A stretch of DNA of 51,195 bases from the IMG/VR virus record IMGVR_UViG_3300009024_000019, positions 1-51,195 of that record; one strand, written 5' to 3'. The DNA is from a virus. Below are positions 1 through 51,195 of the stretch, in pieces; position 1 is the first letter of the stretch, and each line of letters starts with the position of its first letter. Under the pieces are notes generated by a model that saw nothing but the letters and a program-made list of their open reading frames with translations, did no database searches and was not told where the DNA came from. The position numbers were made by a program, and so were the translations under genes.

Positions 1-1058
1 AATTTACCCATATGTCCTAATAAATAAACTGCCTTATTTGGAACTTCTAAATCAAATTCAGGTTTTATTCCTAATTCTTCACAGAAATAACCTGTTAGTA
101 TAGTTGTAGAACCGTCTTCGTAGTGTACATCCGGTTTATAAGATTTACCGAGTATTGTTATAGGTAGGGAATTTTCTTGAGCGTGTTTAACTAAAGTCTC
201 TGCAAGATTTTTAGCTTGTTTCTCTCTAGCATTCATTATTGCATCAAATAAATCATACCCTAAACCTAACTTTTCTGCCATATGACGTAAGGCGATATTG
301 TCCCTTGGGTGGCATCCTCCTCCATCTCCCATACCTGCTGTCATATAAGCTTTACCGAGTATACGGTATGTGGATCTTTCTAATGCTCCTGTTACTACGT
401 CTACATTCATATTACCTCCTTTTTCGGCAACATCTTGTATCATGTTAACTAAAGTTACTTTTGTAGAAATAAATGTATTGTAAAATATTTTAATACCTTC
501 TGCTTCATCCCAAGTTCCTACTTCATACCGTGTACCTTCTGTGATAAACGTTTTGTAAAAATCGAGTAACATCTTAGCATCTCCGGTCATTGAACCGTCT
601 TCAGTTCCAATAATAACCATCTCAGGATTAACCATATCCCATTTAACTGTACCCATTGCAATTAAATAAGGATTGTAGATAAATCTTCCGTTAGGAATTA
701 AATCTATAAACTCTCTTCTAATTGTTCCTGGTAGTACAGTTGAGATTAAAACTACTAATTGATCTTTTGTAACATACTTGTTTGTTTCAGTAAGTACGTC
801 TTTTACAATCTGGTAGTTAAAGTCTTTGTTTGGTAAATGTGCTGTTGGATACCTACCATCATAGGCAGGATCGTGAGGTGTTGGAACCGCTATAAATATC
901 ATTTCTCTACCTTTACAAACTTCTCCTATGGTTTCTACCATATTAAAGTTTTCCGGTTCAACTTTTGTTACATCGTAACCTATAACGTCGTGTTTTTCTG
1001 CCATTACTTCGGCAGCATCTTTTCCGAGTTTTCCAACTCCTATAAAGCCTATTTTCAT
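1..1058 (-). CDS. Nucleotide-sugar dehydrogenase (UDP-glucose/UDP-ManNAc dehydrogenase family), 3' end cut by window edge
   Basis: The 352 visible codons start at an ATG at 1058. A Rossmann motif GVGKLG lies at residues 7-12, followed by a strand ending in an Asp that should bind NAD. Further on, the segment GDGGGCHPRD holds the active-site Cys of the UDP-glucose dehydrogenase family, with the usual helix and second Rossmann segment (ITILGKSYKPD) after it. Enzymes of this family oxidise C6 of a nucleotide sugar to a uronic acid in two NAD-dependent steps. The family is usually about 400-450 aa, so a short C-terminal part is missing. It is separated from the modification operon upstream by a 34-nt gap carrying a promoter-like motif, so it may be expressed separately. 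It probably supplies an activated sugar acid to the neighbouring glycosyltransferases. The exact substrate is unknown. Confidence 0.85.
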   Translation of the reverse strand, partial: MKIGFIGVGKLGKDAAEVMAEKHDVIGYDVTKVEPENFNMVETIGEVCKGREMIFIAVPTPHDPAYDGRYPTAHLPNKDFNYQIVKDVLTETNKYVTKDQLVVLISTVLPGTIRREFIDLIPNGRFIYNPYLIAMGTVKWDMVNPEMVIIGTEDGSMTGDAKMLLDFYKTFITEGTRYEVGTWDEAEGIKIFYNTFISTKVTLVNMIQDVAEKGGNMNVDVVTGALERSTYRILGKAYMTAGMGDGGGCHPRDNIALRHMAEKLGLGYDLFDAIMNAREKQAKNLAETLVKHAQENSLPITILGKSYKPDVHYEDGSTTILTGYFCEELGIKPEFDLEVPNKAVYLLGHMGK

Positions 1059-1076
1059 ACTAACATTTATTATTTT

Positions 1077-1085
1077 TATAAATAG
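1077..1085 (-). promoter_or_regulatory. Promoter-like motif CTATTTATA upstream of the nucleotide-sugar dehydrogenase
   Basis: The coding strand reads CTATTTATA, ending 18 nt before the ATG at 1058, in a 34-nt intergenic gap. It matches the motif found in front of other transcription units in this window. The promoter role is inferred from position and recurrence. Confidence 0.45.
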
Positions 1086-1092
1086 AGCACTG

Positions 1093-1923
1093 TTAAAAGT
1101 TCATTGTAGTTTTAGTAGGCCAGGTTGAAGGTTTATACTCTAACTTATCTTCTAAATTTTTTTTAATTTTAGCAAAATTATTCCAGTCTTTTAATAGACT
1201 GATAGATACCGGGGTTTCTTTCTGCTGTATGTATTTTAGTTTAGGGAGTAAATACTTCTCCATGAAACTGTAATGCTGATTTGGACTAGGGTGAGAGTCT
1301 GGGTTTACCTCTCCTTTAGGGGAGAAGCAGTATACTTTATCACTGCAGTCTAATTGGTGCATAGTAATACATAAATCGGTAAAATTATTATCAACTAAAT
1401 AGTCAAGTTTTTTAAATATAGGTTTACATTTATTTAACTCTATCTCAGTTAAGTATTCAAAGTTACTGTTGAATCCCGGCTCTCCTAAATGTGTGCCTAT
1501 CCTTAAATCTAACATAAAAGTCATTAAGTACTTAATGTTATGATATTCAAGTAGGTCTTTTACCGTTTTTATGTAATTTACCGTTTCTACTAAGTCTTGT
1601 TGAAATGAAAAGTACTTATCTACATATTCTTTGGTATAGAAAGGATTATTAGTAATATTTCCTGCGCAAAGATATTCCTGGTTAGAATGTTTATCGTATT
1701 TGTCTTCTCTAGCGCAGCTGCTCCACTGAATTATAACTTGATCTTGTGTAAAATTTTCTTTTGAATCTAGGTATTTAATAATTTTATGAAAAATCGCTCT
1801 GTTTCCTGATCCTGCTTTTCCATAATTTGTATATGTGCTGTAATATGAACTAAGAAAATCTGCCCAAGTTGGCCAATCAAATTTAGTATAACTACATCCA
1901 AAGGTTATAAGGTTGCTTTTCAT
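1093..1923 (-). CDS. SGNH/GDSL-like hydrolase-fold protein
   Basis: 276 aa. The N-terminus has strand-then-motif FGCSYT (residues 8-13), which corresponds to block I of SGNH hydrolases with GCS in place of GDS and Ser11 as the likely nucleophile. A Gly/Asn-containing segment GKAGSGNR (35-42) resembles blocks II/III. Near the C-terminus DSHPSPNQH (209-217) resembles block V, which carries the catalytic Asp and His. SGNH enzymes cleave or transfer esters such as acetyl groups on sugars. Start ATG overlaps by one base the stop of the putative glycosyltransferase upstream, so the two are translationally coupled. A sugar O-acetyl esterase or transferase acting on the operon's product is plausible but not shown. 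A second SGNH-like gene lies one gene upstream (3217-4155). Confidence 0.6.
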   Translation of the reverse strand: MKSNLITFGCSYTKFDWPTWADFLSSYYSTYTNYGKAGSGNRAIFHKIIKYLDSKENFTQDQVIIQWSSCAREDKYDKHSNQEYLCAGNITNNPFYTKEYVDKYFSFQQDLVETVNYIKTVKDLLEYHNIKYLMTFMLDLRIGTHLGEPGFNSNFEYLTEIELNKCKPIFKKLDYLVDNNFTDLCITMHQLDCSDKVYCFSPKGEVNPDSHPSPNQHYSFMEKYLLPKLKYIQQKETPVSISLLKDWNNFAKIKKNLEDKLEYKPSTWPTKTTMNF

Positions 1924-3227
1924 TAATATTGATATGGAGGTAGTTTTTCAAAATATTGTTGAAAAGTTAGAAAATTTAAATAATCTAATGTTTCTTGTTT
2001 ACTTTCAAATAGAAATCTGTTAAAGTTATGTATTAATGTTTCTTCCATTTCTTGAGTAATTTTGTAGAGTTCTTCAAAGCTTAACTTACTTAGTTTATTT
2101 AAAATTATTTCTACTTTTAACACTCTTTGTACCAAGTCCTCTTCTTCATCGTAACTTTCATCCCACCATCTATCAAAAGTTTTATACCCAAGTTGCTTAA
2201 GTTCTTTTAAAGTATTAGGATTTCCAATCACTACAAAAGGTTGTAGCATATACATTGGTTTAAATATTTTTTCCGAAAGAAACATTATCTCTTTATTGTA
2301 TAGTGTTTCTGTAACAACGTTTAAAAATGTACTTTGGTGAAACTCAAGATTTATATCATGTGCTTTATTACTATTATCTGGATTATCTATTACATGTATG
2401 GGTTTTTCAAAGTCGTATGAGTCTACATAATCATATATCCAAGATGGGATATATTTCCTTTCTATTGCTTTTAACGGTCGAAACTCTGTTCCCTCAGGAA
2501 GTTCATGAGGACCCATTGTTAGTATAGTCTTATCTCTTAAATAAGGGTTAGTTTCAATAGCTCCAAATATTAATACTCTACCTAGTCTCGGTCTTCTGTT
2601 CAAACATAAAAAATGCTTTACTTTTTGTTCTTCCCTGTTCCTGGTTAATATTTTATTGAAGTGCTCTAATAATTGCTCTTTAGTTTTTGATTTTCTTAAT
2701 TTATAATCACCGGGAATAAACCAAGGAAAATTTTCAAAATAAGAGTATTTTAAAATCTCAACTTTAGGTTTTACTTCTAACGTAGGATTTAATTCTCTTT
2801 TCTTTATTAAAAAATCTCTATAGGTTTGTATTAACTGTCTATTCCCATGTGCGAAAAAAAAGTTAGTTTCATCTAATTCATTTAACTCTGCAAATTCTTC
2901 TAGCCAAAAAAGGTACCGGTCCTGATATGTTGTTCCTTCTGTATCGTACATTATACCTACTTTACACAGGCCATTCTTGCATGCTTCAATAACATTGCTT
3001 TCTAATAAAAAAGCAGGAGAGATATACATAGTTTCACTTAATCCTGAGATTGGGTATATAAATTTTTTACCAGTTTCTATAAAGTACGATGTGCTTTCTT
3101 TAAAGACTAGAGTTTCAAGTATCGGACTACCGTGTACAAACCCGATGTCTGGTTTAGTATTTAATTTATCAAAACCGAAATTTATAGCTTGGTTATAGTT
3201 TATTTCTAAGTAATGATTAAATGACAT
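1923..3227 (-). CDS. Putative glycosyltransferase (exostosin/fucosyltransferase-like C-terminal half)
   Basis: 434 aa. The N-terminal half is not recognisable. The C-terminal half contains FLCLNRRPRLGR, then STFLNVVTET, LSEKIFKPMYMLQPFVV and GNPNTLKELKQLGYKTF. This resembles the donor-binding half of GT-B enzymes of the exostosin/fucosyltransferase type, where a conserved Glu-Lys pair is followed by 'F.P....P.V.G'. Similar proteins are common in marine phage genomes next to other sugar enzymes. It sits between two SGNH-like genes, overlaps the upstream one by 11 nt (3217-3227), and shares one base with the downstream start. Transfer of a sugar to a phage or host glycan is the likely role. The donor and acceptor are unknown. 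Confidence 0.5.
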   Translation of the reverse strand: MSFNHYLEINYNQAINFGFDKLNTKPDIGFVHGSPILETLVFKESTSYFIETGKKFIYPISGLSETMYISPAFLLESNVIEACKNGLCKVGIMYDTEGTTYQDRYLFWLEEFAELNELDETNFFFAHGNRQLIQTYRDFLIKKRELNPTLEVKPKVEILKYSYFENFPWFIPGDYKLRKSKTKEQLLEHFNKILTRNREEQKVKHFLCLNRRPRLGRVLIFGAIETNPYLRDKTILTMGPHELPEGTEFRPLKAIERKYIPSWIYDYVDSYDFEKPIHVIDNPDNSNKAHDINLEFHQSTFLNVVTETLYNKEIMFLSEKIFKPMYMLQPFVVIGNPNTLKELKQLGYKTFDRWWDESYDEEEDLVQRVLKVEIILNKLSKLSFEELYKITQEMEETLIHNFNRFLFESKQETLDYLNFLTFQQYFEKLPPYQY

Positions 3228-4155
3228 TGTGGTGTACCTTTTCTTTATTAGTTATAAACTTTAGTAAGTCGTTCGCAAACTCTTTATTATCTACCAAACC
3301 TGGATGTCCTCCATCTCTAGCATATAGGTTATCTTTTGCATCATTTTTAAATTCAAAATATGGTGCTATTTGAGTTGTGTCAAATACTTTTTCTAAAGTT
3401 GAGTAAGTCCAAGGGCACCAGCTGGAGATGTATAACTTTATGTTCAGCTGGTCTGTGAGAAACTTAATAATTTGTAGATTTTTGTATGTATTGACTTTGT
3501 TATTTTCCGTAACTAGTGTGTTCATGTACCTCTTAATATGGTACATTACCTCTTGGTTTTCAGGTAGATACCTAGGGACAAAATTTATAGTTTCAAAATT
3601 ATTACGTACTTTTTTACTTGCGTTACTATCTTTTTCGGTAATTATTTCTTCCCGGTTGTAATCCGGTAGCAGTATAATAATTCTTTTTGGCTTTTTAAAT
3701 TGAGCTATACTATATAAAAGTCTTGTAATTTTAGAAATTGAGCTTCCCGGTATAGCTAGGTTAATGTATCGGTTGTCTAAAATTTGGGTGTTAACACTAT
3801 AGGCCCATGTTTTTTCCAATGGCACTCCTACTCCGTATGTAAAAGAACATCCAAATACTAAAGTATCGACTTCATCTTCAAGTATGTTCACCCCTGTATG
3901 TCTTAGTCCAAAACGGTCAAGGTTATAACATACATCTCCTTCTTTTAGGTCTGTTGTATTTTTACTAATAGCTGCAAGGGTTTCAGCCTCTTCTTCCTCA
4001 TCTAAGTACCTTACACTGTACACCTCTCCTGGGTCTGTTTTATTACAGTTTTTTATTATTTCATCTGTGTAATAAGCTAGGTGGTTTCTTCTTAAAAGAT
4101 TTCTAACTCCAAATTCAGTTGGAGATTCCCATAAGTAGTCGTAAAGGTAGTGCAT
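3217..4155 (-). CDS. SGNH/GDSL-like hydrolase-fold protein, second copy
   Basis: 312 aa from the preferred ATG at 4155. An upstream in-frame ATG at 4194 would add 13 hydrophobic residues overlapping the radical SAM gene; the later start follows that gene's stop and an A/T-rich leader. A strand ending in FGCSFTYGVGV (about residues 101-111) is a clear SGNH block I with GCS instead of GDS. NLAIPGSS resembles block II with its oxyanion Gly. Near the C-terminus DGGHP (about 281-285) supplies the Asp-His pair of block V. About 100 residues precede the fold and are unrecognised. It is diverged from the SGNH gene at 1093-1923. An esterase or acyl transferase role on sugars is inferred from the fold and context only. 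Confidence 0.65.
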   Translation of the reverse strand: MHYLYDYLWESPTEFGVRNLLRRNHLAYYTDEIIKNCNKTDPGEVYSVRYLDEEEEAETLAAISKNTTDLKEGDVCYNLDRFGLRHTGVNILEDEVDTLVFGCSFTYGVGVPLEKTWAYSVNTQILDNRYINLAIPGSSISKITRLLYSIAQFKKPKRIIILLPDYNREEIITEKDSNASKKVRNNFETINFVPRYLPENQEVMYHIKRYMNTLVTENNKVNTYKNLQIIKFLTDQLNIKLYISSWCPWTYSTLEKVFDTTQIAPYFEFKNDAKDNLYARDGGHPGLVDNKEFANDLLKFITNKEKVHHNVI

Positions 4156-4156
4156 A

Positions 4157-5419
4157 TTAAAAATAAGGTTTAAATTCAGGAACCGTTTCAACAAAATTTT
4201 GATTTCTCATTTTGTCTAATTTCTTAGTAGTCTCTACAAATCTCCTGAATACTTCCATATCACATGGTTGGCTATTCATAATACTAATTAACGATTCCCA
4301 ACCCGATACCGGTATCCCGTTTTCTTTTAGACTTGTATTGGCGTATTCTCTAATTTTCTGTGTAGCTATTGCTTTTAGATTTTCAGGTATATTGGTTATT
4401 GAATAAATATCTGGGGTCACACAAGGGTTGATGTGAAATCTTTTAATAAAGTAATCATTACTATTATATCCGGATTTTCCTACTTCACATTCTCTTATTT
4501 CATTTGGAATAATATTTAAATCAAATAGCTCTTTATGTAGTTCTACTATATTAAAAATGTTTAATATACTAACGGTAGGATGTATCCAGTACTCTATATT
4601 GCTATTAGAAATCTCAATTAAATTATTTCTAGTAGATTCCCAATTGCCTTTATGTCTTGTAAGTTCGAATACATCGCCTGTTCCGTCTATAGATAGACTT
4701 AAATGTACATTTTTAAATTTTTTCCATACATCAATAATATTTCTACCTTTAACTACTAATTTTGTAGCATTGGTGGAATATTTTAATTTTGTATCAAACC
4801 TCTGGTTCTCTTCTAAGAAGCTAATAAGCTTCCAATGTTCCGGCATTAATACGGGCTCTCCTCCGGCGAAGTGTATCTCTTGGGCTACATCTAGATTGGC
4901 ATCTAACTCATTCCAGAAATTAGTTTCATTATCTAAATTTATTAGACCGGTTTCAATATTATCATTATGGTCTCTTAATCTTATATAATCATTTGCCCAA
5001 GAAGTTGAAAATGTAGGAGAACAGGTTCTACAAGCTAGATTACAGTAGTTAGAAAATCTTATGTCCCAATATAGAAGTCTTAAATTTGTTACTTCTCCGT
5101 CTGGTTTTGTATTTTCTATTAGGTCTTTTACTTTATCGTACCAATTATTGTTCATGCCTATTCTCATTGAACTAAATCCAGCATCTTCCCTTCCTTTACA
5201 TCTTTCACAGGAAGCTGGGAGAGGTTTACCTTCAAGCATTCCCTTTCTCATTTCTTTCATCTTAGGGCTGTTTACTACTTCCTTTAGTGTCTGAGTTTTA
5301 ACATTACCTACTGCTAATTCGTTAGTAATTTCAGTCATACAGCAAGGATATGCTCTTCCATCGTTAATTATGTGTAAGTGCATCCACGGAGCTGTGCATA
5401 ATGTTTTACTGTCTTTCAT
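4157..5419 (-). CDS. Radical SAM protein with N-terminal Twitch-type cluster domain (A)
   Basis: 420 aa. The radical SAM motif CNLACRTC (Cys126, 130, 133) should bind a 4Fe-4S cluster that cleaves S-adenosylmethionine to start radical chemistry. FAGGEPV (about 184-190) is the SAM-contacting GGE motif, and SLSIDG is a typical barrel strand. Before the barrel is a Twitch-like set of cysteines: Cys8 in CTAPW, the Cys26-Cys27 pair, and Cys71/Cys74 in CERC. These probably hold an auxiliary Fe-S cluster. This N-terminal layout is known from phage and glycan-island radical SAM families of unknown substrate. It is the last of five such genes in the operon. Its stop lies one base from the next start (4155), and the stop of gene B is 6 nt before its start. 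Substrate unknown. Confidence 0.85.
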   Translation of the reverse strand: MKDSKTLCTAPWMHLHIINDGRAYPCCMTEITNELAVGNVKTQTLKEVVNSPKMKEMRKGMLEGKPLPASCERCKGREDAGFSSMRIGMNNNWYDKVKDLIENTKPDGEVTNLRLLYWDIRFSNYCNLACRTCSPTFSTSWANDYIRLRDHNDNIETGLINLDNETNFWNELDANLDVAQEIHFAGGEPVLMPEHWKLISFLEENQRFDTKLKYSTNATKLVVKGRNIIDVWKKFKNVHLSLSIDGTGDVFELTRHKGNWESTRNNLIEISNSNIEYWIHPTVSILNIFNIVELHKELFDLNIIPNEIRECEVGKSGYNSNDYFIKRFHINPCVTPDIYSITNIPENLKAIATQKIREYANTSLKENGIPVSGWESLISIMNSQPCDMEVFRRFVETTKKLDKMRNQNFVETVPEFKPYF

Positions 5420-5425
5420 AATTCT

Positions 5426-6649
5426 TTATTTAAAATAAGGTTCCCACTCAGGTAGGTAATTTTGTATTTTTAAATTTCTTGCTCTATCAAGTAAATTAAT
5501 ATAGGATTTAAATTTATCTAATTCTTTTGGACTAGCTGATTTATATAGTTCAGATTTTAGTCTATCTATTTCCATCTCTGTTAAATCTGAATTATTTTCT
5601 AAAACCTGTTGTTTTAATTCTTCTGGTAAGATCGAAACCTGTAAATGAGATGGATAATGTACGTAGTTGTGAGAAAAAAGTAATCCGAATTCTTTAAAAA
5701 AGTTTTTAAAGTTACTTAAATTATGAACATTTAAAGCACTAACAGTCTGGCATATCTCTAACTCAAATACATCTTTATATTTAGCAATTTTTGTAAAAGC
5801 AGTCATTATTGTATTCCAGTCTGATGGATATCGTACATAGTGGTTTCTATCTTCAATATCATCTATGGAGATTTGTATCTTTACCTTTTTAAATTTTTTC
5901 CATATCTCTAAAAAACTGTCCGGGAATTTTGTACTGTTTAAACTGTAACTAATTTTAATATCCTTTGCTTGGTTATTATCTATAAGCTTTTGTAAGAAGT
6001 ACCCATGTTCTTTAATTAAGGTAGGCTCTCCTCCATTTATCCAAATTTCCTGTAAGTCCTTACACTTATCGAGAAGGTTATCGTAAAATCCGTAATCTCT
6101 ATACCACTCTGTTTTTATCTCGTTTTTAAAATATTCTTTTTCAAACTCAGTACCCTTAAACACATGTATATCTTGGTTCCACCTGTTTGAAGAAAAAGGG
6201 TTACATGTGACACATTTCAAGTTGCATACTGAGCCTAGTCTTAGTTCTATGTATCTATAATTTATATCTTTTATGTGTCCTGTAGAATCAGTGTTTTTTA
6301 TATACTCTTCTAAGTATTTCCCATACTCCCTATTAGAAACTTCCCTTTTAGATTCTACACCTGCAGCTTCGTATTTGTAACATTTCTGACATAAAGAGGA
6401 GAATTCTCCGTTCATCATGTCTTTACGTAGCTTTTTAAACTTTTTTGAATTAGCTATTGAATCAAGCGAATCTTTGCTAAGAAATAAGTGCTGAGCTTCA
6501 TCATGATCTGTAGCTGCTGTAGAAGCACTATCTTTCATATCGGTAATACAGCAAGGTGTAATAGTACCTATAGGATGTGTAGCTAAATGTAGCCACGGTA
6601 GTGCACATATAGACTTACTCTTTTTACTACTTTCTATATGTTTCTCCAC
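5426..6649 (-). CDS. Radical SAM protein with N-terminal Twitch-type cluster domain (B)
   Basis: 407 aa. It has the same architecture as gene A. The Twitch-type cysteines are Cys15 (CALPW), Cys33-Cys34 and Cys87/Cys90 (CQKC). The radical SAM motif is CNLKCVTC (Cys142, 146, 149), followed by INGGEPT and a strand QISIDD, where A and C have SIDG. The start codon is GTG at 6649, lying inside the last codons of gene C and overlapping it by 16 nt; no ATG lies near a plausible N-terminus, because the CxLPW motif comes only 15 residues in. The overlap suggests coupled translation. It probably modifies the same class of substrate as its neighbours, but nothing in the sequence names it. Confidence 0.83.
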   Translation of the reverse strand: MEKHIESSKKSKSICALPWLHLATHPIGTITPCCITDMKDSASTAATDHDEAQHLFLSKDSLDSIANSKKFKKLRKDMMNGEFSSLCQKCYKYEAAGVESKREVSNREYGKYLEEYIKNTDSTGHIKDINYRYIELRLGSVCNLKCVTCNPFSSNRWNQDIHVFKGTEFEKEYFKNEIKTEWYRDYGFYDNLLDKCKDLQEIWINGGEPTLIKEHGYFLQKLIDNNQAKDIKISYSLNSTKFPDSFLEIWKKFKKVKIQISIDDIEDRNHYVRYPSDWNTIMTAFTKIAKYKDVFELEICQTVSALNVHNLSNFKNFFKEFGLLFSHNYVHYPSHLQVSILPEELKQQVLENNSDLTEMEIDRLKSELYKSASPKELDKFKSYINLLDRARNLKIQNYLPEWEPYFK

Positions 6650-7971
6650 CAGTTTAATACTTTAGGGTTTTCCGAATAGATTTCTTCTAGAGTATTTTCG
6701 TTTTTTCTCCACTTATCTACTCTAGTCAAATTTTGTTTACCTCTAACTAAGGCCTCCTTCCAATCAGGGTACTTTTCTTCAAATGTCTCTCTGTTTTTTA
6801 AATCTTCAAGACATTCTATCCAATTAGCATGTTTTGGGTTTACTTCTACTTTAGGTCTTATGTAGTCTAATATATCATCAATAACTTCGTTAAAGAGTTC
6901 TCTAGGTAGTACTTGGGGACACATAGTAACACTCCCGTCAAATGCAAATGTTGTTTTAATCAGGGTGTTGACATCTAGTTCAACTGCTAAATCAAATAAA
7001 CTCTTTAGGCTGAAAAGACCTGGGGTGGTTATAGTAAGGTCAAATGCAATACCGTATTGTCCATATTTTTGATTAAGAAATAAATATTCTTTAAAATTAT
7101 GTATCCATTGATCCCACTTAATACCATGTCTTACGTATTCAACATTTTTTCCAGTTCCGTCTATGGAAGCACAGATTTGAACCATTTTAAAGTGGGGAAG
7201 TAGGTTTTTTAGGTCCCAGTGTTTATAAGTCGTTCTACTAAAATTAGTATTGTAACGCACCCATACGTTTTTAGCTAAATCATTATTAACTAAATATTCC
7301 ATTACTTCCCAGTGTACTTCCCACATTAAAGGTTCTCCTCCTACCCAGTATATTTCCTCTATAGTACCATTCTTCACAGCTTCCCAAAGTTCAGCTTCTG
7401 CTACATCTTTTTGAAAGTTTTCAATAACTGGTTTATTTTCTTTTTTAGCCCAATGGTCACCATTTCCTTCTCTATCGTAATCGCCCATTGCTCTTCTCTC
7501 TGCTTCCCATGAAGATGAAAGTTGATCTCCGCACATTCTGCATTTAAAATTACAAAGGTTTCTTACCCTGTAATCAAAAGATATAGGAGGCATAGTTGTA
7601 AAGCCTGTTTCATCTGTTTTACTAAATGCTTCCTCAATTTTATTAGGGAATAAAGATTTATTAAAATAATCTCTATAAACAGATATATTTAGTAGTTGTT
7701 CATTACATACCGAACATTGAGGTATAACCTTACCTGCCATAAGGTCTCGTCTCACTCCTTTCATATATTCAGAGTTCCAATGTTCTTTGAGAGTACCGGG
7801 TTTATAAGAAGAAGTTCCGTCTGCTGCATCTGAGTCTAAATACTGTGTTGCCCAGGAAGCTTTTTCCCTAGATGCACAGCACATCCTCCTCTCACTCTGA
7901 GGAGAGAGGTAGGTGTGTGTCCATGGTGCTATACAAAACGTCTTATTACCTTCTTCTGGTTTAATTTTCAT
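6634..7971 (-). CDS. Radical SAM protein with N-terminal Twitch-type cluster domain (C)
   Basis: 445 aa. Twitch-type cysteines are Cys13 (CIAPW), Cys31-Cys32 and Cys86/Cys89 (CSVC). The radical SAM motif is CNFKCRMC (Cys140, 144, 147). The GGE motif is in YWVGGEPLMW and a strand CASIDGTG follows. It belongs with A and B in having the Cys-Cys pair, but it has a longer insertion between the two cluster regions, including a Ser/Asp-rich stretch at residues 47-56. It overlaps gene B by 16 nt and starts 3 nt after the stop of gene D. It is a cytoplasmic Fe-S enzyme by family. Substrate unknown. Confidence 0.85.
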   Translation of the reverse strand: MKIKPEEGNKTFCIAPWTHTYLSPQSERRMCCASREKASWATQYLDSDAADGTSSYKPGTLKEHWNSEYMKGVRRDLMAGKVIPQCSVCNEQLLNISVYRDYFNKSLFPNKIEEAFSKTDETGFTTMPPISFDYRVRNLCNFKCRMCGDQLSSSWEAERRAMGDYDREGNGDHWAKKENKPVIENFQKDVAEAELWEAVKNGTIEEIYWVGGEPLMWEVHWEVMEYLVNNDLAKNVWVRYNTNFSRTTYKHWDLKNLLPHFKMVQICASIDGTGKNVEYVRHGIKWDQWIHNFKEYLFLNQKYGQYGIAFDLTITTPGLFSLKSLFDLAVELDVNTLIKTTFAFDGSVTMCPQVLPRELFNEVIDDILDYIRPKVEVNPKHANWIECLEDLKNRETFEEKYPDWKEALVRGKQNLTRVDKWRKNENTLEEIYSENPKVLNWWRNI

Positions 7972-7973
7972 GC

Positions 7974-9596
7974 TTACCTTTTAGCTACTCCTCCAACAAA
8001 TTTAGAATCTGAATCTTTTTTTAGTTGTTCAACTAAGTCAATCATATCATCTTGTTGTTGATCGTCTGGTTCTACATACTCTTGTGATCCAGGATTAGCC
8101 CACTGTGGGTTCAGTACCCATCCTTCATCTTTTGCTTTTTTCAGTACTTCGTGAACATACCTGTTAGATTTAGCATCGTCTCCGTCTCTAACTCCTTTTA
8201 GTAGTTCGATATTTGTTTCTGGAATACTGTCCCACCATTCTTTTAACATTGGAAAGGCAGTTAAGAAATCTTTCTTTCTTCTCTTATCATATTGAGTGTA
8301 AAAAGATTTAAAATCTCTTTCTCTAGACTCTAATGAAGAGGTATGAGCGTGTCCTGAATCTACTTGTTTAATATATTCAATAAGTCTAAGTACCCCGTCT
8401 CTTTCCATATCCATAAAACCATTTGAGCCTCCATTCCAATTAGCTTCTAACCACTTTTCAATGTGTGCAGCTCTTTCCATCCTTACGTTAACAGGAAGTG
8501 TGACAATAGACTGGAAAGAAGGAAATCTTAATATGTTAAATGACATTACCGCGGCATGATGTCCAAACTCTTTTTTTAGTTTTAACATTTCATCCATAAA
8601 TTCTGTAATGGAGAATAAGCATAATGCATTAATAGTCATCATAACGTTAACAGAGGATACTTTTGCTTCTCTATTAACTCTGTAAATATTCTTTAACCAT
8701 ACATCCCATTCTAATCCGTATCTAATATACTCTGCTTGTAACCCTGTTGCCTCATTAGACGTATATATACTAAAATCTTTGAAGTTATGAGTTGAATCAA
8801 TTAAAGCATCAAGTAGCTGTGTCTTCTGTCCTAAGTTAGAGTTTACAGCAAAAGGTACCTCACATTCAGGATGATCTTTCCACCAATCCATTAGCTTCCA
8901 AAAATCAGGCGACATTGAAGGTTCCCCTCCAGTTACTCTTAATTCTCTTAAGGTGTACTGCAGCTCTGCTTCCCACCACTTCCAGAAAGCTTCAACATAT
9001 GGATTATCTTTATTTTTTCTACCATACGGCATTGCATGTTTACCATCATGTTGAAATGCTCCTGCACCATCGGATACTAGATTCTGGTAAGGTCCGAACA
9101 TCTTAATGTCTTTTTGCCAAGTAGTAGAAAAAGAAGCATTACAATATGAACATCCAAAGTTACAGTTAGCATCAAAAGCAATCTCTAATGTCTTGAGATC
9201 AACGTCAAAGCCTGCTCCAAATTTCTCTTTAGCATCTTTGAGTTCTTCGTCTGTATATATAACAGATTTATAAACCCTATCTGATACTTTATCTGCTCCT
9301 AAGTCTTCTATCTTCCAGCAGTATTCACATTCTTTAGGACGAACTCCGTCCATCATTTGTTTTCTTACTGCTTTTTTATAGGTAGTATTATGAATAGCTT
9401 TATAAGATTTAGCTACTTCCTCTAGAGGTATTTTATGTGCAGGTGGGTGATGACAGGAAGCGGTAGTTCCGTTTCCTAACCAGATTGTTGCATTATACCA
9501 TTTAGCTCCACAAAATGAGCCGGATAATTTGTTTACTACTCTATCTCTGTATTCCTGAAACGTTTCGTCGTCTCTTTTTGCAAAAACTCCTGCCAT
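7974..9596 (-). CDS. Radical SAM protein, CHHP subfamily (D), long form
   Basis: 540 aa, the longest of the five. The N-terminal cluster region is a variant: Cys29 (CGAKW in place of CxxPW), Cys48 followed by two His (CHHPPAHK), and Cys90/Cys93 (CEYC). The radical SAM motif is CNFGCSYC (Cys145, 149, 152), followed by VTGGEPS. Gene E shares the CHHP...HK signature and the later HNT(T/S)YKK segment, so D and E are close paralogues. About 60-70 extra C-terminal residues are Asp/Lys/Gln-rich and not recognised. The gene begins one base into the stop of the LamG-like gene at 9596-10180, so the two should be translated together. Confidence 0.82.
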   Translation of the reverse strand: MAGVFAKRDDETFQEYRDRVVNKLSGSFCGAKWYNATIWLGNGTTASCHHPPAHKIPLEEVAKSYKAIHNTTYKKAVRKQMMDGVRPKECEYCWKIEDLGADKVSDRVYKSVIYTDEELKDAKEKFGAGFDVDLKTLEIAFDANCNFGCSYCNASFSTTWQKDIKMFGPYQNLVSDGAGAFQHDGKHAMPYGRKNKDNPYVEAFWKWWEAELQYTLRELRVTGGEPSMSPDFWKLMDWWKDHPECEVPFAVNSNLGQKTQLLDALIDSTHNFKDFSIYTSNEATGLQAEYIRYGLEWDVWLKNIYRVNREAKVSSVNVMMTINALCLFSITEFMDEMLKLKKEFGHHAAVMSFNILRFPSFQSIVTLPVNVRMERAAHIEKWLEANWNGGSNGFMDMERDGVLRLIEYIKQVDSGHAHTSSLESRERDFKSFYTQYDKRRKKDFLTAFPMLKEWWDSIPETNIELLKGVRDGDDAKSNRYVHEVLKKAKDEGWVLNPQWANPGSQEYVEPDDQQQDDMIDLVEQLKKDSDSKFVGGVAKR

Positions 9597-10180
9597 TATA
9601 ACTTGTGTATAAAATTACATTTACCGGTAATATCTACCGATTTATCAAAAATAAATTGTTCAAATTTGTGATGAGATATAATTTCGTTCTCATCTTTCAA
9701 TATAAACTCATGTAGATCAAAATCTGTATAGTTTAAATTAAAATCATTCTTTGGAAAATTTCCTGCTCCTATTAATATGTGCGGGCTATCTGCTAATCCA
9801 AAAATTTTGTCCTTTAAATCTACTTCGTGGACAACCTTATTATCTATAAATAATCTAAAATTACCTTTAGGAGTGTGTTCTAATGAAATAATTACCTCTT
9901 CGTTATAGTTAACCAGTAAAGGTAAGTCTACATATATAGGACCGTCTTCGCAAGTTACTGTGAGTATCATCTTATCCTTATATAAATCTAGACCAGTATA
10001 CCTCGGTACTATTGTGAATAAGGTTTTTTGATCGTCTGATTTATCCTTTAATGTAAGTCTGAAGGTAAGGTGAAAGTAATGTTGCCCAGATAGTATCTTG
10101 TTTGCAGGTTTATCAGGAAATGTATCACATATGCTACTAGGCCAAAATACCCAAGGCGAGCCTTTTCTTATATCTATCAT
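9596..10180 (-). CDS. Free-standing LamG/concanavalin A-like lectin-fold protein
   Basis: 194 aa, no signal peptide or membrane segment. Its features fit a LamG-type beta sandwich: alternating short strands, the segment GNFRLFIDNKVVHEVDL (the usual 'xLYVDG' hairpin) and HILIGAG before a final strand run. The fold usually binds carbohydrate or mediates protein contact. It overlaps the end of radical SAM gene E by 44 nt and shares a base with gene D, so it is placed between the two CHHP-type radical SAM genes. LamG-like domains are also inserted in the two galactosyltransferase-like genes just upstream (11531-14247). It may deliver or hold the shared substrate. Fold assignment is by pattern only. 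Confidence 0.55.
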   Translation of the reverse strand: MIDIRKGSPWVFWPSSICDTFPDKPANKILSGQHYFHLTFRLTLKDKSDDQKTLFTIVPRYTGLDLYKDKMILTVTCEDGPIYVDLPLLVNYNEEVIISLEHTPKGNFRLFIDNKVVHEVDLKDKIFGLADSPHILIGAGNFPKNDFNLNYTDFDLHEFILKDENEIISHHKFEQFIFDKSVDITGKCNFIHKL

Positions 10181-11534
10181 ATAGGTTATTTAATTCAGGA
10201 AATGTTTTATTAAAATCGGTACCTCTTCTTTTATCTAATTCATCTACAAATTTAACAAAATCAGTCCTGTACTTATGTGTTTCAAAGCTATCCGTACCGG
10301 TTGCATAATCGTAGATTCTTTTCATTTTTTGTATCTCTACGTTAGAGAATCCATAATTATCGGTAGTAAACTCCTTTATACCGTAATATAGCATTTTTTC
10401 TGCAGACTTCAAAATTAATTCATGGTGGTCTGGTTCTAATATCTTTACAGATAAATGAGCTGGCCACCTCAGATAAGATGTATCTAACTGTAAAGCAGAT
10501 ATCCAATATCTCTGTCCATTAGCGTGTTTCTTTTTAAGCTCAAATGTTCTATCTATTACCTCATCATATGTAAAGACAGACAGGGCGTTAAAGGTAGCCA
10601 TAATGTTAATGGTTACTTTTGGGAGGGCAGTTAAAATTTTATCTACATTAGACCAAAATTTTTCTGAATCTAATCCATATCTTGTGTATTCTGCTTGAGC
10701 TCCTTTTGCTTCAATAGATGTAAATAAAGTTAATTCTCTTACTTTATCGTTTTCACATAAATCTTTAGCTATATCGATAAATTTATCAATTAGTGCATCT
10801 GGTACCCCTAAATTTGTGTTAATGGATAAAGATAGTTGGGAGTTTTTATCATGATGTTTTTGAATATACTCTAATACTTTAAATGTATCTTTTGATAAAA
10901 GAGGTTCCCCTCCTGTAATTCTGAAGGTATGTAAATCTTTAAATAAATCTGGCCACCATTTCCAAAATGCCTCTACATATGGGTTTTCTTCCGAATGTTT
11001 ATAAGGCATTTCTCCCTTAGCTTTTAAATTTGATATATCATTAAAGTTATAAGTGGTTGGATAAGGCCCTTCTTTTTCTATTTCTTCTACCCATTTTGAA
11101 GAATACTGTGGTCCGCAATATGCACATTTAAAATTACATGTATTAGAGAACGACACTTCAACATACCTTGGGTTAAAATCAGATCTCCAATGTGACTCCA
11201 CAATCTTATCGTATTGGTCTAATGACCAAGGTTCTGAAGATTTAAATGTTCTATCTGAAAATGAGTTAGAATTATCTTCTACGTTCCAACAGTAGTTACA
11301 TTCTTGAGGTCTTTTTCCTTCTAACATCTCTTTACGTTTTTGTTTTTTATAAGACGTATTATGTAATGCAGAAGGATTTCTTTTAATCTCTTTTAGTGAA
11401 ATCTTATGTGGAGAGGGATGGTGACAGGAGTGTGTCATTCCAAGACCTAAGTGTATAGTAACTTGGGTCCATTTTGCTAAACAAAAACCACAACCTACTT
11501 TATCTAACTTTTCCTTTACTTGCTGTAGTTTCAT
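10137..11534 (-). CDS. Radical SAM protein, CHHP subfamily (E)
   Basis: 465 aa. N-terminal cluster ligands are Cys18 (CLAKW), Cys37 in CHHPSPHK, and Cys79/Cys82 (CNYC). The radical SAM motif is CNFKCAYC (Cys133, 137, 140), then ITGGEPL. It pairs with gene D across most of its length, including the CHHP motif and a 'NTNLG' strand, and lacks D's C-terminal extension. Its start overlaps the stop of the first LamG-containing galactosyltransferase by 4 nt, and its end overlaps the free LamG gene by 44 nt. It is first in the run of five radical SAM genes. No RiPP precursor-like peptide is visible beside it. Substrate unknown. Confidence 0.83.
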   Translation of the reverse strand: MKLQQVKEKLDKVGCGFCLAKWTQVTIHLGLGMTHSCHHPSPHKISLKEIKRNPSALHNTSYKKQKRKEMLEGKRPQECNYCWNVEDNSNSFSDRTFKSSEPWSLDQYDKIVESHWRSDFNPRYVEVSFSNTCNFKCAYCGPQYSSKWVEEIEKEGPYPTTYNFNDISNLKAKGEMPYKHSEENPYVEAFWKWWPDLFKDLHTFRITGGEPLLSKDTFKVLEYIQKHHDKNSQLSLSINTNLGVPDALIDKFIDIAKDLCENDKVRELTLFTSIEAKGAQAEYTRYGLDSEKFWSNVDKILTALPKVTINIMATFNALSVFTYDEVIDRTFELKKKHANGQRYWISALQLDTSYLRWPAHLSVKILEPDHHELILKSAEKMLYYGIKEFTTDNYGFSNVEIQKMKRIYDYATGTDSFETHKYRTDFVKFVDELDKRRGTDFNKTFPELNNLYDRYKKRLALGILA

Positions 11535-12943
11535 AGTTTTATATTAATCATTTTAGCCCACGGTGTAAGAATGTTTTCGTTTTCTACTGTATACTCTAAG
11601 GTAGTAATTCCATCTTCTTTATAATTGATCTTACCTTGTTGCATTTGTAAAACGTACCGTTCTTCGTTTGCTGCTGTAGTATCTCCTTTTGCCCATTTGC
11701 CGTCTACTAATCCTTCATCAATATGGGGTAAACATGTAAATCTACCTTCTTTTCTATAGGGTAAAATTGAATTTGGAATGTCTATCTCTTCCTCTCTTAA
11801 TTCTACATTGAAGCTTTCTATTTCGGTATTGGGACTGTTAAAATCTGAGTCAATCACTAATCCATCGGTAGGAATATCTAAATGTAAGTCTTGGACTTCT
11901 TCTGGTGTTAAGTTTCTATCCCAAGCAAACACTTTTGCTATATCTCCTTTAAAGTATCTGTATCCACTATCTTCTGGTACAGATGGTGTAGTGCCTATGT
12001 ATATTCCGTTAGGGCCGTATTTTTTTAATTTACCGGTCCAGTTAAGGGGAGAAGGGCTTCCGTACCCTCCTTTGGAATCAACTTCTGTACCGTTTAGGTA
12101 TAAGTGGCTGGTTCTTGTTTCTTCATTAAATACCGCAGTTACCCAGCTCCATTGGTTATCGTATCTTTTCACCCACATGTAGTGGTGGTTACTAAACATA
12201 TCCCAGTATGTGAGAGAAAGTGCTCTTGAGTTATTAAATGATAATCCGTAGTCATACCCCGGTATTCTTAGAATAGGGTACTCAACGTATTTATTATCCT
12301 TATCTCCTATTAAGAAAATTTTATTTTTATTTGGCTGTTGAAAAGCTCGACACAGTATTGAGATTGTATGTGATTTTGAAGTTAACCCTCTAAGTTTTCT
12401 AGTAAATGGAACTTTACTATAAGAACTGTCTCCATTATATCGTAGGTATTTTTGTTTAGTCTTTTTCTGTAAGTATGTATCTAATGTTAAACCTTCTTCG
12501 TGACATCTCCAAAAAAGATCATCATCTTCCATTCCCCAATCCCAATATCCGTTAGAGTAACCGTTTGTGGCTTCTAAATGTTCTTTAGTAAATAAGACTG
12601 CACCTCCAAAGTACTCATGATACTTTAATTGATAGTCCATTTGTGAAATTTGAGTTGCAATATGGCGAGGACCTTCTGTAGGGTACGAATAATCTGCGCC
12701 GTCTTCTGGTATCATGTCTATATCATGGAAAACGACGTAGTCACATCCGTCTTCAATAGCGTGTTTTGCAGCTATGTTTTTAGTTGCACCTCTATTAAAA
12801 AGTTTTTCGTCTACTTGATGGCATATATAAATTTGAAAATCTATATTTCTTTCTTTAAGAAACCTCCCAACTCTTGGTATAAAGGTGTGTAAGTGTTCTT
12901 CTCTGTTTCTGTATGGTACACATACTCCTAATTTATGTTTCAT
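11531..12943 (-). CDS. Beta-1,4-galactosyltransferase-like (GT7) enzyme with inserted LamG domain (1)
   Basis: 470 aa. Residues 1-160 match the GT7 core: VPYRNREEHL (9-18), FNRGATKN (49-56), the metal-binding FHDIDMIPED (72-81), YFGGAVLF (111-118) and WDWGMEDDD (134-142). About residues 165-375 are a LamG/concanavalin-like sandwich, with LYLNGTEVDS and a final GDIAKVFAWDRNL strand. Residues 390-470 return to a GT7-like tail: an Arg-Tyr after LPHIDEG, then INYKEDGITTLEY, which parallels the 'DGLNSLTY' end of animal B4GalT enzymes. So LamG appears to be inserted into, not appended to, the transferase. It should transfer a sugar from a UDP donor with Mn2+. The paralogue at 12943-14247 abuts it, sharing one base. 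Confidence 0.8.
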   Translation of the reverse strand: MKHKLGVCVPYRNREEHLHTFIPRVGRFLKERNIDFQIYICHQVDEKLFNRGATKNIAAKHAIEDGCDYVVFHDIDMIPEDGADYSYPTEGPRHIATQISQMDYQLKYHEYFGGAVLFTKEHLEATNGYSNGYWDWGMEDDDLFWRCHEEGLTLDTYLQKKTKQKYLRYNGDSSYSKVPFTRKLRGLTSKSHTISILCRAFQQPNKNKIFLIGDKDNKYVEYPILRIPGYDYGLSFNNSRALSLTYWDMFSNHHYMWVKRYDNQWSWVTAVFNEETRTSHLYLNGTEVDSKGGYGSPSPLNWTGKLKKYGPNGIYIGTTPSVPEDSGYRYFKGDIAKVFAWDRNLTPEEVQDLHLDIPTDGLVIDSDFNSPNTEIESFNVELREEEIDIPNSILPYRKEGRFTCLPHIDEGLVDGKWAKGDTTAANEERYVLQMQQGKINYKEDGITTLEYTVENENILTPWAKMINIKL

Positions 12944-14247
12944 TATATGCCTATATTTAAATGTAAAACTTTATCTTTAAACTGTTTACTATGTAGAATA
13001 TATTCACAGTCTTTTAGTCCGTCTTTAGAGTTATTATAAACTCCTCTTTTTACTTCGTTATTATATCTTAATTGATTCCATCTAGTTAAATCACTTCTCC
13101 ATCTTCCTTCTACGTACCCGTTATCCGGGTGGGGAAGTTTGTATATGTCTCCTTTTCTTCTATAAGGTACTGTGCTGTCTATTTCGGTAGATTCAGGTGC
13201 ATCATATGGAGCTACATCTACATTATCTAATGTTCCTTTATCTCTTCTTATATGGTCAACCCATATATATTTTATTTTATTAGGTTTTAAGTACCTGTTA
13301 ACTACTTCATCTTTTCTCGTATATAGTGTTATACTGTCTATAGCACCGTGATAGTGGTTAGTGTCTTCTGAATCTGCTCCTACAATAATTGTCGATTGCT
13401 TACTATAGTCAAGTATTCTGTTTTTAAGTGTGGTAGAAGCTTCTAAAGAATCGTTTACATATAACGATACTGTTTTAGTTCGTGCTACATATTGTAGTTT
13501 TACATTAAATTCACTGTTAATAAAGACATCTGAATTAATAGTGTACTTATCAAAACTTTTATCAAAAAGCTGCACTGAGAATCTGTTAAAAGAATTGTAG
13601 GTAATGTTTAATTCATTTCCTCTTATACTTAATAAAGTGTACTGATCAAATACTTTTTTTGGATCCATTTCTACATGGTCAAGCCTTCCAGAAATCTCTA
13701 TAGTAAAATCCGTACTAAATTTTAAGTTATTGGGAATACGTGCGATTGAGTTTTTACCGTTAAATATAGCGGTGTCTCTACTAATTCCTTCTGAGGTTTT
13801 ATAAGGTGTGCCAAAATCTATATTATGTAAAGCACATCTGTACCTTAAATCGTCATCTTCATATCCCCAGCCCCAGTACATATTAGAGAATCCGTTTATT
13901 TTTTTAAAATCTTCAACCGGAAACATTGTCATACCTCCGAAATAGCTATCAAAAGGCAATTGGTCATCAAATAAATGAATTGGAGTATCATTTGGAGTAT
14001 AGTCCACTGTAACTGGAACCATATCAACATCATGAAACACAACATAAGTACATCCTCTTTTTATAGCATGTATAAATCCTATATTACATAACATTCCTCG
14101 ATTAAAGGATGTAGCATCGTCTTGTTCAACTACAATAATATTATAGTTTATACCTTGATTGTCTAGATAATGTTTTACTTCTCTAGTCCAAGCTTCAAGA
14201 TGTTGATATCTATTCCTATATGGAACTATAATTCCAAGTTTACTCAT
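12943..14247 (-). CDS. Beta-1,4-galactosyltransferase-like (GT7) enzyme with inserted LamG domain (2)
   Basis: 434 aa. The GT7 core at residues 1-145 has VPYRNRYQHLE (8-18), FNRGMLCNIGF (48-58), FHDVDMVP (71-78), YFGGMTMFP (102-110), INGFSNMYWGWGYEDDD (117-133). A LamG-like sandwich follows at about 155-315 (SLYVNDSLEAS; TIIVGADSED; GAIDSITLYTR). The GT7 C-terminal part resumes at about 357-434, with LPHPDNGYVEGRW and SKDGLKDCEYIL. It shares the domain-in-domain layout of its neighbour, but the LamG parts have diverged far more than the GT parts, so the pair may use similar donors on different acceptors. It overlaps the 62-aa gene upstream by 8 nt. Confidence 0.8.
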   Translation of the reverse strand: MSKLGIIVPYRNRYQHLEAWTREVKHYLDNQGINYNIIVVEQDDATSFNRGMLCNIGFIHAIKRGCTYVVFHDVDMVPVTVDYTPNDTPIHLFDDQLPFDSYFGGMTMFPVEDFKKINGFSNMYWGWGYEDDDLRYRCALHNIDFGTPYKTSEGISRDTAIFNGKNSIARIPNNLKFSTDFTIEISGRLDHVEMDPKKVFDQYTLLSIRGNELNITYNSFNRFSVQLFDKSFDKYTINSDVFINSEFNVKLQYVARTKTVSLYVNDSLEASTTLKNRILDYSKQSTIIVGADSEDTNHYHGAIDSITLYTRKDEVVNRYLKPNKIKYIWVDHIRRDKGTLDNVDVAPYDAPESTEIDSTVPYRRKGDIYKLPHPDNGYVEGRWRSDLTRWNQLRYNNEVKRGVYNNSKDGLKDCEYILHSKQFKDKVLHLNIGI

Positions 14248-14428
14248 TTTCTTTTCTCAGATCGAATATTTCGTGAAATTCAGAAAGATAGTATTGAATT
14301 CTTTCTCCCCATTCGTCTTTATCGATTTCTTCGAACCATAAACTTAGCGCATCTAATGAACTTGCAATGGTTTCTAACGCCTTAGTTTGACGTTCTTCTA
14401 AACTTGTCTCCACTTTTTTTGTGCTCAT
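14240..14428 (-). CDS. Small acidic helical protein, unknown
   Basis: 62 aa, rich in Glu and predicted to be almost wholly helical, with two Trp and no Cys. It overlaps the GT2-like gene upstream by 4 nt (ATGA type) and the GT7-like gene downstream by 8 nt, so it is a genuine member of the operon rather than a chance frame. I do not recognise it. A small partner or chaperone for a neighbouring enzyme is possible. A substrate peptide for the radical SAM enzymes is also conceivable, but it has no leader/core look. Confidence 0.6.
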   Translation of the reverse strand: MSTKKVETSLEERQTKALETIASSLDALSLWFEEIDKDEWGERIQYYLSEFHEIFDLRKENE

Positions 14429-15264
14429 ATTGTAACTATTTTTTTAATTAAGGTATTCCAATTAGAATAATCCATATATTCAATATATGAACTTTCTTTT
14501 AGTTTCTCAACTAAATATTCACTATTCTTTATATCTATTTTATCTTCTGTAGCTTTAATTGCATCGTACATTATCTTATATTCTTGAGAATACGCATACA
14601 TCATATTAGTGTTTGCTACTTTTTTAATTCTACTAATACATGTAGAATCCCATTTAAAGTGGTGTACTTGGGTAAATACCTCTTCTATTGGCATTCTTTT
14701 TGGATGAGATTTCCCCCAACTGTTTGAACCGTCTTTAAATTGAGCGTAGTGCTGTCCGGGTGTAACATCTTGATAACCTTTCATTAAAGTTACTTTGTTT
14801 GGGCATGCCCCAGACATTGGATACCTAAAAAATCCAGCCAAAGGAAATGCTTTGTGTAGATTTGTGTCTCTGTCCACTATTGGAAAAGTGCCATCTATAC
14901 CTATTCTATCCAAGAAACCTCCTGTGACAAAGTCATAATCGTTTCTCTCACATGTCTCTATTATATCTTCGATCGGTTCAGGGTATATTTGTAATTCATC
15001 ATCATCTGATACTATCCACCAATCATTTGGTTTGGTTCTTTTAGTTTCGTTATATAAATCTGTAACTTTATTCCAATTATATTTTGGTTCGGTTACAACT
15101 TTATATGGTGTGATTCCTAAATCCTCTACCTTTTCTAAAATATCATCTCTATCGGATTGTCTATATACAACTACATATACTTTATCTACCTTATCTTCAT
15201 AGTGTTTTAGCATATGAGGTAAGATATGTGTATTCTCTCCAACTACTGTAACTAGATTAGGCAT
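14425..15264 (-). CDS. Glycosyltransferase, GT2-like (GT-A fold)
   Basis: 279 aa. It begins with a strand and loop NLVTVVGENTHILPHMLKHY, as in family 2/92-like transferases where the first strand is followed by a nucleotide-contacting loop. The metal-binding DxD motif is WWIVSDDDE (82-90). Later HHFKWDS carries the His/Trp usual after the acceptor loop. Enzymes of this kind invert a nucleotide-sugar bond onto an acceptor in the cytoplasm; no membrane segment is seen. It overlaps the methyltransferase gene by 13 nt and the 62-aa gene by 4 nt. Confidence 0.7.
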   Translation of the reverse strand: MPNLVTVVGENTHILPHMLKHYEDKVDKVYVVVYRQSDRDDILEKVEDLGITPYKVVTEPKYNWNKVTDLYNETKRTKPNDWWIVSDDDELQIYPEPIEDIIETCERNDYDFVTGGFLDRIGIDGTFPIVDRDTNLHKAFPLAGFFRYPMSGACPNKVTLMKGYQDVTPGQHYAQFKDGSNSWGKSHPKRMPIEEVFTQVHHFKWDSTCISRIKKVANTNMMYAYSQEYKIMYDAIKATEDKIDIKNSEYLVEKLKESSYIEYMDYSNWNTLIKKIVTI

Positions 15265-16025
15265 TTTGCTCGTTGAAGTAATGTAATACCGGTTGAAGAA
15301 GGTTTATTTATTTCCTGCCCAGTATTAAAAAAGTTAAACTGCTTCCATTCCGGTCCAATTTCTTTTATAAACTTAGGTGGGCCATCAAATAAGTCGTAAT
15401 GTTGTTTTTCGTCTTCTGTTATTATTAGTTCTTTTTGAAACTTCTCATCTGTGTCGTGAATAGCTATCATACCATTAGATGATAGTAACTTAGAGTATAA
15501 TTCAAAATCTTGCTTGACATCTGCGTAAGAGTGTCCTGCATCGATATGTAAAAAATCTATCTTTATATCTTGCTTAACAAAAAAATTATAATATGCGTCC
15601 TTTGTAGTTTCTTTTATAAACCGAGGAGCAAATTGATACCTAAAGTACGAATCATCTTCTAAATAGTCCGGTGTACCGCCTACTCCGTTAGCTGCATCAA
15701 CAAGATATGTTGCACCGATGTCTCCCCAATTATAACTATCACTCCCTTCAAATATACCTTGCTTATGTAAATCTAACCGAGCTTGGGTCATAATGCGAGG
15801 AATAAACCCGCCTCCGGAACCTAAACATACTACAGATTTATACCTCATTAATTGTATGATAGTGTAGATTAGTAATCCGTCTCCTAAATGATTTTCGGTT
15901 GCTCCGTGTGTCCACCTGAAGGGGACTGGGGTAAAAGTTAAAGTTTCTTTTCCGTCTTCGTCCTGTTTTGTAACTTTGTTATTTGTAATATGAGTTCTTA
16001 CAAATTCATTATTAATTATAGACAT
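15252..16025 (-). CDS. SAM-dependent methyltransferase (class I, Methyltransf_24-like)
   Basis: 257 aa. The SAM-binding glycine loop is VVCLGSGGGF (65-74). FLHIDAGHSYADV (158-170) is the motif IV region typical of sugar or cephalosporin-hydroxylase-like methyltransferases, and GMIAIHDTDE follows as the next strand with metal-binding-type residues. Such enzymes often O-methylate sugars. It lies 4 nt after the first glycosyltransferase of the operon and overlaps the next by 13 nt, so capping or modifying the growing glycan is a reasonable reading. The acceptor is not determinable. Confidence 0.75.
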   Translation of the reverse strand: MSIINNEFVRTHITNNKVTKQDEDGKETLTFTPVPFRWTHGATENHLGDGLLIYTIIQLMRYKSVVCLGSGGGFIPRIMTQARLDLHKQGIFEGSDSYNWGDIGATYLVDAANGVGGTPDYLEDDSYFRYQFAPRFIKETTKDAYYNFFVKQDIKIDFLHIDAGHSYADVKQDFELYSKLLSSNGMIAIHDTDEKFQKELIITEDEKQHYDLFDGPPKFIKEIGPEWKQFNFFNTGQEINKPSSTGITLLQRAKCLI

Positions 16026-16029
16026 TTTT

Positions 16030-16884
16030 TTATCTTTTGCTAAATAGTTTTAAATCTAGATTAGGTATCATTATACAGTTTAAAAGGTGTTTAATATGTT
16101 CCTCATAATCATGGCCGTCCTTGTTATTGATATACCATCCTTTTAACGGTCCGTAATGTTTAAAGTACCTTTCTGATTCTTCTATGCTCCATATACCCTT
16201 ATTGTGAATTTCACCCCAATTCCATTTTGCACAATCCCAATATGTAGATAGTATACTTCTATACGCTACATTCTCTTTATCAAGCATATGTTTTAATAAA
16301 AGCTGTTCTGCAAAAATTAAATATTGAGAGTTAGGGGCTTTCATTTCTGTAAATTCTTCCATCATTTTAAGGCTCTCATTAGCGTACCTTCTAGTAAAAT
16401 CTGAGTCAGGTAAATTTAGAAAGGAAACATTAACAGATTCAGTTTTCCATCTGTTTTTATATGATAGTTTACGTATATATGGGTCTATGGAGGTAGGGTA
16501 GTACCCTTTTCCTATTTCTAAATTAGTTACGTATACCTTATTCAAGTCTAGAAAACCCTTTATTGGTTTATATACATGTGTATCATTATCCATTAAGATA
16601 ATAGGATCTTCTATTTCTGATAGAACCTGTAATTTAGAGGAAGCCCAGAATATTGATTTATTTATTCTTCCGCTTTTTGGGATAGGTTTTACCTGGTCCC
16701 ATATTTCTAATACTTTTAATTTATCTAAAAAATCTATAGTAATGTCATCAGCATATAAAATACAAATATCCTCTGGATGATTTCTCTTCCAAAGGATAGT
16801 TGATGTGAGCATTAATAGTATATTAAATTTACTATAAAAGTTCTTATTCTTTTCTATATTTTCTAAAACCCAAACTACTTTCAA
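16030..16884 (-). CDS. Putative glycosyltransferase (GT-A fold, GT8-like), TTG start
   Basis: 284 aa. It opens with a buried strand KVVWVLEN and has DPIILMDNDTHVYKPI, where Asp99-Asn-Asp101 is the DxD metal site. The order of strand, helix and DxD fits a GT-A retaining transferase. The only credible start is TTG at 16884: an in-frame stop lies two codons upstream and the next Met is at residue 25, inside the fold. It is the first gene of the modification operon and lies right after the terminator-like hairpin of the structural gene at 16942-17646. Confidence 0.6.
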   Translation of the reverse strand: MKVVWVLENIEKNKNFYSKFNILLMLTSTILWKRNHPEDICILYADDITIDFLDKLKVLEIWDQVKPIPKSGRINKSIFWASSKLQVLSEIEDPIILMDNDTHVYKPIKGFLDLNKVYVTNLEIGKGYYPTSIDPYIRKLSYKNRWKTESVNVSFLNLPDSDFTRRYANESLKMMEEFTEMKAPNSQYLIFAEQLLLKHMLDKENVAYRSILSTYWDCAKWNWGEIHNKGIWSIEESERYFKHYGPLKGWYINNKDGHDYEEHIKHLLNCIMIPNLDLKLFSKR

Positions 16885-16902
16885 AACTTATTAATTTAAA
16901 TA

Positions 16903-16929
16903 TATGCAGGCACATTAAGTACCTGCATA
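16903..16929 (-). terminator. Hairpin terminator after the 234-aa structural gene
   Basis: A perfect 8-bp inverted repeat TATGCAGG/CCTGCATA with an 11-nt loop follows the stop at 16942. On the minus strand it leads into an A/T-rich stretch rather than a clean U run, so it may be leaky. It separates the fibre genes from the modification operon. Confidence 0.55.
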
Positions 16930-16941
16930 CTAATTAATTAC

Positions 16942-17646
16942 TTAGCACCCTGTTGAAAGAGTGAATCCTGTTACATCTACGCTTGGTAAATCTCCAGCAT
17001 TTGCAAGATATTGAGCTTCAGTAGTGGTACTGTACGCGAAGAACTTACTTCCGTAGATAGTTACTGAGGTTGCAGATGCGGTATTTATGTTGGTAAATGT
17101 GCTTGTAGTTTTAACTACTCTATCTTGATTTGCAAACTGTGTTCCAGCACATCCTCTTACAAAGTAGTAATTGTATGATGTAGGTGCTGATGCGCTATTA
17201 TGTGTAGTAGTAAAGTACGCATAAAAGTCTGTTACCGTTGTAGCGGTAGTACCAGTCAGTGTGTACGTTGAACTTGTAGTTAATTGAGTTCCACCTCCGT
17301 TATTTGCTGTTCTCCATGAATGGAAAGTATACGGATAAGTAGTAGAAGCAACTAGCGTAAGTGAATAAATATTTAAGTTCAAGTTTTTAACACCAAAACT
17401 AGGTGTGGATCCTACACTATAAGGTGCTGATAACCCTACTGAGCCTCCTGTACCTGCTATTACATTCCCGTAAAAGATCTTAGCTCCGGAAAGAATAGAT
17501 GTACTATATGGTGCAGATTGGGTAGGAAACCAGTCTATCAGTGCGTTGTCGATGCCTGAGTTAACATCACTACTAACGTTATTAGCCCACGTATCAAACG
17601 TGCTAAAAGCTATAGGACCGGGATTACTATAAGAATATACTGCCAT
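16942..17646 (-). CDS. Ser/Thr-rich phage structural protein, unknown
   Basis: 234 aa, very rich in Thr, Ser, Ala and Tyr, with many short alternating polar-hydrophobic stretches that suggest beta structure. No signal peptide, no catalytic motif. It has the composition of a tail adhesin or fibre-tip protein and is the last gene of the fibre cluster, one base from the 183-aa gene and followed by a hairpin terminator. Receptor binding at the fibre tip is a guess from position. No close family recognised. Confidence 0.6.
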   Translation of the reverse strand: MAVYSYSNPGPIAFSTFDTWANNVSSDVNSGIDNALIDWFPTQSAPYSTSILSGAKIFYGNVIAGTGGSVGLSAPYSVGSTPSFGVKNLNLNIYSLTLVASTTYPYTFHSWRTANNGGGTQLTTSSTYTLTGTTATTVTDFYAYFTTTHNSASAPTSYNYYFVRGCAGTQFANQDRVVKTTSTFTNINTASATSVTIYGSKFFAYSTTTEAQYLANAGDLPSVDVTGFTLSTGC

Positions 17647-17647
17647 T

Positions 17648-18199
17648 TTATTTTATTGTTTCGATTTTGTCTTCTGGAAAAAATTCCATCAATTTAGTTT
17701 TCGTAACTTGGTAGCAGAAATCAAATATATTGTTTATTAATTTGGTATCTATTACTTTTTTAATCTCTTTTCTAGTTCCTATCTGTACCTTTTCTTCTCT
17801 AGACACTGTTCGGTAAAGTGTTACTTCTTCCCCTTCTTCGTCAAAGCTAGTATAAGGTACTTCTTTGTGTACTGTTTTTATTTCAAATTCCGGTATCTCC
17901 ACTTCTTCTTCCTTTGCTACCGGTACTTCATAGTGGTGACTTAGTAGGATTTCTTCTCCGTCGCTGGTCTGATCAGGAAAGTAAAGTACTCTTTCCTGAA
18001 TCAGTCCTACGGCGTTTTTTATATCCTCATCTAAATACTCTCTATTGAAAGATTTAGCATGTTCTTGATCAATCCAGTATGTTAATTGAAACATTACATT
18101 AGATGTAACCTTGTTAAATATGAGACTTTCTATTCTAACGTACACCTCATGTGAAGGACCGTTACTTGTCTCTAAATCAACGTTTAATTTAAAACCCAT
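17648..18199 (-). CDS. Unknown protein in the tail-fibre cluster
   Basis: 183 aa, acidic. The N-terminal half looks like a compact beta domain (strands around FKLNVDLE, EVYVRIESLIF, VMFQLTYWI). The second half has Glu/Val/Lys-rich stretches (EEEVEIPEFEIKTVHKEV) ending in a helix. It lies 9 nt after the S74-type fibre and 1 nt before the 234-aa gene. A chaperone or connector for the fibre is possible by position (T4 has small fibre-assembly proteins beside fibre genes), but there is no sequence support. Confidence 0.6.
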   Translation of the reverse strand: MGFKLNVDLETSNGPSHEVYVRIESLIFNKVTSNVMFQLTYWIDQEHAKSFNREYLDEDIKNAVGLIQERVLYFPDQTSDGEEILLSHHYEVPVAKEEEVEIPEFEIKTVHKEVPYTSFDEEGEEVTLYRTVSREEKVQIGTRKEIKKVIDTKLINNIFDFCYQVTKTKLMEFFPEDKIETIK

Positions 18200-18208
18200 T
18201 TTTCTTTA

Positions 18209-21055
18209 TTATTTAGATAATTCGTCTACTTTAGCAGATAATTCTTTTACTGCCTCGATAAGTAAACCTGTAATCTGTGCATAGTTTACTGACTTCATAC
18301 CTTCATCATCTGTTAATACTAATTCTGGTAATACTGCTTCTAATTCTTGTGCAATAACACCAATTGATTTAGCATCGTCAGATATACGTGTAAATTCTAC
18401 ACCTCTAAGTGCTTTAGTTTTATCTAATGCTCCTTCGATAGTTTTTACATCTTTTTTAAGACGTGAATCAGAATATGCAGTAATATCTCCTGTAGCAGTA
18501 AAGTTACCTGAATATGTACCGCTCATTAAGAATGTAGTACCTGATAAAGATAATCCGTTACCGGCTGAATAAGTAGTGTTTGTATCTGTGTTAACCACTG
18601 TTTCTGTTGCTGAAGCAATACCTGTTACGTGTCCAAATCCATCTAAAGTAATATCTTGGATGTAAGTACGTCCTGAGTTATTTACAGATCCTTGAGCAGA
18701 TGTATCAGTATGGCTAAAAACCGTACCTACTAAACTTAATCCTGCACCTGCTGAGTAAGTAGTGTTTGTATCTGTGTATGATGTAATATACCCTGCACCG
18801 TTAGCTAACTGGTTGTTATTTGTAATATAGTTTGCATTTGTAGCTCCTGTATATCCTAAATCTCCTAATGTCAATACTCTAGTACCGTGTGATGTAATAA
18901 CACCGTCGGTCATGTAGATATTATCGATAATTGTTGCACCAGAAGTATTAACATCTGTATCTGTACCGATGATTGTATTATAGGTACCTGCAGCTTGCTT
19001 ACCGTTAATTTGAGACTGTAATCCTGCTTGTGTAGTTAAGATAGTTGAAATATCACTATCGTTAGCAGTAATTGCATCACCTAACTCTTTTAATGTATCG
19101 TAAGCTGTTCCTGCGCCGTTAATTAAGTTATTAACTGCTGTAGTAACGTCTGCTGGTGTTGCTTTAGCATCAAGTGCGCTTTGTAAGCCGTCTACGTTAG
19201 CAATAGTATGGTTGTGTGAATCATCTGCAATAGTTAACGTCATTGAAGCGTTACCTAAATTTGTAAATGTTGCTGTACCACTAGCATCTCCTGTTACTGT
19301 AAGTACAGGGTCTTTTGCATTAATAGTAGCAATTGCAGAAGCATTAGCTGCTATACCTGATGCGTTAGTAGCAATAGCAGTTGTATTAGAAGATACTGCT
19401 GCTGCTGTTGCATAGTATGCAGAAGACTGTCCGTCTAATAAATCAGCATCTAAGCCTGATCCAGCTCCGTCTACAGTTTTTAAAGCTGTTAAGATTTCAG
19501 CTGCAGTTTGGTCTCCCGTTGCACCTGCTTCAATTCCAGATAATTTAGAAGTGTTAGCTGCAATAGCAGTTGTATTAGAAGATACTGATGCTGCTGTTGC
19601 ATAGTATGCTGAAGATTGACCATCTAATAAGTCAGCGTCTAAGCCTGAGCCTGTACCGTCAACTGTTTTTAAAGCTGTTAAAATTTCAGCTGCAGTTTGG
19701 TCTCCCGTTGCACCTGCTTCAATTCCTGCAAGTTTAGCTGATGCTGCATCTGTAAATGCATTAGTATCTGCTTCTGCTTCATATAGAGCTTTAATTTCTG
19801 CACCAGTTTGGTCTCCAGTTGCACCTGCTTCAATTCCAGATAATTTAGAAGTGTTAGCTGCTACAGCTGTTGCTGTTGCATAGTATGCAGAAGATTGACC
19901 GTCTAATAAGTCAGCATCTAAGCCTGATCCAACTCCGTCTACTGTTTTGATAGCCGCTAAAATCTCTGCTGGTGTTTGGTCTGCTGTTGCTCCAGACTCA
20001 ATTCCGTCTAATTTAGAGTTAATTGCAGCTACATCTGATATTCTAGCTATTTCTTCTGATGCAATAGCTGCTGCATTGTCAGAAATATCAGAAGAATTCT
20101 GTGCTACTGCTGCATTGTTAGATACTACGTATCCTGCGAATGCTTGATCGTTAGCTGTATCTACAGTATTGATTAAAGATACAATCTCTGCAAAAGAATC
20201 TTTGTCTGCAGATGATGCTGATAAGATTGCATCGATTCTACCTTTTTCGGTTGTTATTTTACCGTCTAATACTCCGTCTGCTGCAATTCTAGCTACCTCT
20301 TCAGCGTCAATATTTGCTTGAAGAAGAGTATCTGCTGCAATTCTAGCTGATTCTTCAGCGTCAATATTTGCTTGTAGTGCTGAATCAGCTACTGCTCTTG
20401 TTGCTGCTTCTGCATCAATGTTAGCTTGTAGTAAAGTATCAGCTGCTGCTCTTGTAGAAGCCTCTGAATCAATGTTAGACTGCACTGTAGATACATCTGC
20501 ATCTGAAGCGTAAGTTAAGTCTAGGTCTGCTAATGCTTGAGTGTTTGCTGCTACAGCTGCTGCTGTGGCGTAGTAAGATGAGGATTGTCCGTCTAATAAG
20601 TCAGCATCTAAACCAGATCCAGCGCCGTCAACAGTTTTTAAAGCTGTTAAGATTTCTTCTGCTGTTTGGTCTCCTGTTGCACCTTCTTCAATACCTGCTA
20701 ATTTTGTAGTATTTGCTAATACTGCAGCATCATTTGAAGTAACGTATCCTGCGAATGCTTGATCGTTATCGGTGTCTACTGAGTTGATTAAGGTTACAAT
20801 TTCTGCAAAAGAATCTTTATCTGCAGATGATGCTGCTAAGATAGCTGATACATCTCCTTCTACTGATGTTACTCTTCCGTCTAAAGCAGAATATCCTACT
20901 GTATCGCTTAAAACAATTTGTCCTGAACCAGAAACAACTCCTGCAGGTATGCTTGGGTGCTCGATTCCGGTTAATTGTGAACCATCTCCTTTGAAGGATC
21001 CGGTAAAGGAACCGGTGATAATGGCATTGTCTGAAATTGGATTGTCTATTCTCAT
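18209..21055 (-). CDS. Tail fibre with C-terminal Peptidase S74 intramolecular chaperone domain
   Basis: 948 aa. After an N-terminal segment GSFTGSFKGDGSQLTGI shared with the other fibres, it has coiled-coil repeats of the form LQANIDAE..R.AAD (about residues 195-275), two copies of the ADKDSFAEIV module, and four copies of the GSGLDADLLDGQSS repeat. The last 90 or so residues are a Peptidase S74 domain: SDSRLKKDV, then SIGVIAQELEAVLPELV and a C-terminal helix. This domain helps trimerise a fibre and then cuts itself off at the Ser of SDSRLKK. A promoter-like motif lies 36 nt upstream. Confidence 0.85.
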   Translation of the reverse strand: MRIDNPISDNAIITGSFTGSFKGDGSQLTGIEHPSIPAGVVSGSGQIVLSDTVGYSALDGRVTSVEGDVSAILAASSADKDSFAEIVTLINSVDTDNDQAFAGYVTSNDAAVLANTTKLAGIEEGATGDQTAEEILTALKTVDGAGSGLDADLLDGQSSSYYATAAAVAANTQALADLDLTYASDADVSTVQSNIDSEASTRAAADTLLQANIDAEAATRAVADSALQANIDAEESARIAADTLLQANIDAEEVARIAADGVLDGKITTEKGRIDAILSASSADKDSFAEIVSLINTVDTANDQAFAGYVVSNNAAVAQNSSDISDNAAAIASEEIARISDVAAINSKLDGIESGATADQTPAEILAAIKTVDGVGSGLDADLLDGQSSAYYATATAVAANTSKLSGIEAGATGDQTGAEIKALYEAEADTNAFTDAASAKLAGIEAGATGDQTAAEILTALKTVDGTGSGLDADLLDGQSSAYYATAASVSSNTTAIAANTSKLSGIEAGATGDQTAAEILTALKTVDGAGSGLDADLLDGQSSAYYATAAAVSSNTTAIATNASGIAANASAIATINAKDPVLTVTGDASGTATFTNLGNASMTLTIADDSHNHTIANVDGLQSALDAKATPADVTTAVNNLINGAGTAYDTLKELGDAITANDSDISTILTTQAGLQSQINGKQAAGTYNTIIGTDTDVNTSGATIIDNIYMTDGVITSHGTRVLTLGDLGYTGATNANYITNNNQLANGAGYITSYTDTNTTYSAGAGLSLVGTVFSHTDTSAQGSVNNSGRTYIQDITLDGFGHVTGIASATETVVNTDTNTTYSAGNGLSLSGTTFLMSGTYSGNFTATGDITAYSDSRLKKDVKTIEGALDKTKALRGVEFTRISDDAKSIGVIAQELEAVLPELVLTDDEGMKSVNYAQITGLLIEAVKELSAKVDELSK
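20121..20275 (-). repeat. ADKDSFAEIV module, copy in S74 fibre (second)
   Basis: One of eight copies of a module of about 50 residues beginning KGRIDAILSAS and containing ADKDSFAEIVSLIN. It is shared with the two other fibre genes upstream. Boundaries approximate. Confidence 0.6.
20740..20880 (-). repeat. ADKDSFAEIV module, copy in S74 fibre (first)
   Basis: This N-terminal copy is more diverged at its front (VEGDVSAILAAS) but keeps ADKDSFAEIVTLINSVDT. Boundaries approximate. Confidence 0.6.
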
Positions 21056-21091
21056 TTTTTAAATAGGTTGTTTACTGTTTCTGTGTTATTA

Positions 21092-21098
21092 ATAAATA
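21092..21098 (-). promoter_or_regulatory. Promoter-like motif upstream of the S74 fibre
   Basis: The coding strand reads ATATTTATTAATAA, identical over 14 bases to the motif in front of the 1974-aa fibre (28570-28576). It sits 36 nt before the ATG at 21055, in a 63-nt gap. Confidence 0.4.
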
Positions 21099-21118
21099 TG
21101 TTAATGTTATGGTTTCCT

Positions 21119-22273
21119 TTATTTTTTTACAACCACTGTTCCATTAAAAACAGTGTTAAATTCAATTTGAACTTGATTACTATTACTCGAAGTTATTTCT
21201 GCTGGTATAACTTGTTTTTTATCTGTACCATATATCTGAACTATAGGAAAATCTTCATTCAAGTTATGGTTTATACTATATGTAGATGAACCTGTTAGGG
21301 TTTCCTTATACGTATACAGTTCCACTGAGCCTGATACTATATGTCCGCCTTTAGCAATAACAACTCTTCCTGATGTTGAAGAATTAAATGTAATGTTTAC
21401 ATTATTCAAATCTATAGTTACTATAGAAGCAGGTATAATCATTTCATCTGTACTATTGAATACAGATACAATTACGTTTTTTGTACTAAAATTATGAGGT
21501 ACAGTTAATGTAGTTTTATTACTAAATGAATCTACTACTGTAGATGTCTCTACTACTGATGTTTGTACGTTGGTGAGTTGTGAACCGTCTCCTATAAAAT
21601 AAGAAGCTGTCACATTAGAAACGTTTAAGTCTCCAGTAATTTGTGCGGAAGAAGATATTAATTTAGAGTTTTCAAATACATCTAACCTTGTATCTAAGTT
21701 AATTGTTTCAGCTTGTAAGTTACTTATGTCTAAATGTATAGAACTTGAAGCAGCAACAAAAGATCCGCTTATATCACTAGCTATTTGAGTAGATGACGAA
21801 ACTATACCAGAAGGTATATTTGTTAAGTCGTTATAATCTGTTGAGATATCATCTATTCGGGTATTTACTGAGCTGGAAAGGTCTGTAAGGTTGTTTTCTA
21901 TTTGAGTAGATCTTATGTTGTTATTCGTTACATAAGTTCCGAATGCAGTATCATTTTCTGTATCTACGCTGTTGATTAGATCTACAATTTCTTTAAATGA
22001 ATCTTTATCTGCGTCAGATGCTGCTAAGATTGTATCTATTCTACTTTTTTGAGTATCTATAGATGTGTAAAGAGAGGAAGATAATGTTGTAAATCCTTCA
22101 GTTTGAGTAATATCTACTTGAGAAGAGCCAGAGATTAGTCCGGCAGGTATATTGATAAGTGTAGAGTACTCTAAAGACCCAGTTATAGATTGGGCATTTA
22201 ACGAAGTCTCTACAGTTAACGAGTTCAGATTAGCGTCTGAACCGCTTACGATGAGTTTTTTCCAGTTTGGCAT
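21119..22273 (-). CDS. Tail fibre-like structural protein (384 aa)
   Basis: Starts MPNWKKLIVSGSDA, nearly the same N-terminus as the 1974-aa fibre (MPTWKKVVVSGSG), which suggests a common attachment site. It carries one ADKDSF module (ADKDSFKEIVDLINSVDT), the GDGSQLTNV turn, and a beta domain with STKNVIVSVFNSTDEMIIPA and SGRVVIAKGGHIVSG that also occurs in the 1974-aa fibre. The C-terminal 60 residues repeat a similar strand pattern (YSINHNLNEDFPIVQIYG). It probably forms a short fibre or an alternative fibre stem. A promoter-like motif lies 68 nt upstream after a terminator. Confidence 0.7.
   Translation of the reverse strand: MPNWKKLIVSGSDANLNSLTVETSLNAQSITGSLEYSTLINIPAGLISGSSQVDITQTEGFTTLSSSLYTSIDTQKSRIDTILAASDADKDSFKEIVDLINSVDTENDTAFGTYVTNNNIRSTQIENNLTDLSSSVNTRIDDISTDYNDLTNIPSGIVSSSTQIASDISGSFVAASSSIHLDISNLQAETINLDTRLDVFENSKLISSSAQITGDLNVSNVTASYFIGDGSQLTNVQTSVVETSTVVDSFSNKTTLTVPHNFSTKNVIVSVFNSTDEMIIPASIVTIDLNNVNITFNSSTSGRVVIAKGGHIVSGSVELYTYKETLTGSSTYSINHNLNEDFPIVQIYGTDKKQVIPAEITSSNSNQVQIEFNTVFNGTVVVKK
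21905..22060 (-). repeat. ADKDSF module in the 384-aa fibre
   Basis: Single copy: QKSRIDTILAAS followed by ADKDSFKEIVDLINSVDT. It matches the five copies in the 1974-aa fibre and two in the S74 fibre. Boundaries approximate. Confidence 0.6.
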
Positions 22274-22341
22274 ATACTTAAATTACGGTTGGCTACTTAT
22301 TGCTAAGTCCACTCCCCTTTCGGGCCTATAATATCTTTACA

Positions 22342-22349
22342 ATAAATAG
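22342..22349 (-). promoter_or_regulatory. Promoter-like motif CTATTTAT upstream of the 384-aa fibre
   Basis: The coding strand reads ACTATTTATTGTA, the same 13 bases as the motif before the scaffold gene (39323-39330). It is placed just after the terminator of the 67-aa gene and leaves a 68-nt leader containing GGCCCGAAAGGGG. Role inferred. Confidence 0.45.
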
Positions 22350-22372
22350 TTAGACTTCTTATTAAAAGATAA

Positions 22373-22393
22373 TAAAAAAAGGCCCGAAGGCCT
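22373..22393 (-). terminator. Rho-independent terminator with UUCG loop
   Basis: Minus strand: AGGCC-TTCG-GGCCT followed by seven T. It lies a few bases after the stop at 22398. The same UUCG-loop design occurs after the major capsid gene (36522-36546). Confidence 0.8.
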
Positions 22394-22397
22394 AATT

Positions 22398-22580
22398 TTA
22401 TTTTGATTTATTTTCAACTATTTTTTGTAGTTTTGAAATAACTTGGTAGAATGTTTCAAACTCTGTACCTTGGTAAGTTGCTTGTCTCATTTTAGCGATG
22501 ATGAACCCAGCCTCCTTTTCATTAATGGAGGCCGGATTATCAATCTTATTTGGGGTATTGTCTGTTCTATTTATTCCCAT
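22398..22580 (-). CDS. Small conserved phage protein, unknown
   Basis: 60 aa from the preferred ATG at 22580; an upstream ATG at 22601 would give 67 aa with an MLKRFFK extension. The later start follows an A/T-rich leader like most genes here. The body (AGFIIAKMRQATYQGTEFETFYQVISKLQ, shown as key stretch FETFYQVISKLQ) looks like the small helical proteins found in many T4-like phages whose role is not known. It lies between the giant fibre and a terminator. Confidence 0.55.
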   Translation of the reverse strand: MGINRTDNTPNKIDNPASINEKEAGFIIAKMRQATYQGTEFETFYQVISKLQKIVENKSK

Positions 22581-22613
22581 TTTAAAAAACCTTTTTAGCA
22601 TTGTATTAACTTA

Positions 22614-25600
22614 TTAACTATAGATGTATAATTCTCCTGTTGAAGAATCTACGTGAATAGTACCCGAACCTTGGAATGTTGGAGCTGCTGCTGGTGCTGA
22701 AGCAGATACTTCGATGTTACCAATTTTAGATTGGTGAGTCGCTGATGTGTCTGCTGCGCCAATTCCTTGTGCAAATCCAAATACTCCTGCTGGGTTATCA
22801 AAGAAGATACCTGAACCAATGTTTGCTGATCCGTTTGATCCTCCAAAGATAATACCTGCATCTCCTGAGTTACTACCTGAGTTAAGTAAGATAAATCTAT
22901 CCTCAACGTTCAAGTTAGTTACTTGAGCTTCAAAAGTATTTCCTGTTACAGTTAAGTCTCCAGTTACTGTTAAGTTACCAGATACTGTTGGGTTAGTTAC
23001 AAATCCAACTGATACTGTAGTTCCTGATACTGTAGTTTCTGTTTGACCAGCTACACCTACAATTGATAAATCATCTGTCACTAAGTTTACATCTGCTGCT
23101 CCAGTTGAACCAGAGATTGAGATTGTAGAACTTAAGTTAGAGATTGTAGTTGCAATAGAAGAACTTAATGCGTTATCTGCTGCAATTCTAGCTGCCTCTT
23201 CAGAATCAATATTACCTTGTAAAACTACATCTGCTGCAATTCTAGCTGCCTCTTCAGAATCAATGTTAGATTGTAAAGTAGTATCTGCAGTAACTCTTGT
23301 AGAAGCTTCGCTGTCAATATTACCTTGTAGTACACCTTCTGCTGCTAAAGCTCTAGTTTCTTCTGCAGAAATATCTGATGCTAATTCTGATTTAGCTGAT
23401 GCTAAAGCTGCTGCTGAAGATCCAGATAGTGAAGAAACTTCTCCTTCTACTCCTAGTTTCACACCGGCTAAAGCTGCTGCTGAAGATCCAGATAAAGCTG
23501 TTACGCTTGATTCAATATTTGTAGATCTAGTGTTATTAGAAAGTACATATCCTGCTAATGCATCATCGTTTTCTGTATCAACACTGTTAATTAAACTAAC
23601 AATTTCTGCAAATGAATCTTTATCAGCATCTGCTGCTAATAGTACTGCATCCATTCTAGCTTTCTCAGCTGCAATTGATGCTGCTACTGAAGAGCTTAAT
23701 GCTAAGTCAGCTGCTGCGTATCCAGACTCGATTGTTGATTTAGCTGATGCTAAAGCTGTAGCAGAAGATCCAGATAGTGAAGAAATTTCTCCTTGTAGAC
23801 TAGTTTCTAAAGCTGAATCTGCTGCAATGTATGCAGAAGATTGTGCTGCTTTTAGAGCTTCTCTAGCAGTATGTGCTGAAGAGCTTAATGCTAAGTCAGC
23901 TGCTGCGTATCCAGACTCGATTGTTGATTTAGCTGATGCTAAAGCTGTGGCAGAAGATCCAGATAAAGCTGCTACACTTGATTCAATTGCTGTTTGACGA
24001 GCATTAGAAGAAGTTACATATCCAGCAAATGCTTGATCGTTAGCTGTATCTACAGAGTTTATTAATGATACAATTTCTGCAAATGAATCTTTATCAGCAT
24101 CTGCTGCTAATAATACTGCATCCATTCTAGCTTTCTCAGCTGCAATAGAAACTGCTAATGAGCTAGATAACGCTGTATCTGCTGCTGCTCTAGCTGTTGC
24201 TTCAGAATCAATATTTCCTTGAAGTACAGTATCTGCTGCTGCTCTAGCTGTTGCTTCAGAATCAATGTTAGACTGTAAAGTAGTATCTGCAGTAGCTCTT
24301 GTAGAAGCTTCACTATCGATATTACCTTGAAGTACACCTTCTGCTGCTAAAGCTCTAGTTTCCTCTGCAGAGATATCTGCGGATAAGCTAGATTCTAATG
24401 AAGCATTGGCTGCTGCTGCTGAAGAAGATAGAGCTGCTACATCTGCATCTGTTGCGAATGTACCGTCTAATGCATCTATTCTTGCATCAACTGAAGAGCT
24501 GAATGCTGTTAAGCCTAGTACGTTGTTAAATTCAATTGAACCAGATACTACGTGACCACCTTTTCCTACTACTACTCTACCTGAAGTGTTTTCTCCAAAC
24601 TCAACAGTAACTTGATTGTCGCTTGATAAAGTAATTGACGCTGGGATAATCATTCTATCACTGTCGTCGTATACTGTAACGGTAACGTTCTTACTGTTAA
24701 AGTTATGAGTTACTACTGTAGATATAACATTAGAGAAGGTAGAAGCTACTGTTGCAGCTTGGTCTATTGTAATGTTGGTTAACTGTGAACCGTCTCCAGC
24801 AAATGAATTTGCTACTACATCTTGACCTACTAAGTTAGCTAATTGCTGTTCTGATCCAGAAACGATACCTGCTGGTATGTTAATTAATTCAGTATAGTCA
24901 TTAGTTAAGTTAGCAATAGTACTTGCAAAAGAAGCTGAGATTGAAGCATCTGCTGCTTGGTAAGCAGAAGTTAATGCTGTATCTGCTGCTGCTCTAGCTG
25001 TTGCTTCAGCATCGATATTACCTTGTAAAGTTGTATCTGCTGCAGATCTTGTAGCTGCCTCAGCATCAATGTTACCTTGTAAAGTTGTATCTGCTGCTGC
25101 TCTAGCTGTAGCTTCAGATGAAATATTTCCTTGTAGAACAGAATCAGCTGCTTGGTAAGCAGAAGTTACATCTGATTTCAAGTTATCATTAGCGACTGCT
25201 GCTGAAGAAGATAAAGCTGATACGCTTCCTTCAATAGTTGTTGATCTACTATCGTTAGAAAGTACATAGCTAGCAAATGCTTGATCATTAGTAGTATCTA
25301 CGCTGTTAATTAAAGATACAATCTCTGCGAAGGTATCTGCATCTGCTGTAGAAGCTGATAAGATAGCATCGATTCTTCCTTTTTCAGTTCCAATTTTTCC
25401 GTCTAAAGAAGTTTCAATTGCTACTCTTTGAGAATGAGCTGAAGATGATAAAGCAGAATCAGCTGCGATATATGCAGAAGATTGTGCTGCTACTGCATCT
25501 GCTAATGCTTGAGCTGTTGAAGAAGATAGTGCTGAATCAGCTGCTTGGAAAGCAGAAGTTAAAGCAGATCCTTTAGATGCTAAAGCAGAAGCTACTGAGC

Positions 25601-28538
25601 TAGATAACGCTGTATCTGCTGCTGCATATCCTGATTCGATAGTTGACTTAGCTGATGCTAAAGCTGTTGCTGAAGAACCAGATAATGAAGTAATGTTAGA
25701 TTGTAATGTATTGTCATTAGCCAATCTTGTAGCTGCTTCACTGTCAATGTTTCCTTGAAGTACAGTATCTGCTGCTGCTCTTGCTGATGCTTCAGAATCA
25801 ATGTTAGACTGTAAAGTGGAATCTGCAGAAGTTCTAGCAGAAGCCTCAGCGTCTATATTTGATTGTAATGTAGTATCTGCAGTAGCTCTAGAAGATGCTT
25901 CAGCGTCAATGTTAGATTGTAATGTATTGTCATTAGCTAATCTTGTAGCTGCTTCAGAATCAATATTACCTTGTAAAGCTACATCTGCTGCTGCTCTTGT
26001 AGAAGCTTCAGAAGAAATATCAGAAGATAATCCTGATTCGATAGCTAATCTCTGAGTATGTGCAGAAGAACTTAATGCTGAATCAGCTGCAATGTAGGCA
26101 GAAGATTGTGCTGCTACTGCGTCTGCTAATGCTTGTGCTGCAGAAGAAGATAATGCACTATCAGCTGCTTGGTATGCAGAAGTTAAAGCAGACCCTTTAG
26201 ATGCTAAAGCTGTAGCTGAAGAACCGGATAAGCTATTAATTGCTGATTGTAAAGTTGCATCAGCTGCTTGGAAAGCAGAAGTTACATCTGATTTTAGGTT
26301 AGCGTTAGCTGTATGAGCTGAACCAGATAAAGAAACTACACTAGCTTCGATATTTGTTGCTCTAGCGTTAGAAGAAGTAACAAATCCAGCAAATGCCTGG
26401 TCGTTAGCTGTATCTACACTGTTAATTAAACTAACAATCTCTGCAAATGAATCTTTATCAGCGTCTGAAGCTAATAAGATTGCATCTACTCTATCCTTCT
26501 CAGTTGTTATTTTACCATCTAAAGATGATTCAATAGCAAGTCTTTGAGAGTGAGCTGATGAACTTAATGCATTGTCTGCTGCAATATAAGCTGTTGATTG
26601 AGCTGCTACTGCTGCTGCTAATGCAGAGGCTACAGAAGAACTTAATGCTGAATCAGCTGCTTGGAAGTCAGAAGTTAAATCTGATTTTAAGTTAGCGTTA
26701 GCTACTGCTGCTGAAGAAGATAGTGCTGAATCAGCTGCTTGGAAAGCAGAAGTTAAAGCAGATCCTTTAGAAGCTAAAGCTGCTGCTGAAGATCCAGATA
26801 AACTGTTGATGTTAGATTGTAATGTTGAATCAGCTGCTGCTCTTGAAGTAGCCTCTGCGTCTATATTACCTTGTAGTATATTATCATTAGCTAATCTTGT
26901 AGCTGCTTCACTATCGATATTACCTTGTAAGGTTGTATCAGCAGTTGCTCTTGTAGCTGCTTCACTATCGATATTACCTTGTAAAGTTAAATCTGCAGAT
27001 GTTCTAGCAGATGCTTCAGAAGAGATATCAGAAGATAATCCAGATTTGATAGCTTCTCTCTGTACGTGAGCTGAAGATGATAAAGCAGAATCAGCTGCAA
27101 TGTATGCAGAAGATTGTGCTGCTACTGCGTCTGCTAATGCTTGAGCTGCTGAAGAAGATAATGCACTGTCTGCTGCAGATCTTGCAGATGCTTCAGAATC
27201 AATGTTACCTTGTAATACTGTATCAGCTGCTGCTCTAGAAGATGCTTCAGTATTGATGTTACCCTGTAATGTAGAGTCTGCTGCTTGGAAAGCTGCTGTT
27301 AAATCAGATGATAGGTTACCGTTAGCTACTGCTGCTGAAGAAGATAAAGCTGTTACGCTTCCTTCAATTGCTGTTGCTCTTGCATTAGATGAAGTAACGA
27401 ATCCTGCAAATGCTGTATCGTTAGCTGTATCTACTGAGTTAATTAACGATACAATTTCAGCAAATGAATCTTTGTCAGCGTCAGATGCTAATAAGATAGC
27501 GTCAACTCTTTCTTTCTCAGTAGTAATTTTACCATCTAAAGAAGATTCGATTGCTAAACGTTGTGTGTGTGCTGAAGAACTTAATGCTGTATCAGCTGCA
27601 ATGTATGCAGAAGATTGAGCTGCTGCTACTCCGGCTAACGCTGCTGCTGCAGATGCAGATAAAGCAGAATCAGCTGCTGTGTAAGCAGAAGTTAAATCAG
27701 ATTTTAAGTTAGCGTTAGCTGTATGAGCAGAACCAGATAAACTAGTAATGTTGCTCTGTAATACAGAGTCTGCAGAAGTTCTAGCAGATGCTTCAGCGTC
27801 GATATTAGACTGTAATGTCGTATCAGCTGCTGATCTTGCAGATGCTTCAGAATCAATACTAGATTGTAATGCAGTTCCTTTAGAAGCTAAGGCTGCTGCA
27901 GAAGATCCAGATAAACTGTTTATACTGTTTTGTAATGCAGTATCTGCTGTAGCTCTTGTAGAAGCTTCGCTGTTAATGTTACCTTGTAAGGTTAAATCTG
28001 CTGCTTCTCTAGCTGATGCTTCAGAATCAATGTTACCTTGTAAGGTAGTATCTGCTGCTGCTCTAGAAGAAGCTTCTGCATCGATATTTCCTTGTAAGGT
28101 TAAATCTGCTGCAGATCTTGCAGATGCTTCAGAATCAATATTACCTTGAAGTACACCTTCCGCTGCTAAAGCTCTAGTTTCTTCAGCTGAAATATCAGAA
28201 GATAGGCTAGATTCAATTGCCTTACGTTGAGTGTGAGCTGATCCAGATAAACCTGCAGCATCGATAGTAATCTTATTATCGGTTACTGAGGTTGCAATTC
28301 CAGATGCACCATCAATGGTTAATGTTTCTGTTTTTAGGTTTAACGTATCGGTTCCTGAATCTCCGCTGAAAGCAAGAGTAGAAGCGATGCCGGTAAGACC
28401 TGAACCGTCCCCTGTAAAGGAACCAGTAAAGGAACCTGTAAGGATCGCACCAGTCTGTGCGTCAATTAAATAATTTGCGTCATTAGCTAGTTGGGAGACC
28501 CCACTACCTGAAACGACGACCTTCTTCCATGTTGGCAT
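22614..28538 (-). CDS. Giant repetitive tail fibre (1974 aa)
   Basis: The N-terminus MPTWKKVVVSGSG with GSFTGDGSGLTGI is shared with other fibres here. Most of the rest is low-complexity Ala/Ser/Asp-rich coiled coil made of an 18-residue unit (typified by LQGNIDSEASARAAADTT), alternating with ALSSSAAxA/AYxAADS stretches and five copies of the ADKDSFAEIV module. Near residues 1240-1330 is a beta domain (NSKNVTVTVYDDSDRMIIPA; SGRVVVGKGGHVVSG). The C-terminal 150 residues change to a Gly/Thr/Asn-rich beta region (SGNLTVTGDLTVTGN; EDRFILLNSG; IHVDSSTGELYIYS) that is likely the shaft end or tip. Heptad/hendecad composition implies a long trimeric fibre. No S74 domain. The length is unusual; the T4 long-fibre proteins are about 1000-1300 aa. 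Confidence 0.8.
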   Translation of the reverse strand: MPTWKKVVVSGSGVSQLANDANYLIDAQTGAILTGSFTGSFTGDGSGLTGIASTLAFSGDSGTDTLNLKTETLTIDGASGIATSVTDNKITIDAAGLSGSAHTQRKAIESSLSSDISAEETRALAAEGVLQGNIDSEASARSAADLTLQGNIDAEASSRAAADTTLQGNIDSEASAREAADLTLQGNINSEASTRATADTALQNSINSLSGSSAAALASKGTALQSSIDSEASARSAADTTLQSNIDAEASARTSADSVLQSNITSLSGSAHTANANLKSDLTSAYTAADSALSASAAAALAGVAAAQSSAYIAADTALSSSAHTQRLAIESSLDGKITTEKERVDAILLASDADKDSFAEIVSLINSVDTANDTAFAGFVTSSNARATAIEGSVTALSSSAAVANGNLSSDLTAAFQAADSTLQGNINTEASSRAAADTVLQGNIDSEASARSAADSALSSSAAQALADAVAAQSSAYIAADSALSSSAHVQREAIKSGLSSDISSEASARTSADLTLQGNIDSEAATRATADTTLQGNIDSEAATRLANDNILQGNIDAEATSRAAADSTLQSNINSLSGSSAAALASKGSALTSAFQAADSALSSSAAVANANLKSDLTSDFQAADSALSSSVASALAAAVAAQSTAYIAADNALSSSAHSQRLAIESSLDGKITTEKDRVDAILLASDADKDSFAEIVSLINSVDTANDQAFAGFVTSSNARATNIEASVVSLSGSAHTANANLKSDVTSAFQAADATLQSAINSLSGSSATALASKGSALTSAYQAADSALSSSAAQALADAVAAQSSAYIAADSALSSSAHTQRLAIESGLSSDISSEASTRAAADVALQGNIDSEAATRLANDNTLQSNIDAEASSRATADTTLQSNIDAEASARTSADSTLQSNIDSEASARAAADTVLQGNIDSEAATRLANDNTLQSNITSLSGSSATALASAKSTIESGYAAADTALSSSVASALASKGSALTSAFQAADSALSSSTAQALADAVAAQSSAYIAADSALSSSAHSQRVAIETSLDGKIGTEKGRIDAILSASTADADTFAEIVSLINSVDTTNDQAFASYVLSNDSRSTTIEGSVSALSSSAAVANDNLKSDVTSAYQAADSVLQGNISSEATARAAADTTLQGNIDAEAATRSAADTTLQGNIDAEATARAAADTALTSAYQAADASISASFASTIANLTNDYTELINIPAGIVSGSEQQLANLVGQDVVANSFAGDGSQLTNITIDQAATVASTFSNVISTVVTHNFNSKNVTVTVYDDSDRMIIPASITLSSDNQVTVEFGENTSGRVVVGKGGHVVSGSIEFNNVLGLTAFSSSVDARIDALDGTFATDADVAALSSSAAAANASLESSLSADISAEETRALAAEGVLQGNIDSEASTRATADTTLQSNIDSEATARAAADTVLQGNIDSEATARAAADTALSSSLAVSIAAEKARMDAVLLAADADKDSFAEIVSLINSVDTANDQAFAGYVTSSNARQTAIESSVAALSGSSATALASAKSTIESGYAAADLALSSSAHTAREALKAAQSSAYIAADSALETSLQGEISSLSGSSATALASAKSTIESGYAAADLALSSSVAASIAAEKARMDAVLLAADADKDSFAEIVSLINSVDTENDDALAGYVLSNNTRSTNIESSVTALSGSSAAALAGVKLGVEGEVSSLSGSSAAALASAKSELASDISAEETRALAAEGVLQGNIDSEASTRVTADTTLQSNIDSEEAARIAADVVLQGNIDSEEAARIAADNALSSSIATTISNLSSTISISGSTGAADVNLVTDDLSIVGVAGQTETTVSGTTVSVGFVTNPTVSGNLTVTGDLTVTGNTFEAQVTNLNVEDRFILLNSGSNSGDAGIIFGGSNGSANIGSGIFFDNPAGVFGFAQGIGAADTSATHQSKIGNIEVSASAPAAAPTFQGSGTIHVDSSTGELYIYS
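23524..23675 (-). repeat. ADKDSFAEIV module, fifth copy in giant fibre
   Basis: EKARMDAVLLAADADKDSF form, followed by SLINSVDTENDDALAGYV. Boundaries approximate. Confidence 0.6.
23998..24150 (-). repeat. ADKDSFAEIV module, fourth copy in giant fibre
   Basis: EKARMDAVLLAADADKDSF form, nearly identical to copy five, which suggests a recent tandem duplication of about 480 bp. Boundaries approximate. Confidence 0.6.
25240..25400 (-). repeat. ADKDSFAEIV module, third copy in giant fibre
   Basis: The most diverged of the five copies: EKGRIDAILSASTADADTF replaces ADKDSF. Boundaries approximate. Confidence 0.55.
25681..26040 (-). repeat. Run of 54-bp (18-residue) coiled-coil repeats in giant fibre
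   Basis: Consecutive units of 18 codons with the pattern LQ-x-NID-x-EA-x-x-R-x-x-AD-x-x. Other runs of the same unit occur near 23150-23350, 24150-24350, 24960-25150, 26810-27030 and 27740-28170. Confidence 0.7.
26362..26523 (-). repeat. ADKDSFAEIV module, second copy in giant fibre
   Basis: DGKITTEKDRVDAILLAS followed by DADKDSFAEIVSLINSVDT. It is almost identical to the first copy, from which it lies about 1 kb away. Boundaries approximate. Confidence 0.6.
27376..27540 (-). repeat. ADKDSFAEIV module, first copy in giant fibre
   Basis: DGKITTEKERVDAILLAS then DADKDSFAEIVSLINSVDT and AFAGFVTSSNARA. Boundaries approximate. Confidence 0.6.
27741..28170 (-). repeat. Longest run of 54-bp (18-residue) coiled-coil repeats
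   Basis: Near the N-terminal end of the giant fibre, about seven or eight units of the 18-residue repeat with small interruptions (for example NSLSGSSAAALASKG). Confidence 0.65.
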
Positions 28539-28569
28539 GTTATTCGAGTTTTTAAGTTAATGCTTATTA

Positions 28570-28576
28570 ATAAATA
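28570..28576 (-). promoter_or_regulatory. Promoter-like motif upstream of the giant fibre
   Basis: Coding strand ATATTTATTAATAA, 31 nt before the ATG at 28538, in the 49-nt gap after the 194-aa gene. It is identical over 14 bases to the motif at 21092-21098. Confidence 0.4.
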
Positions 28577-28587
28577 TAGTTAAAATG

Positions 28588-29172
28588 TTATTCCTGACCT
28601 ATAAAAAGGTTGTAATTCTCATCTAAGTACATCCCTCCTTTTTGTACAGTCGGTGTGGCAGACTGTGTAGCCATTAATATGATACCTTCGTTTGATATTC
28701 CAAACGTTTTTGTATCTCCATTATATATGGATAAAGCGTCTCCAGATTCATCTTTCCTTAGAGTTAAAGATCCTGTGACTTGTAATTCATTTGTAGTTGA
28801 GTAATACGATCCCATATCCTGAAATATGTTAAGATCTATTACTCCTGTGATAAAATGGTTTGAACCTGTATCTAATGATACGTTAACATTTCCAGAAGAT
28901 CCACCTCCTGTCAATCCGTTTCCTGCTGCTATACCTGCTAGAGCTGCTCCTTCTTGTGCTGCAGAGATTAATGCCCAGCTAATATTGTCTCCAGGGTTAA
29001 GAGAATCGGTTAATACATATAACTGGTTTGTATCTCTCTGGAATACAACTAAACCTTCATATACGTTCGCTATTGAGAATGATAAACGTGCAGTTTGATC
29101 CGCAACGGTTATCCTTGCATCAACAGGATCGTTGTTAGTTATGTTAAATCCACCAGGTATTATAATTGCCAT
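28588..29172 (-). CDS. Fibre-associated structural protein (194 aa)
   Basis: Starts with a short beta-rich domain containing VFQRDTNQLYVLTD. It then has GNGLTGGGSSGNVNVSLDTG, a turn pattern that is common in phage tail-fibre shafts and also occurs in the 686-aa fibre next door (GVGLNGGGTSG). The end, GGMYLDENYNLFIGQE, resembles the C-terminal strand pair of the giant fibre. Probably a fibre subunit or adaptor. It lies 7 nt after the 686-aa gene. Confidence 0.65.
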   Translation of the reverse strand: MAIIIPGGFNITNNDPVDARITVADQTARLSFSIANVYEGLVVFQRDTNQLYVLTDSLNPGDNISWALISAAQEGAALAGIAAGNGLTGGGSSGNVNVSLDTGSNHFITGVIDLNIFQDMGSYYSTTNELQVTGSLTLRKDESGDALSIYNGDTKTFGISNEGIILMATQSATPTVQKGGMYLDENYNLFIGQE

Positions 29173-29179
29173 ATATGCT

Positions 29180-31240
29180 CTAAGTTAAGTTATAAGTTAT
29201 ACTGCTACTAGCTCCTCCAGCTTGTAAAGTGTTAGACTTATAAATTTTATAATCTCCGACTGTTGTAACTGAGAACGAACCTAATACTCCAAACCCACTT
29301 GTGGTTATGTTACTAAGGTTACTTCTTGAACTGTCAAAAACTATATAATGGTACTTATCACCACTCCAGACAATAGTTACACTTTGTCCATTTGGGTTAG
29401 TTGTACCTTTATTGATAGTACCAATTCCTCCTCCTAAAGTAGTATCCCAGTTTGATAGGGTTTCTAATTCAGCTTGTGTGAAACTAACTGCAGCCGAAGC
29501 TCCAAAACGAAGACTTCTTATTTTACTGTAGTTTGTACTAGTAGTTCTTGACGTAGTGATTTGTGGATCATTTGAACCTATTGGAGATTCATAGTTGGCT
29601 ACTGTTGTTATTGTTTCTAAGGAAGAATCTCTTGATACTGTAAATGGAGAGGTGTTTGGAGTATCTACTAATGATACTTCTGTCCATCCGTTTGCACTTC
29701 CATACGCTGATGTAAAAGATATATTTCCTACTGCACCTTGTTCTATCTGATTTGAACTAGCTCCTAACTCTACTGTAGCGGTTGAACTAATAGAAGGAGA
29801 AGTAGGTTGTGATTTACTTAAGTTTCCAGAAATATAATCTGTGTTGGTATGTATATTTCCGTCTAATGGTGAACTTGCTGTATAGTATAAGGTATATGAA
29901 TGTGATCCGCTTGTGTTTTGATCAAAGCTAAGAGATGTTCCTGTCCCTACCTTAGTAAGTAATGTAGAACCTTCATATAATGAAGCAGAAATGAGCGTAT
30001 ACCCTCCGTTACTCCAAGAAGCGTTAACCGAATAGCTATCTAATTGCTTATTAAATCTATCAGTACTAAATCCACCTATACTTGCATTTAAAGACGTAGG
30101 TAAAGCTGGTTCTCCAAATATAAATTTAAGTTTTCCATCTTGAAAAACTGTTGCTACGTTATTATCGTAATCTAATACCTCTATTTGTGAAAGTAATGTA
30201 GTATTCGATCCAGAAACATAGTCAATACCTTTAGGTATGGAGCTTATTGTTGCTGCTAAAGAAGCAGAAACGTTGGATAGTTCTGCATTACTAGCTTTAT
30301 CTGCTATAGAAGTAACTAACGATGAAGAAATATTTTGATCATCTCCAATTGCTGCTGCTAATTCATTTAATGTATCTAGTAATTCTGGTGCTCCATCTAC
30401 TAATGATGCAAATTTAGCATCTGTATAGTCCTTTAATGAACTACTTAGTGCTAATCTTTGAATATGTGCAGATCCAGATAAATCTAGGTTAGCTTGTGCT
30501 GTAGAGGATGATAATGATGCTGTTGCTAATTTTAATTCTACTTCTGTTACAAAAGATGTATCTAATGATGCAGAAAAAGTTTCTAATGAAGATATTCTTA
30601 CATCTGCTGAACTAGTAAATAGGTCTAATGCAGAAATATCTGTATGAATTATATTTGATAGCTGTGTAGCAATAGATGCTGATAAAATGTTAATATGGGT
30701 GTTAACCCCTGCTATAAAGTGTGCAGATCCTGTATCTAAATGTACTCCTTGATTATTTGCAATAATTCCATTACCGGGTGTAACTTCTAAAGCTACTACT
30801 CCTGAGGTTCCTCCTCCATTTAGTCCAACTCCAGAATATACTGCTGTAATATCTCCTTGACCGGCAGAGGTTGGTTCAAATAAACCTGTTTGAGAATTAT
30901 AAGCAAGTATTTGACCGTTAACTATATTAGTTATGTCTACATTAGCAAGATCTTGTATATTTGATCCGCTTATACTTGTTAAATAAGTAGAGCTACTTAG
31001 TATTAAAGAAGTAATAGAAGCTTGTAAAGCATCAACTGAAGAGCTATAAGCAAATCCTTGTGCTTCTATTTGTTTGGAACCAGATACTACTCCACTAGGA
31101 AGTACTCCTCCACCGCCTCCTTGTGCTGCTGAAAGGTTTACTCCGTTAAGTATTATGGATCCTGATACTTCTAGTGAACCTGTAAGTCGGCCATTTCCTA
31201 AAAGTTCAGGATTTATCTGTTTCCACTGTATTAATGCCAT
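29180..31240 (-). CDS. Tail fibre protein (686 aa)
   Basis: The N-terminus QWKQINPELLGNGRLTGSLE resembles fibre attachment segments. The middle has SLETFSASLDTSF-type coiled-coil stretches and the segment DGAPELLDTLNELAAAIGDD, which recurs in tail fibres of many marine phages. The C-terminal 300 residues form several beta-sandwich-like repeats rich in Ser/Thr (for example ASLYEGSTLLTKVGTGTSL and DYKIYKSNTL), likely the receptor-binding end. It follows the 139-aa gene by 3 nt and no promoter-like motif intervenes, so it should be co-transcribed with the neck genes. Confidence 0.75.
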   Translation of the reverse strand: MALIQWKQINPELLGNGRLTGSLEVSGSIILNGVNLSAAQGGGGGVLPSGVVSGSKQIEAQGFAYSSSVDALQASITSLILSSSTYLTSISGSNIQDLANVDITNIVNGQILAYNSQTGLFEPTSAGQGDITAVYSGVGLNGGGTSGVVALEVTPGNGIIANNQGVHLDTGSAHFIAGVNTHINILSASIATQLSNIIHTDISALDLFTSSADVRISSLETFSASLDTSFVTEVELKLATASLSSSTAQANLDLSGSAHIQRLALSSSLKDYTDAKFASLVDGAPELLDTLNELAAAIGDDQNISSSLVTSIADKASNAELSNVSASLAATISSIPKGIDYVSGSNTTLLSQIEVLDYDNNVATVFQDGKLKFIFGEPALPTSLNASIGGFSTDRFNKQLDSYSVNASWSNGGYTLISASLYEGSTLLTKVGTGTSLSFDQNTSGSHSYTLYYTASSPLDGNIHTNTDYISGNLSKSQPTSPSISSTATVELGASSNQIEQGAVGNISFTSAYGSANGWTEVSLVDTPNTSPFTVSRDSSLETITTVANYESPIGSNDPQITTSRTTSTNYSKIRSLRFGASAAVSFTQAELETLSNWDTTLGGGIGTINKGTTNPNGQSVTIVWSGDKYHYIVFDSSRSNLSNITTSGFGVLGSFSVTTVGDYKIYKSNTLQAGGASSSITYNLT

Positions 31241-31243
31241 CTA

Positions 31244-31663
31244 TTATGCAAATTTCCCGGTTATCATGAACTCATCTGTACCTTCTATCTCAAAGTTAAG
31301 TCCAGCGTTTAGTGTAACCTTGGTAGCGGTACCATTTTGAACAATAGAATCAATAGCATCTGTTTCAACTAAGACCCCGTTAATAAATAGGTTGAAATCT
31401 GTCTTTGTTAGGTCAGGGAAACCTGCTGGAGGTGTAGCGAAAGTAAGATCTGCGAACTCTACAATTGCGTTTTGTTCTGATGTTGCTGGTATTACTGTAG
31501 CTGTTTTATTGTTACTGCTGTAAGCCTTATTTAGACCTAGATATAGTTTTTGTTCTGCTGTCATAGATTCTTCTATATTGATAGTATTAAGTTTTGTCAT
31601 CGCTTGATCATAAAACCTAACTGTTGTTGTATTGATTCTAGTAGTTGAGTATCTATTTGCCAT
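31244..31663 (-). CDS. Unknown virion-associated protein (139 aa)
   Basis: Beta-rich, with a clear C-terminal domain (DFNLFINGVLVETDAIDS and VTLNAGLNFEIEGTDEF), as in small baseplate or fibre-connector proteins. No family recognised. It lies 1 nt after the gp15-like gene and 3 nt before the 686-aa fibre, so it could join the fibres to the tail. That is inference from position. Confidence 0.6.
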   Translation of the reverse strand: MANRYSTTRINTTTVRFYDQAMTKLNTINIEESMTAEQKLYLGLNKAYSSNNKTATVIPATSEQNAIVEFADLTFATPPAGFPDLTKTDFNLFINGVLVETDAIDSIVQNGTATKVTLNAGLNFEIEGTDEFMITGKFA

Positions 31664-31664
31664 T

Positions 31665-32525
31665 TTATTCTAAGTCGTTTATATTATTAACTGCTTCTAC
31701 TCCAAATAAAACTGCTGCCTTACTAAAGAACTTCATATTACCTTGCGGCAATGTATTTATTCCATCTGGAATTATATGTCCAAGTAGGTTAATTTGAAAA
31801 GTTGTCTTAACTGTTCTGTCTTGACCTTGTGTTAACTCAGTAGATGTAGTATAGTTATTAATCATCGCTCTAAAGTTAAACTTTTCTGGGTCACCCCAGT
31901 AAGCGTCTGATGCATAGTTAACTGCCTCTACTAACTTATTCATTTGTTCTACATACTCTGTAAAGATTGTACAGGAATATACTAGGTTTACATAGTCTGG
32001 TATAACGACTCCTTGGTATTCTTTAACTATTGACCTAGTATTTAATACTGAGAATCTATCATATGTGTTTTTCTTCGAAAACTTCTTTTCAAATATACCA
32101 AATTGTGTAGGATTATTAGCGTCCATCTTGTTACCAAGTGTTCTATTTTTTTCTACACTATCTCTTTTTATCATTATCAACGGAACTTGTATCTTTCCGT
32201 TCTTATCTCTATAAAATCCGTCTTTCTGTACTGAAGCCCATCTTTCTGGTGAACCGTATAGTACAGGAACAGGTTTTTGTACTCCATTCTGTATAACAGA
32301 TGGTTTAATTACGTTGTTAAAATAGTAGAATATGGCTTCATCTAAGTCTCTTAGCCCTATACTGAGTCTTTTTGTATCATCTCCTTTAACAGAACGTTGA
32401 TCTACTCGTCTTTTAGGGTCAGGGGCAGGGACCTTACCTTGATTGGTATAGGTTTCAATAGTATTTTGGGAAAGTTCTACCTGAGATTTAGGTACAACCT
32501 GGTTTGTCTCTTTACTATTTGCCAT
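31665..32525 (-). CDS. gp15-like tail completion/sheath-terminator protein
   Basis: 286 aa. LRDLDEAIFYYFNNVIKP followed by VPVLYGSPERW and QVPLIMIKRD matches the order in T4-type gp15 proteins (N-terminal helix, 'VPV.YG...R', then a 'P.I.....' strand). Later YSCTIFTEYVEQMNKLVEAV and YWGDP fit the same family. In T4, gp15 caps the tail tube and sheath and joins the tail to the neck. Its place after gp13- and gp14-like genes supports this. Residues 1-50 are a disordered Lys/Gln/Pro-rich lead. It overlaps the 93-aa gene by 11 nt. Confidence 0.55.
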   Translation of the reverse strand: MANSKETNQVVPKSQVELSQNTIETYTNQGKVPAPDPKRRVDQRSVKGDDTKRLSIGLRDLDEAIFYYFNNVIKPSVIQNGVQKPVPVLYGSPERWASVQKDGFYRDKNGKIQVPLIMIKRDSVEKNRTLGNKMDANNPTQFGIFEKKFSKKNTYDRFSVLNTRSIVKEYQGVVIPDYVNLVYSCTIFTEYVEQMNKLVEAVNYASDAYWGDPEKFNFRAMINNYTTSTELTQGQDRTVKTTFQINLLGHIIPDGINTLPQGNMKFFSKAAVLFGVEAVNNINDLE

Positions 32526-32796
32526 ATTTACGGTTTACATGTGTTCTATACGCCTTTTTAAAAGAACTGAAGATATTGAACAACTGTTCCAGCTTTTGAT
32601 CTTCCGGATACTTCTTTAACACCGCTTTATAGTCTTGGTACGCATCTTCTATAGCGTCATCTACACCTTTTAACGGTGTATACTCAATATCCCAAGATAT
32701 AGTACCGGTTACCGGGTCAACTCCTGTCTTTTTTGATTTGAAATCAGGATCATCTTGTTTCCAGTCTTGTTCTTTAAGTATATCTTGTATTTTCAT
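32515..32796 (-). CDS. Small conserved unknown protein of the neck module
   Basis: 93 aa from ATG at 32796, four bases after the stop of the gp14-like gene. A longer frame from 32862 runs into that gene and adds a charged tail that is unlikely to be real. The protein (KIQDILKEQDWKQDDPDFKS start, helical end FSSFKKAYRTHVNRKYGK) is basic at the C-terminus and not recognised. It overlaps the gp15-like gene by 11 nt. Confidence 0.6.
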   Translation of the reverse strand: MKIQDILKEQDWKQDDPDFKSKKTGVDPVTGTISWDIEYTPLKGVDDAIEDAYQDYKAVLKKYPEDQKLEQLFNIFSSFKKAYRTHVNRKYGK

Positions 32797-32800
32797 AGTA

Positions 32801-33295
32801 TTAGTATGTTGTACCTTCAAATTCGATACCTGTTCTTTCTCTTCTTGTGATATGACAATCAACTATTATAGATACTGATGAACCGAACTGTTGACCGTAC
32901 GGTGTTAAGTTATAAGACGTGTCTCTACCTACGAATAATTGGTTCTCCCTAACTGTATCTACTTCATAGTAATCTTCTTGCCAGTTAAGTATATCTCCTA
33001 CCTCAGGTACCATATTAGTATCAACTAAATCTTGTCTTAAAAACGCAAATGATACATCTCTTGACATATCTGGTCCAAATTCATCGTTAGTAACTACTTG
33101 ATCACCTCTTGTTATTAAACAATTGAGTTTTAATGGTGACCAATATGATTTTGAAGTGGCTTCTCCATATATATTGGCTTCTGTATCCTCTAAACTAAGT
33201 TTATAGTATAGTACCTCCTGTTCTACTACATCTGATAGTAGTTCTCGGTTAATACCTACTAGTAAATTAAAGTCTCTATTGGATCCAAATATCAT
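32801..33295 (-). CDS. gp14-like neck protein (putative)
   Basis: 164 aa, shorter than T4 gp14 (256 aa). EVLYYKLSLEDTEANIYGEA, then VSFAFLRQDLV and the segment MVPEVGDILNWQEDYYEVD, resemble the gp14 core, in which 'P..GD.i.....YEI..V' is the conserved part. In T4, gp14 with gp13 completes the head for tail attachment. Position between gp13-like and gp15-like genes fits. It abuts the 99-aa gene, sharing one base. Confidence 0.5.
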   Translation of the reverse strand: MIFGSNRDFNLLVGINRELLSDVVEQEVLYYKLSLEDTEANIYGEATSKSYWSPLKLNCLITRGDQVVTNDEFGPDMSRDVSFAFLRQDLVDTNMVPEVGDILNWQEDYYEVDTVRENQLFVGRDTSYNLTPYGQQFGSSVSIIVDCHITRRERTGIEFEGTTY

Positions 33296-33594
33296 TACTT
33301 CTTCTCTATGGTGTTTGTACCTATATTCACCACTTTAATAGGCGGATACTTCTTAATAGCATTTTGTTTTAACGCTTGAAACGCTTCTTCACCAGTTTTC
33401 TGTGTAATTAACTTAATCTTTAACGTTTCTCTGTTCTTTCCTTCATCAGAAGCAAGTGTTACCGTAGTTACACCAGGTAAAGCCCTCATCAAAGCGGCTA
33501 CTTGGGTAGAATTCGTGGTATCGTCATAGATTACCTGTACCATACCTTCGTATGTATTGAATTGTACCTCTGATATGATGTCTATTAGTTTCAT
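33295..33594 (-). CDS. Small alpha/beta protein of the neck module, unknown
   Basis: 99 aa. The strand-helix-strand order (MVQVIYDD, helix QVAALMRALPG, VTTVTLASDE, LKIKLITQK, helix EAFQALKQNAI, IKVVNIG) suggests a ferredoxin-like fold. It shares one base with each neighbour (gp13-like upstream, gp14-like downstream). A small structural or assembly factor is likely; none recognised. Confidence 0.6.
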   Translation of the reverse strand: MKLIDIISEVQFNTYEGMVQVIYDDTTNSTQVAALMRALPGVTTVTLASDEGKNRETLKIKLITQKTGEEAFQALKQNAIKKYPPIKVVNIGTNTIEKK

Positions 33595-34736
33595 TATCCT
33601 ATATAAATGACCATTGGAACCTCTTTTAATGTTTTACTAAGATTTTCTCCTTCATTAGCCTTACGTTCTAACTGTGCCTGGCGAGAAGTTTGGTCTAACA
33701 TCTCTCTTAAGTTAGTTAAAAGCTCTGTTTTCTCTGCTCTTGAGTCAGCTAATAGATCTGCTTGGTTTAGAGTAGCTTCTGAACCAGGAACTGGTACTGT
33801 TTGGTACTTTCCTCTAACATAAGCAAGTAGTTCTTTAGCTAAAGCTAATGTATATTTAAAGATCCATTGTCTACCTACACTGTTTATACCTGTATATAAT
33901 GGATTTTCATAAGGAACTTCCCCTACATTAGTGATTAAGTTAGTTCCATCTATAAAAGTAGCTGCTTTTTTATCATCTACTTTGTAATATTCAAATCTTA
34001 ATAAGTGATCGTTCTTAGGAACTGGGAATATCTTAAGTCTATTATTAACCATTTCAAAAGAATACGCCGATCTTCTTATTTGATCGTTGAATTCAATAGC
34101 CTGTACCTTCATTACATCAAAAGAGGCTGGCATTAATAAGAAGTTTACACCAGGACTGAATGATCCGAAGTCAAAAGCATCCATTAATGATTGAATACCT
34201 GTTCCAGTACCTGCATATGGGTCAAAATAACGTAAGATAGCAGGAGGTGCTTCGTAAAATACTTTTCTAACCTCAATACTACCTGTTATACCTTGGTCTA
34301 CAGCCCATTGTTCAAGGTTATATTCCTGTACTCCACTAGTCATAGCGATAGACCCTGAGTATCTAGTTACAAATCCTCCAGCATCGGCTTCAGTACCGTA
34401 GTTCTTACTAATATTAATAATCCTCTCTAATGTAGGGTTAATAATTTTATTGTTAGCTGATGTTACATTGCTTGATCCTTCTAAAGATAAGTAGTTTTCT
34501 CTTATTTTATATTGAAATACTTCGTTACCGTAAGTAGAAACAGCTTCTTCAAAGCAAGCAAAGAAGTTTTCATCTTGTAACTCAACATCCATCATAGGAT
34601 ATCCTAGTCGAGTACCACAAAATTTAGCTACTTTCTCAGCATCTGTTTGAAATTGGGTATCGCTATCGTAGAATCCAAAAGGGGTAGAACCTGTTACAAA
34701 GGTAGCACTACCATCCCATATAGTTACATTAGCCAT
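33594..34736 (-). CDS. gp13-like neck (head completion) protein
   Basis: 380 aa against 309 in T4. The segment RQWIFKYTLALAKELLAYVRGKY followed by TVPVPGSEATLNQADLL corresponds to the conserved gp13 C-terminal region ('W...Y..A...E.L...R.K....P.P...L....L'). The N-terminal part (DAEKVAKFCGTRLGYPMMDVEL) is the usual helix found at the start of head-completion proteins. It follows PhoH by 28 nt, and a promoter-like motif lies 16 nt upstream of its ATG, so it likely begins the neck/fibre transcript. Confidence 0.6.
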   Translation of the reverse strand: MANVTIWDGSATFVTGSTPFGFYDSDTQFQTDAEKVAKFCGTRLGYPMMDVELQDENFFACFEEAVSTYGNEVFQYKIRENYLSLEGSSNVTSANNKIINPTLERIINISKNYGTEADAGGFVTRYSGSIAMTSGVQEYNLEQWAVDQGITGSIEVRKVFYEAPPAILRYFDPYAGTGTGIQSLMDAFDFGSFSPGVNFLLMPASFDVMKVQAIEFNDQIRRSAYSFEMVNNRLKIFPVPKNDHLLRFEYYKVDDKKAATFIDGTNLITNVGEVPYENPLYTGINSVGRQWIFKYTLALAKELLAYVRGKYQTVPVPGSEATLNQADLLADSRAEKTELLTNLREMLDQTSRQAQLERKANEGENLSKTLKEVPMVIYIG

Positions 34737-34752
34737 TTATATATAGTTTACT

Positions 34753-34761
34753 TATAAATAG
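34753..34761 (-). promoter_or_regulatory. Promoter-like motif CTATTTATA upstream of the gp13-like gene
   Basis: The coding strand reads ACTATTTATAAGTA, ending 16 nt before the ATG at 34736, in the 28-nt gap after PhoH. One of the best matches to the shared motif. Confidence 0.5.
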
Positions 34762-34764
34762 TAA

Positions 34765-35451
34765 TTAATCTCTAAAGGTCTGGTATACCTTAAGTATCGG
34801 TGCTACTATCTGATGTCTGTGATTATGTTCAAGATTTATTGTTTTAAACCCTTCTACTTGTTCTTCTATTCGGCTTAGGAAGGAAAAACCGGTTTCTCTT
34901 TTATCTTTTAGGTCAATTTGTGCCATATCCCCGCAAATTACCATCTTGGATCCTCTTCCTAGACGTCCTACTACTGTTTCCATTTGAGAATGGGTAACAT
35001 TCTGTGCTTCATCTACTATTACAAAAGAATCTACGAAAGTTCTACCTCTCATGAACGCAAAAGGAACAATTTCTATTCTACCTTCTTCTAATTCCTTCTT
35101 TACTTTCTCTTCGTTGTACAACATATAAAGATTGTGGTAGATAGGAGCTAACCAGGGGTCCATTTTAGCCTGAAGATCGCCTGGTAGGAAGCCTATCTCT
35201 TCTTTAGAGACTGTTGGACGTGTGATGACAATCTTGTCTACCTGTTTGGTAAATAACATATCTAAAGCTACTTGAGTAGCTACTAAGGTTTTACCGGATC
35301 CAGCCATTCCTCTTATGACTGTAATCGGTGATTCTAATATTAATTGTTTGGCTTGTTTTTGTTCGTCGTTGAGTTGAACGTTAAACTTAATTGGATTCTT
35401 TGGTCTTCTCTTTTGAACGAATACATCGTCCGTGTGGTGGTTTGAAGGCAT
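34765..35451 (-). CDS. phoH: PhoH-like ATPase
   Basis: 228 aa. Walker A GMAGSGKT (48-55), strand KIVITRPTV, and Walker B FVIVDEAQN (143-151), followed by CGDMAQIDL and a C-terminal EHNHRHQIV sensor region. PhoH proteins are P-loop ATPases related to superfamily 1 helicases and are very common in marine phages; their exact function is unsettled. It lies between the C1q-like protein and gp13, away from DNA metabolism genes. A motif-bearing 45-nt gap precedes it. Confidence 0.92.
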   Translation of the reverse strand: MPSNHHTDDVFVQKRRPKNPIKFNVQLNDEQKQAKQLILESPITVIRGMAGSGKTLVATQVALDMLFTKQVDKIVITRPTVSKEEIGFLPGDLQAKMDPWLAPIYHNLYMLYNEEKVKKELEEGRIEIVPFAFMRGRTFVDSFVIVDEAQNVTHSQMETVVGRLGRGSKMVICGDMAQIDLKDKRETGFSFLSRIEEQVEGFKTINLEHNHRHQIVAPILKVYQTFRD

Positions 35452-35476
35452 CTATAATAACGTTTTAGTTTGTTAT

Positions 35477-35484
35477 TATAAATA
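35477..35484 (-). promoter_or_regulatory. Promoter-like motif upstream of phoH
   Basis: Coding strand TATATTTATAATAAC, ending 25 nt before the phoH ATG, in the gap after the stop at 35497. Confidence 0.45.
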
Positions 35485-35496
35485 TATGAATATTAA

Positions 35497-36081
35497 CTAT
35501 CCTACCCTACTTATTGAAGCTATTACAGATGGAGTTTCAGGTACTTCGCCAAATGCTGGTGTTTCTGTTAGCTGTATAGTAGTACTATTACCTGTCCAGT
35601 ATAATTCAATAAAGTCGTTATCATTTAGTGCACGGCCGATTATATTCATTGTCATTAACTGTGCTGAAGGCTCAGATGCACTTTTTCTAGGCTTAAGTGT
35701 AATTAGAGAAGTCGAGTTTGGAAAATTATTTCCATTGTATTTTATCCAAAACCAGGTACTATGTACTGCGTTATCTGAATTAGATACTTGAGCTACAAAG
35801 TTAAATTGGTATACTCCAGCTTCTTGAAATGTAATTTTTGTATTCTCTACTACACTTATTTTATCTTGAGTCCATACATCTGTAAATGTTACGGGCTGTA
35901 TAGAACCTGAGGTTGAAAGTGCTTGCGATTGAGTAGAATAGGTAGAGAGGTGGGCTGAATGATGTCCTGTTACATTATCTAGGGTTGTGTACTTAGTAAT
36001 ACCTCCCTGTACATTAACAAATAATTCGTCTCCTTGTAAAGTGGTCGACTGCGGTAATTGCGATATAGGTAGATTAGGCAT
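35497..36081 (-). CDS. C1q/TNF-like jelly-roll structural protein
   Basis: 194 aa. The N-terminus LPISQLPQSTTLQGDELFVN is the short 'ISxLP...GDELxxV' segment that starts many phage fibre or decoration proteins. The C-terminal 110 residues have the C1q/TNF-like pattern: ITFQEAGVYQFNFVAQVSN, STWFWIKYNGNN, helix-free strands IIGRALNDNDFIELYW and a final PSVIASISRV strand. Such trimeric domains serve as head decorations or fibre tips. Its place straight after the capsid and before the neck genes makes a head decoration role plausible, but a fibre role is equally possible. It overlaps the 80-aa gene by 8 nt. Confidence 0.7.
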   Translation of the reverse strand: MPNLPISQLPQSTTLQGDELFVNVQGGITKYTTLDNVTGHHSAHLSTYSTQSQALSTSGSIQPVTFTDVWTQDKISVVENTKITFQEAGVYQFNFVAQVSNSDNAVHSTWFWIKYNGNNFPNSTSLITLKPRKSASEPSAQLMTMNIIGRALNDNDFIELYWTGNSTTIQLTETPAFGEVPETPSVIASISRVG

Positions 36082-36316
36082 AGCTTGTTATATAAATTCC
36101 TGAACCATTTTCTTGCTGTATTAAAAATAAGTCTTCTTGAAGTAGAAATCCTGTTATCTGTAATCTTAGCTGTTTCGGTCCTTTATTTTGATTTACTATT
36201 TGGTTTGCAACTGTATCTAAGTAAAAACGATACTGTCGTATCTGTTCGTTTTCATTTAAAATACGAATATGATTTTGATTTACAAACTGTATCCAGGTTA
36301 ATTCTTGTAATATCAT
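36074..36316 (-). CDS. Small unknown protein (80 aa)
   Basis: Gln/Asn/Ile-rich; starts MILQELTWIQFVNQNHIRIL and ends in GSGIYITSYA, which suggests a small mostly beta structure. It overlaps the jelly-roll gene by 8 nt and has a strong promoter-like motif 15 nt before its ATG, so it probably begins that transcript. Not recognised. Confidence 0.55.
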   Translation of the reverse strand: MILQELTWIQFVNQNHIRILNENEQIRQYRFYLDTVANQIVNQNKGPKQLRLQITGFLLQEDLFLIQQENGSGIYITSYA

Positions 36317-36331
36317 TCAAAAAATCTTTAT

Positions 36332-36340
36332 TATAAATAG
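36332..36340 (-). promoter_or_regulatory. Promoter-like motif CTATTTATA upstream of the 80-aa gene
   Basis: Coding strand TTACTATTTATAATAAAG, ending 15 nt before the ATG at 36316. A full match to the shared motif. Confidence 0.5.
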
Positions 36341-36361
36341 TAATTTTATATTAAAATAGAA

Positions 36362-36430
36362 AGAGCAGGCTACTTACAACCTACTCTTCTAAGTAAAAAA
36401 CCAACTTAAGGTGCCGTTAACATGACACAT
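36362..36430 (-). ncRNA. Candidate small RNA between capsid gene and the 80-aa gene
   Basis: This stretch of about 70 nt lies between a promoter-like motif (36440-36448) and a hairpin at 36362-36387 with stem AGAGTAGG/CCTGCTCT and a 10-nt loop, followed by a TTCTATTTT stretch. One stem pair is G-U on the minus strand but would be a C-A mismatch on the plus strand, which points to transcription from the minus strand. The major capsid terminator lies upstream and another promoter motif lies downstream, so a separate short transcript is predicted. Only a 10-codon ORF is inside. It may instead be only a second terminator and leader. Confidence 0.35.
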
Positions 36431-36439
36431 GTCCACATA

Positions 36440-36448
36440 TATAAATAG
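36440..36448 (-). promoter_or_regulatory. Promoter-like motif CTATTTATA upstream of the candidate small RNA
   Basis: Coding strand GCTATTTATATATG. It lies 74 nt after the major capsid terminator and is not directly followed by a gene. Confidence 0.4.
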
Positions 36449-36521
36449 CTTTTATAAAACAGGTTATTGTAAAATACTACTAAAATAATTCTATTATTAT
36501 ATTAATAGTACTTTTCGAACA

Positions 36522-36546
36522 TAAAAAAAGAGGCCCGAAGGCCTCT
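36522..36546 (-). terminator. Rho-independent terminator of the major capsid gene
   Basis: Minus strand AGAGGCC-TTCG-GGCCTCT followed by seven T, 25 nt after the stop at 36572. A strong 7-bp stem with a stable UUCG tetraloop. Confidence 0.88.
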
Positions 36547-36571
36547 CTTAATATTGAATCTATTTCTAAGA

Positions 36572-38143
36572 TTAGATAGTAGCGATGTCGCTTACATAAA
36601 TCTTTCCGTAGAATTCTGGACGAATCATTTTCTTAGCATAACGAGTCATCAAACCTTTTCTTGGAGTGAAGGTTTCTGGATCGTATACTAATGGAGTCAT
36701 CATTAATGGAACATAAGGAGCATAAACTGCACCAGTTTCCAAGAACTGAGAACCTCTGTAACCCATAAGGATTGTGTTTTCAGTCATGTATGGGTTTTTG
36801 TATACTTTGAAGCGGTTAGCCAAGCTACCTACTTTAGATACTCCCATGTTGAATTCCATAGAATCACCATCTGTGTTAGCTGCATATCCTGGGATACTTT
36901 CTAATACAGTTGCAACTGTTGGAGATACTACTACGAAGTTAGCACCACCTCTTAAAGTTTTCTGGTGAATTTTGTTAGATACTTTTTGGATTTTAGTTCC
37001 TAAAGTCTGGAACCATTGTCCTTGTGTGTTGTAGAAATCTGAAGTAGATACTGACCAGTTAGATCCGTCCCATACTTTGTTGTTCTCAGCTGACCAGTGC
37101 TCAGTTGTAACAGCTCCTGCGATCAACATATCTAAAATTTCCATGTCAATCTCCATAGAGATGTACTCAGATAATAAAGAAGTTAATTCAGCTTCTGCAT
37201 CAATTGAATGGTAAGCGTTAAGATCTTGTGCGAACTCTGGAGTCCATTGTGCTTTTAACTTTCTAGTCTTAGCAACAATCGCCTCTGAAGCAAGTTTAAC
37301 GTCGATTTCTGGGATAGTGATTGAAGTATCAACAGCAGCACCTGATGCAGCTTCGAAGTCACCTCTATCGTTATCAGCTGGAGCTACGTGGTATTTAACA
37401 TCATCAGCAACACCTGTTCCTACAGATCCTGAAGCCAATACGAATTGGATGTTTCCTCCAACTACTTGAGTGTACTGAGCTAATACTGAACCTGAAGATA
37501 ATCTAAATGCTCTAACTCCTGTTAGGTCTGGGCTAGATAAAGATGCTGTTGCTACAGAAACTAATTCTAAAGCAGCTAAGTTTACACCAACTTCGTGGTT
37601 TACTGAAGCAGAAGTAGCAGCAGAAACTGTTACTGCAGCGTTAGCAGTGTTTTGGTTGATTGAGTAACCGAATTGACCAGCGCCGTAAAGACCACCAGCT
37701 ACTTCTACGTCAACTCCCATTTTAGAGTTAGCTGTAGATACGTTACCGTACATATTATCTCCGTCACCTCTACCGTTAGTTGCTGTTCCGTATTTGAAAT
37801 CTAGATAGAAAACAAGGCCAGAAGGCAAGTTCATTGGTTGTACAGATACGAAGTCTTGAGCTACGATTTGAGCGAATACTTTACGTACTAAAGGTAAAGC
37901 TACTCCAGCCCATTGCTCACCAGCACCAGCAGAGAAAGATCCTCCACCAATGTTAGTTGAGTTAGCCTCAGCTACGATTTGTTTTGCTTGGTTCTCAAGG
38001 ATCATTGCCATGTTTCCAGCAACTCTCTCATCCTTGATACCTTCTAATAAGCCAGACTGAGCCCATTTCTGAGACAATTTAGCTGCGTCAGCTTGAACAC
38101 TTTTATATTGGTTCGAGCTTTCTAATAGGGTATTTAATTCCAT
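36572..38143 (-). CDS. Major capsid protein (gp23-like)
   Basis: 523 aa, almost the size of T4 gp23 (521 aa). The helix-rich N-terminal 65 residues should be a propeptide that the gp21-like protease removes; the stretch KQIVAEANSTN at about 55-65 lies where T4 gp23 is cut, although the exact (I/L)xE site is not certain. After it come GEQWAGVALPLVRKVFAQI and PMNLPSGLVFYLDFKYG, typical of gp23, and a C-terminal QFLETGAVYAPYVPLMMTP region conserved in the family. It follows the scaffold gene by 19 nt with an A/T-only leader and is closed by a strong terminator. Confidence 0.93.
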   Translation of the reverse strand: MELNTLLESSNQYKSVQADAAKLSQKWAQSGLLEGIKDERVAGNMAMILENQAKQIVAEANSTNIGGGSFSAGAGEQWAGVALPLVRKVFAQIVAQDFVSVQPMNLPSGLVFYLDFKYGTATNGRGDGDNMYGNVSTANSKMGVDVEVAGGLYGAGQFGYSINQNTANAAVTVSAATSASVNHEVGVNLAALELVSVATASLSSPDLTGVRAFRLSSGSVLAQYTQVVGGNIQFVLASGSVGTGVADDVKYHVAPADNDRGDFEAASGAAVDTSITIPEIDVKLASEAIVAKTRKLKAQWTPEFAQDLNAYHSIDAEAELTSLLSEYISMEIDMEILDMLIAGAVTTEHWSAENNKVWDGSNWSVSTSDFYNTQGQWFQTLGTKIQKVSNKIHQKTLRGGANFVVVSPTVATVLESIPGYAANTDGDSMEFNMGVSKVGSLANRFKVYKNPYMTENTILMGYRGSQFLETGAVYAPYVPLMMTPLVYDPETFTPRKGLMTRYAKKMIRPEFYGKIYVSDIATI

Positions 38144-38162
38144 TTTATTTAATTTAATTTAA

Positions 38163-39224
38163 TTATTTAATAATTCCTGCAAGTTTTTGCATTCTTTTAA
38201 CAGCATCAGATACTTCTGCGATTACTTCTGGTTTAGAAGCAGTAACTCCAGTAGCTTTAGATGCCATTCCTCTCATTTTTGATTCCGTAACTGTTTCTTT
38301 TTTAGTAGTAACTACATTTTCAGAAACTGTTTCGAATACTAACTTAACTTCTTTTACTGTTTCAGCTTTGTCGAAAGCAGCAATTACGTTAACTTTTTGT
38401 GACTCTGTAAGGTTATTAGCCTTAAAGATTTTATTTACATAAAGTAATTTAGAATTTAGAAGATTAACTTCTTGAAGATCTTTTCTTAAAGATTCAATAG
38501 TTTCTAAAGCTTCAGCTAATTCTGTAGATTCTTCTATCTCTTCTTCAACTGCTTCTTCCATTGGTTCTTCTTCTTCCTTATCTTCACCTTCTTCTACTGT
38601 TTCTTCTGTAGTAGCTTCTAGTTCTCTAAGTAACTCATCCAAGTCGATTTCTTCTTCGTCTTCAGCTCCCATTTCTGGTTCAGCTTCCATTCCAGGTTCT
38701 TCGATTGGTGCTTCGTCTCCCATTCCTTCGATATCACCAGCATCCATATCAGCTCCCATTTCAGCGCCTCCGCCTACTTCTTGAGCAATAATGTCTCTAA
38801 TCATGTCTTTGAATTGGTCAACTGAAAGTTTAGATAAATCTTCGTCTCCGTCAATTTCTTCTTCACCTTCCATTTCTCCAGCTTCGTCTTCACCGGCTTC
38901 TTCGCCAGCTTCCTCTTCGCCTTCTTCTCCGGCTTCGTCTTCAGATTCTTCTGAATCATCCTCTGCCTCTTCTTCTTCAGCTTCTTTTACTGCAATAAAT
39001 CCTGATGCGTTTTCCTCTACAGCTTCTTCTACTTCCTCTTCAACTTCGTTTACTACTTCTTCTTCGTTTTGAGAATCTTCCATCTCTTGAAGTTTAGCAG
39101 CTAACATGTCTTTAAGGTGTGGTGTTAGAGTTTCCTCTAATGCCTCTTTAGCGTTAGCAATAGCGGCTTCACGTACAGACTTTGCTTCAGCAATAGCTTG
39201 CTTGAATAAATCTTTGTTTGCCAT
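38163..39224 (-). CDS. Prohead scaffold protein (gp22-like)
   Basis: 353 aa, extremely acidic; residues about 55-235 consist mainly of Glu, Asp, Gly and Ala. The C-terminal part is helical and ends DAVKRMQKLAGIIK, which is the conserved end of gp22-type scaffolds. In T4 the scaffold forms the prohead core and is degraded by gp21. Its place between the protease and capsid genes is the same as in T4. A long leader of about 100 nt with a hairpin precedes it. Confidence 0.88.
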   Translation of the reverse strand: MANKDLFKQAIAEAKSVREAAIANAKEALEETLTPHLKDMLAAKLQEMEDSQNEEEVVNEVEEEVEEAVEENASGFIAVKEAEEEEAEDDSEESEDEAGEEGEEEAGEEAGEDEAGEMEGEEEIDGDEDLSKLSVDQFKDMIRDIIAQEVGGGAEMGADMDAGDIEGMGDEAPIEEPGMEAEPEMGAEDEEEIDLDELLRELEATTEETVEEGEDKEEEEPMEEAVEEEIEESTELAEALETIESLRKDLQEVNLLNSKLLYVNKIFKANNLTESQKVNVIAAFDKAETVKEVKLVFETVSENVVTTKKETVTESKMRGMASKATGVTASKPEVIAEVSDAVKRMQKLAGIIK

Positions 39225-39253
39225 TTTAAAAATAAATTGTTGTGTGATTTTCC

Positions 39254-39274
39254 TACAACTATGGTTAAGTTGTA
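39254..39274 (-). promoter_or_regulatory. Leader hairpin upstream of the scaffold gene
   Basis: A perfect 7-bp inverted repeat TACAACT/AGTTGTA with a 7-nt loop, 29 nt before the scaffold ATG. It has no U run, so it is not a terminator. It may stabilise the scaffold/capsid mRNA or modulate its translation. Confidence 0.4.
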
Positions 39275-39322
39275 AATGTGGAAAGAGTTTTAAATACTAT
39301 ATAGGATAGTACATTATATACA

Positions 39323-39340
39323 ATAAATAGTATATAAATA
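39323..39340 (-). promoter_or_regulatory. Double promoter-like motif upstream of scaffold and capsid genes
   Basis: Two overlapping copies on the coding strand: TATATTTATATA and then ACTATTTATTGTA. They lie just after the terminator of the protease gene and 98 nt before the scaffold ATG. This would drive scaffold and major capsid expression. Confidence 0.45.
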
Positions 39341-39344
39341 TATA

Positions 39345-39373
39345 AAAAAGAAACCCCCATATTTCTATGGAGG
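39345..39373 (-). terminator. Terminator after the prohead protease gene
   Basis: Minus strand stem CCTCCAT/ATGGGGG with a 6-nt loop (one G-T pair), followed by TTTCTTTTTT. It lies 41 nt after the stop at 39414. Confidence 0.75.
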
Positions 39374-39413
39374 AATCGACACCTGCCTTCGGTAGCGTCC
39401 GAGGGAATTATTG

Positions 39414-39995
39414 TTACGCTCTTAATATATCGTTTATGATTGAATCTAAATTAGAATATTTAGAGGCTTTAACTTTACCTTCATTTAATGATACTGGGTT
39501 CATAAATGCTCCATGTGTGGATGGATTAGATACAAAATCCCAACATACTAATTCAAAGTCATCTTGTACTTCTAAAGTTCCTTCGTTTGTTTGTTGTACT
39601 GAACCGGTACCTCTAGATGAGATTCCGATTGTATGTCCTGCCTTACATATCTCTTTTACGATATTACCGGCCGGGGTATTTAATAATTCTATACGTCCCA
39701 TAAGGTCGTCTCCATCCCACCATAACTCTTTTACTACATGGGATGCGTTCTTTAGAGAGACAACAGGAGATTCAGGGTGATCAAGTTCTCCAAAGGCGTT
39801 TCCGACTTTAACAAACTCATCTGTATATCTCTTAGATTCTCTCATTAGAATCTCTTTACTATATGTTCTGCCATTTTGGTTTTTAGCAACTGCACGCTGT
39901 AAAACACCTTCTACTTCAAAGACTCCAGGTTTTGTTTTGGATTCTCTTAATAGAGGTCTAAATGGTGTTACGTCTACTAATAATGATTGTGACAT
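39414..39995 (-). CDS. Prohead core protease (gp21-like)
   Basis: 193 aa against 212 in T4. The catalytic His is in FGELDHPESP (His73) and the nucleophile Ser is in GISSRGTG (Ser126 or Ser127), the signature of the T4 gp21 serine protease family (S80/U9). WWDGDDLMGRIELLNTPAG between them is the usual beta hairpin and substrate strand. It cuts scaffold and capsid propeptides during head maturation. It lies one base after the 689-aa gene and directly before the scaffold gene. Confidence 0.92.
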   Translation of the reverse strand: MSQSLLVDVTPFRPLLRESKTKPGVFEVEGVLQRAVAKNQNGRTYSKEILMRESKRYTDEFVKVGNAFGELDHPESPVVSLKNASHVVKELWWDGDDLMGRIELLNTPAGNIVKEICKAGHTIGISSRGTGSVQQTNEGTLEVQDDFELVCWDFVSNPSTHGAFMNPVSLNEGKVKASKYSNLDSIINDILRA

Positions 39996-39996
39996 A

Positions 39997-42066
39997 TTAC
40001 TTCTTTTTGGTTTCCATTACCGGAGTAAACATCGTTTGTTTCTCTTCCATTTCTTCTTCTCCTAGAGGTCTTTCTCCTGAGTTATGTGCATCTATATCTG
40101 CTTGAGAGATTGCCTTTATGGTTGGGATTTGAACTGAGTTCATAAATCCTTTTTTGACTACTGGCTGAATATCTTTTCTGAAAGCTGTTTCAATAGATGG
40201 TGCGATAAATCCTCCAACTTTTAATCCTTCTTCATTAGTTACATTTCCAACTGCATCAAATATCTTTTGTAATTTTTCTGATGTCTTAGCATAGTACCCT
40301 TCTACATCGGTAACTAAATTTTCAAGCTGGTTGATGATTTGAGTCATTCCTTCGAAGTCTGCATAATCATCTGAGAATTTAGATAAGTTTCCGGTAGCTG
40401 CTTCATTGATAGATTCTTCTGTTAAAGCCTTTCTGATTAAAGTCTTAACTGCTTCTTTTATTTGAGCTTCTTCGGACATTGCATTCTTAATAGCTTTGTC
40501 TTTTGCTGCCATATAATCATCACTATCAATGTCTCCATCTCCGTCGTGATCTTTTCCTTTCTTTTCTTCTACTGAACTTCCTTTCGGTTTCAAAAGTCTA
40601 AAAACTTTCATAGGTAATGTATCATCAGAAAGTGCTTCTAAAAACTCTTCTACATCATATCCTTTTGTATTATGAGCTAAATTAAAAGCTGTATAAAGAG
40701 AGTCAATACTGTATTTAACAATAGACGGAAAATCCTCTTCATATCCCATTTCAGGATCAAGTAACATCTCTTTGAAATCCTCAATTGAAAATTCATCTAC
40801 CTCTCCTTCTTTCATTGGAGCTCCTTGACCAGAAAAAGTTTTTCCAGCATCTCTTAAGAACTTAGCTACTGCTTTTCCTTTGTCTCCAAATTTACCATCT
40901 TCTAAAGAATCCATTAACTTACTTAAAGCTACTGCTCCTCCTACTAATCCTCCAGCTCCAATTATTGCTGTTAAAGCATCTACTGTTCCGGTACCGTCTA
41001 ATTCAGAAATTGTTTCCTCTGTTTCTGATAAAGAATCGTAGTTTGCATCAACATAGTTTTCAAATTCATCTAATGGATCTGCTCCATCAGCTAAATCGTC
41101 TATATGTGTTTTTAAGAAGTCTCTGATGATACCTGTAATACCGGGCATCTCTCCGTATTTACCTTTAATAGCTGCTATTGCATTATTCATAGTTTGAATA
41201 AGAGCGGTTTTACCTGCTTCTTTAACTATGTCTTTCTTTTCTTCTTTTACTTTTTCGTAGATGTCAAGTTCATAGCCAATTCCGTCCATATATTCTATAA
41301 ATGGATTGATATCATCAGGCCATTGCTTAGCTGCAGCATCTATTATATCTTTACGTAGTAAGTGCGGATCATTATCTTCAATATACCCTAACCATTTTTT
41401 ATGTTTCCATTCACGGGAAATCATATCACCAGTAAGTTCAATAAAATCATATACTGCATCTTCAAAAGAAAGTTCTTCTCCATCTACATAAACAGGTTCA
41501 CCTGCTTCATCCATAGATGTAGCTCCTTTTCTCTCTTTAATTCTTTGAATAGCAGCTTCGATTTGTTCTTCTGTATACCCTTCTTTTAATGTAGCTTTCT
41601 TCATAGCATTAAAAGTATCGGCATCTTTAGCGCCTCTCTTTGTTTCTTTCATTTTGTCGTGTTTATCTACTTTTTTAGATTCACCTGACATTAAGTCTAA
41701 GTAATGTGTTGGATTCTTTTCTAAGTTTTTCTTAGCTTTCTTTTCAGCTTTTTTAAAGTCAGCTGAAGAGATATTCTCTCCTGGTTCTAATCCAAGTGTT
41801 TGAATCTCTATTCTGATAGCTCTATCTAAAGCATCTAAAGAATAGTTTAAAGCAGGTCTTTCGTCATATACGTGTGCTTCAACTACTTCTTTTTTTGTTT
41901 CGAATAAAAGACCTCTATTCTTTAAGATTTGAACTGAATCGTCAAATCCGTTGAATTGGGTTACGTGCATAGGGTATTGCTGTCTCATTTGACGAACAAA
42001 CTCTTTTTTGCTCATAGTGCCTTCATTTACGGCTCTATATCTCTCTGTTACTGATTTTACTCTCAT
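39997..42066 (-). CDS. Large head-module protein of unknown role with EF-hand-like loop
   Basis: 689 aa. It starts MRVKSVTERYRAVNEGTMSK, followed by a helical domain with QMRQQYPMHVTQFNG. Long Lys/Glu-rich linkers join several small helical domains. At about residues 503-515 the segment DHDGDGDIDSDD has the spacing of a calcium-binding EF-hand/dockerin loop. A Gly/Ala-rich hydrophobic stretch at about 360-380 (ALTAIIGAGGLVGGAVALSK) could be a single amphipathic or membrane-like helix. Similar proteins are known as uncharacterised genes in marine T4-like phages. It lies between the 77-aa gene and the protease, where T4 has core genes 67 and 68, so an internal head or core protein is possible. 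Not proven. Confidence 0.65.
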   Translation of the reverse strand: MRVKSVTERYRAVNEGTMSKKEFVRQMRQQYPMHVTQFNGFDDSVQILKNRGLLFETKKEVVEAHVYDERPALNYSLDALDRAIRIEIQTLGLEPGENISSADFKKAEKKAKKNLEKNPTHYLDLMSGESKKVDKHDKMKETKRGAKDADTFNAMKKATLKEGYTEEQIEAAIQRIKERKGATSMDEAGEPVYVDGEELSFEDAVYDFIELTGDMISREWKHKKWLGYIEDNDPHLLRKDIIDAAAKQWPDDINPFIEYMDGIGYELDIYEKVKEEKKDIVKEAGKTALIQTMNNAIAAIKGKYGEMPGITGIIRDFLKTHIDDLADGADPLDEFENYVDANYDSLSETEETISELDGTGTVDALTAIIGAGGLVGGAVALSKLMDSLEDGKFGDKGKAVAKFLRDAGKTFSGQGAPMKEGEVDEFSIEDFKEMLLDPEMGYEEDFPSIVKYSIDSLYTAFNLAHNTKGYDVEEFLEALSDDTLPMKVFRLLKPKGSSVEEKKGKDHDGDGDIDSDDYMAAKDKAIKNAMSEEAQIKEAVKTLIRKALTEESINEAATGNLSKFSDDYADFEGMTQIINQLENLVTDVEGYYAKTSEKLQKIFDAVGNVTNEEGLKVGGFIAPSIETAFRKDIQPVVKKGFMNSVQIPTIKAISQADIDAHNSGERPLGEEEMEEKQTMFTPVMETKKK

Positions 42067-42070
42067 AATT

Positions 42071-42304
42071 TTATAAGTAATCGAATCCTTTAGTATGTGA
42101 TGGTCGTTTTGGACGACTTTGTTTTTTGAATCCTAATTTAGTTAATGTTTTAACTGCTCTATGGCCTTTTCCAAAAGCCTTAGGAGTAGCATACTGTGCT
42201 CCGTCTCCGGGTGTAAATGATGCTCCTCCTACATTTGTAACGTTTGCTTCTTGAAGCTCTTGCATTACCTCTTTTACGAGTCCTACTAGCTCTGATCTTT
42301 TCAT
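42071..42304 (-). CDS. Small basic head-module protein (possible core protein)
   Basis: 77 aa. An N-terminal helix KRSELVGLVKEVMQELQEA is followed by a Gly/Ala-rich link and a basic tail (GFKKQSRPKRPSHTKG). By size and place (between portal and protease) it parallels T4 gp67, a small prohead core protein, but T4 gp67 is acidic and no clear similarity is visible. It shares one base with the 284-aa gene. Confidence 0.55.
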   Translation of the reverse strand: MKRSELVGLVKEVMQELQEANVTNVGGASFTPGDGAQYATPKAFGKGHRAVKTLTKLGFKKQSRPKRPSHTKGFDYL

Positions 42305-43158
42305 TAGATAGATCTAAGTTCGTTAACTAAATCGTAATATTGCATTAAGTTTACTAAATGACTGTCTGTTATCTTCTCTGTCTTAGAGATAGGTACAATA
42401 GCTTTAGCAACCTCTTCTAATTTAATTTTAACTACTTCGTCTTTAACTTTCTTAACTAAGTCTCTTACATCTGAAGATATTTTGTTTAGTTCCTCGTTAA
42501 CTATATTACGTAAACGTGCATTTGAGTTAACTGATGTAATAAATTCTTTAAGAATGTTCTTTTGTTCTGGAAGTAAATCTTTGTATTTATCGTTAAATTT
42601 CTCTAACAATATTTTGAAAGTAAGTAAACGTAAGTCTTTATCGTATTTAGCGTAGTCTTCTATTAAAGTATCTTTAACGTCTGCTTCTTTTTGTGGAGAA
42701 GAGGTTAAATGTTCTAAAATAGTAGTTTTGTTATCTACTAATACAGTCGGATCAACTAAATCTGCATTATTCTGTGCTTCTAATAAGCAATATAAGGCAG
42801 CTAAAGCTTTATAATCTCTAACCTGAATACTAAAAAACTCTTCTACGTTGTAGTTCTCTTTAATATCGGATATAAGGTTATATTTAGACTCTTTTAATTG
42901 TTTTTGATCTAATCTACGGGATATCTCAGTAATAGTAGAAACAATTGCTTCTGCTTTAGACTGAGATATATTCTTATTCTTAGCTATAAATTCATATAGT
43001 TTGAATTCTTTTGCTAAGGCTGTTTTTCCTGTAAAGTACTTCTTAAGTATCTTAACAGCAGCAGAGTCTCTATTGTTTAAAGTATCTGATGCTATTTGTT
43101 TTACAAGCAGCTCAAAAATAAGACCTGTGTTTCTAAATTTTGAGTGTTTTACTTTCAT
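42304..43158 (-). CDS. Helical head-module protein, unknown (284 aa)
   Basis: Lys/Glu-rich and almost wholly helical, starting MKVKHSKFRNTGLIFELLVKQI. It has no known catalytic motif. It lies after the portal with its own promoter-like motif 16 nt upstream, and shares a base with the 77-aa gene. A scaffold/core helper or an assembly chaperone would fit the position. Homologues appear in marine T4-like phages as unnamed proteins. Confidence 0.6.
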   Translation of the reverse strand: MKVKHSKFRNTGLIFELLVKQIASDTLNNRDSAAVKILKKYFTGKTALAKEFKLYEFIAKNKNISQSKAEAIVSTITEISRRLDQKQLKESKYNLISDIKENYNVEEFFSIQVRDYKALAALYCLLEAQNNADLVDPTVLVDNKTTILEHLTSSPQKEADVKDTLIEDYAKYDKDLRLLTFKILLEKFNDKYKDLLPEQKNILKEFITSVNSNARLRNIVNEELNKISSDVRDLVKKVKDEVVKIKLEEVAKAIVPISKTEKITDSHLVNLMQYYDLVNELRSI

Positions 43159-43174
43159 TATACACGTTTACGAT

Positions 43175-43182
43175 TATAAATA
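43175..43182 (-). promoter_or_regulatory. Promoter-like motif upstream of the 284-aa gene
   Basis: Coding strand GATATTTATAATCG, ending 16 nt before the ATG at 43158, in the 28-nt gap after the portal stop. Confidence 0.45.
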
Positions 43183-43186
43183 TCTA

Positions 43187-45079
43187 CTAATTACCTAAAT
43201 CTCTAATGTTCCCTTCATTCAACATATCAGGTTCATTAGCATTCTCTTTAGTAAAAACGATATTTTTTAATGAGTCTTTTGTTCTATGGTATATTGCTTG
43301 GGTGGTTAGGTTCTCCATTACATTATCATTATCTGATGGATAACCGCCTTTCATACCATGCTGCCCTAATGGATCTCTACCGCCCATCGCAGCTGTTGTT
43401 CCGTAAACTGATGCTTTTTCTCTTGGTCTACCTCCTTCTTCTCCTGGTTCTCCCCATTTAGGTTCCATTTCTGAATATCCTGTTGGTACTTCTCCAGGTG
43501 CTCCTCCTTTTGGTGTAGCAGTAGAACGTCTACCGTACATAGAAGCAAGATCGTGTGGTGTTCCGTAAGTTGTTCCTGATTTAGCAGGATCATTACCTTC
43601 ATTTTCAATTTGAGCTATTCTAAATAAACGTTTAGAATCTTCTCTAACTAAATCTCTCATCTCCATGTAAGTATCTTCAGACATATCGAATAAGTTCTCA
43701 TAGATATAGTCTGATGAGAATAATTTAGTATCTTTCATTTGATTAGCAAGATCAATCTTCTCTTTTAATAGAGCAATCTTCTCTTGTTCAAATATAATAG
43801 ATGGAGTAGATAACTTGATTTCGAAGTTAGTTAAACTTTCTCCTGTAAATCCTTGAGTGTATAGGTGAACTAATGCTATTTTAGTTAACTCTGATTCTAA
43901 TATCTTCTGTATTCTTTCTACTGTACGTGCAAATCTAATATCTTCTGCAGCAAGTGTTGCTTTACCAGATAAGTCTCCTTCAAATCCGAAGTATGCTTTT
44001 GGAATTTTTAATGCTGCAAACATTTTAGCTTGAAGGTACTGTACATCTGTTACTCCGTCATACTGTAGACCAGGAGTAGTTTCAATACGAGTAGAAGTAT
44101 CTCCACCCCTTACCGGGATATAGAAATCTTCCATCATGTTCTGCATATTAAAACGTAAGTTATACTGACCATCTTCTCCTACATAAGGAGTCTTTTTCAT
44201 TGTATTAACAGTCTTTTGCATAAACTGCTCTACTTCGTTAGGAGGAATAGATCCAACGTTAACAAAGAAAGTTCTCTTTTCTGGAGCTCTCATGATTCTA
44301 TGAATCAACATTGCATCCTCCATTAAAGTAACTTGTTTGAAGATCTTTCTAGCTGGTTCTAAATAAGAACGGCCATAAGGTAAGTAATGTGTATCTGATA
44401 TCAATCTAAAGTGTGCTACTTCGTAGTTGTCAAATTCAACTATTTTAGATTGTTCTCTTTTAGGAAGGTAGTTAGGATTCTGTGAAGAAGCTAATCCGTC
44501 TGGATCTAATTGGAAAACAACTTTTCCTGGTTGGGTAGGATCTTCTCCCTCTCGTCTAACCATATGGTAGACTGTGTATGGTAGAACATTATAAACTCCA
44601 AACTTCTCTGCTATTTCAAGCTTTAAGAAAAAGTCTCCGTATTTACACATGTTCCTAGTCCATGACCATAAATTAAATTCGATGTTAAGTACATCGTAAA
44701 ATAAGTTATAAAGGACTTTTTGTATATTTTCATCAGATGATTTAATCGATAATATTTCGTTATTATCGTTTTTAACCGTAGCTTCATCAGCTACAATATC
44801 TAATGCAGAAGCAATAATTGGATCAGTATCCATTGCCTCGTAATCTGAGTATAGTTGAATCCTTAATGTCTGATAGTTCAGGTTAGGATTAAATACGTTT
44901 TTATTATTATAGATGTAGAGTCTACTAAATCTATCTACTAACGAGTTAGTCTGATATCTACCCGTGGATTGAATCTGATTAACGTCGGCAATTTTTAACT
45001 CATCACCTCCTACGTTTCTAACAATAATGTCAGAAGCAAAGAGTGTTTTAAGTCTACCAAATAAGGATTTATCCGCCAT
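43187..45079 (-). CDS. Portal protein (gp20-like)
   Basis: 630 aa against 524 in T4. Recognisable family stretches include LYSDYEAMDTDPIIASALDI, RNMCKYGDFFLKLE, PYGRSYLEPARKIFKQ, HRIMRAPEKRTFFVNVG and AYFGFEGDLSGKATLAAEDI, all typical of gp20. Twelve copies form the ring through which DNA enters the head. The extra C-terminal 100 residues are Gly/Pro/Tyr-rich and probably disordered. It follows the terminase directly, without gp18/gp19 genes between them, and has a promoter-like motif 17 nt upstream. Confidence 0.95.
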   Translation of the reverse strand: MADKSLFGRLKTLFASDIIVRNVGGDELKIADVNQIQSTGRYQTNSLVDRFSRLYIYNNKNVFNPNLNYQTLRIQLYSDYEAMDTDPIIASALDIVADEATVKNDNNEILSIKSSDENIQKVLYNLFYDVLNIEFNLWSWTRNMCKYGDFFLKLEIAEKFGVYNVLPYTVYHMVRREGEDPTQPGKVVFQLDPDGLASSQNPNYLPKREQSKIVEFDNYEVAHFRLISDTHYLPYGRSYLEPARKIFKQVTLMEDAMLIHRIMRAPEKRTFFVNVGSIPPNEVEQFMQKTVNTMKKTPYVGEDGQYNLRFNMQNMMEDFYIPVRGGDTSTRIETTPGLQYDGVTDVQYLQAKMFAALKIPKAYFGFEGDLSGKATLAAEDIRFARTVERIQKILESELTKIALVHLYTQGFTGESLTNFEIKLSTPSIIFEQEKIALLKEKIDLANQMKDTKLFSSDYIYENLFDMSEDTYMEMRDLVREDSKRLFRIAQIENEGNDPAKSGTTYGTPHDLASMYGRRSTATPKGGAPGEVPTGYSEMEPKWGEPGEEGGRPREKASVYGTTAAMGGRDPLGQHGMKGGYPSDNDNVMENLTTQAIYHRTKDSLKNIVFTKENANEPDMLNEGNIRDLGN

Positions 45080-45096
45080 TGTAAATTTACTTTATA

Positions 45097-45105
45097 TATA
45101 AATAG
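45097..45105 (-). promoter_or_regulatory. Promoter-like motif CTATTTATA upstream of the portal gene
   Basis: Coding strand TACTATTTATATATAAAG, ending 17 nt before the ATG at 45079, in the 28-nt gap after the terminase stop. Confidence 0.5.
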
Positions 45106-45107
45106 TA

Positions 45108-46682
45108 TTATTTAAATAACCATGAGACATCTTCGTCACCATGGTTTGTCTTAACAATATAAGGATTATCTTGATAGGAACCAACTGAACTCATAACTGC
45201 TCTGTTCTGAGAGTTTAAATTACCAAAAGAAGATAGCTGTGCTCTTGCTAAATCCATACCTTGCTGTCTTAACCTCAATGCTGTATCTCTAACATATAAT
45301 GCTGTTGCACAGGCCATGAGTAAATCATCGTTGTAGTTCGTCTGTGCTTGAGGTTTACCATTCTTCCATACAAATACTCTCATCTCGGCCATTAACCTCT
45401 TAGATTGTAGGGTAACCGCTCTTTCCCTTACGTATTCAATTATCTTAGCTATGACTAAAGGTCTAGTTCTAGCAGACATTGTAAACCCGGGAACGAGTTT
45501 ATCTCTTTCGTATTTGTTCATATATGATTCTACTGTCTCCATATTGGATGTAGAACTATAGTACATATTTCTATATTCTCTTTCGAGTATCTGTTCTATT
45601 GTAGCCCACCCTATATTTGCATTTTCACAGACAAGTAAGGCTTCATTATATTCTGATGCTATACCTACAAGTACATTTCCAAAGTCTTTTGGAGATATCT
45701 TACCTTTATATTCGGCTACTTGGGTACATGATTCTATTTCAAATACATGGAATGCAGAGTAATCGGCAGAATCTCCTCTAGCGACATCGGCTACAACCAT
45801 ATAGTCTTTTGTATAGTCAGCAGGTTCCCATATCCATAAATTACTATCAACTCCTCTTCTTTCTACAGGGTCTTTCTGATAAGTCTCTTCATAGAAAATA
45901 AGGTCGGTTGGTTCAAATACAGTATCCCCTGAAGCTAAGAAGTCACAGTCACATTCCTGTCCTGCCATTCTAGGGCCAAGATCTCTATCCTGCATATCTC
46001 TCCAATCCTGATTTCTTTCAGGGTGAACAGTCCAGGGGAGTCTTACTGGGCAGAATGAATTCTCTCCTGTTTCAGCTTTTTCCCATGTTTGGTGAAACCA
46101 GTTACCAATACCGTTAGGTGTAGATAAGGCCATACATTGACCCCCGGTAGCTAGTGTTTGTTGGGCTGCTGCAAAGGTCTCCTCAATGTTGTCAATAAAG
46201 GCCGCCTCATCTATTAATAAGAGAGATACCGCTTCCGATCGGGCAGCGTCTGCATTAGATGATTTAGCTTGTATTTTAGATCCGTTTCTAAGTCTTAAAG
46301 ATAATTTGTTTTTTTCAACGGCTGGTAGTTTTAACCACTTTGGTAACTCGTCATACATAAAAGTAGTCTTAGTTACAAGGTTACGTGCTGTAGCTTGTGT
46401 GGTTGCTAATGCCAAGACGTTTTTATCTTTATGAAATAACATTAACCATAGAGAATATCCTGCAGCTAAAGTTGATATACCTAACTGTCTTGATTTAAGA
46501 GTTATAATAAACTGCTCGTCTCTAAATAAATGTAGTACCTTTTCTTGAAATGGGTAAAGGTTAAAGAGTATACGCCCTCTTTTAGGGTGCTGAATATAGC
46601 AATACTTTCTCATAAAGTATGCTGGATCCTTTGCACACTTGAGGTATTCTTGTGCAATTATCTTTTTTATGTCTTGTGCCAT
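45108..46682 (-). CDS. Terminase large subunit (gp17-like)
   Basis: 524 aa. The ATPase domain has a variant Walker A LKSRQLGISTL (62-72), in which the usual Lys before Ser/Thr is Ile and Lys63 stands earlier. Walker B and the catalytic Glu are in LLLIDEAAF (154-162), and the coupling motif is in MALSTPNG. The nuclease domain has VVADVARGDSADYSAF (first Asp), CENANIGW and a late Asp pair in NYNDDLLMA. The enzyme packages DNA into the head and cuts the concatemer. T4 gp17 is 610 aa, so the N-terminal part is shorter here. No small terminase gene is evident next to it. Confidence 0.95.
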   Translation of the reverse strand: MAQDIKKIIAQEYLKCAKDPAYFMRKYCYIQHPKRGRILFNLYPFQEKVLHLFRDEQFIITLKSRQLGISTLAAGYSLWLMLFHKDKNVLALATTQATARNLVTKTTFMYDELPKWLKLPAVEKNKLSLRLRNGSKIQAKSSNADAARSEAVSLLLIDEAAFIDNIEETFAAAQQTLATGGQCMALSTPNGIGNWFHQTWEKAETGENSFCPVRLPWTVHPERNQDWRDMQDRDLGPRMAGQECDCDFLASGDTVFEPTDLIFYEETYQKDPVERRGVDSNLWIWEPADYTKDYMVVADVARGDSADYSAFHVFEIESCTQVAEYKGKISPKDFGNVLVGIASEYNEALLVCENANIGWATIEQILEREYRNMYYSSTSNMETVESYMNKYERDKLVPGFTMSARTRPLVIAKIIEYVRERAVTLQSKRLMAEMRVFVWKNGKPQAQTNYNDDLLMACATALYVRDTALRLRQQGMDLARAQLSSFGNLNSQNRAVMSSVGSYQDNPYIVKTNHGDEDVSWLFK

Positions 46683-46691
46683 AACTCATTT

Positions 46692-47828
46692 TTATAGCCC
46701 TAATTCATCGTACTGAAGTACAAGGTTATTGGCTCTTTCTGTTGCTTTTTTCATTCTCTTCTTAGGTCCTGTTCTTACGACAATACCTCTATTGAAGGGT
46801 CCTTCTGTAGCAGTTGCTTTAGAAGCATTTCTTTCAAATTCAATTATCGGTAGATCATCATCTGTAAAGTCTGATAGGTCTTTCATAGTTCTACTAGCTT
46901 TAATAGTTAAGGTATCTCCTTCTAAATTAAAGTCTGCGTCAGTAAAAGATCTTTGAACTATTTGTGCATGGTCTTGACCAAAAGCCATATCATATGTATC
47001 TTTCTCTACTTGTGGATGATTTAGTATGAATATTCTTCCGTATGGTTTACCGTTATCTGGGTTCATCATTTGTAGAACTCTAGGGTTACTTTCTAAAGGA
47101 GTTAATTTTAAGAAGGGGTAATCTCCGTTATAAGCTTTTGTAATAAATTTTTGATAAAATTCTTTATACCTTCCCATTACAGATGCCCACCTATAGGGTC
47201 CATCTTCTTTTATAGAGATAAACTCAAGACCTTTTGATGTCTCTAGAGATATATCTCCTTTCCATCCTTTTCTTTCACCTTCTTTCCCTACGTGGTTAAC
47301 TCCTACTACTCCTCGATATTCTAACGTAGGTCCATTACTAGAATCGATTTTTACATTTATTGGGGAATTTGATTCTAATACGTTCTTAATTTTTTCGTAT
47401 ATAAAGGTTTCATTACCGACTCCTGCTCCTCCAATTTGTGTAAGAGATTTTGGTTTATGAATTATTTCTATTCCAGAATCAGTACGGTACCCTCCTCCAC
47501 TGGAACCTCTTGTGGTGCTGTCTCTTTCAAATCCCATTTCACCTAATGCACTAAATACTTGCTGTCTAGGTATGTCTGTAAGTACTATTATTCTGTTCTT
47601 AGAGTGTGATGCAATCTCGTCTTCAGGAATGTTTAATTTTGCCATTATGGCTTTTCCTACTTCTTGAGCTTCTGGGGAAAGGAAACTAAATGGTTTTTTT
47701 GCCATTTCTTCTAAGTTGAAACCAAACAGAGATTCAAATATCCTTAAATCTTGTTTATTATTAAGATCAGGATATCCTTTCTCGGTCTTATATGACCATT
47801 CTAATATGATTCTATCTATTAAATTCAT
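46692..47828 (-). CDS. Unknown protein, possible PD-(D/E)xK nuclease fold
   Basis: 378 aa. The central part has a helix beginning GNETFIYEKIKNVL (138-151), then KGDISLETSKGLEFISIK (190-207). Glu140, Asp192 and the 'S-I-K' strand end resemble the order of catalytic residues in PD-(D/E)xK endonucleases. The N-terminal region resembles a small helical domain, and the C-terminus is Lys/Arg-rich. It lies 9 nt before the terminase gene, where a DNA-cutting or packaging helper would make sense. The fold call is weak and based on pattern only. Confidence 0.45.
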   Translation of the reverse strand: MNLIDRIILEWSYKTEKGYPDLNNKQDLRIFESLFGFNLEEMAKKPFSFLSPEAQEVGKAIMAKLNIPEDEIASHSKNRIIVLTDIPRQQVFSALGEMGFERDSTTRGSSGGGYRTDSGIEIIHKPKSLTQIGGAGVGNETFIYEKIKNVLESNSPINVKIDSSNGPTLEYRGVVGVNHVGKEGERKGWKGDISLETSKGLEFISIKEDGPYRWASVMGRYKEFYQKFITKAYNGDYPFLKLTPLESNPRVLQMMNPDNGKPYGRIFILNHPQVEKDTYDMAFGQDHAQIVQRSFTDADFNLEGDTLTIKASRTMKDLSDFTDDDLPIIEFERNASKATATEGPFNRGIVVRTGPKKRMKKATERANNLVLQYDELGL

Positions 47829-48511
47829 TAAGCTTCTGGTTCTGCTCCGTCTTCGAAGTCTATTGGTTCGTCAGTTAAATCTGCTCCTCCGCCTTCTTCT
47901 CCTCCAGCTCCTAAATCTTCTCCTCCTGCTGCTGGTTCTTCACCTCCGGTTGCTCCTCCTTCTTCTCCTGGGAAGTCTCCTCCTCCAGTGTCTGCTGAAT
48001 CAATACCTTCTGCTGCTTCTCCTTCCCCAGCTCCTTTCATCGGTGATTCTGAGTAAAGAATAGCTAGTTTATCTAGTGCTTGTTGGTAATCTGCAATATT
48101 AGAAAGGAAATATCTCTTACCTAATATTTTAGCTACAAAAGTTTTACCTGTCCATTTTAATTCATAATCCTGTCCATTCTTTAGATTAATTCTAAAAGCG
48201 GTAGGACGGGGTGAAATCCAGTCAATTGAGTCTACAAATTCTGTAAAGTCTTCTGTCTGTAATTTTATAATTGCAGCTTTAAGGGTAGGAAATCTACCTA
48301 ATATAGTATCTGTAGCGTCGGCAAGTTCTGCTTCATCTCCAGGTTCTGATTCTGGTACTTCCTCTCCTTCTGGTGCTCCAGCATCTTCCGGTGCAGGTTC
48401 TTCAGTTGGTTCTTCGTCTCCTTCAGCCTCTTCTAGTTCATCTAAAAGTCCTTCTATGAGTACTTCTTGATATGCTTCTAGAATAATATTTTTAAGATCT
48501 GCTTTTTTCAT
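47828..48511 (-). CDS. Acidic unknown protein with a small central domain
   Basis: 227 aa. It starts MKKADLKNIILEAYQEVL, then a Glu/Pro/Asp-rich linker. A compact domain at about residues 70-155 contains DWISPRPTAFRINLKNGQDY and WTGKTFVAKILGKRYFL. A second acidic, Gly-rich tail ends GAEPEA. The two disordered acidic arms could bind a basic partner. It shares one base with the 378-aa gene and is 1 nt after the 802-aa gene. Not recognised. Confidence 0.6.
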   Translation of the reverse strand: MKKADLKNIILEAYQEVLIEGLLDELEEAEGDEEPTEEPAPEDAGAPEGEEVPESEPGDEAELADATDTILGRFPTLKAAIIKLQTEDFTEFVDSIDWISPRPTAFRINLKNGQDYELKWTGKTFVAKILGKRYFLSNIADYQQALDKLAILYSESPMKGAGEGEAAEGIDSADTGGGDFPGEEGGATGGEEPAAGGEDLGAGGEEGGGADLTDEPIDFEDGAEPEA

Positions 48512-48512
48512 A

Positions 48513-50921
48513 TTATCTTGTTCTACAGTGATCTTTACCTTTTAAGTAAGGAGTCTTACATTTAGTTCCTTTAACGTGTTTTCTACCGCATTTACCACAG
48601 CAAGTAGATTGAGCTTCATCGATATGATGGCCTTTTCCTTGCCCAAAAGCATCAGGTCCAATACCGGCTTTTTTACCTGTATTTATTTTTCCTCCAAAAG
48701 ATACTGTAGAAGTATCTCCGTTTGGACGTATTACTTTAGCTATGTTACCTTCTATATGTTTTACTAAGGTATATGTTTTACCATTAAATTCAAACTTATC
48801 TCCAGGTTTTAAATCTGAGATTGATTGTCCTTCTGCTGCTTCGTTCTGCTGTCCTTTACTAGCATTATTCATCCAAGCATTAGCCTCTCCTTCACTTCCT
48901 TTAACGGTTTTTACTTTTTTACCGTGTTTGAAAATATCATAGACATTTTTACTTACGTACTTTTTAGTGTAGGTAGGTGTTTCTGGTTTGCTTTTCTCAT
49001 ACCCTACCGGATCGTGAAACATTCCAATTTCGCTAACATCTCCGTCTTTATATTTTTTAATAGCTTTCTTTACACTATCTAAAGAAATGTCTCCTGTCTC
49101 ATCTCCAAGCTTCTTAACTGCTTGTAATGCTCCATATCCAGATCCCATTAGTATAATAAACTGTGCTAACATATCAGCATAGGAAGGATCTACCATTTCG
49201 TTTAGATCTCCTTCTTGGAGTGCAGCAAATTTAGCTTTAATTATACTTTTAAATTCTGCTTCTGCCTCTTTACCGAAGTTATTAGAAACTAGTCTAAATG
49301 CTTTACGGTACTGACTCATAAAATCTTCAGCAGCTATTTTAGCTTTTAGTGTCGGTGATTCATTATCTTTAACCACTCTTTCTAAAGCAAGCTGATCTAA
49401 TGCAGGTTGTTTTTCTTCTGCTTCTAAATAGTGTTGTGCAGATGAAATATATTCTCTGGCTAAGGTAACTTTCTTCTGCCACCAATGTGGAAAGTCTACC
49501 TCGCCATCATGTTTGTCGTATTTGTCTAACTGCTTATATAACTTAGCTGCATATGTTGCAATATCGTATAAATCTTTTTTAAGCATGTTTGGTTCATCAT
49601 CTTGATGTCCAACATCTAAGTCTCCTCCTTGATCCATTCCACCTTCTGGTGTTTCATTCTCTCTAACTCCTTCTTCTATATTTGTATCTACAATTTCAAT
49701 ACCTTGAGCTCCTAGATCCATCATAGCATCATAAGCCATAGAATCATCATTAAAATAATAAACGTTAGAACCGTTCATTTCAAACTGTCCTCTAAACCGG
49801 TCATCCATTATAGCCATTGCCTTTCTAGCATCTCTTACGGATACTTCAAGATATGACATTCCTTCTGGAGCTTCATTTACCTGTGATTCACTAAACATCT
49901 GAATCATTTTATTAAACGTTTCTTTAAAGTAAGCTCTAAAATATGCTTTTTTAGCATGTTCAATTAAACCTTCTCTATCAGTGTCATATTCTTCCCAATC
50001 GTTCCAATAGTTATCTACTGCATCTTCAACTGCTGATTCCAGTTCTTGACTAAATGGAGAGGGCATGGATGTAGGTTCTCCTAGATCTTTATGAATAGAT
50101 TGATTCATTATGTTCTGATCTGAGCTGCCCCATTCTTTCAATTCCTCTTCTTCGCTTGCTCCTTCTCCTTCTTTTATTTTCTTTTCTTTTGCAATAAGAG
50201 CTTGTATCTTTTTAATCATATCCTTTTCAGGATGATCTTCTAATCTACCTTTTTCTTCTGCGTTGGCCCATTCTTCATCAGACATTCCTTCTTTCATTTG
50301 AGACTTCCAGTGTTTGGTAAGTTCATTTGCTATTACATCAACGTGTACGATTGGTTCTCCCGAAGGTTTAACACCAACACCGCCAATTACTTTATCGAAT
50401 GAAAAATCTACTAGGTGTAAGTCGTCTCCTGTAATATAAAAAGAGAAATCATCTGTGGAAGTATCTTTTTTGTACTGTACATGAATATCAAAAGATCCTT
50501 CTTCTATATTTTTAACTTTCATAGAAGCTAATTCATCTCCCATTGATTTAAGTCCTTTTGCTACTGCTTTTCCTATTTCTCTAGCAATAGCTTTAGTTTC
50601 TTCTAATGAAAATTGAAGTCCAGCTTCTTCCTTAATTTTTTTACCACCAGCTGTCTTAATAGATTTAACATCTTGGTTATCTTTAAGTTTCTGAAGTTCT
50701 TTTTCGTCTGTGTATTCAGTAGCTTGGCCATTTACAAAAGCTGTTTTTTCAGCTTCTGATAAAACAAGTAATTGTTCTTGTAATTTTGCCTCTACCTCTT
50801 GAAGTTGTGAGGTCATTTGCGGAACGTTTATGCTAGTAGAATTTGCATAAGAACCATCCTGTAAAGACTGTAATGCAGTTTGGACCCTTGTTAAACGGTC
50901 GTTTACTTCTTGGTATGTCAT
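48513..50921 (-). CDS. Large multidomain unknown protein with C-terminal zinc-ribbon-like motif
   Basis: 802 aa. Several small domains are joined by Glu/Lys-rich linkers: an N-terminal coiled coil; a beta domain at about 140-200; a helical domain with YWNDWEEYDTDREGLIEHA; a ferredoxin-like domain at about 345-415 (EVSVRDARKAMAIMDDRF); helices around 460-560; an SH3-like strand set (DLKPGDKFEFNGKTYTLV) at about 705-760; and a C-terminal CCGKCGRKHVKGTKC that could bind zinc. It resembles uncharacterised large proteins of marine T4-like phages. Its design is like that of the 689-aa protein, so the two may play related roles in the head. A promoter-like motif lies about 20 nt upstream. Confidence 0.6.
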   Translation of the reverse strand: MTYQEVNDRLTRVQTALQSLQDGSYANSTSINVPQMTSQLQEVEAKLQEQLLVLSEAEKTAFVNGQATEYTDEKELQKLKDNQDVKSIKTAGGKKIKEEAGLQFSLEETKAIAREIGKAVAKGLKSMGDELASMKVKNIEEGSFDIHVQYKKDTSTDDFSFYITGDDLHLVDFSFDKVIGGVGVKPSGEPIVHVDVIANELTKHWKSQMKEGMSDEEWANAEEKGRLEDHPEKDMIKKIQALIAKEKKIKEGEGASEEEELKEWGSSDQNIMNQSIHKDLGEPTSMPSPFSQELESAVEDAVDNYWNDWEEYDTDREGLIEHAKKAYFRAYFKETFNKMIQMFSESQVNEAPEGMSYLEVSVRDARKAMAIMDDRFRGQFEMNGSNVYYFNDDSMAYDAMMDLGAQGIEIVDTNIEEGVRENETPEGGMDQGGDLDVGHQDDEPNMLKKDLYDIATYAAKLYKQLDKYDKHDGEVDFPHWWQKKVTLAREYISSAQHYLEAEEKQPALDQLALERVVKDNESPTLKAKIAAEDFMSQYRKAFRLVSNNFGKEAEAEFKSIIKAKFAALQEGDLNEMVDPSYADMLAQFIILMGSGYGALQAVKKLGDETGDISLDSVKKAIKKYKDGDVSEIGMFHDPVGYEKSKPETPTYTKKYVSKNVYDIFKHGKKVKTVKGSEGEANAWMNNASKGQQNEAAEGQSISDLKPGDKFEFNGKTYTLVKHIEGNIAKVIRPNGDTSTVSFGGKINTGKKAGIGPDAFGQGKGHHIDEAQSTCCGKCGRKHVKGTKCKTPYLKGKDHCRTR

Positions 50922-50941
50922 TTTATTAGTGTTTATAGCTA

Positions 50942-50954
50942 TATAAATAAATAG
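50942..50954 (-). promoter_or_regulatory. Promoter-like motif upstream of the 802-aa gene
   Basis: Coding strand CACTATTTATTTATATAG holds two overlapping copies of the core, 20-25 nt before the ATG at 50921. It lies in the 45-nt gap after the partial gene. Confidence 0.45.
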
Positions 50955-50966
50955 TGTAGAGTTATT

Positions 50967-51195
50967 TTACCACCCCCAATATGGGTTATCTTGATTCTCC
51001 CACCAGAAGGTTAATCCGCCGTCTTTTCTGAGATTAAACCTCTGTACATAGAAGTCTGGTTCAAATATTGAATCATCTTGAATGTACATACATCCAAATT
51101 TAATTCTTTCACTTTCTATTGAACCTTCTAATACTTTATCTAATATAGTAAAATTTTTACCACGAAGTGTACCAGAATCAATAAAAAGTAGTTTA
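50967..51195 (-). CDS. C-terminal end of an unrecognised protein (cut by window edge)
   Basis: The last 75 codons of a gene that starts beyond the window. They contain LLFIDSGTLRGKNFTILD, EPDFYVQRFNLRKDGG and end LTFWWENQDNPYWGW. The aromatic-rich end and lack of a catalytic motif suggest a structural protein. I do not recognise the family. Confidence 0.6.
   Translation of the reverse strand, partial: KLLFIDSGTLRGKNFTILDKVLEGSIESERIKFGCMYIQDDSIFEPDFYVQRFNLRKDGGLTFWWENQDNPYWGW

Follow-up and report, generated by a model that had tools for sequence, protein, structure and literature searches.

Two neighbouring genes of the phage genome analysed here encode galactosyltransferase-like proteins in which the core of a GT7 enzyme is followed by a lectin-like LamG domain and then by a short C-terminal piece. 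They raise the question of whether the LamG domain splits the transferase, with the C-terminal piece completing the GT7 fold, or merely forms a tail domain. The stretch of DNA analysed (the window), 51,195 bases long, comes from an uncultured marine phage and constitutes a complete IMG/VR virus record. Among its products are a T4-type major head protein, a terminase and tail fibres; the head protein shares 69% identity with its counterpart in Flavobacterium phage immuto. The window also encodes a repetitive structural protein of 1974 residues (22614-28538), with a Bactofilin-like match at 1729-1810.

Two overlapping genes encode proteins with a GT7 core and a LamG domain

Protein A (470 residues; 11531-12943, minus strand) and protein B (434 residues; 12943-14247, minus strand) are each encoded by an uninterrupted ORF. 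B lies upstream of A, and A upstream of a radical SAM gene, with 1-base ATGA overlaps coupling the three genes. Because each protein is encoded in a single reading frame, the layout is not a frameshift artefact.

The GT7 core motifs that the initial annotation had assigned to both genes were confirmed (FHDIDM/FHDVDM and WDWGMEDDD/WGWGYEDDD), and Pfam searches matched GT7N, GT7C and Laminin_G_3 in A and B alike. Matches to GT7N (E 3.6e-20 for A, 5.5e-21 for B) and GT7C (E 2.7e-20 for A, 7.1e-20 for B) were above the curated cut-offs. The N-terminal GT-A core, placed by Pfam and phmmer and, in A, by conservation of 99-100%, comprises residues 1-160 of A (12464..12943, minus strand) and residues 1-150 of B (13798..14247, minus strand). 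Over the first ~150 residues, phmmer searches of PDB sequences matched A to B4GALT7/B4GALT1 (E 2.9e-32) and B to B4GALT1 (E 1.9e-27). The core of A contains the metal/donor motif D74-x-D76, the donor-site tyrosine Y111, and W136-G-M-E139-D140-D-D, which provides the Trp-loop and base; these positions align with Asp252/Asp254, Tyr289, Trp314 and Glu317/Asp318 of bovine B4GALT1. The equivalent residues of B are D73-x-D75, Y102 and W127..E130-D131. GT7N and GT7C were found in all 90 homologues sampled, and LamG in 85 of these.

The lectin-like stretch described after the core is likewise present in both genes. Laminin_G_3 matched residues 173-351 of A (E 2.4e-12, 47.7 bits) and residues 164-311 of B (E 3e-8, 34.4 bits), with a cut-off of 27.6 bits. 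Pfam and Foldseek together place a LamG/concanavalin A-like domain, pentraxin-like by fold, at residues 163-390 of A (11774..12457, minus strand), and these methods with hhalign place a short form of LamG at residues 155-357 of B (13177..13785, minus strand). The two LamG domains matched each other in hhalign with a probability of 99.5. A 'YYD...DLSGN.N.G' strand motif, which in LamG_3 proteins is commonly found ahead of the FNG..Y start, stands at the end of the insert in B-type LamG domains and in a bacterial gene (L092:3941-5431), as if circularly permuted.

The LamG domain interrupts the GT7 domain

Pfam reported no domain in the last ~75-80 residues of A or B. A profile was made from the C-termini of 50 LamG-free bacterial GT7 proteins, with zero phage sequences among them. 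This tail profile matched residues 397-461 of A (E 7.5e-10) and residues 363-428 of B (E 4.4e-6), and 160 of 161 phage homologues at E < 0.01, nearly always at the extreme C-terminus. Outside the GT7 list it gave two strong matches only, L077_6112 and L082_1, both of which look like fragments of the same genes. The C-terminal 'DG...Y' piece, which had been likened to the end of GT7 enzymes, is thus a GT7-type end. In A it spans residues 394-470 (11534..11764, minus strand) and contains H407, N426, R429/Y430, D444-G445 and Y451; aligned with bovine B4GALT1, H407 corresponds to the metal ligand His347, R429/Y430 to the acceptor residues Arg359/Phe360, and D444-G445 to the DG. In B it spans residues 359-434 (12946..13173, minus strand), with H373, N391, R394/Y395, D409-G410 and Y416 as equivalents. 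Conservation supports the assignment in both proteins.

When the family profile A1 (90 proteins) was compared with B4GALT1, two pieces matched in order: the core, followed by the final 44 positions, where NqlryvnevqkgkidykeDGlstlkY aligned with NPQRFDRIAHTKETMLSDGLNSLTY of B4GALT1; the LamG positions of the profile matched different PDB chains, sialidase and pentraxin among them. Single sequences from which LamG had been excised gave matches in PDB that extended only partly into the B4GALT tail, and the C-terminal profile alone gave E values of ~1, with B4GALT1 accounting for 12 of its 14 matches. The phmmer alignment of residues 162-175 of A with the B4GALT metal loop was judged false; this stretch is the first LamG strand.

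Alignment of A and B with LamG-free GT7 proteins required a single gap of >200 residues, which opens after the short strand that follows the WGxEDDD helix and closes ahead of the strand that runs towards the metal His. Among 132 viral GT7 ORFs retrieved with a LamG-free query (alignment A9 scan), the distance from core to tail was about 0 in 50 and about 220-320 amino acids in 76, with none intermediate; the tail match was absent from the other 6, at least some of which are truncated by the end of the locus. Laminin_G_3 was found in all eight insert-bearing ORFs scanned and in neither of the two insert-free ORFs scanned. Because the viral GT7 proteins form two clearly separated classes that differ at one insertion point, LamG is best described as a nested insertion.

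AF2 models of A and B had mean pLDDT values of 93.3 and 93.6 and pTM values of 0.84 and 0.89, respectively, and their tail blocks had pLDDT values mostly of 86-98, with one block of A at 75. Foldseek matched the core to B4GALT1/7 (TMt up to 0.62 over ~150 residues) and the insert to pentraxin (A, TMt up to 0.73) or laminin LG (B, TMt 0.68). Core and LamG were matched separately, by alignments that do not cross the insert; a few longer alignments to B4GALT chains were set aside, their rmsd being above 5 A. In BFVD, giant-virus galactosyltransferases matched the core and LamG proteins the insert, and none of the 50 best structures spanned both GT7 core and LamG.

The blank in Pfam after LamG, together with Foldseek local alignments that span the first ~150 residues only, could be read to mean that the last 80 residues are unrelated to GT7 and that LamG is merely a tail domain. 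We consider this extremely improbable, and at the level of homology it is already contradicted: the near-universal match of phage tails to a LamG-free profile, the match to B4GALT1 in order, the conserved metal His, acceptor Arg-Phe/Tyr and DG, and the insert-free viral and bacterial homologues that align straight across the junction all argue against it. These same results strongly support the proposal that LamG splits the transferase and that the tail completes GT7. The catalytic domain of A and B is non-contiguous, interrupted by ~200-230 LamG residues, and this interruption is, as judged by the homology of both halves, a variation in layout within GT7.

The insertion separates two sets of active-site residues at the lid

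GT7 enzymes are Mn-dependent inverting transferases in which a lid closes over the donor, after which the acceptor site forms. The initial annotation had placed LamG after the acceptor/metal region. This holds in part: the DxD motif and the Trp-loop precede the insert, but the metal His, the acceptor Arg-Phe/Tyr and the last strands follow it. In bovine B4GALT1 the metal site consists of Asp254, Met344 and His347, and the N-acetyl pocket of Arg359, Phe360 and Ile363 (PMC7565966); in human B4GALT1 the lid comprises residues 338-365, and the Mn site takes shape, together with the acceptor helix, when it closes (PMC6198961). Since the metal His and the acceptor pocket align after LamG, the insert sits where the lid is hinged on its N-terminal side.

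Residue conservation was computed over 233 unique homologues. Before LamG, D74 and D76 were invariant (100%) and Y111, W136, E139 and D140 were each conserved at 99.6%; after LamG, conservation was 99.1% for H407, 100% for N426 and 99.6% for G445. At the acceptor positions, R429 was conserved at 85% (K in 9%), and Y or F occupied position 430 in 99%. These alignments show every catalytic residue to be conserved on both sides of LamG, and the insertion point to be common to the whole family.

LamG diverges rapidly together with its transferase

A and B are 43% identical in the core, 18% in LamG and 34% in the tail. Mean identities for core, LamG and tail were 78, 51 and 64% within the A family, 57, 31 and 39% within the B family, and 46, 22 and 30% between the two. 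LamG therefore diverges faster than the GT parts, as had been proposed, both within and between A and B. The accompanying suggestion that LamG modules had been swapped was not borne out: GT and LamG identities are correlated (Spearman 0.77-0.79), and the GT and LamG trees of the B family agree in the main groups and in 44 of 100 splits. Given these correlated identities and common groups, LamG diverges fast yet travels with its GT. Swapping was also considered for outlier pairs such as L168/L172 (GT 67%, LamG 23% identical), for which fast divergence is the simpler explanation. The short-LamG group forms nearly one clade in both GT and LamG trees. A single insert-bearing clade was not rejected (p-AU 0.83), and the constrained tree outscored the free tree. 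The simplest candidate history (support 10) has a single insertion and a later duplication that gave the tandem pair, or a triplet in some loci.

The genes belong to a conserved phage cassette

IMG/VR contained at least 241 relatives of A, and at least 574 by profile search; the core-LamG-tail design is found in hundreds of phage genomes from the environment. Searches of cultured phages with A, B, a LamG-free GT7 and the neighbouring GT2-like protein found none, and immuto (Immutovirus), the nearest cultured relative by capsid protein, has an annotated fibre region without such genes. Gene neighbourhoods were compared in a sample of 162 loci, some of which are the same contig retrieved twice. 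The order was strikingly constant: small structural genes, DUF6734, methyltransferase, GT2-like, B, A, radical SAM, LamG-like and more radical SAM genes. In most loci the cassette adjoins tail-fibre genes and lies in the structural-gene order.

The start codon of the twitch-domain radical SAM gene of the window (10137..11534, minus strand; NCBIfam NF033640, E 5.6e-102) overlaps the stop codon of A, and this family occurs in 154 of the 162 loci. Upstream of B, also on the minus strand, are genes for a GT2-like protein (Glyco_tranf_2_4; 14425..15264; Pfam E 2.5e-5, just below the cut-off; 155/162 loci), a methyltransferase (Methyltransf_24; 15252..16025; Pfam E 8.2e-11; 141/162) and a DUF6734 protein (16030..16884; Pfam E 1.5e-9; 86/162). 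Five radical SAM genes lie beside the GT cassette at 4157-11534, with a single LamG-like gene between them; all four that were scanned against NCBIfam are of the twitch-domain type (NF033640). Downstream of the radical SAM genes, a UDP-glucose dehydrogenase gene (3-1058; phrog_9148, E 3.5e-91) runs off the end of the record. Three loci (L239, L246 and L294) contain three consecutive GT7-LamG genes, including a third, divergent clade, and in two others a small cytidylyltransferase-like gene, its family judged by eye, lies just before the A-type gene (L075:4588-5001 and L082:1256-1669).

Outside viruses, two similar bacterial contigs (L090 and L092) contain one GT7-LamG gene each, which in L092 is followed by a GT2 gene and then an ABC transporter gene. 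Three further loci with the phage cassette order (L085-L087) may be phage DNA in bins.

Relatives of the inserted LamG were also detected elsewhere in the cassette. The stand-alone protein encoded at 9596..10180 (minus strand; family c8) is a distant relative, matching the LamG of B-type GT7 proteins with an hhalign probability of 93 and family c7 with 96.9; the LamG of B in turn matched the stand-alone c7 proteins with a probability of 99.3. In radical SAM fusions from six loci (family c33), the N-terminal part is related to the inserted LamG (probability 97.7). Such LamG-like N-terminal fusions to twitch radical SAM proteins are found at L204:8831-10933, L214:3126-5234 and L220:6602-8722 and in three more loci; in other loci the two are separate neighbouring genes. 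Judging from these profile relationships, a single lectin-like family occurs on two kinds of enzyme in the cassette that are themselves unrelated, which suggests that LamG is a substrate-recognition module common to the GT7 and radical SAM enzymes.

Proposed function and alternative explanations

Overall, we think it probable, if by no means certain, that A and B are catalytically intact GT7 transferases whose lid-hinge LamG domain handles the acceptor, and that they help to build a glycan with their cassette neighbours. A and B would be metal-dependent inverting transferases, most likely active on a UDP-sugar; retention of the donor-site tyrosine (Tyr289) makes UDP-Gal the probable donor. The LamG/ConA-like domain, apparently placed in the GT-A domain by a single insertion at the lid's N-terminal hinge, would bind the acceptor, either a glycan or a glycosylated protein, and hold it by the lid as this closes. 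Such a built-in acceptor module may resemble alpha-lactalbumin on B4GALT1 in its position and in what it does, and it is reasonable to suppose that LamG sets acceptor choice. A and B may act in succession, or at related positions, on a glycan to which the neighbouring GT2-like and methyltransferase proteins would also contribute, while the LamG relatives on radical SAM enzymes might recruit those enzymes to the same target. Gene neighbourhood suggests that this target is most likely the phage's own adhesin or tail fibre. A stronger version, in which acceptor binding to the hinge-nested lectin gates lid closure and catalysis, and the lectin relatives on radical SAM enzymes make up a multi-enzyme glycan/adhesin system with one target, is tentative and somewhat unlikely as a whole.

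Many LamG domains bind proteins, not sugars, and the nested LamG might instead be a docking or assembly module that joins cassette enzymes or a partner and makes no contact with the acceptor sugar. Its laminin and pentraxin relatives often bind proteins, LamG relatives occur on or beside radical SAM enzymes of the same cassette, and fast divergence in step with the GT is what a partner-binding surface would show. However, a terminal fusion would be enough for tethering, and the site at the lid hinge, by the acceptor pocket, better suits acceptor handling; we regard docking as unlikely. That the cassette modifies a host surface polysaccharide or glycoprotein, for example in a superinfection block, and not a phage adhesin, is nearly as likely, although we put it at somewhat short of even. 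Clusters of glycosyltransferase genes in phages have been interpreted as systems that modify capsular polysaccharides (PMC7824862), UDP-glucose dehydrogenase is encoded nearby, as are NDP-sugar epimerase-like proteins in other loci, and a bacterial contig combines a single GT7-LamG gene with GT2 and an ABC transporter; the position of the cassette beside tail-fibre genes in most loci argues for the adhesin. The same position, and the frequency of LamG lectins in phage structural proteins (BFVD matches; PMC7824862), would also fit a virion lectin in which the GT7 part is a dead scaffold, but conservation of D74, D76, W136, E139, D140 and H407 at 99-100% makes this very unlikely. Active transferases with an acceptor-docking LamG are the most likely reading.

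Comparison with known systems

The animal enzymes B4GALT1 and B4GALT7 (CAZy GT7) have the GT-A core, DxD, WGxEDDD Trp-loop, metal His, acceptor Arg-Phe/Tyr and DG..Y of the phage proteins in the same order, but in them the Trp-loop helix/strand leads to the lid without an intervening domain; the phage enzymes have a LamG of ~200-230 residues there. At the position of Met344, the second metal ligand of the bovine enzyme, protein A has Cys, and B-type proteins vary. LamG-free GT7 proteins (L088, Parachlamydiaceae; L089, Halieaceae; L238; L303) have the C-terminal piece and are direct empty-site counterparts, with an insert length of about 0 in bacteria and viruses; the two nearest bacterial ones are 48-49% identical in the core.

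The Laminin_G_3/pentraxin domains of phage adhesins, sialidases and animals belong to the same LamG fold and sequence family; to our knowledge, they are terminal or in tandem, never nested in a catalytic domain. Polypeptide GalNAc-transferases (GT27) have a C-terminal ricin-type lectin that steers acceptor choice. They also combine a transferase with a lectin, but differ in GT family, lectin fold and lectin position, and the other glycosyltransferase lectin modules known to us are attached at a protein end. A literature search for the nested GT7-LamG layout found none; UniProt and InterPro architectures were outside this search, and unremarked entries may exist there. GT7 and LamG are each well known, and their nesting is undescribed as far as could be searched.

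The layout is part of a cassette that is conserved across many uncultured marine phages and represented by none of the isolates searched, and points to a phage glycan-modification pathway common to GT7 and radical SAM enzymes. With a nested lectin beside a moving lid and natural insert-free counterparts, acceptor control is directly testable, and the transferase pairs could serve as parts for making galactosylated products. The closest functional analogy is lactose synthase, in which a second domain by the acceptor site of B4GALT1, alpha-lactalbumin, alters acceptor choice (PMC7565966); alpha-lactalbumin is, however, a separate and unrelated protein, whereas the phage module is LamG-like and covalently nested within the enzyme.
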